Shown here piece by piece: positions 1 through 64,000 of a stretch of 64,000 nucleotides of DNA; position 1 is the stretch's first letter; every line of letters begins with the position of its first letter. Position numbers and translations under genes: made by a program. This DNA is from Lachnospiraceae bacterium (GTDB taxonomy: Bacteria > Bacillota > Clostridia > Lachnospirales > Lachnospiraceae). Under the pieces are notes generated by a model that made no database searches, was not told the DNA's origin, and saw only the letters and a program-made list of their open reading frames with translations. The DNA lies in assembly GCA_017445585.1 (NCBI GenBank), contig JAFSTX010000028.1:1-64000 (forward strand). Reading direction: 5' to 3'.

Positions 1-84
1 ATATCTGCAGATGAAGTTGATCAGCCAGCAGTTTTGTAAATAAAGCTGATGGCATAGCTGAAGAAGATAAAGTATAATGTTCAT
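1..84 (-). CDS. Possible transposase N-terminus, cut by the window edge
   Basis: A minus-strand reading frame opens at the ATG at 84-82 and stays open for 28 codons to the window edge. An AAGGAG ribosome binding site lies at 100-95 with a 10-base spacer, and a TATAAT box lies upstream on the same strand near 130-125. The peptide begins MNIILYLLQLCHQLYLQN and is hydrophobic and Cys/Trp-rich. It resembles from memory the first residues of some DDE-type transposases in Clostridia. That identification is recall, not a search, and only the start is visible. The ATG at 90 is an alternative but leaves just 4 bases to the ribosome binding site. Confidence 0.4.
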   Translation of the reverse strand, partial: MNIILYLLQLCHQLYLQNCWLINFICRY

Positions 85-153
85 GAGCATTGCTCTCCTT
101 GGTGAATGGAGTTTTGGTCGATGACATTATACCAAAAAGGGAGGTCAATGCTC
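85..153. repeat. Imperfect inverted repeat upstream of the possible transposase
   Basis: The arms 85-100 and 138-153 match at 13 of 16 positions, with GAGCATTG facing CAATGCTC and a 37-base loop. They flank the putative minus-strand promoter. A second, smaller stem (GGTAGTG / CACTACC, 201-221) lies to the right. They may belong to the end of an insertion sequence or be a regulatory leader. No gene is seen between 91 and 244. Confidence 0.4.
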
Positions 154-244
154 TTTTTATTTGCATCTCCCATGAACTCAAGGTTTATGAACTAAAAACA
201 GGTAGTGAACTAGACACTACCGTGAACTTGCTGGGAGGTATGAA

Positions 245-382
245 ATGAAAAAGAGAAAAAGGTATTCAGATCCTGCACTCGATCTGGATTATATCTGTTT
301 TACGGGCATCATCTGCGCAAGCAATGATGAGCTTGTAGGAAACGAGACAGATCCCGGAAATGAAGGCGGCGAGATCGGGTAA
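245..382 (+). CDS. 45-residue peptide, possible precursor-type small protein
   Basis: An ATG at 245 follows a strong GGGAGGT ribosome binding site (233-239) and runs 45 codons to TAA at 380-382. The product starts with a basic run (MKKRKRYSDP), has a central hydrophobic stretch (DYICFTGIICAS) and ends acidic and glycine-rich (ETDPGNEGGEIG). It has no signal-peptide architecture. Its layout is like the abundant, mostly uncharacterised 40-50 residue proteins of gut Clostridia that begin MKKxYxxP and end in an acidic tail, often next to surface-protein genes. It sits directly before the giant secreted GLUG/PHP gene and is probably co-transcribed with it. Function unknown. The strong ribosome binding site and adjacency support it being real. 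Confidence 0.55.
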   Translation: MKKRKRYSDPALDLDYICFTGIICASNDELVGNETDPGNEGGEIG

Positions 383-411
383 TGAGCCGCGCAACGAAAG
401 GAGTAAAGCAT

Positions 412-3400
412 ATGAAGAAACTATTTAGTACGCTGCTGGCTGCAGCCATGGTTCTTTCACTGCTTACCGTGGGAGAGCGGACCGCGCTGGCAGATGCGCC
501 GGCGACGATACCGGAGGGCAAGGTCTTTGCCGGTTATTATACCGACGACACCTATATCACGCCATCCGAACAGGAGACTGCTTATCCCAAATTTGTGAGC
601 AGTGACGTCCTGCAGGTAAAGTACCAGCTCACCTATCTTGCCAATGAGGATCAGCCCTCGACAAGACTTCGTGTGGTAACTACCGTGGACAGCACGCATT
701 ATAAGCGTGTAGGATTTCTTTTAAGTGTGGACGGCGGTGCGGAGAGAGAATTTGCCACAAAAAAGGTCGCAAAGAAGATAACGGGAACGACGGATCTGGG
801 TGCGCTTGAGTATGTCCCCGCTGATTTCAACGAAGCCTCTATGTATTTCTGCGCCTATAATTTTACCGTAAAGCAGGAAAGCTACGGCAAGACGTTTACG
901 TTTACCCCTTTCTGGGAGACGATGGACGGAACGATCGTAAAGGGGGAGAACGGGACCTATATCGACGGTGAGTACGGCCGTCCGATAAAGATCAGCGAAA
1001 GCCCTGCTTTCAATAACTATCTGATTCCGGACGCTGACGGGCTTTGTGCTTTCGCTGCCGAATCACAGACCAGGAATTTTGATGGCTGGACCGTTAAGCT
1101 GACGGATGATATCGATCTGAACCCGGACTGGAGTGCATCTGCAGATGGAATGACCGGAGGCGAGGGTACTCCCGCGGCATGGACTCCTATAGGCACAAAT
1201 GCACTTCCGTTTGCCGGAACCTTTGACGGACAGGGACATACCATCAGCGGTCTGTATCTGAGCGCATCCGCAAGCAATCAGGGAATGTTTGCAAAGACAG
1301 GCGCCGATGCGGTTATCAAAGATTTCTATCTGAAAAACAGTTATCTGACTGTTTCGGGCAAGAGCAATACCTCCTTTGGAAGTATTGCGGGCGTGGCCGA
1401 TGGAGGTACATTTGAAAAGATCTACAGCAATGCTTTTGTAATGGGCGGATGCAACCGCGTGGGCGGACTTATAGGCGTAGCTCAGAATAATCCGATCACC
1501 ATGCGCGAGTGTGCCTTTGCAGGCTCGGCAAGGCTCACTGATCAGGCCAGCTATCTGGGCGGTCTTATCGGACAGACCCAGGCCGGCGGCAATATAGAAA
1601 ACTGTATGAATATCGGCGAAGTATACCACACCTTCAGCGGCTCGCTGAGCACTGCCGCCGTAGGCGGACTCGTGGGATGCGTACAGACAGCGGAGCTTCA
1701 GATAGCGGATAGTGTAAACCACAGCGACGCGCAGTATACGAGCGGCAATTATATCGGTCTTATAGTCGGTCTGAATCAGAGTACCGTGACCATGACGAAC
1801 TGCCACTCCATCCTGTATACATACGCAACTGGCGCCAACAAGAATCTGATCGGAAATCCTGCCGTAAATCCTTCAGGCTGCACCAGACAGAACAAGGCTG
1901 ATGTAGCTGGCGACAAGTCGCGCACTGTGGCAAACGTTTCGAATCTGTTTACCTCCGAAAGCGCGAAGGGTTACTGGGTATGCAGCGCGGACAGCCTGCC
2001 TGTACTCAGCTGTTTTGCCGATGAGTATGCCGGCGGTACAGTCGATACAAGCTGGTATAATGAATCGGACACCGAGTTCGTTCTGACAGACGCCGCAGAT
2101 CTCTACGGCTTTGCGCAGTTGTCCAAAACAAACAGTTTCGCCGGTAAGACGGTCAAACTGGGCGCTGACATCGATCTGAACCCGGGCTGCGTGGCTGACT
2201 CGACAGGCATGACAGGTTCGCCCGTTCTTTGGACACCGATAGGAGATACAAGCACGTACCGCTTTGCCGGAACCTTTGACGGACAGGGCCATACTATCAG
2301 CGGCCTGTTCCTCGACGCCACAGCAACGTATCAGGGTATGTTCCAGGGAACTGCTTCTGCTGCGGTCGTCCGGAATTTTAAGCTTAAGAACAGTTTCTTA
2401 AGGTCTACGGCTCATTATCTTGGAAGCATTGCCGGCAATGGAATGGGAACGTTTGAAAAGATATACAGCGAAGCCGTTGTATATGCAAACGGCGGAGCGT
2501 ATATTGGCGGAATGATCGGAAATACGTCGACCGGCGGCGGAATCACGATGTCAGACTGCTGGTTTGCCGGGTCAGCGACGATCAACACCAGACAGAATTA
2601 CCTCGGAGGTTTGGTCGGGCGGATCGACTATGACAGCAGTATAAAGAATTGTATTGTAACCGGAGAGGTGTACAATCACGCAACCGGTCTGACGAACTGC
2701 GGAACCGCCTGCTTCGTGGGACAGCTTGTCAGCGGCAAATCGCTGACGATCTCCTCAAGCGTTAATTTCAGCAGGCCAAAGGCCGACACCAGCGGCTGTA
2801 CGACTCTTGGATATTTTGTCGGAGCCAACAGCGGCACGCTTACACTCCAGAAGAGTCATACGATCGCAGAGAGCGACAGGTATTTGGTCAACAGCGGCAA
2901 TCCGGCTGATTCGACGTACCTGAATAATGGCTGTACCAGACAGGATGCGTCGAACGTTGCAGGTGTCAAGGCGTATTCAGTGTCAGGAGTTAAGGACCTT
3001 TTCACGGATGAAGAGTCCGCAGGTCACTGGGTATGCAGCGCGGACAGCCTGCCTGTACTTAGCTGTTTTGCCGATGAATATGCTGCCGGAACTCTTGACA
3101 TTGACACTGACTGGTATGGCGACGGCACTGCCGACACTTTCACCTTGACAGATGCCGCAGATCTCTATGGTTTTGCGCGGCTTTCGCAGACAAACGATTT
3201 TGCAGGAAAGACAGTAAAGCTCGGAGCAGATATAGTTGTAAACAGCAACATGAGCGCTCCCGCCTTTGAATGGATACCGATCGGTTCATCAAGCGCGCTT
3301 TTTGCGGGTACTTTTGACGGACAGGGACATACGATCAGCGGTCTTTATATTAAAAGGACCGGAGCACAGGTATGCGGACTGTTTGCTGAAGTCGGCAGCG

Positions 3401-5382
3401 CGGCTATCAGGAATTTCAGGCTGACAGACAGCTCCTTTAGCTTTACCGGGCACGCCATGGCATATATGGGCGCTGTAGCCGGACGCACGAGAGGCACTGC
3501 AGTACTGGAGAACATATATGTCGATGCCGCGATAAGTACCACCGGAAAGTCTGCCGGATTGGTAGGAGTGGGACAGAGCGGTACGCTGACGATCACGAAT
3601 TGCTGGAACGCCGGAAATATTACCGGGACAGCTCCTGCTGTAAGCGGTGTGGCAGAGCTTGGCGGCATAGTCGGATATTTCGGAGGGAGTACGCTCAACC
3701 TTACTGCCTGTCTCAATACAGGAACCATTACATCCACACTGAGCGCGTCTGCAGAGCAGGAAACGGGCAGCAGCGGTATAGGCGGCCTTGTGGGCCACAC
3801 ATCCGGCAGCGCGGTCTTTAACATGTCCTATTGCCTGAATGCCGGGAATATCATCATAGAAGATGGAATAGAGTATTACGGTTCGATGGCGGGCAATATA
3901 AATGCTTCCAGCGCTCATTTCGTACAGTCCGCTGCTCTGATCGTATTCGGCGAAGATGGACACGAGTACAATGGAACCGGTAATACGGCCAACGTCAAGA
4001 CCAGGTCGCTTGAAATCCTGAAGGGCACGGGAATAGCCGAGGAGCTTCCTGATTTCTTCATGCAGACCGATGGCAGCGGCGTGCCATACTGGAGTCCGGT
4101 AGATGATGATGTTCCTGTACTGACATCCTTCGCGGATGTTCAAAAAAAAAATAAGCTGACGTATTACGTTGACGGAGCTGCTGCGGGATTTGCCGCTTCT
4201 GCAGCGGATATCTCGCAGCTCTCCTCACTGTACTCAGGGCGCAGCCTGTATCAGGGCGAGATCCACAACCATGCTGATACCAGCGTCGGGAGTGATCTCG
4301 GTACCAGTGACGGTTACATCGAGCTGGATCAGTGGTATCCTCAGATGACCGCGCTCGGACTCGATTTTGCCGCAAGTCTCGATCATAGGCAGGCAAGCCA
4401 CATTGATCTGGCTGTCTGGGACGAGAGCAGGCTGCTGTACGGGACCGAGGTCGGCGCATGGATACCTAACGTAAGTTCAGGATATGGAAAACTCCCCGTC
4501 GGCTCCACAGGTCCGGTCGATGATTACAGCGGAGCAACCTGGAATCAGCACCACTACAATATGCTTTTCAGGACAAAAGCTCAGCTGGAGGCCGTGCTGA
4601 ATGCTTTCCCTCAGTTTCGGTATAAGCAAAGCACAAATGGAAATGTCAGTTGGCCAAATCGTACAAACTGCGGTCAGATGGAGTTTGACGGCTGGAATCC
4701 GTCTACACGGGACCAGTTTGCGGAACTGATAAGAACAGTGCAGAGCAATGGCGGATTCTTTGTACTGCCGCACACCTCGTCCACGAATCAATACAACAGC
4801 GGGCAGGCTGTTGACTATGATTTCGGTGTTGACGGCGTGGGATTCGAGGTGATGTATCTGGATCACTCCAGCGACGATATACTCTACAGCAGATGGAGGC
4901 AGCTGCTGGCCGGCGGAGCAAAGATGTATGCCTGCGCCGGTGATGACAGCCACAGGGATCTGGGCACCAGTACGCTCACGAGCGTCTACGGGACATCGGC
5001 CGCCGCTTCAGACAAGGGATATCTGATCGACCAGCTCCGAGCGGGCGACTTTGTGGCGGGTTCTGCAGGCATTCGGATGTCTGTTGGCAGTACAGCCATG
5101 GGAGGCAGCTGCAGTTTCTCAGGGAAGAGGGTAGTTGTCGACGTAGAAAAGATCCATGCCATTGCCAATGATCTGAGCCATGATTATCGTCTGTACGTGT
5201 TCAGCGATGAGGGACCGGTGTGCTGCAGGAAGCTTGCGGTGAATGCCTCAACCGGAGCAGTGGACGGCGTGGAACTGGCCTTTGATGCCGATTCTTCATG
5301 CGCGTTTTACCGTGTCGAGGTCAGAGATAATACCTCGGGTAAGCGCATTGCCATCGGCAATCCGATCTGGAACGCGGATTGA
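412..5382 (+). CDS. Giant secreted GLUG-repeat protein with C-terminal PHP-type phosphoesterase domain
   Basis: The start at 412 is chosen over the ATG at 382 because GAAAGGAG lies just before it and a signal peptide follows at once (MKKLFSTLLAAAMVLSLLTV). The 1656-residue product has an unassigned N-terminal domain (about 30-200). Three tandem modules of roughly 340 residues follow, each opening with an LYGFAQLSK...GKTVKLGADIDLN block and a FDGQGHTISGL motif (near residues 270, 621 and 967) and continuing with GLUG-like beta-helix repeats. From about 1280 there is a PHP-like metal site: GEIHNHADTS, then SLDHRQ, VLPHTSS and GDDSHRD. GLUG arrays are typical of secreted adhesins and peptidases of gut Firmicutes, and PHP domains are usually phosphoesterases. 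The substrate is unknown. No sorting signal or CWB2 repeats are seen, so it may be released. Confidence 0.8.
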   Translation: MKKLFSTLLAAAMVLSLLTVGERTALADAPATIPEGKVFAGYYTDDTYITPSEQETAYPKFVSSDVLQVKYQLTYLANEDQPSTRLRVVTTVDSTHYKRVGFLLSVDGGAEREFATKKVAKKITGTTDLGALEYVPADFNEASMYFCAYNFTVKQESYGKTFTFTPFWETMDGTIVKGENGTYIDGEYGRPIKISESPAFNNYLIPDADGLCAFAAESQTRNFDGWTVKLTDDIDLNPDWSASADGMTGGEGTPAAWTPIGTNALPFAGTFDGQGHTISGLYLSASASNQGMFAKTGADAVIKDFYLKNSYLTVSGKSNTSFGSIAGVADGGTFEKIYSNAFVMGGCNRVGGLIGVAQNNPITMRECAFAGSARLTDQASYLGGLIGQTQAGGNIENCMNIGEVYHTFSGSLSTAAVGGLVGCVQTAELQIADSVNHSDAQYTSGNYIGLIVGLNQSTVTMTNCHSILYTYATGANKNLIGNPAVNPSGCTRQNKADVAGDKSRTVANVSNLFTSESAKGYWVCSADSLPVLSCFADEYAGGTVDTSWYNESDTEFVLTDAADLYGFAQLSKTNSFAGKTVKLGADIDLNPGCVADSTGMTGSPVLWTPIGDTSTYRFAGTFDGQGHTISGLFLDATATYQGMFQGTASAAVVRNFKLKNSFLRSTAHYLGSIAGNGMGTFEKIYSEAVVYANGGAYIGGMIGNTSTGGGITMSDCWFAGSATINTRQNYLGGLVGRIDYDSSIKNCIVTGEVYNHATGLTNCGTACFVGQLVSGKSLTISSSVNFSRPKADTSGCTTLGYFVGANSGTLTLQKSHTIAESDRYLVNSGNPADSTYLNNGCTRQDASNVAGVKAYSVSGVKDLFTDEESAGHWVCSADSLPVLSCFADEYAAGTLDIDTDWYGDGTADTFTLTDAADLYGFARLSQTNDFAGKTVKLGADIVVNSNMSAPAFEWIPIGSSSALFAGTFDGQGHTISGLYIKRTGAQVCGLFAEVGSAAIRNFRLTDSSFSFTGHAMAYMGAVAGRTRGTAVLENIYVDAAISTTGKSAGLVGVGQSGTLTITNCWNAGNITGTAPAVSGVAELGGIVGYFGGSTLNLTACLNTGTITSTLSASAEQETGSSGIGGLVGHTSGSAVFNMSYCLNAGNIIIEDGIEYYGSMAGNINASSAHFVQSAALIVFGEDGHEYNGTGNTANVKTRSLEILKGTGIAEELPDFFMQTDGSGVPYWSPVDDDVPVLTSFADVQKKNKLTYYVDGAAAGFAASAADISQLSSLYSGRSLYQGEIHNHADTSVGSDLGTSDGYIELDQWYPQMTALGLDFAASLDHRQASHIDLAVWDESRLLYGTEVGAWIPNVSSGYGKLPVGSTGPVDDYSGATWNQHHYNMLFRTKAQLEAVLNAFPQFRYKQSTNGNVSWPNRTNCGQMEFDGWNPSTRDQFAELIRTVQSNGGFFVLPHTSSTNQYNSGQAVDYDFGVDGVGFEVMYLDHSSDDILYSRWRQLLAGGAKMYACAGDDSHRDLGTSTLTSVYGTSAAASDKGYLIDQLRAGDFVAGSAGIRMSVGSTAMGGSCSFSGKRVVVDVEKIHAIANDLSHDYRLYVFSDEGPVCCRKLAVNASTGAVDGVELAFDADSSCAFYRVEVRDNTSGKRIAIGNPIWNAD

Positions 5383-5398
5383 GTCTGGAATTATTTCG

Positions 5399-5422
5399 GC
5401 GGTGCCGGCTAAGCCGGCACCG
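5399..5422 (+). terminator. Strong GC hairpin after the GLUG/PHP gene
   Basis: GGTGCCGGCT and AAGCCGGCACC form an almost loop-free perfect stem 17 bases after the stop codon. It is not followed by a T-run, so termination may be partial, with readthrough into the glycosidase-like gene that starts 33 bases later. Confidence 0.45.
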
Positions 5423-5454
5423 TCGAAACTGGTGTATATGGTTATAACAGAATT

Positions 5455-6768
5455 ATGAAGACAAAAGATATTTCTTTTACGGCGCCGGGCAATCCGAGCC
5501 GAAACTACAGACAGGATCGCTTCATCATCAGCTCGTGCATGGCGCTTGCGGACGAATACGAGAAAGGCGTCAGCGCCCTGCGGGAGTGCATCCGTAACGT
5601 AAAGGAACTTGGCTGTAATCTGGCGGAGTTTATCTGGGCGGATTTGTCTGAGACGGAAAAATGTATCAGCGCCTGTGAGGAGTTCGGTATAGACGGTATC
5701 TTCCAAAACTGGGATGCCTTCGGAGGTTTTCAGGCACGCAAGGGAAAATATGAGCTCAACCGTGCTGAATTTGAACGGTTTATGGAATCAGCCAGAAAAT
5801 GCCGGCATTTTTACGGTTATTACGTGTGGGATGAGCCCTTTGAGAGGGAAGCTGTGGACGCTGCCGCCAGGCAGCTGAACGAGATCGAAAAACTTGATCC
5901 GAATCGTCTGCCTTTTGTCGTGGCGATCCCCAGCTATAACGGAACGAGAACCTGGGAAAATGGGCTTTATGAGGAGTATCTGAAAGATTATGCAAAGAAG
6001 ATAGACCCTCCGGTCCTTTCCCTGGATTACTATCCGTTCAGTTCATCGCGCCCCGAACCGGAGAATCAGCTGGATGACAGCCGGCTTTTTCTGGATATTG
6101 CGCTTCTGAGAAAGCTTGCGCTTGAAAAAAGCATTCCCATGTGGTTCTATGTCCAGGCGCAGGACAGACCCCAAAATGAAAAATACTACTGCTTTGCACC
6201 GGAAAAACTGACCATGCAGGCGTTTAATGTACTGCTTCACGGCGGGAAAGCCGTGCAGTATTACTGCACGGTAGAGGGCGCGATGTATTGGGACGGAAGG
6301 CTCGGCCCGCTCTATTTCCATATGAAAGAATTGAACCGGCGTATCGGCAATTGGGGAAAAACGCTGATGGCGCTGTCAAGTGAGGGAGTATATCACTCGC
6401 CGGAGGTGCTTGCTTCCTTCGCTCCCTTTGATAAATACCGTGAACCGGTTTCAAATAGTAAGGTACTGGCCGATCGGGAACTTCCTTTCCGCTGCTCCGT
6501 CGGAGAATTATCGGACAGTGAGCAGAACAGATATCTTCTTGTGCAGAACAGGGATTACAAAGAGGAGAGAATTTTCAAACTGGTATTTAAAAAACCCGTC
6601 AGGGTTTACAGCGTGAGCGACCGGACCGGACTGCAGCGTATCCTGCGTGATCGCTGCGTGGAGATCGATCTGGATATTGCGCCTGGAGACGCAGTTTTCC
6701 TGCGTGTTCAGGATGCAGATGAAGAAGTTTTTGCTATTGAATACAGACCGGCAGGGCAGCACTCCTGA
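5455..6768 (+). CDS. Uncharacterised TIM-barrel glycoside hydrolase-like protein, intracellular
   Basis: This 437-residue protein lacks a signal peptide and is predicted cytoplasmic. About residues 20-330 look like a beta/alpha barrel of the DUF4434/GH42-like kind: alternating strands, a conserved YYVWDEPF segment supplying a candidate acid/base Glu near residue 127, LSLDYYPF, and a MWFYVQAQ strand. The last 90 residues resemble a small beta-sandwich cap. The start has no clear ribosome binding site, so translation may be weak or coupled. It follows the GLUG/PHP gene and precedes a GH20/GH84-like gene, which suggests all three handle one substrate. The family call rests on fold-like motifs only and the specificity is unknown. 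Confidence 0.55.
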   Translation: MKTKDISFTAPGNPSRNYRQDRFIISSCMALADEYEKGVSALRECIRNVKELGCNLAEFIWADLSETEKCISACEEFGIDGIFQNWDAFGGFQARKGKYELNRAEFERFMESARKCRHFYGYYVWDEPFEREAVDAAARQLNEIEKLDPNRLPFVVAIPSYNGTRTWENGLYEEYLKDYAKKIDPPVLSLDYYPFSSSRPEPENQLDDSRLFLDIALLRKLALEKSIPMWFYVQAQDRPQNEKYYCFAPEKLTMQAFNVLLHGGKAVQYYCTVEGAMYWDGRLGPLYFHMKELNRRIGNWGKTLMALSSEGVYHSPEVLASFAPFDKYREPVSNSKVLADRELPFRCSVGELSDSEQNRYLLVQNRDYKEERIFKLVFKKPVRVYSVSDRTGLQRILRDRCVEIDLDIAPGDAVFLRVQDADEEVFAIEYRPAGQHS

Positions 6769-6815
6769 CCAAAGCAGCTCTTTTCGAGGCAGGTGATACG
6801 GCCGAGGTGTTTTCC

Positions 6816-8555
6816 ATGGCAGTAAAGATGATAATAGATGACGGCGGTTTTGGCAGCCACCTGCGGCTTCTGGAGGAGCGGATCGCAGAGAGGATAGATG
6901 CAAAGTTTGAGCACCTGGCAGGAGTTGACGCTGCACGCTGCGGTGATGCATCTCGAGACGATCTCGCAGGCGAAGCACTCTCTCTGCGCCTGATGGAGGA
7001 CAGAACCTTTGCCGGAGCAGAGAGCTACAGGATAGACGGCAGCGGCTTTAGCTGGACCATATGCGGCAGCGACGAGCTGGGGCTCTATTACGGTATCGGC
7101 AAATTCCTTCATAGCGCGTTATGGAATGAGGAGGGCTTTGTTCCGCAGCCTACCGACGGCTGGGTGATCCCGGATTGCGATTTCCGCTGTATATACTTTT
7201 CCGTACATTTCCACAACTGGTATCATGAGGCACCGATCCGGGAAGTTGAGGACTATCTGAAGGATATGCTGCTCTACGGATATAATGCCATAGAGTGCAT
7301 AGTGCCGATAGTGCAGCTAAGCAGCTTTGAAGATCCAATGTTCCGGGATTCCGTAGAAAAGGTCCGGACTATTTTCTCGCTTGCAAAGAAGCTGGGAATG
7401 AAGGTGCTTTTCTCAGTTGTCCCAAATCAGGGTATGGTCACTGCACCTCACGAATGGGACGCTGATCTCAGCTATGACAGGGAAGGTATCTACCGCGGCT
7501 GGCTGGGACGTAATCTGTGCCCGAGTAAGCCTGGCGTTATTGAGTACCAGCGCGGGATATGGCTCGGAGCCATGGAGCAGTTTCTGGATATAGGTCTCGA
7601 CTATATGATAGCCTGGCCTTATGACGAAGGCGGATGCGGGTGCGGGAAATGCGCTCCATGGGGCGCGGGAGGCTTTGAGAAGCTCTGCCGTGTGCTTTCA
7701 CGTGATTTAAAGCGCCTTTATCCCGGGGCCAAGCTCATCTATTCCACCTGGACTTTTGACGTGCCGGATGATCAGTGCGAGTACAGCACTCTTTACAGAC
7801 GTCTTGCAGACGGGGATATGGACTACGTGGACTACCTTATGACTGATGCTCATGGGGACTATCCGCGTTACGTTCTGGAACATCCCGTCATAAAGCCTAT
7901 AGTTTATTTTCCTGAGATCAGTATGTGGAAGCTGTATCCGTGGGGAGGACTGGGCGCTACTCCGCTGCCGCGGCGCTACGAGGCGATCTGGGACAGCGCA
8001 AAGGCCGTACTCTCCGGAGGTATGCCCTATTCAGAGGGCCTGTATGAGGATATATCAAAGATACAGTTTATCGGTTATTACTGGAACAAGGATGCAAGGT
8101 ATACGGATATTCTGCGAGAATACGCAGCGTATGAGTTTGGCAATGATGTTGCTGATGACGCGGTGCGTCTTATGGAACTCATCGAGCTTAACCACGTGAG
8201 GGTGGCGCAGGTGCAGGAACCCGATTTTGACGCCGCCGAAAGAGCCGGAGAGCTTGCATTTAGTATAGACGGTCGTATGAGTGAAAAACGCCGCCGCTCA
8301 TGGCGCTGGCGCATCCTTTATATCCGCGCGGCCATCGATGCCAGGCGCTACGCAAGATACAGACAGTTGGGAATGCACGGTGAAAAGGATCTGCATGTGT
8401 TGAGGCATGAGACCGAGGAGGAGCAGATCCTGCGTGACGATCCGGAGGCACAGGCTTTGTATCAGGAACTGAGGGATATCTATCACTGCCTTGATCACAG
8501 CAACGGTAAGAATATGTGGACCCTGCCTATAGTGCAGGGCAGAATGCGGATATAA
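6816..8555 (+). CDS. GH20/GH84/GH67-like intracellular glycosidase
   Basis: A 579-residue protein without a signal peptide. The start at 6816 has GAGGTG six bases upstream; an in-frame GTG at 6807 is less likely. Residues 1-110 resemble the alpha/beta N-terminal domain of GH20 and GH67 enzymes (SYRIDGSGFSWTICGSDELG, then a YYGIGKFL helix). A barrel follows, with FRCIYFSVHFHNW, a GYNAIECIVP strand, PYDEGGCGCGKCAPWG and LIYSTWTFD. The cysteine-rich Asp-Glu loop is common in hexosaminidase/glucuronidase-like proteins of gut bacteria. The C-terminal third is helical and basic. The last codons are part of a 27-base inverted repeat. Exact family and substrate are unclear. It is probably co-transcribed with the preceding gene (47-base gap). 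Confidence 0.6.
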   Translation: MAVKMIIDDGGFGSHLRLLEERIAERIDAKFEHLAGVDAARCGDASRDDLAGEALSLRLMEDRTFAGAESYRIDGSGFSWTICGSDELGLYYGIGKFLHSALWNEEGFVPQPTDGWVIPDCDFRCIYFSVHFHNWYHEAPIREVEDYLKDMLLYGYNAIECIVPIVQLSSFEDPMFRDSVEKVRTIFSLAKKLGMKVLFSVVPNQGMVTAPHEWDADLSYDREGIYRGWLGRNLCPSKPGVIEYQRGIWLGAMEQFLDIGLDYMIAWPYDEGGCGCGKCAPWGAGGFEKLCRVLSRDLKRLYPGAKLIYSTWTFDVPDDQCEYSTLYRRLADGDMDYVDYLMTDAHGDYPRYVLEHPVIKPIVYFPEISMWKLYPWGGLGATPLPRRYEAIWDSAKAVLSGGMPYSEGLYEDISKIQFIGYYWNKDARYTDILREYAAYEFGNDVADDAVRLMELIELNHVRVAQVQEPDFDAAERAGELAFSIDGRMSEKRRRSWRWRILYIRAAIDARRYARYRQLGMHGEKDLHVLRHETEEEQILRDDPEAQALYQELRDIYHCLDHSNGKNMWTLPIVQGRMRI

Positions 8556-8606
8556 ATTGACGGACCGGCCCTGATAACAGGCCGGTCCGCCAATTTATAT
8601 CCGCAT
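8544..8606. repeat. 27-base inverted repeat spanning the glycosidase stop codon
   Basis: The arms 8544-8570 and 8580-8606 are complementary except for one position (8560 versus 8590), with a 9-base loop. The inner GGACCGGCC/GGCCGGTCC core would act as a hairpin terminator, but no T-run follows. The left arm includes the last codons of the glycosidase gene and the right arm abuts the Rpn remnant. Confidence 0.7.
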
Positions 8607-8916
8607 CACCACCTGCACAGAGGAAAACCTTCTTTGCGCCGTCTCCGAGACCGATCCTGGAATCTTGCATACACAGATACTCAAAAGAGTAACGATGCAG
8701 TCCGCGGCCAAATGCGTCAAACGGACAGATAAAAATCACAAAACTCTCAGTGAGACGGTTATAATCCTCGCCTGGCCTGATCGAATTCAGATCGATCATC
8801 CCCTGATAGTAACGGCTGCGCTTAGGCAGGTTACGCGTTTTACGACCGCAGTGGCGATCTCCGGAACCGGAGTGGGTTTCATTATAGAAGAGGGAGAGGG
8901 GATTATCAAGCGTTAA
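8607..8916 (-). pseudogene. Remnant of an Rpn-family (PD-(D/E)XK) nuclease/transposase
   Basis: On the minus strand the peptide contains LPKRSRYYQGMIDLN, GEDYNRLTESFVIFIC, FDAFGRGLHRYSFE and GLGDGAKKVFL. This matches the central block of the recombination-promoting nuclease (Rpn, PF12784-type) family, in which RSRYYQ.MID and YVIFIC..DPFG are hallmarks. The family is usually about 280-330 residues. Here only about 100 are recognisable, the N-terminal catalytic part is missing and the C-terminus collapses at the inverted repeat, so it is called decayed. It has no convincing start or ribosome binding site. Plus-strand reading frames here are antisense shadows. Confidence 0.65.
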
Positions 8917-9144
8917 TTTCATATTGATATGCAATTATACTACTGCAGTCGTCATATGAATTATAACTTGTTGATTATAATTATTATTGAATCTGCTTAT
9001 TTGCCAGAAAGTGAAGAATGCTATAGAATTGTTTTTAAATTGGGGCAGCTTTCAAATGATTCCATACAACGTTATGCCGCCCTCCGACGGTGCCCTCGGA
9101 TCAATATCAGGAAGCATGATCGATTATAAACGGACGGAACAGAT
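8917..9144. other. AT-rich intergenic stretch, no gene seen
   Basis: This AT-rich spacer carries several TAATTATTATT-like runs and presumably holds the promoter of the YitT gene. No convincing paired hexamers, RNA or small gene could be picked out. Short reading frames here lack ribosome binding sites. Confidence 0.4.
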
Positions 9145-10026
9145 ATGCTGAAAAAAACAATGCATTCGGAGTGGTTTCGAATACTAACTCTGCTGGCGGG
9201 AACACTGCTGGCAGCTTTTGCTATAAATACCTTTATTACTCCGCAGCATTTGTATTCCGGCGGTTTGCTGGGACTGTGCCAGCTGATCAGAGAGGGACTT
9301 GACGGTATATTCGGCCTGAAGGTGGAAAGCTTTGATATAGCTGCCGTGCTGTTCCAGCTGACGAATATACCCCTTTTTTTCCTTGCCTGGAAGACGATGG
9401 GCAGGACCTTCAGCGCGGGGTTTATCCTCAGTACGGTGGTTTATACAGCGGCTCTTCTGCTGATACCGGTGCCCGAAAAGCCGCTTCTGGAGAACACGCT
9501 TGCGAGCTGTCTGGTAGGCGGAATTCTGAACGGAGCCGGAAATGGCATCGTGCTGGCATGCAGCGGAAGCATAGGCGGCATAGGAGTACTGTGGCTGTAT
9601 TTTTCAAAGAGGTGGGGGTTTTCTGTAGGGCATATACACATGGTCTACAGCGCAGCGCTGTGCGGGACATTCTTTGTGCTCTTTGATCCGGAGACGGCTA
9701 TATATTCAAGTCTTTTTGCGGTAGTGACATCGATGTATATGGACAGGACACACCTTCAGAATATCAGCGTACAGGCGCTCGTTGTGACAAAAGGGGACGT
9801 CGGAGAGATGACGCGCAGCATAATCCGGGATACAAGGCATGACGTGACGTATTGGGAGGGTTTTGGCGCGTATACGGGTGATGGAGTGCATATACTGTGC
9901 GTGTGCCTGACAAAGTATGAGCTCGATCAGCTCAACAGGTGCGTGAGGGCTCAGGATCCGCACGCTTTTATCACGGTACAGGAGGGAGTTCATATAAAAG
10001 GGAACTTCAACAGGCATCTGACGTAA
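9145..10026 (+). CDS. YitT family membrane protein (DUF161/DUF2179)
   Basis: A 293-residue integral membrane protein. Five to six hydrophobic helices occupy about residues 12-195, including the family-typical INTFITPQHLYSGGLLGL segment and the glycine-rich GSIGGIGVLWLYFSKRWG loop. A cytoplasmic DUF2179 domain follows (about 205-290) with QALVVTKGD and the VTYWEGFGAYTGDGVHIL region. YitT proteins are widespread in Firmicutes, often several per genome, and are poorly defined; transport or envelope functions have been suggested. No strong ribosome binding site is visible, but the start at 9145 gives the usual family length. A distant paralogue lies at 17941-18822. Confidence 0.88.
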   Translation: MLKKTMHSEWFRILTLLAGTLLAAFAINTFITPQHLYSGGLLGLCQLIREGLDGIFGLKVESFDIAAVLFQLTNIPLFFLAWKTMGRTFSAGFILSTVVYTAALLLIPVPEKPLLENTLASCLVGGILNGAGNGIVLACSGSIGGIGVLWLYFSKRWGFSVGHIHMVYSAALCGTFFVLFDPETAIYSSLFAVVTSMYMDRTHLQNISVQALVVTKGDVGEMTRSIIRDTRHDVTYWEGFGAYTGDGVHILCVCLTKYELDQLNRCVRAQDPHAFITVQEGVHIKGNFNRHLT

Positions 10027-10069
10027 GATGCGAAATGCTTTTTTAATGTTTAAAAAGCGCAAATATAAA

Positions 10070-10098
10070 ACAGCCCCCGCTTTGCTGCGGGGGCTGTT
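10070..10098. terminator. Bidirectional rho-independent terminator
   Basis: ACAGCCCCCGC / GCGGGGGCTGT pair around a 6-base loop. On the minus strand the stem is followed by TTTTATATTT, so it best serves the L,D-transpeptidase gene. It may also end the convergent YitT transcript. Confidence 0.75.
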
Positions 10099-10156
10099 GC
10101 ATATTTGGAACGAGTGCATTTTTAGGCCGTAGGACACGCCAGAGGAATCCGGCCGC

Positions 10157-10227
10157 GTTTTGTCAGAAGCTTCGTCGATGTTTTGTCATAGGCTTCCGCC
10201 CACGTTTTGTCAGAAGCTACCGCCCAT
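10157..10227. repeat. Three degenerate 23-24 base tandem repeats covering the ldt stop codon
   Basis: Units start at 10157, 10180 and 10204, each beginning GTTTTGTCA on the plus strand. Read on the minus strand the first unit encodes the natural C-terminus NMGGSF-stop. The next repeats as NVGGSL-stop after Gln, and the third has drifted to NIDEAS. The tandem duplication therefore copied the last five codons plus stop. Confidence 0.7.
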
Positions 10228-10998
10228 ATTATCGAGAGTATCGATCACGATCCTGCAGTCGGGATCGACATGCTGGAGGATAAAGAGCATGGCGTACTCG
10301 GGTACGGAGACACAGCCGCCGGTATAGGGCTTCAGTTTGCCGATGCAGTGAAGGAAGATGGCGTCTCCCCTGCCTTCGACGCCTTCGGTATTGAAACCGA
10401 TATTGAGACAGTACTGGTATTCGTACTCATAATCGATAAGATGCTCGCTGTGCTCGGTGTCGAGCTGCGGATACTCTGAGAGCGAGACCATTTCATTGGG
10501 GTGATAGGTGTAGTCGCCTGACCAGTATTTGTCGTCGTCCACCTGTACGTAGGGCATCTTGCAGCCGGGATCGGGAGCGATGCCGAAGGCCTGGGTAAAG
10601 CGGTATACGCCCATGGGTGTCTTCCCGGTGCCGGCCTTGCGCTCGGCGTCAGGGATCACACCTGTCCTGCCGACATATCCGGGAGTGGACATTATCTGCT
10701 TCCATGAGCCGTCCTCGGCGCGCTCATGCATGGTGACGGAGGCTGTGGTCAGCTCTTCGCCCATTGCGGCCACGACGACCAGTTGTTTTACGGATTCATC
10801 CTGCGCAGCGGGAAGCGCGGCGACCCAGTCGGGGGATGCGGTTTCGACCTGGATGGGAGAGTGAAGCTCGGTCGTGACCTTGGCTGTCAGGGGATCGTCG
10901 GAAGCTGCTGCGCTGCCGGAGGCGTTTTCGGCGCCGGAGCAGCCTGAGAGGCAAAGCATCATGGCCACTGCGATCGATAAACAGAGCAATTTTTTCAT
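10210..10998 (-). CDS. L,D-transpeptidase (YkuD-type) lipoprotein
   Basis: The start at 10998 is chosen because GGAG sits 6 bases upstream and a lipoprotein signal begins there (MKKLLCLSIAVAMMLCLSGC, lipid-modified Cys20). The 262-residue product has a low-complexity Ala/Ser linker and then a YkuD catalytic domain (about 85-255). The domain includes GYVGRTGVIPDAERKAGTGKTPMG, typical of the substrate groove, and the active-site region FLHCIGK...TGGCVSVPE with the nucleophilic cysteine. The family forms 3-3 peptidoglycan cross-links or attaches proteins to peptidoglycan. The alternative start at 11097 would put 33 residues before the signal peptide and is rejected. It is transcribed alone towards the terminator at 10070-10098. 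Confidence 0.9.
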   Translation of the reverse strand: MKKLLCLSIAVAMMLCLSGCSGAENASGSAAASDDPLTAKVTTELHSPIQVETASPDWVAALPAAQDESVKQLVVVAAMGEELTTASVTMHERAEDGSWKQIMSTPGYVGRTGVIPDAERKAGTGKTPMGVYRFTQAFGIAPDPGCKMPYVQVDDDKYWSGDYTYHPNEMVSLSEYPQLDTEHSEHLIDYEYEYQYCLNIGFNTEGVEGRGDAIFLHCIGKLKPYTGGCVSVPEYAMLFILQHVDPDCRIVIDTLDNMGGSF

Positions 10999-11109
10999 GT
11001 AGATCTCCATTCCGCTGTCTTTGCGGCCAGCGCAGAAAGCAGCCTGCCGGACAGCAGCTTTATTTGTCTGCCTTATTATAACTGAACAGAGTCGCACCGG
11101 ACAAGAGGT

Positions 11110-11844
11110 TTATTGATCCAGAAGTCCTTTTACCACTTTGGGAAAGTCTCTGTAGTCGTCGATGGTGAGATAAGGGAAGTCCGAGAGATAGACCGCCTCG
11201 TCGTTTCCGCCGAGCCCGTAGTCATCGCCGATGTATACCGCTTGGTCGTGGGTCAGCCCGTTCTCGCGGCAGTACAGGTCCAGCGCATAATACTTGTCAT
11301 AGGGCGCCGGAGCCATGTCAAAGGAGGACGATCCGCCGACAAACACCCGGTATTCGGGAAAAGCGGCGCAGACCTCCTTATAAAAGGCGCGGCGTTTTTT
11401 ACGGTCCGGATCAAAGGCCAGCTTGTCCTCCTGAAGCGCCGCGGTACCCAGCAGAGGGAAGGTCAGGCAGCCTGACGGGTGAAACTCTACGTTCTCGCCG
11501 CGGTATTGTGTGTAGCCATAGCGCTCGCGAAGGGCGCTGACGCGGCGGTCGATATCGTCGCGGTCGCATGGAAGCGTGACGTCGCGCCTCATGATCTGGG
11601 TGTTGTTTTCAGCGTCGTATGTCCCGAACTGCATCCCGTAGTTGCCTATGATGTCTATGGGGTATTTCATCTGGTTAAAGATGCGCATCACCTGGCCGGC
11701 TCCGACCATAAGGAGCTTGTAGCGTGCCCCGAGTGCATCGAGCGCGGCGCGGTTCTCCGGTGTGAGCGGCGACTTGTGCTGGGTAAGTGTGCCGTCGAGA
11801 TCCATTGCTACGACGCGGATCTTTTTATAATCAAAATTGTTCAT
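11110..11844 (-). CDS. HAD-superfamily (Cof/phosphomannomutase-like) phosphatase
   Basis: A 244-residue cytoplasmic protein. Motif I is VVAMDLDGTLT (near residues 12-22), motif II corresponds to LLMVGAG, and motif IV to YIGDDYGLGGND near residue 207, so it carries a type II (Cof/MPGP/PMM-like) cap. The cap region EFHPSGCLTFPLLGTAA resembles eukaryote-type phosphomannomutase, although those enzymes are mutases. It lies downstream of glycerol-1-phosphate dehydrogenase on the same strand (57-base gap), so a sugar- or polyol-phosphate phosphatase in that pathway is plausible. Substrate not determined. Confidence 0.8.
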   Translation of the reverse strand: MNNFDYKKIRVVAMDLDGTLTQHKSPLTPENRAALDALGARYKLLMVGAGQVMRIFNQMKYPIDIIGNYGMQFGTYDAENNTQIMRRDVTLPCDRDDIDRRVSALRERYGYTQYRGENVEFHPSGCLTFPLLGTAALQEDKLAFDPDRKKRRAFYKEVCAAFPEYRVFVGGSSSFDMAPAPYDKYYALDLYCRENGLTHDQAVYIGDDYGLGGNDEAVYLSDFPYLTIDDYRDFPKVVKGLLDQ

Positions 11845-11901
11845 ATGCTGCCTCCGTGGGGGCGGCGCCTGACGCGGCGCAGCCCGACCGTTTGTTTTTG
11901 C

Positions 11902-13164
11902 TCAAAGCTCGCCGTCGTACAGGTCATAGTTGACCCAGAGCACAGTGTAGCGGTCCTTAAGATCCTTTGCCCATTTTACCGCGTCGCGTATGCGGTCTTC
12001 GCCGTACATGTCATAGAATTCCTTTATATCGTAGTCCGCAGCGGCCAGGATTTCCTTTATCCTTTCGGCGGAAGGTACCTCGGATAGGATGGCCCGGATA
12101 TCGTCTTCACGCGAAAGGTATGTCTGCGTGCGGTCCGCGGCGTAGTTGCCGACCTTGTCCTGAAGCTCTCTGCAGCCGCGGGCTGAGCTGCCGTAGACGC
12201 GGAGAAGCCCGGCGTCCAACTCACTGTCCGGGAGCCTGAAGCGCCTCTCGGGGAACGGCGCAGCGAGCAGCTTTTCGCGGATCGCGGCGGTGATGACAGT
12301 AGAGTAGCCCACGTCGATGCCATGGGGGAAATAGGGCCTGCCTTCCAGTATTCCTGTTATCTCAAAGAAGTGGGAGAGGTGATGCTCGGAACCCGAAGCC
12401 GGGCGGGAGGAGCCGGCAAAGCTCATCGCGATGCCTACGATAACTATTGCCTCCATAAGCGCGCCTACGGCCTCCGGATCGCGCTTCATCAGCGCATCCG
12501 CAAGAGACATGGTGCGCTCCAGCTGATCCATGATCAGGTCGTATATCCACTGGCAGAAATACTCGCCGTTCACGCAGCTGCTGAGCTTCCAGTCGTTGAG
12601 GGCGGAGAATTTGCCGATTATATCGCCGTAACCGGCTCTTATCATATCTATGGGAGCGGCGGCCAGTACGGCGGGATCAGCCAGGATCGCGCGCGGCAAT
12701 CCGGCCTTGACCGTGACCTTCATTCCGCCCAGTATCATGGCGGCGCCGTCCGAGGCGTATCCGTCCATGCTGGTGGCTGTGGCCACGATCGCGTAGGGGA
12801 TCCTGCGGTCATGCGAGACGTATTTGCAAAGGTCCTGGATCACTCCCGAGCCGATGCCGACGATGGCCGTGGCGTCGCCGAGGGCTTCCTCGACCGCGGC
12901 TATTGCCTTCTCGTCCGGCACGAGGATCTCGCTGCCGGGGAAGATGATGCGCTTTGCGTTCCGCCCCGAGAGAGCACGGATGACTGCCTCGCCGTCCGCT
13001 GCAAAGGTGTTTTCGTCGGCGACGATGAGGATGTTTTTATCATCCGGGAATACGTCCTTCAGACGCTCCTCTGCGCCGCTCTCGATACATACAAGGTCTA
13101 TCGGGCAGTCGTGACGTCTGCCGCACTCACAGTCTTTGCCTTTGAGAAGTTCATTGATATCCAT
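11902..13164 (-). CDS. araM: sn-glycerol-1-phosphate dehydrogenase, AraM/EgsA type
   Basis: A 420-residue iron/zinc-dependent dehydrogenase-fold protein. Visible family marks are the nucleotide-binding AIVGIGSGVIQDLCKY loop, VATATSMDGYASDGAAM, GYGDIIGKFSALNDWKLS, and the metal-site histidines in SGSEHHLSHFFE and YFPHGIDVGYST. AraM reduces DHAP to sn-glycerol-1-phosphate with NAD(P)H; in Bacillus it lies in the arabinose operon. Here it diverges from a DeoR regulator and lies near rhamnose isomerase and rhamnulose-1-phosphate aldolase, which releases DHAP. AAAGGA precedes the start. Product identity is fairly secure; the pathway role is inferred. Confidence 0.85.
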   Translation of the reverse strand: MDINELLKGKDCECGRRHDCPIDLVCIESGAEERLKDVFPDDKNILIVADENTFAADGEAVIRALSGRNAKRIIFPGSEILVPDEKAIAAVEEALGDATAIVGIGSGVIQDLCKYVSHDRRIPYAIVATATSMDGYASDGAAMILGGMKVTVKAGLPRAILADPAVLAAAPIDMIRAGYGDIIGKFSALNDWKLSSCVNGEYFCQWIYDLIMDQLERTMSLADALMKRDPEAVGALMEAIVIVGIAMSFAGSSRPASGSEHHLSHFFEITGILEGRPYFPHGIDVGYSTVITAAIREKLLAAPFPERRFRLPDSELDAGLLRVYGSSARGCRELQDKVGNYAADRTQTYLSREDDIRAILSEVPSAERIKEILAAADYDIKEFYDMYGEDRIRDAVKWAKDLKDRYTVLWVNYDLYDGEL

Positions 13165-13196
13165 GTCGTTTTTCCTTTACTTTTTAATATATGTGT

Positions 13197-13225
13197 ATTA
13201 TATTCGTACCGTAGAAATAATGCAA
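13197..13225 (-). promoter_or_regulatory. Promoter of the araM/HAD operon
   Basis: On the minus strand TTGCAT (13225-13220) and TATAAT (13202-13197) are separated by exactly 17 bases and point at the glycerol-1-phosphate dehydrogenase gene. Confidence 0.65.
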
Positions 13226-13230
13226 TTTTC

Positions 13231-13279
13231 TGTCAATTTCTGACTGTTATTTGACGATTTGACGGAAAAAACATGTCAA
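13231..13279. promoter_or_regulatory. Cluster of TTGAC/GTCAA half-sites, candidate DeoR operator
   Basis: In the divergent spacer four pentamers occur: GTCAA at 13232-13236 and 13275-13279, and TTGAC at 13251-13255 and 13259-13263, giving two inverted pairs. DeoR proteins commonly bind such repeats near their own gene. The cluster lies between the araM promoter and the regulator start and could control both. Confidence 0.5.
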
Positions 13280-13309
13280 ACCAGTCATGAATATTCATTC
13301 GGAGGTGCT

Positions 13310-14056
13310 ATGCTCAACCGTGAAAGACAACAGGATATACTGTCGTTTCTGAGGACACAGGGCGGATTTGTTACTGTAAAAGCTCTCTGTGACAGATTCT
13401 ATGCGAGCGAGTCAAGCATCAGGCGTGACCTGCGCGCGCTGGAGGACGACGGCATGGTCAGGCGCGCGTACGGCGGTGCGGAGGCGACGGGTTTTGGGGG
13501 CGTGAGCGCCTTTGGCAGGAGAGTCAGACAGAATGAGGCGGAAAAGCGTGATATCGCAAAAAAAGCTGCCGCCCTGGTGCATGACGGCGACGTGATATTT
13601 CTGGATCAGTCATCCACCGCGTTTTATCTGGCGGGAGAGCTGAGCAGGCGCAGTCTTACTATTTTCACAAACAGTCTGGAGATCCTGATGCTGCTCTCTG
13701 ACTCGTCGGTGAGAGTCTTTTCCAGCGGAGGGTATCTGAGCGAGAGAAACCGCGCGTGTCTGGTAGGGGGCGACGCTTGCGCTTCATTCCGCGGAGTACG
13801 CGCCACGGCGGCGTTTTTTTCGACCGGAGCGCTCTCGGACGATGGCTTTATACTGGATTACGACCGCGAGGAGGTGCTGGTGAGGGAAGCTATGCTTTCG
13901 AGCGCGGCACGCCGGGTCTTTCTCTGCGACAGCAGCAAGTTCGGGGGATCGGCGCCCTACGTGCAGTGCGCTCTTTCATCGGTGGAGTACATGATCTCCG
14001 AAGGGAAGAGTGCACAGCGCTTTAAGGAAGTGTGCGGCGGCGCGGTGCTGGTATAG
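13310..14056 (+). CDS. DeoR-family transcriptional regulator
   Basis: The start at 13310 is preceded by GGAGGT; the longer frame from 13259 adds an unlikely 17-residue tail. The 248-residue product begins with a DeoR-type winged helix (MLNRERQQDILSFLRTQGGF, then SESSIRRDLRALEDDGMVRRAYGG) and continues with the sugar-phosphate-binding DeoRC domain (KKAAALVHDGDVIFLDQSST, TNSLEIL, LCDSSKFG). Such regulators usually respond to phosphorylated sugars. It diverges from araM/HAD and is followed by rhaA after 147 bases, so rhamnose-pathway control is likely but not shown. Confidence 0.88.
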   Translation: MLNRERQQDILSFLRTQGGFVTVKALCDRFYASESSIRRDLRALEDDGMVRRAYGGAEATGFGGVSAFGRRVRQNEAEKRDIAKKAAALVHDGDVIFLDQSSTAFYLAGELSRRSLTIFTNSLEILMLLSDSSVRVFSSGGYLSERNRACLVGGDACASFRGVRATAAFFSTGALSDDGFILDYDREEVLVREAMLSSAARRVFLCDSSKFGGSAPYVQCALSSVEYMISEGKSAQRFKEVCGGAVLV

Positions 14057-14126
14057 AGCACGATGTTCCATGCGGAAAATGCATTGGGCAGGTTGAAAAA
14101 AGGGTCGCGACAAGCGGTGTTGATGC

Positions 14127-14154
14127 TTGATATATGAGTTAAAAAGTGTATAAT
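14127..14154 (+). promoter_or_regulatory. Promoter of rhaAD
   Basis: TTGATA (14127-14132) and TATAAT (14149-14154) with a 16-base spacer lie about 50 bases before rhaA, which has an excellent AAGGAGGT ribosome binding site at 14193-14200. Confidence 0.7.
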
Positions 14155-14203
14155 ATCCGTGAGATTGATAATTATTTCACATTTATGCTGATAAGGAGGT
14201 TTT

Positions 14204-15460
14204 ATGAGCTATTCTGACGCCAAAGAAAAGTACGCGAAGATCGGGATCGATACCGACGCCGCAATGAAAAAACTCAGGGATGTTCCCGTGAGTCTGCACT
14301 GCTGGCAGGGTGACGACGTGAAGGGCTTTGACACAGACCCTTCCAAGCCGCTTACCGGAGGTATCCAGACCACAGGCAACTATCCGGGCCGCGCCCGCAC
14401 GTATCAGGAGCTGATGAGCGATATCGACAAAGCGCTTTCTCTCATCCCCGGCAGACCCAAGATGAATCTTCACGCCAGCTACGCTATTTTCGAGGACGGC
14501 GACTGGGCCGACAGAGACAAACTGGAGCCCAGGCACTTTAAAAAATGGGTCGACTTCTGCAAGGAGAGAGGACTTGGCTGCGATTTCAATCCGACTTTCT
14601 TTTCTCATCCCAAGTGCGATCCGCTGACGCTTTCAAGCCCCAATGAGGAGACCAGGCGCTTCTGGATCGACCATGGCAAGGCTTCCATCCGCATCTCCAA
14701 ATATCTGGCCGAGGAGCTGGGCGAGGAGTGCATCATGAATATCTGGACCGGCGACGGCCTCAAGGATATCCCCGCCGACCGCCTTGGCCCGCGCGAGAGG
14801 TACCGTGATTCGATCGATGAGATCCTCAGCGAGCCGTTTGATTTTGCAAAGGTCAAGCCTTGCATTGAGAGCAAGGTCTTTGGTATAGGCGTGGAGTCCT
14901 ACACGGTAGGTTCCGCCGAGTTTGCGCTCAGCTACGCCGCCATGAACAAAGACAAATGCATCCCGCTCATGGATAACGGTCACTATCATCCCACCGAGGT
15001 GGTTTACGACAAGATCCCTGCGCTGCTGGCTTTCTTCCCGGAGATCGCGCTTCACGTGACCAGACCTATCCGCTGGGACAGCGACCACGTGGTGCTCTTT
15101 GATGATGAGACCCGCGAGATCGCCAGAGAGATCGTCCGCTGCGGCGGCCTGGAAGGCAGGGTGCATATCGCTCTCGATTATTTTGACGCCTCGATCAACC
15201 GTATCAGCGCGTGGGTGACCGGATACCGCAATACCCAGAAGGCGCTGCTCTACGCGCTGCTCCAGCCCAATGACAGGCTTAAGGAACTTCAGGATACCGG
15301 AAACTTTACTGAGCTCATGGTAGCTCAGGAAGAGCTCAAGACCATGCCCTTCGGAGAGGTATGGGACGAGTACTGCCGCCTCTGCGGCAAGCCCGCCGAC
15401 GGCGAATGGTTCTCCGAGATCGAAAAATATGAAAAGGAAGTTTTGGAGGCACGTGTATGA
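14204..15460 (+). CDS. rhaA: L-rhamnose isomerase
   Basis: A 418-residue cytoplasmic metal-dependent isomerase, full length for the family (about 415-420). It converts L-rhamnose to L-rhamnulose. Recognisable segments are VSLHCWQGDDVKGFD, GGIQTTGNYPGRAR, KMNLHASYA, CDFNPTFFSHP, GVESYTVGSAEF, MDNGHYHPTE and ALDYFDASINR, which include the conserved metal-binding Glu, Asp and His residues of RhaA. The gene overlaps rhaD by four bases (ATGA), implying translational coupling. Rhamnulokinase (rhaB), the intervening step, is not in this window. Confidence 0.95.
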   Translation: MSYSDAKEKYAKIGIDTDAAMKKLRDVPVSLHCWQGDDVKGFDTDPSKPLTGGIQTTGNYPGRARTYQELMSDIDKALSLIPGRPKMNLHASYAIFEDGDWADRDKLEPRHFKKWVDFCKERGLGCDFNPTFFSHPKCDPLTLSSPNEETRRFWIDHGKASIRISKYLAEELGEECIMNIWTGDGLKDIPADRLGPRERYRDSIDEILSEPFDFAKVKPCIESKVFGIGVESYTVGSAEFALSYAAMNKDKCIPLMDNGHYHPTEVVYDKIPALLAFFPEIALHVTRPIRWDSDHVVLFDDETREIAREIVRCGGLEGRVHIALDYFDASINRISAWVTGYRNTQKALLYALLQPNDRLKELQDTGNFTELMVAQEELKTMPFGEVWDEYCRLCGKPADGEWFSEIEKYEKEVLEARV

Positions 15461-16269
15461 GACCTATGCTTTCGGCACCGTTTCTGGTGGAAATGATAAG
15501 GATCGCTACAAATATGTACGATCACGGCTGGGATGAGAGGAACGGCGGTAATATCTCTCTGATGCTTGATGAGGACGAGGTACGCAATTATCTCGATCTT
15601 ACCGCTGTTACGAGACGCATCAGCACCGGCTTTGAGACGCCCGAGCTGGACGGAAAGTATTTTCTCGTCACCGGCACCGGCAAGTATTTTAAAAACATGC
15701 AGTATGATCCCGCGGGCAACCTCGGTATCGTACGTATAGTTGACAGAGGACGTGCGGCGGAGCTGCTTTGGGGCCTGTCAGACGGCGGCAGCTTTACGTC
15801 GGAGTTCCCTACCCATATGATGAGCCATGCGGCAAGGCTTTCCGTGGATCCGGAAAACCGCGTCGTCATGCACTGCCATCCCCAGAATCTCCTGAGCATG
15901 ACCTACGTTCACGATCTGGACGAGCGCGAGTTTACGCGTACGCTCTGGCGCATGAGCACCGAGTGTATCGTCGTATTCCCGGAGGGAGTAAACGTCCTGC
16001 CGTGGATGGTCTGTGGTACAAACGAGATCGGTATAGCGACTGCAGAGAAGATGAAGACCGCGAGGCTCGTGGTCTGGGCGGCTCACGGTATCTATGGCTC
16101 GGGAAAGAATCTGGACGAGACCTTCGGACTGATCGAGACAGCAGAGAAGGGAGCGCTGATCTATATGAAGATAGCGCACCTGCCTGTGCTCAATACGATC
16201 ACCGACGAGAACCTGCATCAGCTCGAGAAACGCTTTAACGTAAAAGCACGCGAGGGCTATCTGGACTAA
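15457..16269 (+). CDS. rhaD: Rhamnulose-1-phosphate aldolase
   Basis: A 270-residue class II aldolase that cleaves L-rhamnulose 1-phosphate into DHAP and L-lactaldehyde. Visible marks are WDERNGGNIS (phosphate loop), the zinc-binding MHCHPQN pair, an acidic STECIVVFPEG segment and the third-histidine loop VVWAAHGIYGSG. Length matches E. coli RhaD (about 274). The start overlaps the rhaA stop. The products connect to two other genes here: FucO-type reductase (21514) for lactaldehyde and AraM (11902) for DHAP. Confidence 0.95.
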   Translation: MRPMLSAPFLVEMIRIATNMYDHGWDERNGGNISLMLDEDEVRNYLDLTAVTRRISTGFETPELDGKYFLVTGTGKYFKNMQYDPAGNLGIVRIVDRGRAAELLWGLSDGGSFTSEFPTHMMSHAARLSVDPENRVVMHCHPQNLLSMTYVHDLDEREFTRTLWRMSTECIVVFPEGVNVLPWMVCGTNEIGIATAEKMKTARLVVWAAHGIYGSGKNLDETFGLIETAEKGALIYMKIAHLPVLNTITDENLHQLEKRFNVKAREGYLD

Positions 16270-16294
16270 GAGAGCGCATTCTGAGATAATGAAG

Positions 16295-16333
16295 CACGGG
16301 CGCGGCGTTATGCCGTCGCCCGTGTTTCATTTG
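16295..16333 (+). terminator. Rho-independent terminator after rhaAD
   Basis: CACGGGCGCGGCG pairs with CGTCGCCCGTG across a short loop, followed by TTTCATTTGGTTATTT, 25 bases past the rhaD stop. The minus-strand gene ends at 16456, so this region is convergent. Confidence 0.75.
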
Positions 16334-16455
16334 GTTATTTGATCTGTCGCTCTGTGCGGGTTGTCTGCCGTACTTGCTTTGAAGTGTCAGAATCCGTCGA
16401 CTCGCCGACTCGTATACGGTATCCGCTGCTTCGCCGCATGCGCTTTACGCGCCCG

Positions 16456-17856
16456 TCATACTGAGAAGATTGTTTTTTCGAGGCTGTTTTCGGAGTCCCC
16501 GGCGGCTTTTTTCGCATCACATCCCAAGCCATCCCCTGAAGCGGTTATTTTTTCCGGCGCAAAGGTTATATATCCGTCTTCCCAGCGGATCGTCAGACAG
16601 TCCCCGCTTCGCTCTGCGGTAAAGGGCCCCTTGCCTTCTGCAAGAGTCAGACCGGAAGTGTCATTCCCACGCAGAGTATCTATGATGGGGATGTTCTCAT
16701 ATGTGGCATCCCAGGTCTCGCAGGGTGTATCCAGATAGTGCTCGGGGACGTTCTCATCGAAACGGTACAGGCTGCGGATAAAGATCCTCCCGCCATCGCG
16801 GAAGATATTCGCGGTGTAGTTTCTGCAGTCGTAGTAAACGCTCTGGACTTCGCTGCCGCGGTTCCAGTCGTCGGTGGCGCATATACAGGTGGCCGGAGTC
16901 AGATCGGGATAGAGACGGCGGAAAGCCTCGCCCGTATCGCCCATCGTCAGGAAGACGACGCCGGGAAGGCAGCAGGCCTTTTCCAGCTGCACACGCAGAG
17001 CAGGCAGGAAATCTATGGTGCCGAAGCTGTTTTCCTGGCCGAGCTGCATATATGAGAACCCAAGATCCTCGTTATCAAAGTAGGTCCTGAAGAACCAGTC
17101 CATGATTTTGGGATTTGAACCGGGGCCCCAGACGGGCTCCATGGTATAGCAGCCCTGTGGGACTTCGCCGTCTTTGTATATTTGTGCTCCCGGTCCGTGG
17201 AGATAGCGATCGTTGTCGTAATTGTGGACGGGATCGGGGCCGAGCAGACGGAATACAGGTACGTCAAGCTGCATTTTCCGGCTCTGAGCCGGCGTGAATA
17301 TGTTCTTTTTCGATGGATAATAGGCCTGATTGAAGTATCCGCCGATAAGCGTGTAGGCGTCGGTATTCATCTGGTCGCGGCAGATGGCGAGCGCAGAGAC
17401 ATGATACTTCTCCAGCAGATAGGAGGCAGTGACGGTATCCAGAAGCCAGCTGCCCGCAGTACGGGGATACGCGCCGTACACCTCATGAAATTTATTCATG
17501 CACTCATCGATGATGCGGCAGCGGTCCTCCGGAGTATAGGCCATGGAAAAACCGGGCACCACGTGCCAGTCCCATTCCCAGTCCTTGCGTCCGCGCCAGG
17601 GAAGTCCAACTGCATCCGTAAGCGGCTTTACGATCTCAAGCCACAGCCCGAGTTCGAGCTTTTCACCCGCACCGGAAAACAGCTCCTGATAGCGCGGATC
17701 GATCAGCGCGTCATACTGCAGCAGAAAAGTAGCGGGCAGATCGAACTCCCTGACGAGCTCCAGCTCTCTGCGGGTGGTATTGTACAGTATTTCTTCTGAA
17801 TTCTCTATGCGCGGGTCGCAGTGCCTCACGAAGTTCATGACATTTATAACTTTCAT
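16456..17856 (-). CDS. Uncharacterised polysaccharide-deacetylase/GH57-fold protein
   Basis: A 466-residue protein without a signal peptide. The N-terminal half looks like a NodB/GH57-type beta/alpha barrel: it opens with VINVMNFVRHCDPR, has LELVREFDLPATFLLQYDAL, ELGLWLEIVKPL, PRTAGSWLLDTVTASYL and LGPDPVHNYDNDRY. The C-terminal about 120 residues are beta-rich. The canonical NodB metal triad cannot be placed with confidence. Similar conserved proteins occur in Clostridia near sugar-utilisation genes. It is convergent with rhaAD and may act on a rhamnose-containing oligosaccharide, but that is context only. GAGG precedes the start with an ATC spacer. Confidence 0.55.
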   Translation of the reverse strand: MKVINVMNFVRHCDPRIENSEEILYNTTRRELELVREFDLPATFLLQYDALIDPRYQELFSGAGEKLELGLWLEIVKPLTDAVGLPWRGRKDWEWDWHVVPGFSMAYTPEDRCRIIDECMNKFHEVYGAYPRTAGSWLLDTVTASYLLEKYHVSALAICRDQMNTDAYTLIGGYFNQAYYPSKKNIFTPAQSRKMQLDVPVFRLLGPDPVHNYDNDRYLHGPGAQIYKDGEVPQGCYTMEPVWGPGSNPKIMDWFFRTYFDNEDLGFSYMQLGQENSFGTIDFLPALRVQLEKACCLPGVVFLTMGDTGEAFRRLYPDLTPATCICATDDWNRGSEVQSVYYDCRNYTANIFRDGGRIFIRSLYRFDENVPEHYLDTPCETWDATYENIPIIDTLRGNDTSGLTLAEGKGPFTAERSGDCLTIRWEDGYITFAPEKITASGDGLGCDAKKAAGDSENSLEKTIFSV

Positions 17857-17940
17857 ATGATTCCTCGTTAGATCTGTTTATTTATATTTAATCCGGACTG
17901 CGAATACTGATGCGGTGCTGATTTCGGGATATTGATAAGT

Positions 17941-18822
17941 TTACTCGGATATATGCTTGCGCTCTATGGTAAAGCCCCGTCCGCGTACCTCACGGACCTG
18001 TGTGATCGTGACAAATACGTCGGGATCGATGGCACGGATAAGTTCGGTAACGGCGTACAGCTTTCTCTGGGGTACAACGCACATGACGCCCTTGCTGGAC
18101 ATATGCAGACGTCCGGTCTCGATCACCGACATCGTAACGCCGACGTCCAGCTCGTCGAGCAGCGCTTCGCGTATCTCGTCGTGTTTTGACGAGACAGCAA
18201 AGACCTGTATCTGGGCTTTGCCGAGAATCATGACCTTATCAAGGATAATCGTCTCAAGGACGAGCACGAGCACGCCCAGGAGCGTCTGCTCCGCGGGAAC
18301 AAAGAAGGCCTGACCGCCTACGACGATTATGTCTGCGAGGTATACGAAGATCGCGACCGGAAGGTGAAACCATTTGCTGAACACCAGGTTTACCACGTCC
18401 ATGCCGCCTGTAGAGGAGCCTACCCGCATCACGAGTCCGAGGGCAACGCCCAGCAGAGTTCCGCCGAAAAGCGCCGCGAGCAGAGGATTATCGGTCATTG
18501 TGCCGATTCCGGGGATGCGCTGGAAAGCTCCGAGCATAACGGGATAAAGAACGGAGCTCGCAATAGTGGTCAGAAAGAATTTTTTTCCCAGAACGACAAG
18601 CCCGAGGATGAGCATCAGCACGTTGAGTATCAGTACGAACACGGATACTTCTATGGAAGGGAAGATCCTGTTCAGTACTATGCCGATACCGGTAGTACCG
18701 CCCATGACTATATCGTGCGGAATGATGAATGCGGCGACAAGGAAGGCGAGAAGCCCGTTTCCGCCGATGATGCAGAGAGTCGTGATTATAAATCTTTTTG
18801 CTTTGGGATCATATGGTTTCAT
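17941..18822 (-). CDS. YitT family membrane protein (second copy)
   Basis: A 293-residue membrane protein with five to six hydrophobic helices (about residues 12-190), the IIPHDIVMGGTTGIGIVLNR and GSSTGGMDVVNLVF signature loops, and a C-terminal DUF2179 domain (QIQVFAVSSKHDEIREALLD, VGVTMSVIETGRLHMSSKGV). It is closer to the canonical YitT pattern than the protein at 9145. It is transcribed alone. Transport function is suspected for the family but undefined. Confidence 0.9.
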   Translation of the reverse strand: MKPYDPKAKRFIITTLCIIGGNGLLAFLVAAFIIPHDIVMGGTTGIGIVLNRIFPSIEVSVFVLILNVLMLILGLVVLGKKFFLTTIASSVLYPVMLGAFQRIPGIGTMTDNPLLAALFGGTLLGVALGLVMRVGSSTGGMDVVNLVFSKWFHLPVAIFVYLADIIVVGGQAFFVPAEQTLLGVLVLVLETIILDKVMILGKAQIQVFAVSSKHDEIREALLDELDVGVTMSVIETGRLHMSSKGVMCVVPQRKLYAVTELIRAIDPDVFVTITQVREVRGRGFTIERKHISE

Positions 18823-19095
18823 ACATCGGATTATACATCATCCGGCGAACCGATACAAGTGCTGCGCTCACCGGACCGGCTGCGGCTTTTTTTTCAGCTG
18901 TTGGGATCTTTACTCCATGCACCTGACTTGTACCAAGTCACCCGTCACAAGGGTATTGCGTCTTTGCTTCATGCGCCCCGGCTTTTACAGTCCCCGGCTC
19001 GACACTGCCAGCTCGCATTTCATAAAATCGGGCAAATCACCCTAAAAATATGCAATATTAGTCAAAATAAAACCCTGATTTTATGCAAAATTCGA
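18823..19095. other. Intergenic region with an inverted copy of the GATTTTATG motif
   Basis: This divergent spacer between YitT and a DUF4143 ATPase has no supported gene. It contains CATAAAATC (19021-19029) facing GATTTTATG at 19077, giving an inverted repeat that includes flanking GGG/CCC. The reading frame running through it on the plus strand is only an upstream extension of the ATPase frame without a start signal. Confidence 0.5.
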
Positions 19096-19125
19096 TTGAC
19101 AATAGCCGCGATTTTATGCATAATT
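19077..19125 (+). promoter_or_regulatory. ATPase promoter within a repeated GATTTTATGCAwAATT motif
   Basis: TTGACA (19096-19101), a 17-base spacer and CATAAT (19119-19124) form a good promoter. The 16-base motif occurs at 19077-19092 and again at 19110-19125, overlapping the -10, exactly 33 bases (about three helical turns) apart. This fits operator sites for a dimeric DNA-binding protein. Confidence 0.65.
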
Positions 19126-19155
19126 GGAATCGGCCGAGTGGCTGGAGGGCTTTTT

Positions 19156-20487
19156 ATGTTAAGACGCAAAATATATAATGATTTATTGGACTGGAAAAAC
19201 AAAAGAAAAGAAGAAAAGGTTAAAAAGTGCCTTCTCGTTAAAGGCGCACGTCAGGTCGGCAAATCGTTTATCATAAAAGAGTTCGGGAAAAACGAATATA
19301 AGTCTTTTGTGTGCATCGATTTCTTCCGCCAGCCCGCACTTAAATCTATATTTGACGGTGATCTGACTTCGGAAGAAGTATTAAAAAGATTGACGGCAAA
19401 CATACGTGATTTCAGACTTATTCCCGGAGATACACTTATCTTTTTGGATGAAATCCAGCGCTGCGGCAATGCGCGAACTGCTATTAAGTTTCTTGCTGAG
19501 GACTTGCGCTTTGATGTGATTTCTTCCGGATCACTGATGGGTTTAACTTACGGCGAGGACGATGATGAAGAAGTTGAGGCTCCGGAATCCGTACCCGTTG
19601 GATATGAGTCGCAGATTACGATGTACTCATTGGATTTCGAAGAATTTTTATGGGCATACGGCTATGACGAGGCAGCTATTTCAGTACTTCGCTCCTATTA
19701 TGAATCCGGTGAAACCGTGCCAGAGAGCATTCACAAAAAATATGAATCGCTTTTTCGTGAATATATGGTGGTAGGCGGTATGCCGGAGGTTGTTGCGGAT
19801 TTTGCAGAGAACAAGGATTTTAACCGTGTCAACACCATTCAGAACGATATTATTGCCGAATACAGAGACGACATTTCCAAGCACGCCAAAGGGAAAGAAA
19901 AGCAGCTTGTCCGCATGTGCTATGACGCTGTTCCCAAACAGCTTGCGAAAGAGCTGAAAAAGTTTCAGTATTCAACGGTTGAAAGAGGACAGACGCGCAG
20001 AAAATATGGCGGCAGCGTTCAATGGCTCCGCGATTCGGAAATTGTAAACGCCTGCTATAATATCCGGGAACCGTATCTGCCGCTAATGGCAAATGCTAAA
20101 GACGATCAATTCAAACTATATATAAACGATACAGGGCTTTTGTGCTGTATGTACGGCTTTGAAACAAAATTAGCCCTTCTGAATGACACTTTGAAGGGTA
20201 ACGCTCGCGGAGGCATCTATGAAAATATCATTTCCGAGTGCCTCTTAAAACGCGGTTATACCTTGTATTATTACAAACCTGACAGTGAGCACGAAATCGA
20301 ATTCTTGATCGAAAAGAACGGTGAAGTAATACCTGTCGAAGTGAAAGCAGGAAACAATCCTACACCCTCGCTGAACAACTTTATCAAGGATTTTTCTCCA
20401 TCACTTACATATAAGTTTATTGGAGGAAGAAACGGTAAAGTCGGGGCTAAAACAACATTGCCGCATTATTTTGTTATGTTTATATAA
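19156..20487 (+). CDS. DUF4143 AAA ATPase
   Basis: The start at 19156 has GGAGGGC upstream and begins MLRRKIYNDLLDWK. The 443-residue protein has a P-loop (VKGARQVGKSF), Walker B (LIFLDEIQRC), a sensor-like SSGSL and the LDFEEFLWA block of this ATPase family, then a winged-helix middle. The C-terminal DUF4143 domain carries a PD-(D/E)XK-like core: YENIISECL, HEIEFLIEKNGEVIPVEVKAG. Function in bacteria is unclear; such genes are numerous in gut Firmicutes and Bacteroidota and behave as accessory genes. Codon use is more A/T-rich than in neighbouring genes, consistent with horizontal acquisition. It is preceded by repeated operator-like motifs. Confidence 0.85.
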   Translation: MLRRKIYNDLLDWKNKRKEEKVKKCLLVKGARQVGKSFIIKEFGKNEYKSFVCIDFFRQPALKSIFDGDLTSEEVLKRLTANIRDFRLIPGDTLIFLDEIQRCGNARTAIKFLAEDLRFDVISSGSLMGLTYGEDDDEEVEAPESVPVGYESQITMYSLDFEEFLWAYGYDEAAISVLRSYYESGETVPESIHKKYESLFREYMVVGGMPEVVADFAENKDFNRVNTIQNDIIAEYRDDISKHAKGKEKQLVRMCYDAVPKQLAKELKKFQYSTVERGQTRRKYGGSVQWLRDSEIVNACYNIREPYLPLMANAKDDQFKLYINDTGLLCCMYGFETKLALLNDTLKGNARGGIYENIISECLLKRGYTLYYYKPDSEHEIEFLIEKNGEVIPVEVKAGNNPTPSLNNFIKDFSPSLTYKFIGGRNGKVGAKTTLPHYFVMFI

Positions 20488-20540
20488 TAGTGCTTTAGAT
20501 TTTTTAAAAGAATTTCGAATTAAAAGGAACGGCAGGGTTT

Positions 20541-21326
20541 ATGAAGGAAAAATATCAGACCGACGTCGCACTGCTCTCTGTTACCACTACGGAGTTCCGG
20601 GCGGTAATGCATTTTCACGACTGGAAGGCGAAAACGTTTCACAACGATGAACAGATTTACGACATAGCCACCTTTGAAAGAGACGGCAGGGAGCATTCGA
20701 TCGTTCATGCAAGGATCGGCGAAATGGGCATGACGGCGGCTGCGGCGACCGCAATGAAGGTTATCTATACCTTCCGCCCGCGATATATCATTATGGTCGG
20801 TATAGCTGCAGGCGTTGCAAAAAGCGAAGTTGAGGATCAGATGTACGGCGACGTGATAGTTCCTGACATAGTCTGGAATTATTCCGCCGGAAAATTCGTA
20901 AGCCCCGAAAAGGCGGAGATAGTTTACGGCAATCTCGGCTTTTTGCCGCGCTCCACCTCCGAAATGATACCGGAGGAGATCATGCCCGTGCTCAGGAAAG
21001 CGGCAGAGTCAAAGGACAATCCCTGCCATGTATTTATAGGGCCCATGGCGTGCGGCAGTACCGTGGTGGCGAGCCGGGAGCTCCTTGAAAAGCAGGTCTA
21101 CTCGCAGTACCAGCATACTGCCGGGCTGGATATGGAGTCCTACGCGGTGGTCTATTCCGCAAATCACGCGAGCGATCCCAAGCCCATACCCATCATTGTA
21201 AAAAGTGTCTGCGATTTTGCCGACAGCCGGAAATCGGACGACTATCAGCGCTTTGCGGCATATACAAGCTGTGAATTCGCAAAGCATCTATATGAAAACG
21301 TACTGCCTATGGACGACGTCGATTAA
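20541..21326 (+). CDS. Nucleoside phosphorylase/MTA-SAH nucleosidase-like protein
   Basis: A 261-residue cytoplasmic protein of the PNP_UDP_1 superfamily. Marks are VALLSVTTTEFRAV, a glycine motif in IIMVGIAAGVAKSE, GDVIVPDIVWNYSAGK, GPMACGSTVVAS and the ribose-site AGLDMESYAVVY with its catalytic-type Glu, then VKSVCDFADSRKSDDYQ. These match the nucleosidase-like members often found in signalling or effector proteins as well as housekeeping MTA/SAH nucleosidases; the sequence differs clearly from the classical MtnN start. It follows the DUF4143 ATPase by 53 bases, so the two may be co-transcribed. Substrate not established. Confidence 0.75.
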   Translation: MKEKYQTDVALLSVTTTEFRAVMHFHDWKAKTFHNDEQIYDIATFERDGREHSIVHARIGEMGMTAAAATAMKVIYTFRPRYIIMVGIAAGVAKSEVEDQMYGDVIVPDIVWNYSAGKFVSPEKAEIVYGNLGFLPRSTSEMIPEEIMPVLRKAAESKDNPCHVFIGPMACGSTVVASRELLEKQVYSQYQHTAGLDMESYAVVYSANHASDPKPIPIIVKSVCDFADSRKSDDYQRFAAYTSCEFAKHLYENVLPMDDVD

Positions 21327-21452
21327 AAGCGCAGCGCTCATACGGGAACAGTTTATGGATAATATTGTTTTGTAAATAAAAAAGCAGAAAAAAGTGTTTT
21401 TTTTGCGATCACACATCGTAAAAAAACTGTTCTATTTTGTGTGAAGCTGTAG

Positions 21453-21458
21453 TATAAT
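21453..21458 (+). promoter_or_regulatory. Candidate -10 box upstream of fucO
   Basis: TATAAT lies about 55 bases before the fucO start; no consensus -35 pairs with it. An inverted pair TCACAC (21409-21414) and GTGTGA (21439-21444) lies just upstream and could be an activator site. Confidence 0.4.
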
Positions 21459-21513
21459 GAGCTTGTTAAAAAAATGTCAATTATGTCATCAATTACATCA
21501 GGAGGTAATACTT

Positions 21514-22659
21514 ATGGCAGTAAATCGTTTCGTACTTAACGGAGTTTCCTATCACGGACACGGCGCGATCGCCGAGATCCCCGGCATCGTAAAGTCCAAG
21601 GGCTTTAAAAAGGCTTTCGTGGCTTCCGATCCCGATCTGGTTAAATTCGGCGTTACAGCAAAGGTCACGGACCTGCTTGCTGAAAACGGCATTGATTTTG
21701 AGGTCTATTCGAATATCAAGCCCAACCCCACCATCGAGAACGTCCAGCAGGGCGTGGATGCCTACAGGGTAAGCGGCGCCGACTTCATGATCACCATCGG
21801 CGGCGGCTCTTCCATGGATACCGGCAAGGGCATCGGCATCATCGTCAACAACCCCGAGTATTATGACGTCCGTTCTCTGGAGGGAGTAGCTCCCACAAAG
21901 AACCGCACGGTCTTTACGATCGCCGTACCCACCACCGGCGGTACCGGCGCTGAGTCCACCATCAACTACGTCATCACCGACGTGGAAAAGAAGCGTAAGT
22001 TCGTCTGTGTAGACCCTAACGATATCCCCGATGTGGCCGTGGTCGACCCCGATATGATGGCCTCCATGCCCAAGGGTCTTACCGCCTCTACCGGTATGGA
22101 CGCGCTGACTCACGCGATCGAGGGCTATACCACGGCCGCGGCCTGGGAGCTGGCTGACTGCCTTGATCTGGAGGCTATAAAGCTCATCGCAAAGAACCTG
22201 CGCAAGGCAGTAGCCAACGATCCCGACGGACGCGAGGGCATGGCTCTGGCTCAGTATGTGACCGCCATGGCCTACTCCAACGTCGGCCTGGGCATCGCTC
22301 ATTCGATGGCCCATACCCTCGGCGCTGTCTATGATACTCCTCACGGAGTCGCCTGCGCCATGATGCTTCCCATAGTCATGGAGTTCAATCAGGAGTACAC
22401 CGGAGAGAAGTTCAAGGCCATCGCGGAAGCCTTTGGAGTGGATACCACGGGAATGGATGCCGCCGCATACCGCAGGGCGGCTATCGACGCCGTGCAGCAG
22501 CTCTCCGTCGACGTAGGCATCCCGACCAAGCTCGATAAGCTGAAAGAAGAGGATCTGCCTTTCCTTTGCGAGTCGGCTGCCGCAGACGCCTGCGCGCCCG
22601 GCAATCCCAGACCCGCGACCCTCGCTGATTTTGAGGCCATGTTCCGCAAGCTTATGTAA
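21514..22659 (+). CDS. fucO: Lactaldehyde reductase (iron-containing alcohol dehydrogenase, FucO-like)
   Basis: The start at 21514 is preceded by AGGAGGTAA; an upstream in-frame ATG at 21457 adds an implausible tail. The 381-residue enzyme closely follows FucO: RFVLNGVSYHGHGAI, SDPDLVKFGVTAKVTDLL, IKPNPTIENVQ, ITIGGGSSMDTGKGIG, RSLEGVAPTKN, TINYVITDVEKKRKFVCVD. The metal-site Asp and His residues are in GMDALTHAIEGYTT and HSMAHTLGAVYDTPHGV. It reduces L-lactaldehyde to 1,2-propanediol with NADH. Lactaldehyde is a product of the rhaD aldolase, so despite the 5 kb gap the two probably belong to one anaerobic rhamnose route. Confidence 0.88.
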   Translation: MAVNRFVLNGVSYHGHGAIAEIPGIVKSKGFKKAFVASDPDLVKFGVTAKVTDLLAENGIDFEVYSNIKPNPTIENVQQGVDAYRVSGADFMITIGGGSSMDTGKGIGIIVNNPEYYDVRSLEGVAPTKNRTVFTIAVPTTGGTGAESTINYVITDVEKKRKFVCVDPNDIPDVAVVDPDMMASMPKGLTASTGMDALTHAIEGYTTAAAWELADCLDLEAIKLIAKNLRKAVANDPDGREGMALAQYVTAMAYSNVGLGIAHSMAHTLGAVYDTPHGVACAMMLPIVMEFNQEYTGEKFKAIAEAFGVDTTGMDAAAYRRAAIDAVQQLSVDVGIPTKLDKLKEEDLPFLCESAAADACAPGNPRPATLADFEAMFRKLM

Positions 22660-22684
22660 TTTCCGGCTTTAACGGCCTTTTTAC

Positions 22685-22735
22685 CGCAGCCGTGTTCCGC
22701 TTCTTACGGGATGCGGCTGCGATTTAATTATTTGG
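22685..22735 (+). terminator. Hairpin terminator after fucO
   Basis: CGCAGCCG (22685-22692) pairs with CGGCTGCG (22714-22721), followed by ATTTAATTATTT. An inner CCG/CGG extends the stem. Confidence 0.6.
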
Positions 22736-22776
22736 GTTGATTTTTTTAGAAAATGAGATATAATCTTTATCCGTAC

Positions 22777-22849
22777 GGGCTCGTAGCTTAGCTGGGAAAG
22801 CGCTGCGTTCGCAACGCAGAGACCGAGGGTTCGAATCCCTTCGGGTCCA
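22777..22849 (+). tRNA. tRNA-Ala, anticodon CGC
   Basis: A 73-base cloverleaf: acceptor GGGCTCG with CGGGTCC, D-stem GCTT/AAGC, anticodon stem CTGCG/CGCAG with loop TTCGCAA (anticodon CGC), T-stem GAGGG/CCCTT with loop TTCGAAT, and discriminator A. A G3-U70 pair, the alanine identity element, is present. CCA is not encoded. A perfect hairpin terminator follows directly. Confidence 0.92.
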
Positions 22850-22987
22850 TAAAAAGGATGGCGATGCGCCATCCTTTTTTGTACCCTTGGGATTCGAACC
22901 AATATGGAATTCGCCGGATGACATCATCGCTTCATCGCCCGCCTGCGCGGGCTCTTCATCGGATGTCATCCCATCCTTTTTTGTACC
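22828..22987. repeat. tRNA tail inverted repeat plus duplicated terminator tail
   Basis: Centred on the terminator loop, the tRNA T-arm sequence GGTTCGAATCCC (22828-22839) is mirrored by GGGATTCGAACC (22889-22900), so the inverted repeat spans about 22828-22900. The 17-base segment CCATCCTTTTTTGTACC then occurs twice (22869-22885 and 22971-22987). The second copy follows a hairpin with arms GGATGACATC (22916) and GATGTCATCC (22962), making a second terminator-like structure. Confidence 0.7.
22851..22880 (+). terminator. tRNA terminator
   Basis: AAAAAGGATGGCG and CGCCATCCTTTTT form a 13-base perfect stem with a 3-base loop and a T-run, immediately after the tRNA. Confidence 0.9.
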
Positions 22988-23054
22988 ATTGTGATATGTA
23001 CTCGGAGCAGTTTTTGTTATATAATATATGGCAAAAAAAACGGAGGCAGAGAAC

Positions 23055-23594
23055 ATGATCTACGATTACAAAGTAACTACCGGCAAGGGCGAAGAGCTCT
23101 CTCTCGCCGAATACAGGGGCAAAGTCATTCTGGTCGTCAATACCGCCACGGGGTGCGGCTTCACTCCGCAGTATGCACCGATAGAGCAGATGTACCTGGA
23201 TTATCACGACAAGGGCCTGGAGATCCTCGATATCCCGTGCAACCAGTTTGGCGGACAGGCTCCGGGATCCGACGACGAGATCCACGAGTTCTGTACGGTG
23301 CATTTCAATACCACTTTCCCTCAGATGAAGAAAGCTGACGTCAACGGTGCAAACGAGCTGCCTCTTTACACTTACCTTAAGTCTGAAAAAGGCTTTGCGG
23401 GCTTTGATGAGCATCCTTACAAGGCGCTTCTGGAGAAGATGTTTTCCGAGGCGGATCCTGATTGGGACAAGAAACCGGATATAAAGTGGAATTTCACGAA
23501 ATTCGTCATCGACCGTGAGGGAAAAGTTGCGGCGCGCTTCGAGCCGACCGCCGACATGGCAAAGGTCGAAGAGTGCGTAAAGGCGCTTCTGTGA
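23055..23594 (+). CDS. Glutathione peroxidase family protein
   Basis: The start at 23055 is set by GGAGG eight bases upstream; the ATG at 23028 overlaps a TATAATAT promoter element and is rejected. The 179-residue thiol peroxidase has the peroxidatic cysteine in NTATGCGFTPQY, the tetrad Gln in PCNQFGGQAPGSD and the Trp-Asn in WNFTKFVID, so the active site looks intact with Cys rather than selenocysteine. Bacterial members usually use thioredoxin and reduce lipid or organic hydroperoxides. In an apparent anaerobe this is an oxidative-stress defence gene. Confidence 0.92.
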   Translation: MIYDYKVTTGKGEELSLAEYRGKVILVVNTATGCGFTPQYAPIEQMYLDYHDKGLEILDIPCNQFGGQAPGSDDEIHEFCTVHFNTTFPQMKKADVNGANELPLYTYLKSEKGFAGFDEHPYKALLEKMFSEADPDWDKKPDIKWNFTKFVIDREGKVAARFEPTADMAKVEECVKALL

Positions 23595-23698
23595 TAAAAC
23601 CGGGGCAGAGGAGTACATAAGAATTCTGTTGTGATATATTTGTGGTGGAGAGACTGAGTGCAGTCACGCACCCGGACCCTCAAAGGAGCACTGAACAG

Positions 23699-25363
23699 AT
23701 GGCTGAAACAACCATTAAAAATATACCTGCCGCAGGCGCTGATACGGCTGCGGAAAATGCCGATGTCGCTGCCGAAAACGCAAGGCTCGCTGAGGAGAAT
23801 GCCCGTCTGCGCCGGCAGCTCGAAGAGGCGAACGCCGCTAACGCTGCCAAAGAGACGTTCCTGAGCAATATGTCTCACGACATCCGCACCCCGCTGAACG
23901 CGATAATAGGTCTTTCGGCTCTGGCAAAGCGCCACATCGACGAGAAGGCCCGTATCCTGGACTCCATCTCCAAGATCGAGACTGCCAGCGATCATCTGCT
24001 CAGCCTCGTAAACGACGTGCTGGATATGTCGCGCATCAACTCGGGCAGGATGCAGCTTCAGAGCGAGTCTTTTTCACTGAGCGACCTGCTTCATGACTGC
24101 ATGACGATCCTCCGTCCACAGCTCGAAAAAAAGAACCACACATATAAGTTAGAAACAGAGAATATCGAGAGAGAGAGTCTGCGCGGCGACGCGCTCCGTC
24201 TGCGTCAGATATACGTTAATATAGTCAACAACGCCGTCAAATTCACAAACGACGGCGGAGATATCCGCATCAGCGTCTCACAGAAGCTCGCGAAAGGCAA
24301 GTGCCTGCTGACCTTCGTATGCATCGACAACGGCATCGGTATGAGCGAAGAATTCCTCAAGAGGATCTTCGTTCCTTTTGAGCGCGTGAACAGCTCGACG
24401 ATATCCGGTATCGAAGGTACGGGACTGGGCATGAGCATCGTAAAAAAGATGGTTGACGCCATGGGCGGAACCATCGCGATAAAGAGCGCACCGGGCTGCG
24501 GCACTACGGTTACCGTGAGTATTCCGCTCGAGTACGAGAAGATCGAGATCGACACGTCTGCACTCTCGCGAAGCCGCCTGCTGATACTGGTCTCCGATAC
24601 AAAGGAGGAGGTACTCTACCGCAGATATCTCGATGAGTTCGGCATATCATACACCGTCGCCTCATCCATGCAGGAGATCATGGCGGCGCTCACCGATGCG
24701 GATTTCCACGGGGAACATTACGACGGGCTGGTCATCGGAAGCTCTCGTGACGAGGGTATGTCGGTGCTGGATCTGGCCCAGTATATATCGAAATCTTATC
24801 CGTCTGTCGTACAGGTGCTGATCAGCGATCTGGTATGGGAGGATATCGAATATCAGGCAGTAAGGAGCGGCATCAGGACATTTATCCCGTTGCCTTTCTT
24901 CAGAAAATCGCTGATCAACGGGCTTAACAGAGCGCTGAGCGCCGATTCTCCTGCTGCCGGAGTTTCCGCGGGTCCGGATCTTACCGGCAGGAGGATCCTG
25001 CTCGTCGAGGATAATATGATCAATATGGAGATCGCAAAGGAGATCCTGAGCACCACCGGAGCCGAGATCGAATGCGCGGTGAACGGACGAGAGGGCGTGG
25101 AGCGCTTTACGGGATCTCCGGAGAGGCATTTTGATCTGATACTTATGGACGTCCAGATGCCGGTGATGGACGGTTACGAGGCCACGCGCGCCATCAGGGG
25201 GAGCGGCCGCGAAGACGGCTCCTCCGTGCCTATCTACGCTATGACGGCCAATACTTTTGCGGAGGATATAGCCAGGTCCAGGGAAGCCGGCATGAACGGT
25301 CACCTGGCCAAGCCCATAGACGTAAACGCGCTGATGCAGATGCTGAGAGGGATAGCGCGCTGA
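23699..25363 (+). CDS. Soluble hybrid histidine kinase
   Basis: The start at 23699 follows AAAGGAG. The 554-residue protein has no membrane segment or sensor domain. It opens with an Ala/Glu-rich coiled coil (about residues 12-48), then HisKA with the phospho-acceptor His in SNMSHDIRTPLNAI, and HATPase (NIVNNAVKFT, IDNGIGM, GTGLGMSIV). A degenerate receiver-like domain follows (about 305-425, no clear acceptor Asp), and a true C-terminal receiver with Asp in LILMDVQMPVMDGYEA. The class is common in Lachnospiraceae-type genomes. It heads a probable operon with the HD-GYP-like gene and cysE. Its signal and output partner are unknown. Confidence 0.88.
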   Translation: MAETTIKNIPAAGADTAAENADVAAENARLAEENARLRRQLEEANAANAAKETFLSNMSHDIRTPLNAIIGLSALAKRHIDEKARILDSISKIETASDHLLSLVNDVLDMSRINSGRMQLQSESFSLSDLLHDCMTILRPQLEKKNHTYKLETENIERESLRGDALRLRQIYVNIVNNAVKFTNDGGDIRISVSQKLAKGKCLLTFVCIDNGIGMSEEFLKRIFVPFERVNSSTISGIEGTGLGMSIVKKMVDAMGGTIAIKSAPGCGTTVTVSIPLEYEKIEIDTSALSRSRLLILVSDTKEEVLYRRYLDEFGISYTVASSMQEIMAALTDADFHGEHYDGLVIGSSRDEGMSVLDLAQYISKSYPSVVQVLISDLVWEDIEYQAVRSGIRTFIPLPFFRKSLINGLNRALSADSPAAGVSAGPDLTGRRILLVEDNMINMEIAKEILSTTGAEIECAVNGREGVERFTGSPERHFDLILMDVQMPVMDGYEATRAIRGSGREDGSSVPIYAMTANTFAEDIARSREAGMNGHLAKPIDVNALMQMLRGIAR

Positions 25364-25397
25364 GCGGTACAGCCGGCAGCTGTGTACAGAGGGAGTT

Positions 25398-27203
25398 ATG
25401 CGCCCATATCAGGAACAGTATATCAAAAACATCATGGAGATAGATTCACTGCGCCGATTCGACAGGCCCGCAGGCAGCTTTGAAAGCTGGCTTGAGGAGC
25501 GTTCATACGCGCGCAGGCGTATCAGTGCGCTGAAAAAAGAGAACATCTCGATCCTGAGCGGGCAGCTTTTCTCGGATCTTGACTCGCTGCACGGAGCGGA
25601 TGAGCACACCTTGTCGGAGCTCGAGGAATTCGCGGACAGACTTATGGACTGGCGTACTAATCTGGATACCGGCATCTATACGCTGATACACGACGCACTG
25701 CTCAGCTGCTACAGAATACAGAAAAAGCGTGACCTGGTGATCAAAGAACTCTACAAGCTCGGCATGGGCATCTACTATATGCGCAGAGCGCTGGAGTGGG
25801 TGAATTCGGAGCAGACCGACTCGATGGCTTTTCAGAACGAGATGGTCTTTACCGAGGCTTCTTCATATATCAGGTTTTTTGATGAGATCGAAGACGAAGA
25901 GACCAAGGGCTACATCATCAGGTCTTTTGCAAATATAGCGCTCTGCTGCCGCGATCACAAACGCCGTATAGCTGCCAGCGCGCGGACACTGCAGATCATC
26001 CGCGATCCGCGCTACCGGGCTGCAGCGCCGGGGCTGCCGTGGGAGAGGTTCCTGCGGGGGACGCACCAGCAGATGAGCGCGAACAGGCGCGAGCTGACGT
26101 CGGGTGATCTGACACGCGAAGAACTGGCGGAAGTCCTGGACTCCTGCTACGAGGTCTTCAGGCCCGAGGAAGGCTCGAATGACCCGAGCGTGCGCTGGCT
26201 TTGGCCTTATTATGAGATGGAGTACAGCTGCGGCTATGTGGATCTGAGGACCACAATGCGGCGCCTTGAGGAGCTGATACTTAAGACTCCGTATGACAAA
26301 TATGATGAGTCGGGGCTCTACGGCAATATCCAGCTGCCGATATATTATGGCAGGCTGATCCGTGACAACGCGCAGCTTCGTGATGATCTGCACTGCACCA
26401 GGTTCCTTGCATCCGCTTACCGCAAGATGATGCATACGGTCATGAGCGCGCCGCCGGACGTATATGCCGACTTCTTCAGGTATCAGATACATCAGATCAT
26501 TTCCGAGTACTATGAGGCGGACGGCGTGATGCCGTACAGCAGTATCGTCTCGCAGCTGATGCAGCGTTTTTCCGGCAATCTCTACATACGCTGCCGCAAA
26601 GCAGGAGATATGATGCGCAGATTCGCAGCTGCCGTGTATGCCGGCGAGACCGACTTCTTTGACGATATTCCGTTTGCGGCGGCGTGCGCCGATGCGCAGG
26701 CAAAGGAGAAGCTCCTTCTGGAATACGCGGAAAAGTGCGGTTTCTTCTATGATTTCGGAATGTTCAAAATGGAACTGATACGCACGTATCAGATCCGGAA
26801 TCTTCTGGATAGCGAGTATGAGATAGACCAGGTACATACGGTGTCCGGATACGATGATCTGCGACGACGGCCTTCGACTGCACGCTATGCCGACGCTGCT
26901 CGCGGCCATCACAGATGGTACGACGGTACGAAGGGTTTTCCCGCCGGTTACAGCCGCATGGAATCGCCGTTCAGACAGATGACGGATGTGGCGGCGGTAG
27001 TTTCGTTCCTGCTGGATGGCGACGAAGACAGTTTTGACGAGTCGGTCAGGTATGTGCTCGAAAAGGACCGCGGCCGCTTCTCGCCGCGGGTAAGTGCGTA
27101 TCTCATGGACGCCTCTCTGAGAAACGATCTGAGAGATATCATGGTCGGAGACCGGACAGAATACTACAGAGACATTTACGACGGACTGATGTCGGAGGAT
27201 TGA
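25398..27203 (+). CDS. Unknown 601-residue protein with degenerate HD-GYP-like C-terminus
   Basis: Most of this acidic and helical protein cannot be assigned. Residues 1-480 look like a long alpha-helical domain with TPR-like spacing. Near residue 495 the segment GHHRWYDGTKGFPAGYSR, followed by QMTDVAAVVSFL, resembles the second half of an HD-GYP domain (HHE.WDG.GYP then I..VAD.YDAL), with an extra residue and loss of the usual Glu. No clear upstream HD pair is visible, so cyclic-di-GMP hydrolysis is doubtful. It lies 34 bases after a hybrid histidine kinase and one base before cysE, so it may be the kinase partner. Confidence 0.55.
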   Translation: MRPYQEQYIKNIMEIDSLRRFDRPAGSFESWLEERSYARRRISALKKENISILSGQLFSDLDSLHGADEHTLSELEEFADRLMDWRTNLDTGIYTLIHDALLSCYRIQKKRDLVIKELYKLGMGIYYMRRALEWVNSEQTDSMAFQNEMVFTEASSYIRFFDEIEDEETKGYIIRSFANIALCCRDHKRRIAASARTLQIIRDPRYRAAAPGLPWERFLRGTHQQMSANRRELTSGDLTREELAEVLDSCYEVFRPEEGSNDPSVRWLWPYYEMEYSCGYVDLRTTMRRLEELILKTPYDKYDESGLYGNIQLPIYYGRLIRDNAQLRDDLHCTRFLASAYRKMMHTVMSAPPDVYADFFRYQIHQIISEYYEADGVMPYSSIVSQLMQRFSGNLYIRCRKAGDMMRRFAAAVYAGETDFFDDIPFAAACADAQAKEKLLLEYAEKCGFFYDFGMFKMELIRTYQIRNLLDSEYEIDQVHTVSGYDDLRRRPSTARYADAARGHHRWYDGTKGFPAGYSRMESPFRQMTDVAAVVSFLLDGDEDSFDESVRYVLEKDRGRFSPRVSAYLMDASLRNDLRDIMVGDRTEYYRDIYDGLMSED

Positions 27204-27204
27204 T

Positions 27205-28047
27205 ATGAGCGAAAACATCATCAAAGAGACCGCGGCGAAGCTTACCGCGGATGTGACATGGAGATCCAGATCCAGGGTTGTGATAACGGGTCGTGACTAC
27301 GCAGGCTTCTCGCAGAGCGCTTCGTCGGCGCTCACTCTGCTGATTGCGGCGATGTTCCCGAAGCATATGGGAGAGCCGGATCCTGCGGCCAGCGAAGAGG
27401 AAAAGCGCGCCGACTATATCCGCGAAGGCAGGGAGCAGCTGATCAGAGCACTGAGGTATGTTCTGGACGGGAACGACAGCGCGGAGGCGGAGGCCGACGC
27501 GGTCATCTCGTCACTTCCGGAGATACAGCGTATCCTGCGTACTGACCTTGTGGCTGCCTATCAGGGCGACCCCGCGGCAAAGAGTGTGGATGAGGTGATC
27601 CTTTCTTATCCTGCATTCAAAGCTATCAGCGCTTACAGGATAGCGCATGTGCTTTACCTTCGCGGCGTCGATGTGCTGCCCAGGTTTTTCACTGAATGCG
27701 CGCACCGAACCACAGGCATAGATATCCACCCGGGAGCCACCATCGGAGAGTTTTTCTTTATCGATCACGGCACGGGAGTGGTCATAGGCGAGACGACTAC
27801 CATAGGCACGAACGTGAAGCTCTATCAGCACGTCACCCTCGGTGCGAAGAGTTTTGACGTGGGCGATGACGGGGAACTCGTAAAGGGCATCAAGCGCCAT
27901 CCTGATATAGGCAATGACGTCGTGATCTACGCCGGCGCCACGATCCTGGGCGGATCGACCGTCATAGGAGACGGGGCTGTGATCGGCGGAAACGTCTGGC
28001 TTACACACAGCGTGCCCGCAGGTTCTGTAATCACCCAGAAGGAATAA
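27205..28047 (+). CDS. cysE: Serine O-acetyltransferase
   Basis: A 280-residue enzyme that acetylates L-serine with acetyl-CoA as the first step of cysteine synthesis. An N-terminal helical domain (residues 1-150) includes LRTDLVAAYQGDPA and ISAYRIAHVLYLRG. The left-handed beta-helix follows with GIDIHPGATIGEFFFIDHGTGVVIGETTTIG, containing the catalytic His-Asp-His elements, then VTLGAKS and hexapeptide repeats. The length matches the longer Bacteroides/Clostridia form. The start overlaps the end of the upstream gene (TGATATG), implying translational coupling; the link to the kinase operon is unexplained. Confidence 0.93.
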   Translation: MSENIIKETAAKLTADVTWRSRSRVVITGRDYAGFSQSASSALTLLIAAMFPKHMGEPDPAASEEEKRADYIREGREQLIRALRYVLDGNDSAEAEADAVISSLPEIQRILRTDLVAAYQGDPAAKSVDEVILSYPAFKAISAYRIAHVLYLRGVDVLPRFFTECAHRTTGIDIHPGATIGEFFFIDHGTGVVIGETTTIGTNVKLYQHVTLGAKSFDVGDDGELVKGIKRHPDIGNDVVIYAGATILGGSTVIGDGAVIGGNVWLTHSVPAGSVITQKE

Positions 28048-28092
28048 AAGCCCGCCGGGCATCAGTCCCGGCCTATAAGGAGAATACCAGAA

Positions 28093-29913
28093 ATGAAAAA
28101 ACTTTTCGGAAGATTTCTGGCCGTAATGCTTGCGGCCTGTACGCTCGTGTCTCTGACACCCGCGGTGCGTGCGGATGCGGATGATACCATTACGATCATC
28201 ACAGGTGCAGAATTCGTACAGACCGGCGCAAGGAAGCAGCTCGGCATGATCAACGGTTTCCGTACGGGCAGCGAGGCCTGGGCGTGGGATCTCACGGATA
28301 CGGTCAGGGAAGTCTACAGCGGACTCGGAACACTGGAGTACGATTACGCCCTGGAACTGGTCGCGATGCAGAGAGCGCTGGAGATCGCGATCCAGTGGGG
28401 ACATTCGAGGCCCGACGGGAGCAGCTGCTTTACGGCCTATGACGAAAGAGGATATTCATACTATACCTGCGGTGAGAATATCGCAGCAGGTTACCAGAAC
28501 GATGAAGCCGCGTTCACAGCTCTTAGGGAGGACGGACAACCTTACTCAGGACAGGGACACCGCAGGAATATGCTCAGCAGCGCCTTTAACAGGGTAGGCG
28601 TGGCTCACGTGGTCGTGAACGGCGTGAATTACTATGTGCAGGAGTTCGCAAAGAGCGATTCCCCGATAACATACATGGAGCCCTTGGATGAATTTTCGAT
28701 TGGCATAGTGGATATCAGGACCTCATGGATAAAGGAAATATTCGTCGGTGATTCACCGGAACCCTATGAGATCTTCGCCGGTGAAGAGGTATATCTGCCT
28801 TTGCCGGCGAGAGGTTTTTCATATGAAGACAGCTGGCCCGCAGACAGCGTCCTGCCGGATTTCTCGCCGCTGCAATGGATGGCGGACGATCCAACTATGC
28901 TGAATATCGACTATGAGAACAGCTATGTGATGACCGGCCTGTGGAGCGGCATCACGACGATACGCGCAAATTACTTTGACAGCAGCTTCGCCGTCCAGGT
29001 CAGAGTGCTGGATGTCACAAAAGAACGCATCTATGGCAAGAGCCGTTATGATACTTCACTTGAGATCGCAAAGAAGCTGCAGGAGATAAGGGGCGGCGGC
29101 AAGTTCGATGCGGTGGTCGTGGCCGGCGGAGATACATTCGCCGATGCACTGGCCGGCTCGAGCCTGGCGATCAAAAAAGGAGCTCCGATCCTCCTTGTTG
29201 GAAAGACGGGAAACGGAGTTGTCAATGCGGCTGAGTTTATCAGGGAGAACCTTGCCGAAGGAGGTAATGTCTATATCCTCGGAGGAAACGGCGTGGTGCC
29301 GGAACTCGTGGAGGAGTCCCTTGCCGGGATCTCTGTCAGCAGGCTTTCGGGCCGGAACAGATTTGTTACAAATATGAAGATCCTGGAGGAGATCGGAGTT
29401 GATGACGGTGACGAGCTGATCGTCGTGGCCGGCGAGAATTTCGCGGACGCGCTCTCAGCTTCATCGCTGGGACTGCCGATCATGCTTGTCAGCAGGATGG
29501 GACTTGCGGATGATCAGAGGGAATTCCTCGAAGATCACAGCTTCGGAGCGATACACATCCTGGGAGGAACGGCAGCGGTGACGTCGGATACCGAAGCACA
29601 GATCCGCGAAGCGGCGGGCGAAACTGATGTGAACCGTATCAGCGGCAAAAGCCGCTATGAGACTTCCGTAAAAGTCGCAGAGCGCTTTATACAGACTCCT
29701 GCCTGCGTGACGCTGGCTACGGGGACGAATTATCCCGACGGTCTGGCGGGCGGCCCTCTCGCACATGAACTGGGTGTTCCGCTGCTCCTGGCCGGTCCCG
29801 GCGGGACGTCGGCTGCATCCGGCTATAAAACAGAAAAGGATGTCGATCACTTTATAGTATTCGGCGGTACAGGAGCGCTTTCCGATGAGGTCCTGGTGGA
29901 TATCGCCAGGTGA
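28093..29913 (+). CDS. Secreted CAP (SCP) domain protein with three CWB2 repeats
   Basis: A 606-residue exported protein with an N-terminal signal (MKKLFGRFLAVMLAACTLVS), start set by AAGGAG. Residues about 45-200 are a CAP domain: GHSRPDGSSCF, CGENIAAGY, SGQGHRRNMLS and VGVAHVVVNGVNYY, a cysteine-rich secretory protein/pathogenesis-related fold. After a beta-rich linker (about 210-310), three CWB2 repeats (about 315-606), each with the (Y/F)ADAL motif and a GG.G(A/V)V loop, give non-covalent anchoring to anionic wall polymer. CAP function in bacteria is unsettled. It sits downstream of cysE with a 45-base gap. Confidence 0.9.
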   Translation: MKKLFGRFLAVMLAACTLVSLTPAVRADADDTITIITGAEFVQTGARKQLGMINGFRTGSEAWAWDLTDTVREVYSGLGTLEYDYALELVAMQRALEIAIQWGHSRPDGSSCFTAYDERGYSYYTCGENIAAGYQNDEAAFTALREDGQPYSGQGHRRNMLSSAFNRVGVAHVVVNGVNYYVQEFAKSDSPITYMEPLDEFSIGIVDIRTSWIKEIFVGDSPEPYEIFAGEEVYLPLPARGFSYEDSWPADSVLPDFSPLQWMADDPTMLNIDYENSYVMTGLWSGITTIRANYFDSSFAVQVRVLDVTKERIYGKSRYDTSLEIAKKLQEIRGGGKFDAVVVAGGDTFADALAGSSLAIKKGAPILLVGKTGNGVVNAAEFIRENLAEGGNVYILGGNGVVPELVEESLAGISVSRLSGRNRFVTNMKILEEIGVDDGDELIVVAGENFADALSASSLGLPIMLVSRMGLADDQREFLEDHSFGAIHILGGTAAVTSDTEAQIREAAGETDVNRISGKSRYETSVKVAERFIQTPACVTLATGTNYPDGLAGGPLAHELGVPLLLAGPGGTSAASGYKTEKDVDHFIVFGGTGALSDEVLVDIAR

Positions 29914-29978
29914 TGCGGGTGCGCCTTACGGCAGCCTGAATTGATGACAGCGGCGCCGCGCCATGCTCCGAGGGTAGG

Positions 29979-31058
29979 TCAGACGATCTCGCCGCCTCCC
30001 AGTACTGTATCGCCGTCATAGAATACGGCACTCTGGCCGGGCGTGACCGCCCGTACCGGTCTGTCAAAACTTACCAGAGCCGCTCCCTCAGGGAGCGGTT
30101 TTACTGTGGCCGGGACCTCCGGAGCGTGATAGCGTATGCGCACGCTGCAGCGCACCTCGTCCTCCGGGATACTGCCGCTGATCCAGTTCACACAGCGCAG
30201 ATGCGCGGTATCGGAGAACAGATCGGAGTCGCTGCCGAGGATTATGCGGTTGCCGGCCACGTCGATACCGCATACGTAGAGAGGACTCTCATGGGCGATA
30301 CCCAGCCCCCTGCGCTGCCCGATGGTATACGAGCAAATGCCCCTGTGCCGGCCGAGGATACGGCCTTCACTGTCCACGAAATCGCCCGGGGCGGGGTCGG
30401 CACCGGTGTATTTCCTTACCGCGTCCGCCACGTTCCCGTCTGGAATGAAGCAGATGTCCTGACTTTCGGACTTATGAGCGTTGATAAAGCCCTGCTGTCC
30501 GGCTATCCCGCGCACCTGCCCCTTGTCCATGCCGCCCAGCGGCAGAAGTATGCGGGAGAGCTGCTCCTGCGTAAGCTGGTAGAGGACATAGCTCTGATCC
30601 TTTGCGGGATCCGAGGCTTTTTTCAGCTGCCACAGGCCGCTGCCTCCGTCGCGCTCTATCCGGGCGTAATGTCCGGTCACGACGTATCTGCAGCCCAGCT
30701 CGTCCGCCCGCTGCATCAGCGCTCCGAATTTCATGATCCTGTTGCAGTCTATGCAGGGATTCGGGGTGAGGCCGCGGAGATAATAGTCCGTAAAGCGGTC
30801 GATAATTTCGCGGCGGAATATATCGGTATAGTTGAACACATAAAAAGGTATCCCGAGCCGGTGGGCCACCGCCCGCGCGTCCTCCGCGTCGTCTGCGCTG
30901 CAGCAGGATGAGACATCAGAGTCTGAGTTTCCCTCGTAAAGTTTCATCATGCAGCCCGTACACTCGTATCCGGAGTGCAAAGCGAGATAAGCTGCCACGG
31001 ACGAGTCCACCCCTCCGCTCATGGCGATCAGGGCCTTTTCTTTTTTTATATCAGTCAT
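29979..31058 (-). CDS. mnmA: tRNA 2-thiouridine(34) synthase
   Basis: The start at 31058 has GAGGAG just upstream; the longer frame to 31109 runs back into the previous gene. The 359-residue enzyme carries out s2U34 modification of Lys, Glu and Gln tRNAs. It has the PP-loop ALIAMSGGVDSSVAAY, the catalytic CIDCNRIMKFG cysteine, TGHYARI, KDQSYVLYQLTQEQL and the second cysteine in SQDICFIP, then a C-terminal beta-barrel. It lies immediately downstream of a DUF4143 ATPase; its ribosome binding site is just beyond the ATPase stop, so they look co-transcribed. Confidence 0.95.
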   Translation of the reverse strand: MTDIKKEKALIAMSGGVDSSVAAYLALHSGYECTGCMMKLYEGNSDSDVSSCCSADDAEDARAVAHRLGIPFYVFNYTDIFRREIIDRFTDYYLRGLTPNPCIDCNRIMKFGALMQRADELGCRYVVTGHYARIERDGGSGLWQLKKASDPAKDQSYVLYQLTQEQLSRILLPLGGMDKGQVRGIAGQQGFINAHKSESQDICFIPDGNVADAVRKYTGADPAPGDFVDSEGRILGRHRGICSYTIGQRRGLGIAHESPLYVCGIDVAGNRIILGSDSDLFSDTAHLRCVNWISGSIPEDEVRCSVRIRYHAPEVPATVKPLPEGAALVSFDRPVRAVTPGQSAVFYDGDTVLGGGEIV

Positions 31059-31068
31059 GCGTATCTCC

Positions 31069-32385
31069 TCAGATATAATTCGCCGGAACGGCATATATGC
31101 CGTCGCCAAGCTGCCTCAGTCTGTCTGTCAGGCATATCACTGCTCCGTCGCCGATGGCCTCGCCGGTGCGCTCGAGCAGAACAAACGAAGAAGTCATTCG
31201 CTTTACAGGGTCTCCGCTCATGCAGATGCGGACAGGATGCAGCACGCCGTCCTCCTTCATGATCAGGGAGATCTCCGCGCCGTCGCGGTCTCTGTAATAG
31301 TATATGTACGGCATCGTACCGTGGTGGCAGTAGCCTTTGACGATCTCGGAGACGATATAGCATTCAAAAAGCCTCTCGCGCATGGCTCCGGTCATGGCTG
31401 AGGAAGGAGAGGTCCATCTGGTGAGATAGCACACCAGCCCCGTGTCATAGAAATACAGCCTGGGAGCCTTGAGAGCGCGCTTTAAGGCGTCGTGCTCATA
31501 TGGGTGGAGATAGAATATGATACCTATATTAGCCAGTATGCCGAGCCAGCCTCTGGCGGTGACCTGATCTATGCGTGCGTCGTCGGCTATGGCTTTGACG
31601 TTCAGGACTTCGCCGCACCTTGCGGCGGCTGCCGTCATAAAATGCAGGAATTTCAGGGGATCGATCGCCCCGCCTATATCGCGCACGTCCCTGCGGATGC
31701 AGGAGTCGATGTAATGCGAATAGAATGCCTCCCAGATGGCCTGATCATCACCCGTCTTATCCGCAGTCCCCGGAGCATTTTCACGTCTGCCTGGCGCCGA
31801 CCCCGACCAGATAGCATCAAAGACCCTTGCCGCATCTGCGGATGATTCGTGAATTGAGGACAGATAACCGCGGTCGGCTCTGAAGGGGTCGCGCTCTATC
31901 CCCTCCATCTCGCTGTGGGAGAGGGAGAAGAGATTAAGCAGGGCTACGTCGCCGGCAAGCTCCTTGTACACGCTGTCCATCAGATCGTAGAGATGCGAGC
32001 CGGTGAGCCAGAAATCACCGGGACGGCGGTCTTCCTCGATCCGCTTCTTAATAAATGGCAGGAGCTCGGGAGCATACTGGATCTCCGATATGAGCAGGGG
32101 AGGTTTGAAGATCTGAAGAAAGAGTGAGGGATCGTTCTTGGCCATGTCACGCTTGGCCAGATCGTCAAGAGAAACGAATCTGCGGTGATCTGAGCTGGTC
32201 GCGGACAGTCCGGGCACTCTGGCAGCCCTGGCCATGTAGCCCGAAGGAAGCGCCTCCTCCATATCCATGAGCATTCGAAGTACGGTCGTCTTGCCTGCTC
32301 CCCGGGGACCCGCGACCAGTATCACGGGGTACTCGCCGCTCAGCTGAAGTATACTTTCCTGAAGGTGTCTTTGAATGTATGCCAT
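31069..32385 (-). CDS. DUF4143 AAA ATPase (second)
   Basis: The start at 32385 follows GGAGG with a 5-base spacer. The 438-residue protein shows a P-loop (VAGPRGAGKTTVL), HRRFVSLDDLAKRD, a Walker B region PLLISEIQYAP, a sensor WLTGSHLYDLM and a DUF4143-type C-terminal part (LYFYDTGLVCYLTRW, then YYYRDRDGAEISLIM). It is diverged from the ATPase at 19156 and G/C-richer, so it was not recently duplicated. It precedes mnmA on the same strand, an unusual pairing whose reason is unknown. Confidence 0.85.
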   Translation of the reverse strand: MAYIQRHLQESILQLSGEYPVILVAGPRGAGKTTVLRMLMDMEEALPSGYMARAARVPGLSATSSDHRRFVSLDDLAKRDMAKNDPSLFLQIFKPPLLISEIQYAPELLPFIKKRIEEDRRPGDFWLTGSHLYDLMDSVYKELAGDVALLNLFSLSHSEMEGIERDPFRADRGYLSSIHESSADAARVFDAIWSGSAPGRRENAPGTADKTGDDQAIWEAFYSHYIDSCIRRDVRDIGGAIDPLKFLHFMTAAAARCGEVLNVKAIADDARIDQVTARGWLGILANIGIIFYLHPYEHDALKRALKAPRLYFYDTGLVCYLTRWTSPSSAMTGAMRERLFECYIVSEIVKGYCHHGTMPYIYYYRDRDGAEISLIMKEDGVLHPVRICMSGDPVKRMTSSFVLLERTGEAIGDGAVICLTDRLRQLGDGIYAVPANYI

Positions 32386-32537
32386 ACCATCCTCCGTCGG
32401 CAAAAATATGAGTATGATATGATTTTAGCCGCAAAAAGTGTGAAAGTCAACGGCTTTTGTTACGAAAATATTGCAATATATTAACACGGGAAGTATAATT
32501 ACATAATCTCTATAATTCAGGAAAGAAGGAACGTTCA

Positions 32538-33623
32538 ATGGGCAGAATATATAATTTTTCGGCAGGTCCGGCTGTACTTCCCGAGGAAGTTCTCCGTGAG
32601 GCTCAGGAAGAGATGATGGATTACCGCGGCTGCGGTATGTCCGTGATGGAGATGAGCCACCGCTCGTCCATGTTCCAGGATATCATAGACGAGACCGAGG
32701 CGGATTTCCGCAGGGTGCTTCAGGTCCCGGACAATTATAAAGTCTTCTTTGCGCAGGGCGGCGGCTGGCTGCAGTTCGCCATGGTCCCCATGAATTTTAT
32801 GCGCGGAGGCAGAGCCGACTATATCGTGACCGGACAGTGGGCGAAGAAAGCCTTTGAGGAGGCCGGGCGATTTGGCGATGCCGCGGCTATAGCTTCATCC
32901 GCGGACAAGGGCTTCACCTATATACCCGACTGCAGCGACCTGCCGGTCAGAGAGGACGCCAGATACGTATATATCTGTGAGAACAATACGATCTACGGCA
33001 CCAAGTACCATTTCATCCCCGATACGAAGGGCGTGCCGCTGATCGCCGATATGTCCTCGTGCTACCTGTCTGAGCCTGTGGACGTGAGCAGATATGCCAT
33101 GATCTGGGGCGGTGTCCAGAAGAATGTCGGACCCGCGGGCCTCGTGATAGGCACGATTCGCGAGGATATGATCCCACAGGAGGACCTGCCTGGCGTGCCC
33201 ACTATGATGCAGTACCGCACGTACATCGATCACGGCTCCATGTTCAATACCCCGAACTGTTACGCCATTTACATCTGCGGCAAGGTCTTCAAATGGCTCC
33301 TTGATATGGGCGGTCTGTCCGTAATGAAGGCCCGCAACGAAGAAAAAGCCGCGCTGCTGTACGATTTCCTGGATCGCAGCAGACTGTTTCGCGGCACGGT
33401 CAGGAAGGAAGACCGTTCGCTGATGAACGTGCCCTTTGTGACCGATGATAAGGATCTGGATGCGAAGTTCGTGGCCGAGGCAAAGGCTGCCGGCCTCGAG
33501 AATCTTAAAGGCCACAGGACCGTGGGCGGCATGAGAGCCAGTATCTACAATGCCATGCCTAAGGCCGGCGTCGAGACACTGGTACAGTTCATGGAGGATT
33601 TCGAGAAAAAGAATCTGAAGTGA
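32538..33623 (+). CDS. serC: Phosphoserine aminotransferase
   Basis: A 361-residue PLP enzyme of serine biosynthesis converting 3-phosphohydroxypyruvate to phosphoserine. It begins RIYNFSAGPAVLPEEVL and has GCGMSVMEMSHRS, FFAQGGGW, ENNTIYGTKY, the PLP lysine in GGVQKNVGPAGL, MMQYRTYIDHGSMFNTPN and GHRTVGGMRASIYNAMP, all family signatures. AAGGAA lies 8 bases upstream of the start. It diverges from the DUF4143 ATPase/mnmA pair. Together with cysE at 27205 it supports serine-to-cysteine synthesis. Confidence 0.96.
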   Translation: MGRIYNFSAGPAVLPEEVLREAQEEMMDYRGCGMSVMEMSHRSSMFQDIIDETEADFRRVLQVPDNYKVFFAQGGGWLQFAMVPMNFMRGGRADYIVTGQWAKKAFEEAGRFGDAAAIASSADKGFTYIPDCSDLPVREDARYVYICENNTIYGTKYHFIPDTKGVPLIADMSSCYLSEPVDVSRYAMIWGGVQKNVGPAGLVIGTIREDMIPQEDLPGVPTMMQYRTYIDHGSMFNTPNCYAIYICGKVFKWLLDMGGLSVMKARNEEKAALLYDFLDRSRLFRGTVRKEDRSLMNVPFVTDDKDLDAKFVAEAKAAGLENLKGHRTVGGMRASIYNAMPKAGVETLVQFMEDFEKKNLK

Positions 33624-33663
33624 TATCTTATTGCGGGAACCTTATCCCGCACGGGAGAACGAT

Positions 33664-36306
33664 TTGAAAAAAGCGATAATCACATTTTTGACCATATGTC
33701 TGATACTGACCGCGGCGGCACAGGGAGCCGGCGCGGATACAGACCTGATCGAAGTCACCAGACTTTCCGGAAGCGACAGGTACGAGACTGCAATCAGCGT
33801 CTCGGCTGCCGGATGGAAGAGCGCCGGGACTGTCGTTCTGGCCTCGGGCCGGAATTTCCCGGATGCACTGGCGGGAGCGCCTTTGGCCAAGGCTGCCGAT
33901 GCGCCGATCCTGCTTGCGGGCGGCCCCGCGGACAGAGTCGTTGCCAGGATCAGCGAGCTGGGAGCTTCCAGAGTGATCATTCTCGGAGGCACCGGAGCGG
34001 TCAGCGAGGAGCTTTCATCTGCGGTTTCCGGACTGGGCATAGAGACAGTCAGAATCAGCGGCAGGAACAGATTCGCCACCGCGCTTTCGGCGGCTTCCGC
34101 TCTGGCAGAACTGACCGGAGGCATCAACCGGGTCTTCTTTGCCTATGCATACGATTATCCGGACGCGCTTTCAGTCAGTACTGCTGCAGCGATCCTTGGG
34201 GCTCCGATACTCTTTATGGACAGTGACGGAGCCATAGATCCCGAGACTGCGGACTTCCTGACGACCCGGGGCGTGAGCAGCGCCGTGATCGTGGGAGGGA
34301 CTTCGCGCATCGGATCCGAAGCCGAAGCTAATCTGGAGGCGCTCGGGATCAGCGCGAGCCGTATATCCGGTGCGAACCGGTATCTTACTAATCTCGCTAT
34401 ACTGGAGGCGTACGGCGATCTTTTTACTTCTGATACGGTCTGCGCCGCATCCGCGCTCAATTTCCCTGACGCGCTCTCCATCAGCGCACTTGCTGCCGGG
34501 ATGGGCAGCCCGCTGCTGCTTCTGGGCGAGAACATTACGGAAGAGCAGTTCCGCTATCTGCAGAGCTTCAAGCCTTCGTCTGCATATGTAGCAGGCGGCA
34601 AGGGCGCAGTGTCTGAGCTCGTCGAATACAGGCTATCCGATTACATGAATGCTTTTACCGACCATATCGTCGAGTACATATATGTGGGCAAGACCGTGAG
34701 CGACCTTAATCTGCGCCGTATTCCCGGCAAGACCAGCGATAAGCCGATCATAGAGATTCCCAGGAATTCGACTGTGGATATAAAGGCCAGGCAGCAGATA
34801 GGAGAGGTCTGGTGGTATCAGGTCGTCTATGACGATCCCATATCAGGCGAGTCTCTGGAGGGCTGGGTCAGCGGCACGTACCTGCTGGTACTGCAGGTGG
34901 AGCTGGATCCGCCGCAGGAGCCGGGCACGGATACGTCCATAGGCGTGATCACAGCCGGCAGTGTGCGTCTGCGTGCGGATGCGACCACAGATTCGGACAT
35001 CGTTGCTACATTGAGCAAGAATACCGAAGTCACTGTCCTCAGAGAGAAAGACGGCATGAAGGTCTCCGACAGCTACGGCACCAAATGGTATCAGGTCAGC
35101 GTGAACGGCAAGACCGGATATGTATACAATCAGTTCCTGACTGTTAAGGATACCTCCGGCGTATCGGATCCGGCTTTTGAAGCGTATCTCGAAGAGCAGG
35201 GCTTCCCTGACAGCTACAGGAGCGCGCTGCGCGCCCTGCACGAGAAGTATCCCGGATGGACTTTTGTGGCAGATCACGTATCAGACAGCTGGGCGGTGAG
35301 CGTACAGAACCAGTATGTCTTCGGCAGCATGCTGCCTTCGAGCTGGGGTGGTACGAAGGCGGTGAGCCTGATCTATGATACGAACAGTTCGCCGGCTCCG
35401 GCATCATGGAAATCCACCGATCCGGAGGCCTACAACCCCGAGACAGGCAAATGGGTCAAGAACTGGGACGGCAGCAGCTGGGCGATCGCCAGCAAGGATA
35501 TCATCAAATATTACATGGATCCGCGCAACTTCCTGAACAGTACCGATATATTCCAGTTCCTCGATCTGAATTACAGCGGTGGTCTGGACGCCGCGGGAGT
35601 GTCCGCTGCCGCGGCAGAGATCGGCGCCAAATGGCTAAGTTACAGCTACCCGACACGTACTGCATCACAGGCTACGGATACTGACAGTGAAAAGGGCAGA
35701 TACCACATTACCGAAGAGGGCGAGTTCTACCATCTGACAGACAAGACATATATCAACTATCCGCAGACTATAGCTGATGCCGGTTCAAAGTTCGGGATCA
35801 ATCCCATAGCCATAAACTGCATCATTACACAGGAGCTTGGCACTTCTCCGATAAACGATTACAAGGTCACGCTGGAAGATAAGATCACTACGATCAAGAG
35901 CAGGCCGCAGATACACGGTCTGATACCGGGGTACGAGGGCTATTATAATTACTTTAATATCGGCGCATACGTGGACAGCGCATACTCCACGGCCTGGTCG
36001 AGAGGACTGCATATCGCGAAGCTCTCCAAAAACAACTGGAACACCCGCGAGGCGGCCATCGAGGGCGGAGCGAAGTACTTTGCCACAGAGTATCTGCAGC
36101 GCAATCAGGCTACCGTCTATTACAAGCGCTATAACGTGGTGAACGGCACGAACTCACATCAGTTCTCCACGGATACGCAGGGTCCTTACGGTGAAGGCCG
36201 TATGCTCGCAAAAGCCTATACCGAGGCACTGCGTGGCAGCTGCGCTCTCACATTCAGGATCCCGGTTTATACCGGGATGCCGTCAAACGCCTGCGCCATG
36301 CCATGA
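33664..36306 (+). CDS. Cell-wall hydrolase: three CWB2 repeats, SH3 domains, glucosaminidase
   Basis: Translation probably begins at TTG 33664, with GGGAG six bases upstream and a signal peptide right after (KKAIITFLTICLILTAAAQG); no ATG fits. The 880-residue product has three CWB2 repeats (about 25-325, with NFPDAL, DYPDAL and NFPDAL), a first SH3-like domain (about 330-415), a second bacterial SH3 domain (ITAGSVRLRADATTDSDIVATL) ending near 500, and a C-terminal endo-beta-N-acetylglucosaminidase-like domain (FPDSYRSALRALHEKYPGW, INPIAINCIITQELG, YNYFNIGAY, GGAKYFATEY). It probably remodels peptidoglycan during growth or division. It follows serC with only 40 bases, though a TGCGGG/CCCGCA hairpin intervenes. 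Confidence 0.9.
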   Translation: MKKAIITFLTICLILTAAAQGAGADTDLIEVTRLSGSDRYETAISVSAAGWKSAGTVVLASGRNFPDALAGAPLAKAADAPILLAGGPADRVVARISELGASRVIILGGTGAVSEELSSAVSGLGIETVRISGRNRFATALSAASALAELTGGINRVFFAYAYDYPDALSVSTAAAILGAPILFMDSDGAIDPETADFLTTRGVSSAVIVGGTSRIGSEAEANLEALGISASRISGANRYLTNLAILEAYGDLFTSDTVCAASALNFPDALSISALAAGMGSPLLLLGENITEEQFRYLQSFKPSSAYVAGGKGAVSELVEYRLSDYMNAFTDHIVEYIYVGKTVSDLNLRRIPGKTSDKPIIEIPRNSTVDIKARQQIGEVWWYQVVYDDPISGESLEGWVSGTYLLVLQVELDPPQEPGTDTSIGVITAGSVRLRADATTDSDIVATLSKNTEVTVLREKDGMKVSDSYGTKWYQVSVNGKTGYVYNQFLTVKDTSGVSDPAFEAYLEEQGFPDSYRSALRALHEKYPGWTFVADHVSDSWAVSVQNQYVFGSMLPSSWGGTKAVSLIYDTNSSPAPASWKSTDPEAYNPETGKWVKNWDGSSWAIASKDIIKYYMDPRNFLNSTDIFQFLDLNYSGGLDAAGVSAAAAEIGAKWLSYSYPTRTASQATDTDSEKGRYHITEEGEFYHLTDKTYINYPQTIADAGSKFGINPIAINCIITQELGTSPINDYKVTLEDKITTIKSRPQIHGLIPGYEGYYNYFNIGAYVDSAYSTAWSRGLHIAKLSKNNWNTREAAIEGGAKYFATEYLQRNQATVYYKRYNVVNGTNSHQFSTDTQGPYGEGRMLAKAYTEALRGSCALTFRIPVYTGMPSNACAMP

Positions 36307-36322
36307 TCTATGAGGAAATAAA

Positions 36323-38614
36323 ATGAATAAAGAAAAGTATCCTTTCACCAAAGTGGCGGAGGAGGCACTGGCCTCTTCCGTCAACTGCGCTAAAGAAATG
36401 CATGAACTTTACGTCGGCACCGAGCATCTGATGCTGGGGCTGCTCAGCACGGACTGCGTGGTCAGCGAAGTGGCCTCGCAGATGGACATCACCGCCGACA
36501 AATTCCGTGAGGCTATGGACAAGCTCGTAAGCCTGCGGGACCGCGGACGCGGCAGAAAGAGCGATCCGGAGTGGAGCCCTCGCGTGCTCGATGCCTTTGA
36601 GAAGAGCTGGCAGATCGCGCAGAGGACCGGACGCGGGCAGATCGGTACGGAGCATCTGATGCTCGGGCTGTTTAACCAGCAGGATAACGTGGCCATGCGT
36701 CTGCTCAATACCCTGAATTTTGACAGCGAGCGTTTCGTAGGGAATCTGTGCCAGGCCATGGGAGAGGACGGAGCGGTGTATTTCCGTGACTCTCAGGAGG
36801 ACCGCAGGGATGCTGCTGCCGGTACTCCCACGATCGAGCGCTTCAGCAGGGATATGACCCAGCTGGCTGCGGACGGCAAAATGGACAGGGTGATCGGAAG
36901 GGACGCGGAGATAAAGCGCCTGATCAGGACGCTGAGCCGCCGTACCAAGAACAATCCCTGCCTCATCGGAGAACCGGGCGTAGGCAAGACCGCAATCGTG
37001 GAGAGACTGGCACAGGAGATCAGCGCCGGCAATGTCCCTGACAGTCTCAGGGGCAAGAGACTCCTTGCACTGGATATGGCAGGTATGGTGGCTGGCACGA
37101 AGTACCGCGGAGAATTTGAGGAGCGTATAGAGAATGTCATACGAGAGGCGGCATCTGACGGCAATATCCTGCTCTTTATGGACGAGCTTCATACGCTGAT
37201 AGGTGCGGGCGGCGCCGAGGGAGCGCTCGATGCCGCAAATATCCTCAAGCCCGCGCTTTCACGCGGTGAGATACAGATCATAGGTGCGACTACGGTAGAT
37301 GAATACCGCAAGCATATAGAAAAAGACGCCGCTCTGGAGAGGCGTTTCCAGCCCATTATGGTGGAGGAACCGTCAGAGGCGGAGACAGAGGAGATCCTGA
37401 AGGGTCTCAAGGGATATTTTGAGGAGCATCACGGCGTAGTGATCGCCGATACCGCAGCGGAGACGGCGGCCAGGCTTTCAGCCAGGTATATCAGCGACAG
37501 ATTCCTGCCGGACAAGGCGATCGACGTGCTCGATGAGGCCTGCGCCAGAGTGGTCATGGACCGCGCCGGCAGCAGGAGGAGATCCGCTGCAGACAGACCG
37601 GAAGTGGAAGCCGAGGTAGTGGCCGGAGTCATCGGGGACCTGACCGGGATCCCGGTCTCGCGGCTCACTCAGTCCGAATCCGCCAGGCTCGCGGATCTCG
37701 AGAAGCAGCTGCATCGCCGCATCATAAGCCAGGACGAGGCCGTCACAGCCGTATCAAATGCCGTAAGGCGCGGCAGAGTGGGCTTGAAGGATCCGAAGAG
37801 ACCCGTAGGTTCATTCCTGTTCCTCGGCCCTACGGGCGTAGGCAAGACGGAGCTGGCGAGAGCGCTGGCAGGAGCTCTTTTCGGAAGAGACGACGCCATG
37901 ATCAGGGTCGATATGTCCGAATACATGGAGGCACACAGCGTATCCAAGCTCATAGGCTCGCCGCCCGGATATGTGGGATACGACGAGGGAGGGCAGCTCT
38001 CCGAGAAGATCCGCCGCAATCCCTACTGCGTGCTGCTTTTTGACGAGATCGAGAAGGCACATCCCGATATCTTCCATGTGCTGCTTCAGATCCTTGACGA
38101 CGGTCATATCACCGATGCACAGGGACGCAGGATAGATTTCCGCAATACGATCATAATCATGACTTCGAACGCCGGTGCGGAGCGCATCATCACCCCTCGC
38201 AGCCTCGGCTTTACGGCAGATTCGTCTGCAGAAGCCGACTACCGTAAGATGAAGGAGGGCGTGATGGAGGAGGTCCGCAGGATTTTCAAGCCCGAATTCC
38301 TGAACCGTATCGATGAGATACTGGTATTCAGACAGCTTGCCAGGGAAGACGTCAGACAGATCCTGAACCTTCAGCTCAGGGACCTTGCGGACAGAGTCAG
38401 GGCGGCCATGGGCTTTACTCTCAAGGTTACCGTGCCGGCCAGAGAATATCTGATGAAAAAAGGCTTTGATCCCAAGTACGGAGCCAGACCCCTGCGCAGA
38501 GCCATCCAGACAGAGCTGGAGGATCCGCTGGCACTCAGAATCCTCTCAGAGGGAGCAGACGGCCCGGTTACCGCCGGTTTCGATACGAAACAGCAGAAGA
38601 TCGTGTTCAGATAG
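36323..38614 (+). CDS. clpC: ClpC-like AAA+ unfoldase lacking a recognisable M-domain
   Basis: A 763-residue ATPase of the ClpA/B/C group. An N-domain (residues 1-145) has two [12 protein letters not shown] / [10 protein letters not shown] repeats. AAA1 has GEPGVGKTA and a Walker B with [15 protein letters not shown]2 has [23 protein letters not shown] and [12 protein letters not shown]. An LGF tripeptide loop near residue 632 is in the position of the ClpP-docking loop. Between the end of AAA1 and [14 protein letters not shown] only about 25 residues remain where ClpC normally carries its about 60-residue coiled-coil M-domain. It is not beside ctsR/mcsAB, as ClpC usually is in Firmicutes. 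Confidence 0.85.
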
Positions 38615-38698
38615 ACGTGCTCCTTCCACAAAAAGGGTGCATACAGACCGCGTCCGAGCAGGTTTTTATGATGATCGCAGTGTAAAGGTGAGAATAAT

Positions 38699-39772
38699 AT
38701 GAGGTTCCCAAAGTTTTTAGAAAAGGGCGGCAGGGCCGGCTTTATCGCTCCTTCGTTCGGCGCGGTGGACGAGCCTTACGCAAGGTGGTTTGATCTGGCG
38801 CTTAAGGAGTTTGAAGAGCGAGGATACAGGACTGTCATCGGACCCAACTGCCGCAAGGCTGTGGGCCTTGGCAAGAGCAATACTCCCGAGAAATGCGGGG
38901 AGGAAATCAATGATTTCTTTACCGGTGATTTCTGTGACGCTATCATATCCTGCGGGGGCGGAGAGACTATGTGCGAGGACCTGGGATATGTGGATTTTGA
39001 TCGCATAGGCGCCGCGCAGCCAAAGTGGTTCATGGGTTATTCGGATAATACGAACCTGACGTTCACGCTGCCGCTCATCTGCGATACGGCGGCGATATAC
39101 GGGCCCTGCGCCGGAACATTTGCCATGAAGCCGGCCCACCCTTCGGTAGAGGACGCCTGGCAGCTTCTCTCCGGAGAGAATGTGAAGGACGGCTGCATTA
39201 CTTTTCGCAGCTATGACGGCTGGGAGGGTCCGGAGGATGGGACGCACGAGAGCGAAAGGCCCGTCTATAATATCACCCGGACTCCGTCGGCAAGCGCATG
39301 CCTGCTTCCCGGATACGGAACTGACGGCAGACCGGTATGGAGCGATGAAGTCACGGTCAGCGGCAGGCTAACCGGAGGCTGTCTGGACGTGCTTCGGACG
39401 CTCGTCGGGACTTCTTATGACCGTGTGGCCGGATATAATAACAGATACGGGCACGAGGGCGTGCTCTGGTTCCTTGAGTCCTGCGATTACAGTTCCATCG
39501 AGGTTCGCAGAGCGCTCTGGCAGCTCCGCAGTGCCGGTTGGTTCGCGGCGGCCTCGGGCTTTATCTTCGGCAGACCCTTGATGTACGATGACTGCGCTTT
39601 CGGCATGAGCCAGAAGGACGCGGTCCTCTCCGCGCTGGACGGGATAGACGTGCCGGTGATCTTTGATGCGGATCTGGGGCATCTGCCGCCTGCGATGCCG
39701 ATAGTGAGCGGCGCATTCGGCGAGTGCACCTTCTCAGGCGGTAAGATCACACTTAAGCAGTATCTGAGGTAA
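38699..39772 (+). CDS. S66 family peptidase (LD-carboxypeptidase/MccF-like)
   Basis: A 357-residue serine peptidase. Marks are GFIAPSFGAVDEPY, CDAIISCGGGETMCE, the nucleophile Ser in MGYSDNTNLTF, GGCLDVL, the Glu in WFLESCDYS and the His in DADLGHLPPAMP, completing the Ser-Glu-His triad. Members either cleave the L,D-bond of tetrapeptide muropeptides or, as MccF, detoxify microcin C-type compounds. The sequence is longer than LdcA and closer to MccF-like forms, so either role is open. It overlaps no neighbour; the metal exporter gene starts 3 bases later. Confidence 0.88.
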   Translation: MRFPKFLEKGGRAGFIAPSFGAVDEPYARWFDLALKEFEERGYRTVIGPNCRKAVGLGKSNTPEKCGEEINDFFTGDFCDAIISCGGGETMCEDLGYVDFDRIGAAQPKWFMGYSDNTNLTFTLPLICDTAAIYGPCAGTFAMKPAHPSVEDAWQLLSGENVKDGCITFRSYDGWEGPEDGTHESERPVYNITRTPSASACLLPGYGTDGRPVWSDEVTVSGRLTGGCLDVLRTLVGTSYDRVAGYNNRYGHEGVLWFLESCDYSSIEVRRALWQLRSAGWFAAASGFIFGRPLMYDDCAFGMSQKDAVLSALDGIDVPVIFDADLGHLPPAMPIVSGAFGECTFSGGKITLKQYLR

Positions 39773-39774
39773 TT

Positions 39775-40623
39775 ATGGAACTGATCTGGGATAGTTTACT
39801 TGATGCATTGATAGACGGGGCAAAGCTTCTGCCCTTTCTTTTTGCGGCCTTTCTGCTGCTGGAGGGGCTGGAGCACCACAGCCGTTCGTGGATAGAAAAG
39901 CTTTTTGCCAAGGGCCATAAGCTGGGGCCGCTGTGGGGGTCTCTTATGGGACTTGTGCCGCAGTGCGGATTCTCCGTAATGGGTGCGAATATGTATGCCG
40001 GCGGTGTGATCAGTCTGGGCACGCTGATGGCGATCTTACTTTCCACCTCGGACGAAGCGGTGATCATCATGCTCGGCAGCGGTTCGGCCGCCATAGGGCA
40101 GATCCTGCCGCTCCTGCTTTCGAAGCTGGTCATAGGACTTTTCTGGGGCTTTCTGATCGATCTGATAGTGGGCCATGTACCTCATCCGCATCATCACGAG
40201 CCTCATGATCTGTGTGAGAACTGCGGCTGCGACAGGTACCCCGGCATCGTGCGGCCGGCACTCTATCATACGGTCAGGCTTTTTGTATTCATTTTGATTT
40301 TTAATTTTGTGATCAATACCGCGATCGGACTGATAGGAGAGGAGAATCTCTCGTCGGTACTGCTCGGCGGGAGCGCCATGCAGCCGCTGCTGACTTCGGC
40401 GATAGGCCTCATTCCCAACTGTGCTGCGTCGATCCTGATCACGGAGCTCTATATCTCGGGCAGTATCAGCTTCGGGAGCGCTGTAGCGGGTCTCGCCGCC
40501 GGTGCAGGTGTAGGACTGGCTGTGCTCTTCAGAATGCACGGCTGCCTGAAAAAGAACCTGCAGATCCTCGCACTGCTGTATGTATTAGCCGCGGTCAGCG
40601 GATTTGTGATCGATCTGTTCTGA
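39775..40623 (+). CDS. ArsP_2-type putative heavy-metal/manganese exporter
   Basis: A 282-residue integral membrane protein with eight to ten predicted helices in two halves. Each half has a related signature: GLVPQCGFSVMGANMYAGGVISLGTLMAI (split here as GLVPQCGFSVMG) and GLIPNCAASILITELYISG. A cytoplasmic metal-rich linker lies between (HVPHPHHHEPHDLCENCGCD), rich in His and Cys. This is the PF11449-like putative exporter family, annotated for manganese or arsenic transport without firm proof. It follows the S66 gene with a 2-base spacer; GAGGTAATT upstream of ATG lies inside the S66 coding end. Confidence 0.82.
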   Translation: MELIWDSLLDALIDGAKLLPFLFAAFLLLEGLEHHSRSWIEKLFAKGHKLGPLWGSLMGLVPQCGFSVMGANMYAGGVISLGTLMAILLSTSDEAVIIMLGSGSAAIGQILPLLLSKLVIGLFWGFLIDLIVGHVPHPHHHEPHDLCENCGCDRYPGIVRPALYHTVRLFVFILIFNFVINTAIGLIGEENLSSVLLGGSAMQPLLTSAIGLIPNCAASILITELYISGSISFGSAVAGLAAGAGVGLAVLFRMHGCLKKNLQILALLYVLAAVSGFVIDLF

Positions 40624-40720
40624 GCATTCCTTCAGAGCAGATCAGCTGTATCATACGGGCCGGCTGTCTTTGGACAATGCCTCTTTTTACCTGAGGGGCT
40701 TCAAAAATCCAAAATCGCTC

Positions 40721-40754
40721 TGCCGTACTAAGTAACTAGTGCGGCATTTTTTTT
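40721..40754 (+). terminator. Rho-independent terminator before the glycyl radical operon
   Basis: TGCCGTACTA pairs with TAGTGCGGCA around AGTAAC, followed by eight T residues. It insulates the glycan locus from the genes to the left. Confidence 0.88.
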
Positions 40755-40781
40755 GCATATCACCATATCCGCGGCACAAAA

Positions 40782-40832
40782 TTAAAACGTTTTAAGATTT
40801 TTATTGACACCATTTTTCCGTTGTGATATATT
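40782..40832 (+). promoter_or_regulatory. Promoter and LacI-type operator of the glycyl radical operon
   Basis: The 14-base palindrome TTAAAACGTTTTAA (40782-40795) lies upstream of TTGACA (40804-40809), 17 bases, then TATATT (40827-40832). The central CG with flanking A/T half-sites is typical of LacI-family operators. Its centre is about 15 bases upstream of the -35, the same geometry as at 53049-53102. Confidence 0.82.
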
Positions 40833-40877
40833 GCAATAGAAAGAAGCAAAACACAGCTGAAAAACGGAGATCTGATC

Positions 40878-42890
40878 ATGTATGAGAGAATTCTGAATAA
40901 CACGATAGAAGAACTTCGGAAGCTTCCGACTCCGGTCCCGGCAAAAGGCAGGCTGGCAGGTTTCGGAAGAGAGTATTCCGCTCCGGACGGTCCTATGTTC
41001 ACAGAGGATAATTATCATTATCCTATGGGGACGTCGTATCTGAAAAGCGGGGTCGCCGGTGTTTCGCAGAGAGCTGCTGTTTCCGCTATGAAAGCAGAGG
41101 ATCCCCGCAACAGGGAACTGCTCGAGGCGATTTCCGTAGTGTATGGAGAGGTGGCGGCATGGATCAGAAGATACTCGGAATCCGTTCTGCAAGAGGCCGG
41201 CTCCGACGACAGGATCCGCAGGATCGGTGAAAACCTTTCGGTGATCGCATCGCGTGCTCCGGAGCATTTCGATCAGGCGCTTCAGCTCGTCTATCTGATG
41301 TGGAAGATACGCTGCCTTAATAAGCCAGGTGCGGATATAGGCAGACTGGACGTTCATTTGCGGAAATGGTATGAAGATGATATAAGCTCGGGATATACGA
41401 CAGATGAAGAAGTCCTGAGTGAGCTTTGTGATTTCTGGGAGCTGCTTAATACTAATGACAGTGGAGATACTCTTATAAATGTGATGGTCGGAGGCATGAA
41501 CCCGGATGGATCGGATGCCGGAAGCAGGCTGTCCGTGCTGATGCTTGAGGCGACAAAACGCTGTCGGAAAACGGAACCACATATCAATGTGCGTGTTCAT
41601 CCGAAACTGCATCCCGATATCAGGCGGGCCATGCTGGAGGTGCAGCTTATGGGACACGGGCAGGCCACCATGTACAACGATGAAGTGGTCATACCCGGAC
41701 TGATTGCTTTCGGAGTCCCTGAGGAACTCGCATATACATATACGAATGACGGCTGCACTGAGATTATGCTCGACGGCAACAGCGGGATCGAGTTTGCCCA
41801 TGTGGATGTGGTTGCCGCGTTTGAACTTGCATTTAATAACGGTGAATGGGCGCCGAGAACCTACAGAAAAAAAGTCAGCTACTGGAATAAGGCAGGAGAT
41901 GAGCACTACTATACTCCGGATTGCGTCACAGGCTTTGAATCGGGACGTATTGAAGACTGCAGCAGCTTTGAGGAGTTTTATCAGCAATTCCTGGATCAGT
42001 ACCGTTTTCAGGTCCGCAACAAGTGCTCGTTTCTTAAGAGAATGGAAGATGACAGACTTGCCGGGGGCGTCAGCTCTGTTTTCCTGAACGGTACGTATGA
42101 CTTCGTCATCGAATCCGGACTTGATATAATGCGCGGAGGATTCCCTTTTGCGGATTATATGATGTTTGCGGGATCCATACCTACCGCGGCGGATTGTCTT
42201 ACTGCCGTAAAAGAACTGGTATTTGACAAAAAAGAGTATTCTGTTGCCGAGATAAAAGAAGCAATCCGTGTTAACTTTGAGGGTTATGAGGTAATGCGTC
42301 AGAAGATGCTTGCCGCTCCGAAATTCGGAAATGATCTGGATGAGGTGGATGAGCTTGCAGCCGATATCGCCAGACACTTCTGTGACTGGCTGGATGAATA
42401 CCGCCGTATGACGGGCTTTGGAATGCTTCCTGCTCTTCTGGGATGGCGGTTTTTGGAGGAAGCGTACGGCATAGCAGCCACTCCCGATGGCAGACGGTAC
42501 GGTGACCCGATAGCAGAGCATTACTGTGCCACTCCGGGAAAGGCTACTCACGGGCCGACTGCCCTGATAGCGTCCATCTCAAAAGCAAAGGATTCGATCG
42601 CCAGATCGATCGGCGTATGTCCGGTCCATATGACTCTGCCGGGTAATCTCGGAAGCTCATATGAAGAGAATATAGATATTCTTGACAAGCTCGGAAGAGC
42701 GGCTTTTGAAAGCGGTCTCAACCAGATGAATATCGCTATCTATGACACTAAGCTTCTCCGGGAAGCACAGAAGGATCCCGAGAACCATCAGGATCTTATT
42801 ATCAGGGTCTGGGGCTACAGTGCCAGATTCGTCGATCTGTGTACGGAGATGCAGGAGCACGTTATCAGCAGGGTGGCAAGATCGGCATGA
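40878..42890 (+). CDS. Compact glycyl radical enzyme of unknown substrate
   Basis: A 670-residue protein of the pyruvate formate-lyase-like superfamily. The glycyl loop is RVWGYSARF with Gly646. The cysteine loop is NDGCTE with Cys293 and Glu295, a single Cys plus C-x-E as in glycerol, choline and hydroxyproline eliminases rather than the Cys-Cys pair of true PFL. It is about 100-150 residues shorter than typical members, mostly at the N-terminus. An activase overlaps its stop codon by four bases, and a cupin follows. The promoter carries the same operator as the GH5 operon, linking it to glycan use. A dehydratase or lyase is most likely; no known substrate class can be assigned. Confidence 0.85.
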   Translation: MYERILNNTIEELRKLPTPVPAKGRLAGFGREYSAPDGPMFTEDNYHYPMGTSYLKSGVAGVSQRAAVSAMKAEDPRNRELLEAISVVYGEVAAWIRRYSESVLQEAGSDDRIRRIGENLSVIASRAPEHFDQALQLVYLMWKIRCLNKPGADIGRLDVHLRKWYEDDISSGYTTDEEVLSELCDFWELLNTNDSGDTLINVMVGGMNPDGSDAGSRLSVLMLEATKRCRKTEPHINVRVHPKLHPDIRRAMLEVQLMGHGQATMYNDEVVIPGLIAFGVPEELAYTYTNDGCTEIMLDGNSGIEFAHVDVVAAFELAFNNGEWAPRTYRKKVSYWNKAGDEHYYTPDCVTGFESGRIEDCSSFEEFYQQFLDQYRFQVRNKCSFLKRMEDDRLAGGVSSVFLNGTYDFVIESGLDIMRGGFPFADYMMFAGSIPTAADCLTAVKELVFDKKEYSVAEIKEAIRVNFEGYEVMRQKMLAAPKFGNDLDEVDELAADIARHFCDWLDEYRRMTGFGMLPALLGWRFLEEAYGIAATPDGRRYGDPIAEHYCATPGKATHGPTALIASISKAKDSIARSIGVCPVHMTLPGNLGSSYEENIDILDKLGRAAFESGLNQMNIAIYDTKLLREAQKDPENHQDLIIRVWGYSARFVDLCTEMQEHVISRVARSA

Positions 42891-43765
42891 CGGGGGAAGT
42901 ATTCAATATTCAGCGTTTTTCTCTGCACGATGGTCCGGGTATACGGACCACCGTGTTTATGTCGGGATGCAGTCTGAACTGCCGCTGGTGTCATAATCCG
43001 GAAGGAAAACTGCCGGCCCCCCTTCTTCAGTATGATGATAAAAAGTGCCTGAAGTGTGGAAAATGCGCAGCTGTTTGTAAGAAATCCGTGCATTCCTTTA
43101 TTGGCCCGGAGCATCTCCTGAACCGCTCAAGATGTGATCTCTGCTGTGACTGCGTTGCAGAATGTCCTTCGCGTGCCTTGAACCGGTCTTCCGAGGTATA
43201 TACATCAGAAGATGTCATAAAGCTCGTCAGGAGGGACCTCTCGTTTTACGGACAGGAGGGAGGGGTCACTTTTTCAGGCGGAGAACCGCTGCTGCAGGCC
43301 GGGTTTACAGCAGAATGCGCCAAAGGCTGTCTGGAGTGCGGAGTGCCGTCTGTTGCCATAGATACAGCCGGCAACGTTGACAGAAGCTTATTTGAAACAG
43401 TTCTTCCGTACACGGATTACTTTCTGTTTGATATTAAATGCGCCAGCCGGGATCGTCACGTGCGCGCTGCGGGAGCTCCTAATGATCTTATAATAGAAAA
43501 CCTGAGATGGCTTGACAGGCAGGGGCCGGGAATCTTCATCCGCATTCCGGTGATCGGCGGAATAAATGATTCGAATGAGGAGATGAAGGCCATTGCCGCG
43601 ATTATCGAGCCGCTTGAGTCTGTACGCGAGGTCAGGCTGATACCGTATCACAGCCTTGGAGCAGAAAAATACGGATCCGTCGGGATGGATTATCCCGAGA
43701 TATTCGGGGTTCCCGATGATGAATCCATGAAAGAGTTCAGCAGGATAACGGGCGGAGTATACTAA
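42887..43765 (+). CDS. Glycyl radical enzyme activating protein (radical SAM)
   Basis: The start at 42887 (ATGA overlap with the radical enzyme stop) gives the canonical MTGEVFNIQRFSLHDGPGIRT opening (first 20 residues shown in part); the upstream ATG at 42839 lies inside the previous gene. The 292-residue product has the radical SAM cluster motif GCSLNCRWCHNPEG and two ferredoxin-type cysteine sets (CLKCGKCAAVC and CDLCCDCVAEC), as in activases of glycerol- and hydroxyproline-type eliminases, then VTFSGGEPLLQ and AIDTAGNV. It installs the glycyl radical on the preceding protein. Confidence 0.95.
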   Translation: MTGEVFNIQRFSLHDGPGIRTTVFMSGCSLNCRWCHNPEGKLPAPLLQYDDKKCLKCGKCAAVCKKSVHSFIGPEHLLNRSRCDLCCDCVAECPSRALNRSSEVYTSEDVIKLVRRDLSFYGQEGGVTFSGGEPLLQAGFTAECAKGCLECGVPSVAIDTAGNVDRSLFETVLPYTDYFLFDIKCASRDRHVRAAGAPNDLIIENLRWLDRQGPGIFIRIPVIGGINDSNEEMKAIAAIIEPLESVREVRLIPYHSLGAEKYGSVGMDYPEIFGVPDDESMKEFSRITGGVY

Positions 43766-43781
43766 AGGAGACAAAGCAAAG

Positions 43782-44240
43782 ATGAGAAAAGCACCTGTAA
43801 TAAACTGGTTTGAAGCAGATATCCCCGGGGTCAGATTTGCAGACAGAAAAGCCCCTAAGGAGATTATCCGCGAGGATTATTTTGAGTGCAGGCCGATGCC
43901 TATCTCGACACAGATGGGCGAGTCCGAGATAGTCTGCGGAATACTCGAGGGCTGGCATCATACCCCGATCTTCAGAACCTGGGAGACACATAGATACGCA
44001 GAAACTTTTTATTATTTTGAGGGAACAGCGCTTATGCCTTTTATAGGCTTTAAAGACGGAAAACCGGATCCGGATTTGGCTGTGATAGTAAGGATACCTG
44101 CCGGAATACAGGTAGAGGTACTTGCAGGAGTGGCCCATTACGTAGCAGTGGCTGAAAATGATCATTTTGCCTGCATTGTATACAGCCCGGATCAGCCGAG
44201 CGATAAGTTCACCACCGATGAAGCGGTAAGCGGTATCTGA
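43782..44240 (+). CDS. Cupin-fold protein of the glycyl radical operon
   Basis: A 152-residue single-domain protein resembling AllA/ureidoglycolate-lyase-like cupins: beta-strand-rich, with THRYAETFYYFEGTALMPFIG and a second motif IPAGIQVEVLAGVAHYVAV carrying the likely metal or substrate histidine. AAAGGAG precedes the start. It ends 21 bases before the convergent minus-strand operon, so it closes the three-gene radical operon. A possible job is to act on the radical enzyme's product (isomerase, mutarotase or lyase). This pairing is unusual and is the main functional clue for the operon. Confidence 0.7.
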   Translation: MRKAPVINWFEADIPGVRFADRKAPKEIIREDYFECRPMPISTQMGESEIVCGILEGWHHTPIFRTWETHRYAETFYYFEGTALMPFIGFKDGKPDPDLAVIVRIPAGIQVEVLAGVAHYVAVAENDHFACIVYSPDQPSDKFTTDEAVSGI

Positions 44241-44261
44241 TCGGCGACAGGATAGCCCCTT

Positions 44262-44888
44262 TTATGTTTCTTTGTCGAGTTTGCGAAAAATCCTGACAAG
44301 GATTGCAGAGTTGATTCTGGCGGCAACTGAAAAATAGAAAAAGACCAGGAAAACGGATATCAGGATAAAAACCCTGATGCTGAACAGCAGAATGAGCAGC
44401 GGAATGCTGTTGATCAGGACCATCAGGACCGTCATCGGAAGGTTTCCGGCGGCCAGTGCCAGAGAATTGCGCAGCGCGGCTAACAGACTGTTTTCATACC
44501 GCGCGGATATGGGAAAGATATAGGTCATGATCATAGCGTATATCACGGTAACGGATATCAGGATCCCCCGGAATAATCCGGATTGGATCTGAGGGTTGGC
44601 GTAGAGGAATATGAAATTATAGACAATAACCGCTCCCATAAAAAGCAGCAGCAGCCACAGCTTGATGGATTTTTGAAACTCACTCCGGAAAACTTTGAAA
44701 AAAAGAGCTGAAGCCGATCCCGAACGGGAGTCGGCTTCATTCAATGTAACGGTATAAAGGGCGATGGTCGCAGCTCCTGCGGTTATTACAGGAATGCAGC
44801 ACAGAATATAGCAGATATTCAGGATTATCAGCCCGCCGAATGTTTGTAAAGACTGGATGATTTTTGAATCGTCATTAAAGAGATTCAT
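44262..44888 (-). CDS. YesL-like DUF624 membrane protein
   Basis: The start at 44888 follows AGGAG with a proper spacer and lies inside the end of the LacI gene (14-base overlap). The 208-residue protein begins MNLFNDDSKIIQSLQTFGGL and has about five hydrophobic helices (NICYILCCIPVITAGAATIA, MGAVIVYNFIFLYA and others). DUF624 proteins are regularly encoded with LplB/YtcP-type oligosaccharide importers, as here, and may assist transporter function or assembly; their role is undefined. It is the last gene of the minus-strand operon. Confidence 0.85.
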   Translation of the reverse strand: MNLFNDDSKIIQSLQTFGGLIILNICYILCCIPVITAGAATIALYTVTLNEADSRSGSASALFFKVFRSEFQKSIKLWLLLLFMGAVIVYNFIFLYANPQIQSGLFRGILISVTVIYAMIMTYIFPISARYENSLLAALRNSLALAAGNLPMTVLMVLINSIPLLILLFSIRVFILISVFLVFFYFSVAARINSAILVRIFRKLDKET

Positions 44889-45897
44889 TGCCGCATCTCC
44901 TAATGGACTCTCCTTCGAAATAGCGCGGCGCAAGACGGATTATCCTGTTGTCGGCAGGATGATTATATATTCTGTCAAGCATCAGTTCCGCTGCCTGCAG
45001 GGAAATATCTTCCACAGGCTGTGCTATACATGAGAGAGAAGGCCGGAAAACCTTGTTAATATCATAATTGTCAAAGCAGATCAGAGAGATATCTTCAGGA
45101 ATATTAAGACCGATCTCGTTAAGCGCAATGATCGCCCCAACCGTCATAAAATACGATGTTACAAGGACTGCGGTAGGACGGTTCGCTGCCGTGGAATCCC
45201 ACAGATTCTTGAAAGCCCTGTATCCGCCTTTCATGTCGTAGGTATCCTGGAAAATGCGTTTCTCATCGACAGGAAGATCATAATCCTGAAGCACCCTCAG
45301 ATACCCGCTGAGTCTTTCCCTGGCAGAAAAGCTGTCTGAATACCCCGTAATAATCGCTATGCTCAAATGACCGCGGACAAGAAGCTGTTCGGTTGCCTGA
45401 TAGGCGGCCGAAAGATTATCCGTAAAAACGGAATCCGCTTTTAATCCCGGGATATAATTATCGATGATCACAAGATTCTCGAATGTTTCACTTATCCGTG
45501 AGGCCTGCTCCGGAGAGATCTTGCTGGAGAGTATAAAGAGTCCGTCTATGTTTTTGCCGGCCAGAAAATCCATGGCGGTATTCATTTTTTCCGAAGATAT
45601 GTCGCCTATCTCGTACACGAGACAGCCGTAACCTTTTGACTGGAGAGAATTAGTCATACAGGATATTATACTTGTATAGAAGTTATTGGTTATATTGTCC
45701 ACAAGAATGCCGAGAGTCATTGAACATGAGTTCCGAAGCCCTCTGGCAAGCGAATTGGGACGGTATCCCAGATCGTTGATTGCCGAAGATATACGTTCTG
45801 CGGTTTTCGGTCTGACGCTGCCGCCATTAAGATATTTTGAAACCGTAACTACGGATATCCCGCTTCTTTCAGCTACGTCTTTAATAGTTACACCCAT
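44875..45897 (-). CDS. LacI-family transcriptional regulator of the glycan locus
   Basis: A 340-residue protein with a LacI DNA-binding head (TIKDVAERSGISVVTVSKYL, then YRPNSLARGLR) and a periplasmic-binding-protein-like effector domain (TLGILVDNITNNFY, GLFILSSK, SLICFDNYD). GGAGGG lies eight bases before the ATG. It is in the same operon as the binding protein and importer, but a strong hairpin (45928-45958) separates it from the binding-protein gene, which would lower its expression. It is the obvious candidate to bind the palindromes at 40782, 52885 and 53049. Confidence 0.9.
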   Translation of the reverse strand: MGVTIKDVAERSGISVVTVSKYLNGGSVRPKTAERISSAINDLGYRPNSLARGLRNSCSMTLGILVDNITNNFYTSIISCMTNSLQSKGYGCLVYEIGDISSEKMNTAMDFLAGKNIDGLFILSSKISPEQASRISETFENLVIIDNYIPGLKADSVFTDNLSAAYQATEQLLVRGHLSIAIITGYSDSFSARERLSGYLRVLQDYDLPVDEKRIFQDTYDMKGGYRAFKNLWDSTAANRPTAVLVTSYFMTVGAIIALNEIGLNIPEDISLICFDNYDINKVFRPSLSCIAQPVEDISLQAAELMLDRIYNHPADNRIIRLAPRYFEGESIRRCGNESL

Positions 45898-45927
45898 GCA
45901 TCTAACCCTCCGATTTTCTAATTATAA

Positions 45928-45966
45928 TCCGGCGGATTGATAAAAGCAATCCGCCGGACACTGCAG
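45928..45966 (-). terminator. Intra-operon hairpin/attenuator between the binding protein and LacI genes
   Basis: TCCGGCGGATTG and CAATCCGCCGGA form a 12-base perfect stem with a 7-base loop on the minus transcript, followed by TTATAATT. It probably terminates most transcripts after the binding-protein gene and sets a lower level of LacI and DUF624. Confidence 0.7.
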
Positions 45967-46007
45967 ATGTGAAAATATAATATGCAGATGCGTATATCGA
46001 AGGTAAG

Positions 46008-47774
46008 TTATTTGGCCGGATTCGGTTCGCCCCATTCTCCGCGGCCGAAACGGGCGACATTGCTTCTGTACTGCTCGGTCCAGAATGCCTCAAGCTGATC
46101 GAAGTTGTACACACCCTTTATTTCCTCCTGCATGGCTCTGACTATCTGCCTGCATTCTTCTTCGGAGGAAGCTGTTATTGCCCTGGCCTGCTCGGTCCAG
46201 CCGATCTGGTTGGCATATGTGAATGCTATTCCGGCGTCCGTGGTCGTATTTACCGACATCCCGAAGAGTTCATTGGTTCCGTCATATGAGTAAGGATAAG
46301 TATTCGGGATATCAAACTGTTCACGAAGAGGATATGTCCTCAGTCCTTCTTTGACACTTCCGTAGTAGAAGAAATAAAAATCGTTTACACCCTGATCCAG
46401 ATTCCATTCGGACCATGAACCGCCCTGCATTGCCTCGTATACGGCGTCACTCTGATAGAATACGCCGTCCTTTACGATATAATGCTCTCCGGGATTGCCT
46501 TTGTACATCTGAAGACTGCCGGCAGGAGAAGCACCATAACGCATCAGGCGAAGGGCGGCAGCAGGATCGGAGCATTTTTTGGTAATAAATGCGATAGAAG
46601 AACCGGTCATGCGGCTGCTTCCGCGATAGGAGAACGAGCTTCCGCAGTTATTCATGGGTTCAATCGCCACAAAAACACTGTCGGGATCATTCTGGCGAAG
46701 GATCATATTGGCTTCATCGAGAGCATGATAGACCCATGGCATCATAAATACGTTCGATGCGGCGCCTTCGGTGGACTGCTGCGCGTTTTTCACGAAAAAC
46801 TCGGGGTCAAGCAATCCTTCGCGGAAGAGCCGGTTCATGTATACCGCGAATTCCTCGTAGTTTGGGTCAAGGAAGCGAAGCGTTACGGAATCATCGTCAA
46901 AGTTAATGCTTATATCCTGCTTGAGTCCGAATGAGTACCCGATGGTAAGCAGAGTGCCGTCCCCTCCGTTGCCGTAGCCTCCGAGCGGGATAGAGTTTTT
47001 TCCGTCAAGGGTTGGGTATTTTTCTTTGAACAGCTTCAGTGTGTTATAGAGGTCTTCCGGAGTGGCGATACTTGGCTCTCCGAGAGCCTCCCAGATGTCA
47101 TGGCGGACCATATATCCCTGATTGCCCAGATTGCCGTTTATGGTACCGTTTTCATATTTCCACTCCGGAGCGATATCGCTAACCATGCCCCAGACAGTAT
47201 CATCTGAGGCGACTTTTCCGGCCTCGACCATGGCAGGCGGAAGAGAGGAGATAAAATCGGGATCATACTTTTCTGCCAGTTCCGTCAGGCTGTACACATA
47301 TCCGCCCTGTATGAGCTCGTTGACGATAGGAGTTGCACCGTCAAGTGTTATGATATCCGGCCAGTTGCCTGTAGTCATCATCAGATATAACGCTTCGGTC
47401 GCGTCGGAGAGAGCGACATCACAGGTGACATCGACTCCGGTAATCTCCTTGACAGTCTTCAGCGCCTTATAATTTGAAAACGAACGGTTGCAGGTCTTCC
47501 ATGCAAACGGTGTCCACAGGGAGAGGGTTGTATCATATCCGAGATACCATTTTTCATGTTCATCGGCAATATACTTCGCGAGATCGAAAGATTCGTCGAC
47601 GTTTTTGGTAATATCCCAGTCTGTGCTGACTTCCTGTACGGCTCTGTAGGACGTATCGGCCGATTCGGTGCCTGCTGCAGTCTGATCCTGGTCTGATCCG
47701 CCGCATGCGGCAAGCCCCGCGATCAGCGCAGATGACATGAGAATGATAATGCTTTTTCTAAATACTGCTTTCAT
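46008..47774 (-). CDS. Oligosaccharide-binding lipoprotein of an ABC importer
   Basis: A 588-residue extracellular solute-binding protein (family 1, LipO/YtcQ-like). It has a lipoprotein signal with lipobox LAAC (Cys near residue 24), then a Gly/Ser/Asp linker. Domain signs include GTNELFGMSVNTTTDAGIA near the C-terminus and a large two-lobe fold. It captures the imported oligosaccharide for the two permeases encoded upstream in the operon. The ATPase is not encoded here, as is usual for this importer type, which shares a multi-sugar ATPase encoded elsewhere. Confidence 0.9.
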   Translation of the reverse strand: MKAVFRKSIIILMSSALIAGLAACGGSDQDQTAAGTESADTSYRAVQEVSTDWDITKNVDESFDLAKYIADEHEKWYLGYDTTLSLWTPFAWKTCNRSFSNYKALKTVKEITGVDVTCDVALSDATEALYLMMTTGNWPDIITLDGATPIVNELIQGGYVYSLTELAEKYDPDFISSLPPAMVEAGKVASDDTVWGMVSDIAPEWKYENGTINGNLGNQGYMVRHDIWEALGEPSIATPEDLYNTLKLFKEKYPTLDGKNSIPLGGYGNGGDGTLLTIGYSFGLKQDISINFDDDSVTLRFLDPNYEEFAVYMNRLFREGLLDPEFFVKNAQQSTEGAASNVFMMPWVYHALDEANMILRQNDPDSVFVAIEPMNNCGSSFSYRGSSRMTGSSIAFITKKCSDPAAALRLMRYGASPAGSLQMYKGNPGEHYIVKDGVFYQSDAVYEAMQGGSWSEWNLDQGVNDFYFFYYGSVKEGLRTYPLREQFDIPNTYPYSYDGTNELFGMSVNTTTDAGIAFTYANQIGWTEQARAITASSEEECRQIVRAMQEEIKGVYNFDQLEAFWTEQYRSNVARFGRGEWGEPNPAK

Positions 47775-47792
47775 TTTTGGCTTCCTCCGTGA

Positions 47793-48677
47793 TTATTCTT
47801 TGATTGCTCCGATCATCATTCCTTTGACGAAATATTTCTGGAAGAAAGGATAAATCAATATGATGGGACCTATGGCCACGATAATTGTCGCAAGCTGGAC
47901 CGAATAGGGAGATATGGATCCTGCTGTTATGTTCGGATTCTGTGCTACGGCGTCGGACATGCTTGTCGCACTTGCTATGACACGCTGCAAAAGGAGCTGA
48001 ACCGGCCAGAGATCCGGATTGTCGACATACAGATATGCATCAAACCATGCGTTCCACTGGCCCACTGCGGTAGCGAGACCTATGGTCGCCAGAACTGCTT
48101 TCGCATTTGGCAGGACGATCCTGAAGAATATGACCAGATCGTTGGCTCCGTCGATCTTTGCCGATTCCTCAAGCGACTGCGGCATCGCATTGAAGAAGGA
48201 TTTGATAATGATCATATCATATACGCTGTACAGACCGGGAACGACATAGACCAGAAAACTGTTTCCCAGCCCGAGACGGAAGATGTTGAGTACTCCGGGG
48301 ATCATTCCGCCGCTGAAGAACATGGTTATGATACACAGATTAAAATAGGTTTTACGAAACATCAGATGTTTCTTGGAAAGGCCGTATGCCAGTGCGCTGG
48401 TAAACAGCAAATGTCCGATGGTTCCGATCACCGTCCTTGCTATGGTGATAAAATATGCCTGAAAGATGCTGTTGTCCTTGAATACCGCTCTGTAATTGTT
48501 CAGAGTGAATTCCCTGGGCCAAAGTATGATACCGCCGCGCATTGTATCGGTCGCCGAGTTGAAGGACATGGCAATAACCGTCCAGAATGGATAGATAAAC
48601 AATACCGCCAGCAGGCCGAGGAAGATATAGAGGAATACGTCAAAGATTTTTTCTCCGGTTGTATGCTTGAATTTCAT
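47793..48677 (-). CDS. ABC importer permease, YtcP/LplC-type
   Basis: The start at 48677 follows GGGAGGATC; an in-frame ATG at 48845 would run into the preceding permease gene. The 294-residue protein has six membrane helices and the binding-protein-dependent permease EAA loop SLEESAKIDGANDLVIFFRIVLP. The carbohydrate-importer-type C-terminus FFQKYFVKGMMIGAIKE is conserved in this subfamily. It pairs with the permease at 48694. Confidence 0.92.
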   Translation of the reverse strand: MKFKHTTGEKIFDVFLYIFLGLLAVLFIYPFWTVIAMSFNSATDTMRGGIILWPREFTLNNYRAVFKDNSIFQAYFITIARTVIGTIGHLLFTSALAYGLSKKHLMFRKTYFNLCIITMFFSGGMIPGVLNIFRLGLGNSFLVYVVPGLYSVYDMIIIKSFFNAMPQSLEESAKIDGANDLVIFFRIVLPNAKAVLATIGLATAVGQWNAWFDAYLYVDNPDLWPVQLLLQRVIASATSMSDAVAQNPNITAGSISPYSVQLATIIVAIGPIILIYPFFQKYFVKGMMIGAIKE

Positions 48678-48693
48678 CTTGTGATCCTCCCCG

Positions 48694-49632
48694 TCAGAAA
48701 AGCCCTCGTTCGCCGTGAGAGACCCATCTTGAAAGTCTGTCCGCGGCATACAGCAGGAAGAAAGAGACGATGGACCGTGCAAGATTGACGGCCGTCGCAT
48801 ATGAGTATCGTCCTGTTTGAAGCCCCATATTATAGACGTAGACATCTATGGTCCTTGCGACACTTACGTTGTTTGCATTTTGCAGCAGAAGATGCTGATC
48901 AAAATTGCTGCCCAGGATCCCGCTTACTGCGAGAATGAGCATGATAGTAACTGTCGGCATAATTGAGGGAAGAGTGATATGAAGACAGCGCTGAAGCCTG
49001 CTGGCCCCGTCTATGTATGCCGCTTCATACATATCCTGCGGAACGTTGCTTATGGCAGCCAGATAGAGGATAGAACTCCACCCCACGCCTTTCCACAGAT
49101 CGGATAATACCGCGATCGGGATAAAGGCGTCTACCCGTGCAAGAAAAGCAATATGTTCGTCGAGAATGCCCAGTTCTTCCAGCACTGTATTAAGCGGGCC
49201 GTTAATGTTGAGCAGGGCATAGAGAAGTCCCCACATGACTACCCATGAAATGAAATACGGCAGATATGAAACCGACTGAACCAGCTTCTTGAAACGGGTA
49301 CTGGTAACTTCATTAAGCAGCAGCGCAAATATGATAGGAGCGGGGAAGGTGACTATAAGCTTGATGAAGCTGATCCTCAGCGTATTCCACACTGCCTGGA
49401 TCGCGTATTTGTCGTTGAAAAAAGCGATAAAATGCTTAAAGCCTACGAATGATCCTCCCCAGAACGGATTTCCGGGAGTGTAGTCCTGAAATGCGATTAT
49501 TATTCCGTACATGGGAATATAGCAGAAGATCACGAGCCATATTATCCCGGGTATGACCATTATTTGAAGCCATCGCTGATTCAGCAGTTTTTTCAGAAAA
49601 AGTTTTGTTTTGCTTTTACTGTGGTCAGTCAA
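48694..49632 (-). CDS. ABC importer permease, LplB-type, TTG start
   Basis: A 312-residue six-helix permease with the EAA loop DMYEAAYIDGASRLQRCLHITLP and PMYGIIIAFQDYTPGNPFWGG (split motif), typical of LplB-like proteins. The start is TTG at 49632 with AAAGGAG seven bases upstream, overlapping the last eight bases of the GH2 gene, so translation is coupled. Together with the permease at 47793 it forms the channel for oligosaccharides before intracellular cleavage by the GH2 enzyme. Confidence 0.92.
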   Translation of the reverse strand: MTDHSKSKTKLFLKKLLNQRWLQIMVIPGIIWLVIFCYIPMYGIIIAFQDYTPGNPFWGGSFVGFKHFIAFFNDKYAIQAVWNTLRISFIKLIVTFPAPIIFALLLNEVTSTRFKKLVQSVSYLPYFISWVVMWGLLYALLNINGPLNTVLEELGILDEHIAFLARVDAFIPIAVLSDLWKGVGWSSILYLAAISNVPQDMYEAAYIDGASRLQRCLHITLPSIMPTVTIMLILAVSGILGSNFDQHLLLQNANNVSVARTIDVYVYNMGLQTGRYSYATAVNLARSIVSFFLLYAADRLSRWVSHGERGLF

Positions 49633-52600
49633 CTTCAGACTCCTTTCTTATATTGACGGCTTTCGCATTCCAGGCACTTATCTCGAATGATGAAGGCAGC
49701 TCCTCAAATGATAAAACTCTGATCTCGAATTCTTCTCCGGGTTCGATCCACAAGCAATTGTCGCTGTAGCGAAGCAGATGATCCATCCCCGGAGAATGGA
49801 TGTATGCCTGAAAAGCCGGCAGCAGACCGGTGTTCTTGATATGGACGGTGATTTCGTTCCCGGAAATATCAAAACTTCCTTCAAGTGTCGTCGCAGCTTT
49901 CCTGACATCGGAAATCCAGGGGCCTTCGGACAGATATGGCATGACGGAACATTTCTTTCCCACCCGCGGGCAGTGATGGCTCCGCGAGAGCAGATTGCCT
50001 TTGCTGTCGGTTAGCTCTGTGCACAGGAACAGGACCTGATCCTTCATGTCGGAAGGAATGTCATAGCAGAACCATCCTGCGTTTCTGGTATCGTCGGGCC
50101 TTATACTGACGGTTTTGCTCATCGATGCGATCAGTTTAAGCTCCGAGTCGTATAATCTCGCATTTATCACCGCGTTTTCCAGACCCGTCAATTCCTCATT
50201 TGAAACGGAAAGCATGATGCGAAGAGTATCTCCGGGCTCGTTGAACAGCTCTTCAAACACGGCGGTTATGCTGATCCGGTCAAATGCTCTTTTCTGGTAG
50301 TAATATGACCGCTTGGGCATGAGATAATAATCTACGTATGACCAGCTCATGCTGTCCGGGAAGATCACGTTAAAGACCCAGCTGAGAGCTGCGGTACAGC
50401 GGGGCCAGCGCGAGCGCCAGGTTCCGATGCCGAACTGGGTGAGGAGCCCCTGCGTGGTCTGAAGGTATTCTACAAACTCTTCCATACTGTGCGGGATACC
50501 GGCGTCGGACATCGGAGGAAACATTATAGAGGTAATTCCGGACAGGTGTGCGTCAAGGATGCTGAAGCTGCTTTCCCTGCGCGCGACATCCTCTCTTCCC
50601 CACGAAGTATAATCATATCTGAAGATATCCTCGGGCATATCTGGAGGAAATGCATCGAGTTCATCCTCGGGTATCAGCCTTTTAAGCGTATCCATGCATG
50701 GCGGGGATGCCTGGGAGTATTCGGTAATAGCGGTCGACATGTCCCGGTAGAAAACGGTATAGGGACTTCCGCCCATCCAGTTTGCAAGATAGGAGTGGTT
50801 GTCTCCGCCGTACGGAGAGGCTCGGTGAAAAGGCCTGGACGGATCCAGCTCGCCGATCATGGCTTCTATTTCATCGATTATGTCCCTGTTCTGAGGCAGA
50901 TCCGGATCAAATTCATTGCCCCCGCAGTATATCGCAAGAGAGGGATGATTGCGGAGCCTCAAAATGCTCCGGCGTATGGTCTCCCGCCAGACGTCGATGC
51001 TGCTTCCGTCATATATTCCGTTGGCAAAGAGAGTCTCCTGCCATACGCAGATCCCCATTTCGTCGCACAAATCGTAAAAGTCGTCTGTTTCGAAGAGACC
51101 GGCTCCCCAAAGACGCAGCATGTTGATGCTGCTGTCGACCGCCCTTGTAAGCAGTCTGCGGTAGCGCTCCCTGTCCAGACGGAGAAGCTGGTCTGTTGGC
51201 ATCCAGTTGGAGCCTTTTGCGAAAAACGCTCTGCCGTTTACGGTAAAGCACCAGTTATAGAGGCCCAGAGAATTGTTTTTGACCGAGTCCTCATCCGACG
51301 GAGGCATCGGTGCAGTCTTCAGAGTCCGGATACCGGTCCTCAGGTGAAGCTCGTCATGCGCAGTCGGCTCGTGCTGCTTTTGATGCTCATATAAGTCTAC
51401 TGATATATCAACGTCATACAGATTCTGATCACCCATTCCGGCCGGCCACCAGAGCCTGGCATTGGGTATCTCTGCAGAACAGGTTACTCTGATCGATCCC
51501 TGGCAGAAGCCCGGAGCAAATGTCGCGACGATATCCCCGTCTTCCGGAGCAGGTGAATGCATTATAAACCTGCCCTGGACATCAAAAGGCCACAGGGCCA
51601 TAGTGCTGACCGTGACGCTCAGATCTACGAGAGCGGTGCCGTCGGGGCTGATCCTGCGTGTGACTACCTGCGGATCGGAGAGAAATATCTTATCATCCGC
51701 GATCAGCTCAACGCCCCTCCAGATCCCGGAGGTTATTATATCCATGTTGAAATGCCAGCGATGGAGGATATAGGGTCTTACATTATTATGAGGAGGATTC
51801 GGGCAGGGTAGAATACACACGGTGAGTTCGTTCTCATTGCCCGAGTCAACGATATCCGTGATATCAAGCTCCGGGCCGCCGAACATACCCTCGTGGAAGC
51901 ACAGCCTCATCCCGTTCAGCCAGAAAACGGCACAGTAGTCGACACCGTGGAAGAGAAGACGAAGCCGCTTCCCTTCGAATGCCTTCGGGACGGTAAAACG
52001 CTTCCTGTATATCCAGAGCATGTCGCAGACCCAGTGGCATTTCGGACCGTTGAACGGGATATACGGATCTTCTATTATTCCCGCTTCCAGAAGAGAAGTG
52101 TGGACGGTTCCCGGAACAACAGCATCGATCCATTTTTCCGGATGAAGATCCTCCAGCTGTATATCCGCGGACCGTGACAGCGTATCTTCGGTGAAGCAGT
52201 CCGAAAACAGTTCTTCGTCACTGTCTTTTCCGTAAATCGAAACGGAACCGATGCGGACCTCGCCGGCCATGATCGCAAATGCGGTGTAATCGCCGCAGTA
52301 TTCACTGATCTCAAACGCAGCGATCTCCTCATCGTCCAGAAGGATGGTCATCATACTCCCGCTGCGGTGGTATGTAAGGCTGTATTCACGATCCTTTTCC
52401 AGGACCGGACCGCTCTCGCCGATCACCTGATGATCGAAAAGCTCTGAATAAACATAGTAGACATTAGGTTTTGCACCGGTCCTCAGAACCAGGTAATAAC
52501 CGGAAAGCCTTGTGATGCAATAGCATAATATGGGGCGGAAATCGCAGTCATCGCTGCCGAGTGTGAAACGTACGGATACGGTCTGGTCTCCCGGAACGCT

Positions 52601-52765
52601 GTAATTGGCATATATCAGACCGCGGGTATAGGAAGTCGGTCTGCCGATCAGCTTTCCGCCGCTGATCTGCCATGAGTTGAAACCTACGATCCAGCGGTTC
52701 AGATTATCATTCTTTTGCCAACCCAGCATCCAGTCGTCATTCAGACTGATCCTATCATGTGACAT
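49625..52765 (-). CDS. GH2 beta-mannosidase-like enzyme with extra N-terminal jelly-roll
   Basis: A 1046-residue protein without a signal peptide. Residues about 1-185 form a beta-rich concanavalin-like extra domain. About 190-350 is the GH2 sugar-binding domain (AVVPGTVHTSLLEAGII, CHWVCDMLWIYRKRF), then an immunoglobulin-like domain, and a catalytic barrel with NWMPTDQLL, MLRLWGAG, WQETLFA and the acid/base Glu618 in CGGNEFDPD. The likely nucleophile is Glu682 in TAITEYSQASPP. Length and motifs are closest to beta-mannosidase (GH2), but specificity is unproven. First gene of the importer operon, with a 135-base leader. Confidence 0.82.
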   Translation of the reverse strand: MSHDRISLNDDWMLGWQKNDNLNRWIVGFNSWQISGGKLIGRPTSYTRGLIYANYSVPGDQTVSVRFTLGSDDCDFRPILCYCITRLSGYYLVLRTGAKPNVYYVYSELFDHQVIGESGPVLEKDREYSLTYHRSGSMMTILLDDEEIAAFEISEYCGDYTAFAIMAGEVRIGSVSIYGKDSDEELFSDCFTEDTLSRSADIQLEDLHPEKWIDAVVPGTVHTSLLEAGIIEDPYIPFNGPKCHWVCDMLWIYRKRFTVPKAFEGKRLRLLFHGVDYCAVFWLNGMRLCFHEGMFGGPELDITDIVDSGNENELTVCILPCPNPPHNNVRPYILHRWHFNMDIITSGIWRGVELIADDKIFLSDPQVVTRRISPDGTALVDLSVTVSTMALWPFDVQGRFIMHSPAPEDGDIVATFAPGFCQGSIRVTCSAEIPNARLWWPAGMGDQNLYDVDISVDLYEHQKQHEPTAHDELHLRTGIRTLKTAPMPPSDEDSVKNNSLGLYNWCFTVNGRAFFAKGSNWMPTDQLLRLDRERYRRLLTRAVDSSINMLRLWGAGLFETDDFYDLCDEMGICVWQETLFANGIYDGSSIDVWRETIRRSILRLRNHPSLAIYCGGNEFDPDLPQNRDIIDEIEAMIGELDPSRPFHRASPYGGDNHSYLANWMGGSPYTVFYRDMSTAITEYSQASPPCMDTLKRLIPEDELDAFPPDMPEDIFRYDYTSWGREDVARRESSFSILDAHLSGITSIMFPPMSDAGIPHSMEEFVEYLQTTQGLLTQFGIGTWRSRWPRCTAALSWVFNVIFPDSMSWSYVDYYLMPKRSYYYQKRAFDRISITAVFEELFNEPGDTLRIMLSVSNEELTGLENAVINARLYDSELKLIASMSKTVSIRPDDTRNAGWFCYDIPSDMKDQVLFLCTELTDSKGNLLSRSHHCPRVGKKCSVMPYLSEGPWISDVRKAATTLEGSFDISGNEITVHIKNTGLLPAFQAYIHSPGMDHLLRYSDNCLWIEPGEEFEIRVLSFEELPSSFEISAWNAKAVNIRKESEVD

Positions 52766-52884
52766 AATCGCTTCTCCCCGCCCCTACACGGGCCAATGTG
52801 ATGAATGACCTTGACCGGGTACAAAACCATTGTACTGATATATATTACAGGAAGCTTCATCCGGTCTTGCAGACACTCAAAAAG

Positions 52885-52935
52885 TTATAACGTTTCAATT
52901 TTTTTAATTATAAGACCACTATATGCAAATGTCAA
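52885..52935 (-). promoter_or_regulatory. Promoter and operator of the GH2/importer operon
   Basis: On the minus strand TTGACA (52935-52930), 17 bases, TATAAT (52912-52907) is a consensus promoter. The LacI-type palindrome variant TTATAACGTTTCAA (52885-52898) lies over the likely start site, a classical repression position. It differs from the sites at 40782 and 53049 at two positions. Confidence 0.8.
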
Positions 52936-53048
52936 GCACACCACACCTTTTATCGGGCTTTTTAAGCATATTTCAGAAGTCGGATGAAAAAAGAAACAAA
53001 AGAAAGGTAATGATGTTTGGACGGATTATACCTGAAAAGTAATAATTT

Positions 53049-53102
53049 GAATTTAAAACGTTTTAAATTCCTATTGACATTGTTGATTTCTCATTTTATA
53101 TT
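53049..53102 (+). promoter_or_regulatory. Promoter and perfect 22-base palindromic operator of the GH5 operon
   Basis: A perfect 22-base palindrome (53049-53070, core TTTAAAACGTTTTAAA) sits upstream of TTGACA (53074-53079), 17 bases, TATATT (53097-53102). The core, the spacing to the -35 (one base shorter) and the -10 sequence repeat the arrangement at 40782-40832. Confidence 0.85.
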
Positions 53103-53182
53103 TGTATTAAAGCTCGGGTTATATTATATAAGCTCGGGGTCTTTATGATAGTATGGCGTACGCCTTTGCGAGGATCTGTAAA

Positions 53183-56095
53183 ATGGTAAGACTGACCAGC
53201 TTCTTTCACAAATTAGTTATCATTATGATGTTTGCTGCGTGCTGCTTCGTGCTGTCGGCGTGCAGCGGCGATTTGATTGCAGGGTGGAGTCTCTCGGATG
53301 GCAGCGGAACTTTGGCTTCTTCTGAAGTGGAGGATGTTCCGGACGGGGAGATTAAGTGGGGCGTTTGGCTGAACAGCAGGACCTTTGGGCGTGTTCTTGA
53401 TTTTTCAACGAGCGGATCCAATGTTTTTATTGAAAAATGCGGCAAATCGCTCGGAAGCAGTTTTACGGTTTCTGCCTGGGTAATGGCCCCTGAGCGCGAG
53501 GACGATGACCGTGTCATTATCGCACAGGATTCCGCATCCGGCGGCATGAAGCTGTTTCTGGATGGATCCAAAGAACATGAGCTTTCTTTTGAGGCAGAAG
53601 GAATAACCGGTACCGAAAGCAGCGGGGTGAGCCTTGCCGACGGCAGATGGCATCATATAGCGGTAAGCGTCGGGGATGGTTCTCTCATATATTATATAGA
53701 TGGAAATGAAACAAAAAGAGTCGGTATCTCCGGGTCAATACCGAACGGAGAATACAGCTTGTATGTCGGATCAGATCCGGACGGGTCCTGCGGATTCGAC
53801 GGGAGCGTTGCCCAGGTAAGGATTTTTGAAGGTGCTGTCGCTCCGGACAAGACGACAGAAAGCGTCCTTGACAGCATCGATAACGAGCCCGCACCTCCGC
53901 GTATGGACCTGAAGAGAGGCATAGTTATAGACCGAAGGCAGTACTACGGCCCTGTCCCTGATCCTTCAGAGGGACAGACAGTGACCGAAGACGATATTAT
54001 CAACTGCAGGAATATGGGATTTGATCACGTCAAGATACTGCTTACGCCGAATCATCTCATTGCGGATGACGGAAGTCTGAAGCGTGAAAACATGGAGTAT
54101 ATCACGCAGGTCATCAATTATGTCAGGGATAACGATTTCAGGTGTATCCTCTGCATTCACCCCGAGGGTGATTTTAAGATGATCTATCTGAAAAATCTCG
54201 ACAATTTCGAGACGCTTTTAAAATGGTACGGCGAGCTCGCGTCCTATATCGGCGAGCATTGGGATGCGGACACGGTGGCGATTCAGCTGATGACCGAGCC
54301 CGGCAACAATAACATGACAGTTTCATGGAGCTGGATGTCCGACCGTATGTGGGGAGCAGTAAGGAATGTGCTCCCTGATCACACCATACTTACGAGCAGC
54401 GACAGATACGGCAATATCGAACAGCTTAAATATATGTCTCCGGCTACGGACTCCAATCTTATCTATACGTTTACTACCTATGAGCCTTATACAATAGGCT
54501 GGTACTACTACGGAACGACCTACGGAGTAAAGGATGCCTGGAGTTATGTTCACGATATTCCCTATCCGGTAAAAGAGGGAGAGGATTATACCGATGAGAT
54601 AGAATATGCCATAAGCGACGTTCCGGAATCCCTCAGGGAAGGTATCCGGAAGGAGCTCTGGGCCTATGTACGCGGCGAATATGACGGCAGAAGAACAGAT
54701 ATGATCAATAATTATGATTGTCTGTATAATGCCCGCTGGCATATGCTTCGCGCAGAGAGCCTTGATGCATGGAGACAAAAATACGGCGGAAACATACATA
54801 TTATGTGTGTCGAATTCGGGTGTATGGATGCGAAGACTCCTCAGGTCCTGTGGGATTCGGCTGCTCCCTGCTACGGTATATCCGACGAAAAAAGAATAGA
54901 ATTCGTAAGGGATGTGGTCGCATCCTTTGACGCATACGACATCGGTTTCTCTTACTGGTCATATAATGAGGCTCACACCATTTTTGACACCGGCGCGCAT
55001 TCATACGGAGCTTCGCCGAATCCCAAAGTTGCCCGGAACATGTTTGATTATGAAATGCTTACAAAGGCGCTGAAAGTGACGCCTCTCGTTTCTGCTGATC
55101 CGGATGCTGCTCCGGAGGAATTTGATCCGTCGTGGACGGTCATCAACAGCTTTGAATCTGTCGGAAACTGGAGTGGATCAGGCCCCCAGGTCTCATATAA
55201 TAACCCTCCCACGGGGTTTGCATGTGTGATGTCTGACAAGAGCGAACCCGATGGCGCGACTGTATTTATGGTTTCATATGCCTCGCCTAAGGATCTCTCC
55301 GCATACGCCGACGGGTATGCTCATCTTTGGGTATACGTGGAAGACGCCTCAAAGCTTGTCGGAGGACAGATCGAGCTGTGCAGCGGCGGGGGCCCGGACA
55401 TGTACGAAACCTCATGGAATATCGTTCCGTATATTTCCGCAAGCGGCTGGAATGAACTCTATCTGCCGCTGAAAGATGCAGGAACGGGTAATAAACCTGC
55501 TGATCTGGCGGCGATCAATTACATCCGCATTTTCTTCTTACAGACCGAGAAAAGCAGAGTAGGACTTGACTGCTTCTATATGTGCAATGAGGCTCCGCAG
55601 GGAGCAAACGGCAGCTATAAACCTGATCCGTCTCTTTCGGAATTCGTTATAAGTGAGATCGAGGAACTCTCTCCCTGGTATGGCACCGGGCATGAGCTGG
55701 TCAATGAAGGAGCCGCGGTGGGAAGCAGTTTTATCGCGGCAACTTCCAGAGACGGAGCGGGATCTGCTGTTTTTGCGGCTTCTTTTGCAAAAATGGATCT
55801 GTCTGATTATTCGGACGGAAATCTGCATATGTGGATATATGTGGATGACATCTCGAAACTGGTCGGGGGACAGCTGGAACTGACGAGCTCCGGCGGCCCT
55901 GATAATCAGGAGAGCTCATGGGAGATCAGGAGATATATCAAGTCTGACGGTTGGAATGAGGTCGTCCTTCCTTTTTCCGAGGCGTCATCGGTAGCGGGAG
56001 GTGCTGATCTGACGAGCGTTGACTATGTCAGGCTTTACCTGGTTCTTACAGCAGATGTCAGGAGCGGCATTGATCAGCTGTCTGTAGTCAGATAA
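53183..56095 (+). CDS. GH5-like extracellular lipoprotein with LamG domain and two repeat domains
   Basis: The start at 53183 follows GAGGAT; ATG 53153 is possible. The product is about 970 residues. A lipoprotein signal ends in the lipobox LSAC. Residues about 30-225 form a LamG/concanavalin-like domain (GRWHHIAVSVGDG). About 240-630 is a GH5-type barrel: GIVIDRRQYYGP, HVKILLTPNHL, acid/base Glu372 in LMTEPGN, and nucleophile Glu544 in CVEFGCM. Two C-terminal repeats of about 150 residues follow (GWNELYLPL, GWNEVVLPF). GH5 enzymes cleave beta-1,4-glucans, mannans or xylans; here surface-held degradation of a mannan-like glycan is inferred from the GH2 partner. First gene of the operon. Confidence 0.85.
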   Translation: MVRLTSFFHKLVIIMMFAACCFVLSACSGDLIAGWSLSDGSGTLASSEVEDVPDGEIKWGVWLNSRTFGRVLDFSTSGSNVFIEKCGKSLGSSFTVSAWVMAPEREDDDRVIIAQDSASGGMKLFLDGSKEHELSFEAEGITGTESSGVSLADGRWHHIAVSVGDGSLIYYIDGNETKRVGISGSIPNGEYSLYVGSDPDGSCGFDGSVAQVRIFEGAVAPDKTTESVLDSIDNEPAPPRMDLKRGIVIDRRQYYGPVPDPSEGQTVTEDDIINCRNMGFDHVKILLTPNHLIADDGSLKRENMEYITQVINYVRDNDFRCILCIHPEGDFKMIYLKNLDNFETLLKWYGELASYIGEHWDADTVAIQLMTEPGNNNMTVSWSWMSDRMWGAVRNVLPDHTILTSSDRYGNIEQLKYMSPATDSNLIYTFTTYEPYTIGWYYYGTTYGVKDAWSYVHDIPYPVKEGEDYTDEIEYAISDVPESLREGIRKELWAYVRGEYDGRRTDMINNYDCLYNARWHMLRAESLDAWRQKYGGNIHIMCVEFGCMDAKTPQVLWDSAAPCYGISDEKRIEFVRDVVASFDAYDIGFSYWSYNEAHTIFDTGAHSYGASPNPKVARNMFDYEMLTKALKVTPLVSADPDAAPEEFDPSWTVINSFESVGNWSGSGPQVSYNNPPTGFACVMSDKSEPDGATVFMVSYASPKDLSAYADGYAHLWVYVEDASKLVGGQIELCSGGGPDMYETSWNIVPYISASGWNELYLPLKDAGTGNKPADLAAINYIRIFFLQTEKSRVGLDCFYMCNEAPQGANGSYKPDPSLSEFVISEIEELSPWYGTGHELVNEGAAVGSSFIAATSRDGAGSAVFAASFAKMDLSDYSDGNLHMWIYVDDISKLVGGQLELTSSGGPDNQESSWEIRRYIKSDGWNEVVLPFSEASSVAGGADLTSVDYVRLYLVLTADVRSGIDQLSVVR

Positions 56096-56130
56096 CGGTT
56101 TTGCATCAGTAGTTGATTTGAGGAAAACAC

Positions 56131-59100
56131 GTGAAAGGCTTGATCGAAAAAACACTATTAATCATTGTACTGACACTTGCATTTTCCGTGCCGGTTCCTT
56201 CTGCTGCGAAGGCTGCCGACGCGGAAAATGCGTCTGCTGACGCGATGGAGACGGTTTTCGGTGATAACTGTCTTATCCGGTCCAGCGGAAAGACCAGATA
56301 TCAAACCTCGATTAAAAACGCCGATCTGCTTTGCAATGCAGTCGGTGAAGAACAGTTTGACGCGATAATAGTCTCATGCGGTGAAAAGTATCCCGATGCG
56401 CTTGCGGGTTCGTATCTTGCGGCGATCAAAAAGGCTCCGATCATTATCGTGAGTTCGAATCCGGGGGATAGCAGCCTTAATGATGCAAGCGGGTATATAT
56501 ATTCAAAGCTTAAAAACGGCGGGACGGTCTATATTCTGGGCGGAACCGGCGCCGTGCCCTCAAGCCTGGAAAGCATTGTTCTTTTCAGCAGACCTGATGC
56601 TTCAGTCAGCAGATTGGCAGGCGCCGACAGATATGAAACAAATCTGAAAAACCTGAAAGAAGCAGGTGCAGGAACTGAAACTGAGCTTATAGTATGCAAC
56701 GGAGAAAACTATGCGGATGCTCTTTCCGCATCCGCGCTCGGAAAGCCGATCCTGATGGTGAACAGGTCAGCCGCAAAGCTCACCGGATCTCAAATGAAGT
56801 ATATCGCCGCAGCAGGTTTTTCCGATTTCTGTATTCTCGGAGGGACCGGAGCGGTTCCTGCTGCGATTGATGATATTATCTTATCGATCGTCCCCGATGC
56901 AAAAATCGACAGGGTTTCCGGCAAGGACAGGTACGATACTTCCGTCAGAATCGCCGAAAGGTTCTTCTCACTGCCCGACTGTATTGCTCTGGCGACCGGA
57001 GAAAAGTTCCCCGACGGGCTCACAGGCGGAAGTCTTGCCTATCCGATAGGGGCTCCTTTGATCCTGACTTATGACAGTGAGACTTGTAATATGAAGATCA
57101 GAGATTATTCGATTAAAGAAAGAGCAAACCGGATCCTCGTATTCGGAGGAGAGGCTTCTGTACCGCAGACTTCTGCGGATATTATAGTTTCACGATCCCC
57201 GCTTGCGGAGTGGAAGCTTTCTGAAGGGTCCGGAGCTGCGGCAGGATGTACGGGAACCAATGCGCTGCCTGCCGTAATTCGATGGGGCGTCTGGCTGAAC
57301 AATGCGACGTTCGGAAAGGTTCTGGATTTTTCAACGGAAGGATCCGGTGCGCGGATAGACGGATTTGACCTGTCCGGAAAAGAATCTTTGGCAGTATCCG
57401 CATGGATCATGGCCCCTGTCCGCGAGAAAGTGGAAAGGGTGATTGCTTCACAGTGCGGCAATACGTCAGAGACCGGGTTCAGACTGTTCCTTGACGAAAA
57501 CGGGCAGCTGTGTTTTTCGTGCAGCGGTCTGGGGGATATACATGGCTCCGGCGTGGCCCTGACAGACGGAAAATGGCATCATGTCCTTGTTTCTTATGAT
57601 GAGGGGTGCGTCAGCTATTATATCGACCGTCAGGAAGCCGGCCGCTTTGAGGCTGCGGGCAGTGCAGGGTTCTCGTCAGAAGCAATGTGCATTGGCTCTG
57701 ATGCTGACGGAAGATTCAGCTTTGACGGCAGTATAGCCCAGGTCCGGATCTTTGACTGCGGCGTGCTTCCCGTACAGGCTTCGGACACTGTTCTTATTGA
57801 GTCCGACAACGAGCCCGCATCTCCGCGTATGAAGCTGAGCAAGGGTATCGTAATCGACAGAAGGCAGTACTACGGACCTGTGCCGTATGACTGGGAAGGT
57901 CAGACCGTGCGTGAAAACGATATCATTAACTGCAGGGATATGGGATTTGATCATGTAAAGATCCTTTTAACTCCAAATCACCTTATTACTGATGACGGCA
58001 GTCTGATATCTGAAAACATGGCTTATATCACTCAGGTGATTGGGTACGTGGAGAAGATAGGATACAGATGCATTCTGTGCATTCACCCCGAGGGAGATTT
58101 TAAGAGTACATATCTTGGCGATACGGACAGGTTCGAGATCCTTCTTAAGTGGTACGGGGAGCTTGCAGCCTATATCGGGGAGCATTGGGATGCCGACACG
58201 GTAGCGCTTCAGCTCATGACAGAGCCGGGCAATAACAGCTCCGCCGTAAGCTGGAGCTGGATGTCAGACCGGATGTGGGGCGCCGTGAGAAATGTTCTGC
58301 CGGATCACACTCTGCTGACAAGCAGTGATGAATACGGCCACATCGAACGAATCAAAACCATGTCGCCTGCTTCCGACTCCAATCTGATCTATACATTTAC
58401 CACATATGAGCCATATACCATCGGCTGGTATTATTACAATACAAATCACGGGGAGATGACTGCCTGGAGCTACGTGCACGATATCCCCTATCCGCTGGAG
58501 GACGGCGTGGATTATACGTCTGCCGTTGAATACGCGATCAGTGATGTGCCCGAAGAGATGAAGGCCGGTATCCGCAAGCAGCTCATGGCTTATGTCAGAG
58601 GAGAATATGACGGAAAATGGACGTCAAGGGTCAATTGCTACGACAGTCTGTATAATGCCGGGTGGCATATGATGCGGGCGAAAAGTCTGGATGACTGGAG
58701 ACAGAGATATGGCGGCAATATCCATATCATGTGTGTGGAATTCGGATGTATGGATTCCGAAACGCCAAAGAATCTGTGGGAGTCGGCTGCTCCGTGCTTT
58801 GGAATAACCGATGAAAAAAGGATCGAATTCGTCGCAGATCTGGTCAGGTCTTTTGAGTCCTATGACATCGGATGGAGCTATTGGTCCTATAACGAGGCTC
58901 ATACCGTATTCAGGACCGATGCACATGTATACGGCACGTCTCCCGATCCGGAAAATGCAAAGAATATGTTTGACTATAAGCTGCTTTCGGAGGCCCTCGG
59001 AGTCACTCCACTGGTATCCGACAGCGATTCGGTGATAATCAAAACTGATTCTACAGACGGGTGGTTCGGTTCACAGATGGTATCCGAGCATTCTTCAGAT

Positions 59101-59481
59101 TCTCCCTGCGGAGCCTGGCTGTCTGCGTCGGAGAGAGATCAGAACGGGTATATCGTTTTTGCAAACAGCTTCGCCAGACTTGACCTGAAGCGTTATGAGG
59201 GAGGCAGCCTTCATACTTGGATTTATGTGGAAGACAAAACAAAGCTTGCAGAGTGCTGTCTGGAGATTACCAGCTCCGGAGCGCCGGATGATCAGGAATC
59301 CGCATGGATTATCCTTTCTCAGATAACTGATAACGGGTGGAACGAGCTGACGCTTCCGCTCGACAGCGCCATGCTTTCGGGGGGCGGCGTCGATCTGGGC
59401 GGAGTCAACTATTTCAGGCTGTATATGAATCTTATGGGAAATACAAAAGCAGGTATCGGAAAAATTGAAATAAAAAAATGA
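56131..59481 (+). CDS. CWB2-anchored GH5-like enzyme, paralogue of the preceding gene
   Basis: GTG start at 56131 with GAGGA upstream, followed by a signal peptide (KGLIEKTLLIIVLTLAFSV). The 1116-residue protein has three CWB2 repeats (about 45-355: KYPDAL, NYADAL, KFPDGL with VYILGGTGAV loops). A LamG domain (about 360-565), a GH5 domain (about 575-970; acid/base Glu698 in LMTEPGN, nucleophile Glu870 in CVEFGCM) and one C-terminal repeat (about 975-1116) follow. LamG and GH5 parts are obviously homologous to the preceding lipoprotein. The gene gap is 35 bases, so co-transcription is likely. Anchoring differs: wall polymer here, membrane lipid there. Confidence 0.88.
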   Translation: MKGLIEKTLLIIVLTLAFSVPVPSAAKAADAENASADAMETVFGDNCLIRSSGKTRYQTSIKNADLLCNAVGEEQFDAIIVSCGEKYPDALAGSYLAAIKKAPIIIVSSNPGDSSLNDASGYIYSKLKNGGTVYILGGTGAVPSSLESIVLFSRPDASVSRLAGADRYETNLKNLKEAGAGTETELIVCNGENYADALSASALGKPILMVNRSAAKLTGSQMKYIAAAGFSDFCILGGTGAVPAAIDDIILSIVPDAKIDRVSGKDRYDTSVRIAERFFSLPDCIALATGEKFPDGLTGGSLAYPIGAPLILTYDSETCNMKIRDYSIKERANRILVFGGEASVPQTSADIIVSRSPLAEWKLSEGSGAAAGCTGTNALPAVIRWGVWLNNATFGKVLDFSTEGSGARIDGFDLSGKESLAVSAWIMAPVREKVERVIASQCGNTSETGFRLFLDENGQLCFSCSGLGDIHGSGVALTDGKWHHVLVSYDEGCVSYYIDRQEAGRFEAAGSAGFSSEAMCIGSDADGRFSFDGSIAQVRIFDCGVLPVQASDTVLIESDNEPASPRMKLSKGIVIDRRQYYGPVPYDWEGQTVRENDIINCRDMGFDHVKILLTPNHLITDDGSLISENMAYITQVIGYVEKIGYRCILCIHPEGDFKSTYLGDTDRFEILLKWYGELAAYIGEHWDADTVALQLMTEPGNNSSAVSWSWMSDRMWGAVRNVLPDHTLLTSSDEYGHIERIKTMSPASDSNLIYTFTTYEPYTIGWYYYNTNHGEMTAWSYVHDIPYPLEDGVDYTSAVEYAISDVPEEMKAGIRKQLMAYVRGEYDGKWTSRVNCYDSLYNAGWHMMRAKSLDDWRQRYGGNIHIMCVEFGCMDSETPKNLWESAAPCFGITDEKRIEFVADLVRSFESYDIGWSYWSYNEAHTVFRTDAHVYGTSPDPENAKNMFDYKLLSEALGVTPLVSDSDSVIIKTDSTDGWFGSQMVSEHSSDSPCGAWLSASERDQNGYIVFANSFARLDLKRYEGGSLHTWIYVEDKTKLAECCLEITSSGAPDDQESAWIILSQITDNGWNELTLPLDSAMLSGGGVDLGGVNYFRLYMNLMGNTKAGIGKIEIKK

Positions 59482-59523
59482 TTACCAAATACTGTAGGCC
59501 AACTGCCAGAAAGGGATGGAATC

Positions 59524-62500
59524 ATGAACGATAAACGTAAAACTATAATCATAGCAGCAGCGGTTGCCGTAATTCTGCTCGCCGCGCTTGTGCTGGTTTT
59601 TCTTATTTCAAAGAAAAATACAGATGATCAGAGTACCGAGCCGATACCATCTTCAGAACAGGGCACGGATTTGCTGCCCGATGATCCGACTGCGCCGACT
59701 ACGGAACCTTCAGACGAAAAGGAACCGGATTCTGCAACGAAAATACTTGATCCGCTTGATGAGGTCGGCCCCTGGATCGGGACCAAGCTCACTCCCAGAA
59801 CCGATTCCGACGGAAGAAAGTGGATTGCATGCGAGTCGAGAGACGAGCAGGGATCTGCTGTTATGTCACGGACTTTTGATCCGGCAGAAGATCTCAGAGG
59901 CTATGAACATGGCTATCTTCATGTTCAGATCTATATTGAGGATCTGTCAAAAATGACAGGCGGACAGCTGGAGCTTTCGAGCAGCGGAAACCCGGACAGC
60001 AAAGAGCTGTCATGGGATCTGCTTTTATATCTGAATAAGAGCGGATGGAATGATCTCTATCTTCCTTTCGACAGGGCAAACAGGGTAGGAGGAGAGATAG
60101 ATCTCTCTTCTGTAAACTATATGCGCATTTACGCCATAGTGAGCAATGATGTCCAGTTTGGCGCCGATGAGATAGAGCTGACCAATGATGAGCCCGAGAA
60201 GCCGTCGCACCTGGATGAAAACGGGCAGTTTGTCATCGATGAGATCGAATCCATCGGGGCATGGTCGGGCACAGATCCCAGGATGCAGTCAGATGGTGCT
60301 CCCGTCGGCAAAGGGTATCTGATCTCTGATAAAAAAGACGGTGATGCAATTGTATTGGCCAGAACACTTGACAATCTTGATATGTCAGCCTTTAAAGAAG
60401 GCTATCTTCATATCTGGGTCTATGTCAGAGATGTATCTTCAGTCAAGGGCGGGCAGATCGAGGTGTCCAGCTCCGGAACTGCCGATATTAACGAGACTGC
60501 ATGGGATATCCTAAATTACATAAAAAAGAACGGATGGAATGAATTGTACCTCCCCGTGAGCAAAGGGATCAAAACGAGCGGAGGAGCTGATTTCTCTGCG
60601 ATTAATTTCATTCGTGTATATATACTTACAAACGGTAATAACGCGCTTGGCCTGGACTATGTCTGCATGAGCAGGACAGCGCCGCCTGAACCCTCAAGAA
60701 TAGATGCAAATAATCAGTTTGTGATAGATTCAGTTGAGGATATGGAAACATGGATAGGCAGCAGTCCGTATATTTCCTCACGGAATGCGGCGGTAGGAGA
60801 TGCATGGCTTGTTACAAAATCGAGGGACGAGGCGGGAAGCGCGGTCCTTTGCAGATCTCTTCTGGATCTGGATGCTTCCGCATATAAGAACGGTTATCTC
60901 CACATGTGGCTATATGTGGAAGACGTCTCACTGGTCCAGGGCGGGCAGATAGAGCTGTCCAGCTCCGGAGAAGCCGATAAAAAGGAAACATCGTGGGACC
61001 TTGGCGCCATCGCGCTTAAAAACGGATGGAATGAGCTGTATCTGTCTGTGGCAGATGCAAATAAAGTAGACGGAGGAGCAGACTTTTCCAGGCTGAATTT
61101 CATTAGGATATATGTGATCACATCGCGTGCACAGACTATAGGAGTCGATTATATTGCGCTTTCGAGAGTTGCTCCCGAGAGGGAAAGCGCCGTGGACGAA
61201 AACGGAAACTATATTATCGATATGATCGAGGGAGTCTCGCCCTGGAGCGGGTCCGCTTTTGTATACAATAAAAACGGCGGTTACGATACCGGAAAGGATT
61301 GGCTCAGCTCCTCGTCGTCTCTTAGAATGGATCTGCAGTTCTTCCGTAACTACGCGCGGGCGGATGTTACAGGCTACAGAGAAGGCTGTCTGCATATATG
61401 GGTGTATATTGACGACCTGACAAATCTGACGGGCGGAATGGTCGAGATCACCAGCACAGGTACGGTAGATGACGGAGAACTGTTCTGGCTTCTCTCTGAT
61501 TACGTATCGGAAAGCGGCTGGAATGAGCTGTTCCTTCCCTTGAAGTCTGCTCAGTCCGAAGGTGATACGCCTGCGGATCTGTCTTCTATGAATTGTATCA
61601 GAGTCGTGTTTATGCTTGGAGATAACGGAGGAAACGCAGGCGTGGATGAGATTTATTTTACAAATACGGCTCCGGAAGATAAAAAACAGGATGAGGAAAC
61701 AGATAATACTATCTTTGTCCACAAAGGCGAATCTCTGGCCGATACGTGGGGAACAAATCTTGAACTGTCGTCTGCAGATGCCCCGGTCGGCAAATACTGG
61801 ATAAAAACAGGCGCAGATACCGCCGCTGTGGTGTGTGCCAATATTAATCCCGCGATAGATATCAGGGGCTATGAGAACAGTGGCGAGCTCCATGCATTCA
61901 TATATGTAGAGCATGCAGACAAGGTCGTGGACGGACAGATCGAGCTGACAAGCAGCGGTTTCTCGGATGTCGATGAAACCTCATGGAACTTATCCTCCTC
62001 AATTCTTCATGACGGCTGGAATGAGCTGATCCTGAATTTCTCTGATGCCAATCACGAGGGGAATACGAATTATGCGATAGTAAACTATATGCGTGTCTAT
62101 ATCAATTACTCTGAACCTTCTGTAATCGGAATAGATCAGGTATATGTCGGAGGTAATAAGACGGATTCCGTGCCTTTGGATGAGGGGACGAAAGAAGCGG
62201 CAATGGCCGAAGCGGCCGAGCGGTCTGTGCTTTCTGAAGGCAGTGATAATATGAAAGGTTCTATCGCCGCTGTCCTGAAAAAAGCTATAAACGGTGAGAA
62301 GATTACTGTCGTGGCTTTCGGTGCATCCATCACGGCCGGCGCTTCCGCTGTCGAAGGCATGGGATATGCCGATCAGGTCACCTCGTGGCTCGAGTCGCTT
62401 GACGGAAAAACAGATAATAAGAACGTCAATCTGGTTAATGTGGCGATCGGATCGACGGAGAGCGTACTTGCCGCGAGCCGTGTGGAGCGTGACGTCATGC

Positions 62501-64000
62501 CGCATACTCCTGATCTGGTTATCATGGGACACGGCGGGTCAAATGATTATGGCCTTCCTTATGCCCAGGAGGCCTTTGAGGGCGCGATACGCAAGCTGAT
62601 CGGATACGGCATCCCGATCGTCAACTTTACTCCCTGCCCTGAAAACGGACGGAATATCGAAGAGGATGTTAATCAGATAGATTTGAATTACGGGGTGCCC
62701 CAGATAGGCTTCAGGGCCGCGTACTATGAGTTTGCCCATATGACGGGAATACAGGGGCTCCGGAAGGGCGATGTGTGGTCATCGGATCTGATCCATCCGA
62801 CGACTAACGGCCATACCCTAATCGCAGACCTTATCATCAGCTACCTGAAGAAGTATATTATCGAAGCGGGCGTCTCTCCTGCAGAACTCATAACCGATCT
62901 TTCGGATCCCGTTACAAACAATGGTTTTAACGATTCGATCCTGCTGGAAAACAATTCGGTTGATGAACGTATTGCCGTAAGTATGGACGAAGGATGGAGC
63001 GCAGATTACTCCGCAAGGATCTATCAGCTGAAAACAGAAGGATGGCAGACTGACAGGGTCGGATCTTCTCTGACACTTAATGTGAAAGCGGGTTATTTCT
63101 ACCTGTTTTATGCGCTTACTCCCACGTCCGGAGATCTGGAGATAACCGTGGACGGAGAGGTCAGGGATACGATCGACTGGGCGTATAAGGGGACCGGATA
63201 CATGAATGTGTATCATGTGCTCCATCTGGGTGAGAGTACAGAGCATACGATAGTTCTGACATTAAAAGACAATCCTAATGTAGAAAAGGACTGGTTTGGA
63301 ATCTGCGCAGTCGGAGCATCCAACTTTGACGGATATAAATCGAGACTGATCGTTCATAACGGTGAATCGCTTAGCGGATCCTGGGGAAGCAATCTGCAGC
63401 TGATACCCGGCGAAGCCCCTGAAGGTAATAACTGGATACGGACCGGAGAGACTTCATCTGCCGTAATATGCGCCAACATAGATCCGGTGCTTGATATCAG
63501 AGGATATGAAAACTCGGGAGATCTGCATGCCTGGCTGTATATAAGCGATGCGTCCAAGGTAATCGACGGACAGATCGAGCTGTCCAGCTCCGGACTGTCG
63601 GACAAAGAGGAAACAGCATGGAATCTTAACAAGACAATGCTGCATGACGGATGGAACGAGCTGACGCTGAAGTTCTCGGATGCTGTCTATTCCGGATCGA
63701 CCAACTATGCCCTGATCAATTATTTCAGAGTGTATATAAACTATTCCGGTCCTGCATTTATAGGAATCGACGAGATAGAAGTCTGCGGTACCAAGTCGGA
63801 TGTCCCGCAGGATACTTCCTCCAAAGAAGAACTGATAGCTCAGGCGGTTGAAAGATCGGTGATCAATGCCGGATCTGACAACATGAGATCGGCGATAGCC
63901 TCCGTTTTATCAAAAGCCAAAAACGGTGAAAGCATTACTCTGGTAGGCCTTGGAGCATCGATTACCGCAGGTGCATCAGCAACGCCGGGTCAGGAGTATA
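59524..64000 (+). CDS. Giant membrane-anchored modular SGNH esterase, continues past window
   Basis: An open frame from ATG 59524 (42 bases after the GH5 gene; GAAAGGGATGGA upstream) runs to the window end: 1492 codons, no stop. Residues 7-28 are an N-terminal membrane anchor (TIIIAAAVAVILLAALVLVF) followed by an acidic Pro/Asp/Glu linker. Five about 150-residue repeats follow (about 75-219, 233-385, 398-549, 560-714, 730-878), then an SGNH/GDSL hydrolase (about 915-1112) with Ser935 in GASITAG, Asn1007 in GGSNDYG and Asp1088/His1091 in SDLIHP. A beta-domain (to about 1270), a sixth repeat (about 1275-1423) and the start of a second SGNH domain (Ser1479) complete the visible part. SGNH enzymes are often carbohydrate acetylesterases, so glycan deacylation is likely. 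Confidence 0.85.
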   Translation, partial: MNDKRKTIIIAAAVAVILLAALVLVFLISKKNTDDQSTEPIPSSEQGTDLLPDDPTAPTTEPSDEKEPDSATKILDPLDEVGPWIGTKLTPRTDSDGRKWIACESRDEQGSAVMSRTFDPAEDLRGYEHGYLHVQIYIEDLSKMTGGQLELSSSGNPDSKELSWDLLLYLNKSGWNDLYLPFDRANRVGGEIDLSSVNYMRIYAIVSNDVQFGADEIELTNDEPEKPSHLDENGQFVIDEIESIGAWSGTDPRMQSDGAPVGKGYLISDKKDGDAIVLARTLDNLDMSAFKEGYLHIWVYVRDVSSVKGGQIEVSSSGTADINETAWDILNYIKKNGWNELYLPVSKGIKTSGGADFSAINFIRVYILTNGNNALGLDYVCMSRTAPPEPSRIDANNQFVIDSVEDMETWIGSSPYISSRNAAVGDAWLVTKSRDEAGSAVLCRSLLDLDASAYKNGYLHMWLYVEDVSLVQGGQIELSSSGEADKKETSWDLGAIALKNGWNELYLSVADANKVDGGADFSRLNFIRIYVITSRAQTIGVDYIALSRVAPERESAVDENGNYIIDMIEGVSPWSGSAFVYNKNGGYDTGKDWLSSSSSLRMDLQFFRNYARADVTGYREGCLHIWVYIDDLTNLTGGMVEITSTGTVDDGELFWLLSDYVSESGWNELFLPLKSAQSEGDTPADLSSMNCIRVVFMLGDNGGNAGVDEIYFTNTAPEDKKQDEETDNTIFVHKGESLADTWGTNLELSSADAPVGKYWIKTGADTAAVVCANINPAIDIRGYENSGELHAFIYVEHADKVVDGQIELTSSGFSDVDETSWNLSSSILHDGWNELILNFSDANHEGNTNYAIVNYMRVYINYSEPSVIGIDQVYVGGNKTDSVPLDEGTKEAAMAEAAERSVLSEGSDNMKGSIAAVLKKAINGEKITVVAFGASITAGASAVEGMGYADQVTSWLESLDGKTDNKNVNLVNVAIGSTESVLAASRVERDVMPHTPDLVIMGHGGSNDYGLPYAQEAFEGAIRKLIGYGIPIVNFTPCPENGRNIEEDVNQIDLNYGVPQIGFRAAYYEFAHMTGIQGLRKGDVWSSDLIHPTTNGHTLIADLIISYLKKYIIEAGVSPAELITDLSDPVTNNGFNDSILLENNSVDERIAVSMDEGWSADYSARIYQLKTEGWQTDRVGSSLTLNVKAGYFYLFYALTPTSGDLEITVDGEVRDTIDWAYKGTGYMNVYHVLHLGESTEHTIVLTLKDNPNVEKDWFGICAVGASNFDGYKSRLIVHNGESLSGSWGSNLQLIPGEAPEGNNWIRTGETSSAVICANIDPVLDIRGYENSGDLHAWLYISDASKVIDGQIELSSSGLSDKEETAWNLNKTMLHDGWNELTLKFSDAVYSGSTNYALINYFRVYINYSGPAFIGIDEIEVCGTKSDVPQDTSSKEELIAQAVERSVINAGSDNMRSAIASVLSKAKNGESITLVGLGASITAGASATPGQEY

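Follow-up and report, generated by a model that had tools for sequence, protein, structure and literature searches.

The stretch of DNA analysed here, the window, comprises 64,000 nt of a gut-type Clostridia bacterium and ends inside a forward open reading frame of 1,492 codons that is still open at the window edge (Table 1). An earlier note had put the protein at 1492 residues or more. This was borne out when the reading frame was followed on its own contig (C74, 73,804 bp), where it ran to a stop codon at 65460 and encoded 1,978 amino acids with no internal stop. The modules of the whole protein follow in the order N-terminal membrane anchor, repeats R1 to R5, a first unit of an SGNH domain and a beta-domain, R6, a second such unit and R7. 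The window holds R1 to R5, the complete unit 1, R6 and about 60 residues of the second SGNH domain with its block I, and the remainder of unit 2 and R7 lie beyond the edge. The six repeats and the repeat-SGNH-beta-repeat-SGNH order read from the window were correct, and extension of the contig with a count of the modules, as the note had proposed, gave seven repeats and two complete SGNH+beta units. The stop directly after the window that the note had named as evidence against its reading did not occur, and unit 2 is complete.

Table 1. Features of the esterase locus and of the genes next to it; positions are those of the window and, past 64,000, of its contig.
Feature	Position	Strand	Basis or remark
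LacI-family regulator	44875..45897	-	
ABC transporter region	46008..49632	-	permeases 47793-48845 and 48694-49632, plus 588-aa protein
588-aa protein	46008-47774	-	no Pfam match; putative solute-binding role, from position
GH2 protein	49625..52765	-	nearest known structures are beta-mannosidases (5n6u, 2je8), 2.9e-71; divergent to GH5 genes
GH5 protein A: lipoprotein signal (LSAC), LamG-type lectin domain, GH5, two repeat copies	53153..56095	+	Pfam, repeat profile
GH5 protein B: signal peptide, three CWB2 cell-wall-binding modules, LamG-type domain, GH5, one repeat copy	56131..59481	+	
Gene of the predicted surface esterase, 5' 1,492 codons	59524..64000	+	reaches 65460 on the contig, 1,978 aa in total
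N-terminal hydrophobic membrane anchor, residues 7-30	59542..59613	+	Kyte-Doolittle 3.35 over 19 residues
Pro/Ser/Thr/Asp-rich linker	after anchor, up to 59733	+	between anchor and R1
R1, CBM-like beta-sandwich	59734..60189	+	repeat profile
R2	60196..60678	+	repeat profile
R3	60685..61170	+	AF2 model, mean pLDDT 95.3
R4, most divergent repeat within the protein	61177..61668	+	repeat comparison, tree
R5, first half of cassette 1	61681..62160	+	repeat comparison, tree
CE17-like unit 1, SGNH domain and C-terminal beta-domain	62188..63321	+	Ser935, Asn1007, Asp1088, His1091; block III longer by one residue (GGSND)
R6, opens cassette 2; sister of R5 in the tree	63322..63795	+	repeat comparison, tree
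CE17-like unit 2	63820..64000 in the window, on to 64968	+	Ser1479, Asn1550, Asp1631, His1634
R7	64978-65457	+	past the window edge

The anchor is a hydrophobic stretch of 24 residues without an obvious cleavage site, and outside it every other Kyte-Doolittle window of the protein stayed at or below 1.6. The protein is predicted to be anchored in the membrane and displayed at the cell surface.

Both SGNH units passed the cut-off of Pfam Lipase_GDSL_2 (PF13472; 1.4e-23, two stretches). In each, the Ser, Asn and Asp-x-x-His of blocks I, III and V were present, and the four catalytic columns were invariant in an alignment of 37 sequences that included both units. Loss of the active sites in both, the other outcome named as speaking against the note, did not occur; decay of both esterases was rejected, since each retains all four residues. 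The units are predicted to deacylate by a Ser-His-Asp/Asn SGNH mechanism.

Phmmer matched the SGNH+beta unit over its whole length to the structures 6hfz and 6hh9 (3e-28). The enzyme in 6hfz is RiCE17 from Roseburia intestinalis, a mannan 2-O-acetylesterase with two domains. Structure prediction, a further check proposed in the note, gave a model of unit 1 (AF2, pLDDT 91.3) that superposed on 6hfz with a Z of 41.7 and an rmsd of 2.2 over 356 residues (model residues 5-380 to chain residues 4-371), and the next fold reached a Z of 18.7. In unit 1 the SGNH domain and the CBM35-type domain are packed as in 6hfz; for unit 2 the likeness was seen by sequence and covers the SGNH domain and the beginning of the beta-domain. 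The beta-domain of the earlier note is present, but it forms the C-terminal half of a CE17-type esterase and is not a module of its own. Because the whole unit is of this type, beta-mannan is favoured as the putative substrate and is far more probable than xylan or pectin.

The internal duplication of a whole esterase cassette, which the note had suggested, was supported by the comparison of its parts. R5 and R6 are 58% identical, whereas identity to most other repeats is 24-35%, and they are sisters in the repeat tree (97/92). Likewise, units 1 and 2 are 60% identical and sisters in their tree (100/100). Since both halves form sister pairs, the repeat and the esterase were duplicated as one block. 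The genome assembly is fragmented (80 contigs, 95.5% complete), and an assembly artefact might be suspected. The probability of this is negligible, and misassembly was rejected, because the two cassettes, at about 70% identity in DNA and 59-60% in protein, are too far diverged for a misassembled repeat.

The matches to the repeat lay far outside chance expectation, with single-domain i-E values of 1e-24 to 1e-57. A search of the source genome found 14 copies, all in four co-oriented genes of the esterase/GH5 cluster, which encode the esterase, both GH5 enzymes and a secreted protein of 949 aa. Among Pfam and PDB sequences, only chance-level matches and no family were found. The AF2 model of R3 has the fold of a CBM-type beta-sandwich, closest to CBM11 (Z 13.3), CBM30, CBM22 and CBM29, with Z of 10.5-13.3 over the four, and to the module with which a mannanase from Bacillus binds its substrate (1wky, Z 13.2). 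These CBM families have the fold in common with the repeat, but the identity in the structural alignments is low and no kinship was found at the level of sequence. The repeat follows the GH5 domain on its C-terminal side in both GH5 proteins and flanks the two esterase units. It thus shows both the fold and the linkage to CAZyme catalytic domains by which CBMs are recognised, and we regard it as a candidate for a new carbohydrate-binding family with predicted binding. The profile of the 14 copies matched one of 396 other genomes of the family (G174, where it found five distant copies), and in 390 further genomes of the class it had no match.

The two GH5 proteins passed the PF00150 cut-off (3.6e-14 and 4.2e-12), and their GH5 domains are 76% identical. 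The translations contain both catalytic glutamates, in TEP and VEFG, with Thr for Asn in the acid/base motif, which usually reads NEP. The note had pictured an extended cell-surface deacylation machine operated with these two enzymes. The placement and the teaming are plausible, as the three genes are adjacent and co-oriented and share the private repeat.

The known enzyme differs from the units in a residue linked to specificity. In RiCE17, roles have been assigned to Ser41, Asn110, Asp190, His193 and Trp326, and the clamp residue Trp326 stacks the sugar and is linked to 2-O-acetyl specificity (PMC13276840). In both units its column is without Trp (TIDWAYKGTGYMN as against FDETWGDKL in RiCE17), although at least 90% of the sequences in the alignment have this residue (column 449). 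Because the clamp is absent, the units are called CE17-like and not CE17 members of known specificity. With this loss it is a serious, though lesser, possibility that the surface deacetylase acts on another acetylated polysaccharide, such as a glucan, a xylan or one of microbial or host origin, or on another acetyl position. The isolated position of both units in the tree, on a very long stem (2.5 changes per site) whose placement has weak support (43/13), points the same way, as do the GH5 domains, which are nearest to the endoglucanase CelC, at 34 bits only. In addition, no match to GH26 (PF02156) or GH130 (PF04041) was found in the source genome, where the GH26 mannanase and GH130 phosphorylases expected of a mannan-utilisation locus of Bacillota are thus lacking; at 95.5% completeness, however, missing genes are not fully excludable. 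The neighbouring GH2 protein, nearest to beta-mannosidases, argues for mannan, and a Trp a few residues earlier (DWAY or NWAY) could stand in for the clamp from a shifted position.

Unit 1 has a further deviation, a residue inserted directly before the oxyanion Asn that is absent from unit 2 and from all aligned relatives, and its terminal branch is longer (0.40 against 0.23). This might indicate that unit 1 is an extra, non-catalytic binding module and unit 2 the sole esterase. We consider this unlikely, as unit 1 retains the complete set of Ser, Asn, Asp and His, whereas L033_389, a decayed relative aligned with it, lacks these residues (GGGTA, YDD, TVYP). It is conceivable, though less likely than not, that the repeat is a new CBM family serving as a private tag of the cluster while the clamp-free units split the work, be it through another acetyl position or with unit 1 as a binding module. 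Because of the missing clamp, the insertion in unit 1 and the absence of GH26 and GH130, the standard reading as a mannan locus applies only in part.

On balance, we think that the protein is probably a surface-displayed polysaccharide deacetylase that acts with the GH5 enzymes, most likely on acetylated beta-mannan or glucomannan. The uncleaved anchor would hold a long arm outside the cell, in which five CBM-type beta-sandwich repeats carry the two CE17-like acetylesterases, with R6 between them and R7 as a cap. The repeats probably bind polysaccharide, and the copies on the two GH5 endo-enzymes, the 949-aa protein and the esterase would bring four proteins onto one glycan, with GH5 protein A predicted to be lipid-anchored and GH5 protein B to be held in the cell wall by CWB2. 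Removal of the acetyl groups by the esterases would make the backbone accessible to GH5 cutting, and the fragments may then be imported by the adjacent ABC transporter and trimmed by the GH2 enzyme.

A membrane anchor with many repeats, next to a GH5 protein bound to the wall through CWB2, might also suit a protein that acts on the cell's own wall (O-acetylated peptidoglycan or a secondary wall polymer) or works mainly as an adhesin, with no role in carbohydrate uptake. The distant fold relatives do include peptidoglycan O-acetylesterases (Z about 18). Their matches, however, cover the SGNH core only, whereas RiCE17 matched over the whole length, and the shared repeat and the gene order link the protein to the GH5 enzymes and the transporter/GH2 operon, which makes a wall or adhesin function very improbable. 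A surface deacetylase working on beta-mannan with the GH5 enzymes thus remains our preferred reading.

RiCE17/RiCEX (PDB 6hfz, 6hh9; CAZy family CE17) has in common with both units the SGNH domain and the C-terminal CBM35-type domain, arranged alike, and the Ser/Asn/Asp/His residues, at about 24% identity. Two differences set the present protein apart from known CE17 enzymes, its predicted extracellular placement and the absence of the clamp Trp from both units. RiCE17, which has Trp326, occurs as a single free enzyme in the cytoplasm (PMC6385246, Fig. 7), whereas here two copies without this Trp are fused in a repeat protein. The characterised CE17 deacetylates inside the cell, after uptake. 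If our reading is correct, some Clostridia would deacetylate the polymer outside, before cutting it, and this would alter the cross-feeding open to their neighbours. The shared repeat is a clean candidate for a new carbohydrate-binding family, and the missing Trp offers a natural test of how CE17 picks the acetyl position.

Two esterase domains on one polypeptide are also found in the CE6-CE1 fusions of Bacteroidetes, for which intramolecular synergy was shown, but these join different families, are directed at xylan and have no large repeat array (PMC7110780). The cell-attached RiGH26 of R. intestinalis (CBM27-GH26-CBM23) is similarly modular with several mannan-binding modules, but it is a mannanase and not an esterase (PMC6385246). 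Other members of the bacterial family have two CE17-like units per polypeptide (G127, L058, 803 aa; G045, L061, 812 aa); these proteins are without repeats, and their units are old, different paralogues, unlike the recent pair described here. In the other large SGNH proteins of the source genome (on C27, C72 and C26), both the repeat and CE17-like units are absent. When contigs were scanned with patterns of the cassette, no match was obtained, and the esterase patterns matched single, repeat-free proteins only. Three of these matches, from Clostridia MAGs that by their names would come from rabbits, were CE17-like and lipoprotein-like, and the clamp Trp was present in all three.

The reading frame that starts at 59524 on the forward strand is cut by the window edge, where it is still open. 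The contig is 73,804 bases long, with the window covering its first 64,000, and on the full contig the frame stops at 65460, giving a surface esterase protein of 1,978 residues with no internal stops. For the window, the earlier note was correct throughout: six repeats are present, together with one complete SGNH+beta unit and the initial 60 residues of another; the extension supplied the rest of unit 2 and a seventh repeat, R7.

Features of the cluster (residue numbers refer to the surface esterase protein)
Feature	Position	Strand	Content
GH5-A	53153-56095	+	lipoprotein, LamG-type domain, GH5
GH5-B	56131-59481	+	CWB2 wall-bound, LamG-type domain, GH5
Hydrophobic anchor	residues 7-30		
Linker	residues 31-70		
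Repeat R1	residues 71-222		
Repeat R2	residues 225-385		
Repeat R3	residues 388-549		
Repeat R4	residues 552-715		
Repeat R5	residues 720-879		
Esterase unit 1	residues 889-1266		
Repeat R6	residues 1267-1424		
Esterase unit 2	residues 1433-1815		
Repeat R7	residues 1819-1978		
Secreted 949-aa protein	contig 66516-69365 (L008:7516-10365)		four repeats, C-terminal 300 aa lacking an assignment

A sequence search of solved structures gave a single outstanding match, 6hfz/6hh9 (3e-28 versus 2e-4 for the next), spanning the SGNH domain and the first part of the beta-domain. This is RiCE17, a two-domain mannan esterase from Roseburia intestinalis, later CE17 (PMC13276840; PMC10492685). Its full length was matched by a profile of 37 units (3e-161). 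Unit 1 as modelled by AF2 (pLDDT 91.3) aligned to 6hfz with Z 41.7 and rmsd 2.2 over 356 residues, whereas the top single-domain SGNH protein reached Z 18.7. Since the SGNH+beta unit aligned to 6hfz over its whole length, the 'beta-domain' makes up the C-terminal half of a CE17-type esterase.

Both active sites were inspected for loss. The Ser, Asn, Asp and His columns were invariant in 37 of 37 aligned sequences, including unit 1 (Ser935/Asn1007/Asp1088/His1091) and unit 2 (Ser1479/Asn1550/Asp1631/His1634). The alignment showed departures in block I (GASIT in place of GGSIT) and block III (GHGGSND in unit 1, GHGVND in unit 2, EFSVND in most others). The extra block III residue of unit 1 immediately precedes the oxyanion-hole Asn of the SGNH mechanism (reviewed in PMC9487903). 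The clamp Trp, tied to 2-O-acetyl specificity (PMC7666174), is missing from both units: RiCE17 FDETWGDKL, its W numbered 326 by counting along the profile alignment, is replaced by TIDWAYKGTGYMN / TINWAYLGTGYMN. A displaced Trp in DWAY/NWAY might be a substitute.

Duplication of a whole esterase cassette had also been proposed. In the trees, units 1 and 2 were sisters (100/100) on a shared stem of 2.5 changes per site, placed only weakly among other CE17-like proteins (43/13), and R5 and R6 were sisters (97/92). The identities agree (60% for the units, 58% for R5/R6, about 70% for the DNA), and therefore a repeat-esterase block was duplicated. The earlier interpretation was largely right on architecture and duplication, and its functional side is putative. 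R7 clustered with one of the repeats in the 949-aa protein encoded downstream (98/95), so repeats also moved between genes. CE17-like two-unit proteins of two other Lachnospiraceae genomes, unlike the surface esterase protein, lack the repeats. These two-unit proteins, at L058:10816-13221 and L061:3069-5501, are about 800 aa long and have a CE2_N match between the units. Fused esterases with known synergy are the CE6-CE1 proteins (PMC7110780).

The cluster holds 14 repeat copies in four genes (surface esterase protein 7, 949-aa protein 4, GH5-A 2, GH5-B 1). No convincing match was found among Pfam and PDB sequences. The repeat model is a beta-sandwich (pLDDT 95.3), and carbohydrate-binding modules make up most of its top structural matches: CBM11 (Z 13.3), CBM30 (12.2), CBM22 (11.2), CBM29 (10.7) and a Bacillus mannanase binding module (1wky, 13.2). 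The viral turret protein 8qpg matched at Z 14.1, and a chondroitin lyase domain and a complex I assembly factor also have this fold. A common fold, as modelled, does not prove glycan binding; the repeat is a candidate new binding-module family. Relatives occurred in 1 of 396 other Lachnospiraceae genomes (G174), and no match was found in 390 other genomes of the class. Neither repeat nor esterase was found in G211, another species of the same genus. In G174, a 998-aa surface protein (L057:1273-4269) has five distant copies and a C-terminal anchor-like tail, directly preceded by a GH38 alpha-mannosidase gene.

The two genes upstream, GH5-A and GH5-B, run in the same direction and are each followed by a short gap (35 and 42 bases, respectively). 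The GH5 domains share 76% identity, had no close relative among 298 other Lachnospiraceae genomes and, judged by sequence, are a rare GH5 group. Their acid/base motif is TEP; NEP is usual in GH5 enzymes. A GH2 gene (nearest to beta-mannosidases), two ABC permeases and a LacI regulator are divergently oriented. Downstream are a nucleoside-hydrolase-like protein, the 949-aa protein, a GntR/UTRA regulator, a DeoC-type aldolase, an FGGY kinase and an IS110-type transposase. No catalytic domain was found in the 949-aa protein, a candidate surface glycan-binding protein. GC is 0.51-0.57 upstream of 44 kb and 0.48-0.50 at the cluster. Taken with the patchy distribution, this drop suggests that the cluster is an acquired island.

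The repeats would probably tether a polysaccharide to the cell while units 1 and 2 strip its acetyl groups; the GH5 enzymes, with other anchors and the same repeat, would cleave the backbone, and the pieces would be imported by the transporter and trimmed by the GH2 enzyme. In contrast, RiCE17 in R. intestinalis is cytoplasmic and acts on imported oligosaccharides (PMC6385246). From the CE17 relation and the GH2 gene we favour acetylated beta-mannan as the putative substrate, with caution owing to the lost clamp Trp and to GH26 and GH130, neither of which was found in this genome.

Giant surface esterases seem to be plentiful in this lineage. The same genome encodes further huge SGNH surface proteins at L071, L072 and L073 (contigs C72, C27 and C26; 1850, 1675 and 1183 aa), unrelated to CE17 and with CWB2 in one of the three. 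Elsewhere, the window encodes a 1,666-aa protein with GLUG motifs (382-5382), two more CWB2 wall-bound proteins (28093-29913 and 33631-36306; one with a CAP domain, the other with SH3) and a PFL-like glycyl-radical enzyme with its radical-SAM activase (40878-43765).
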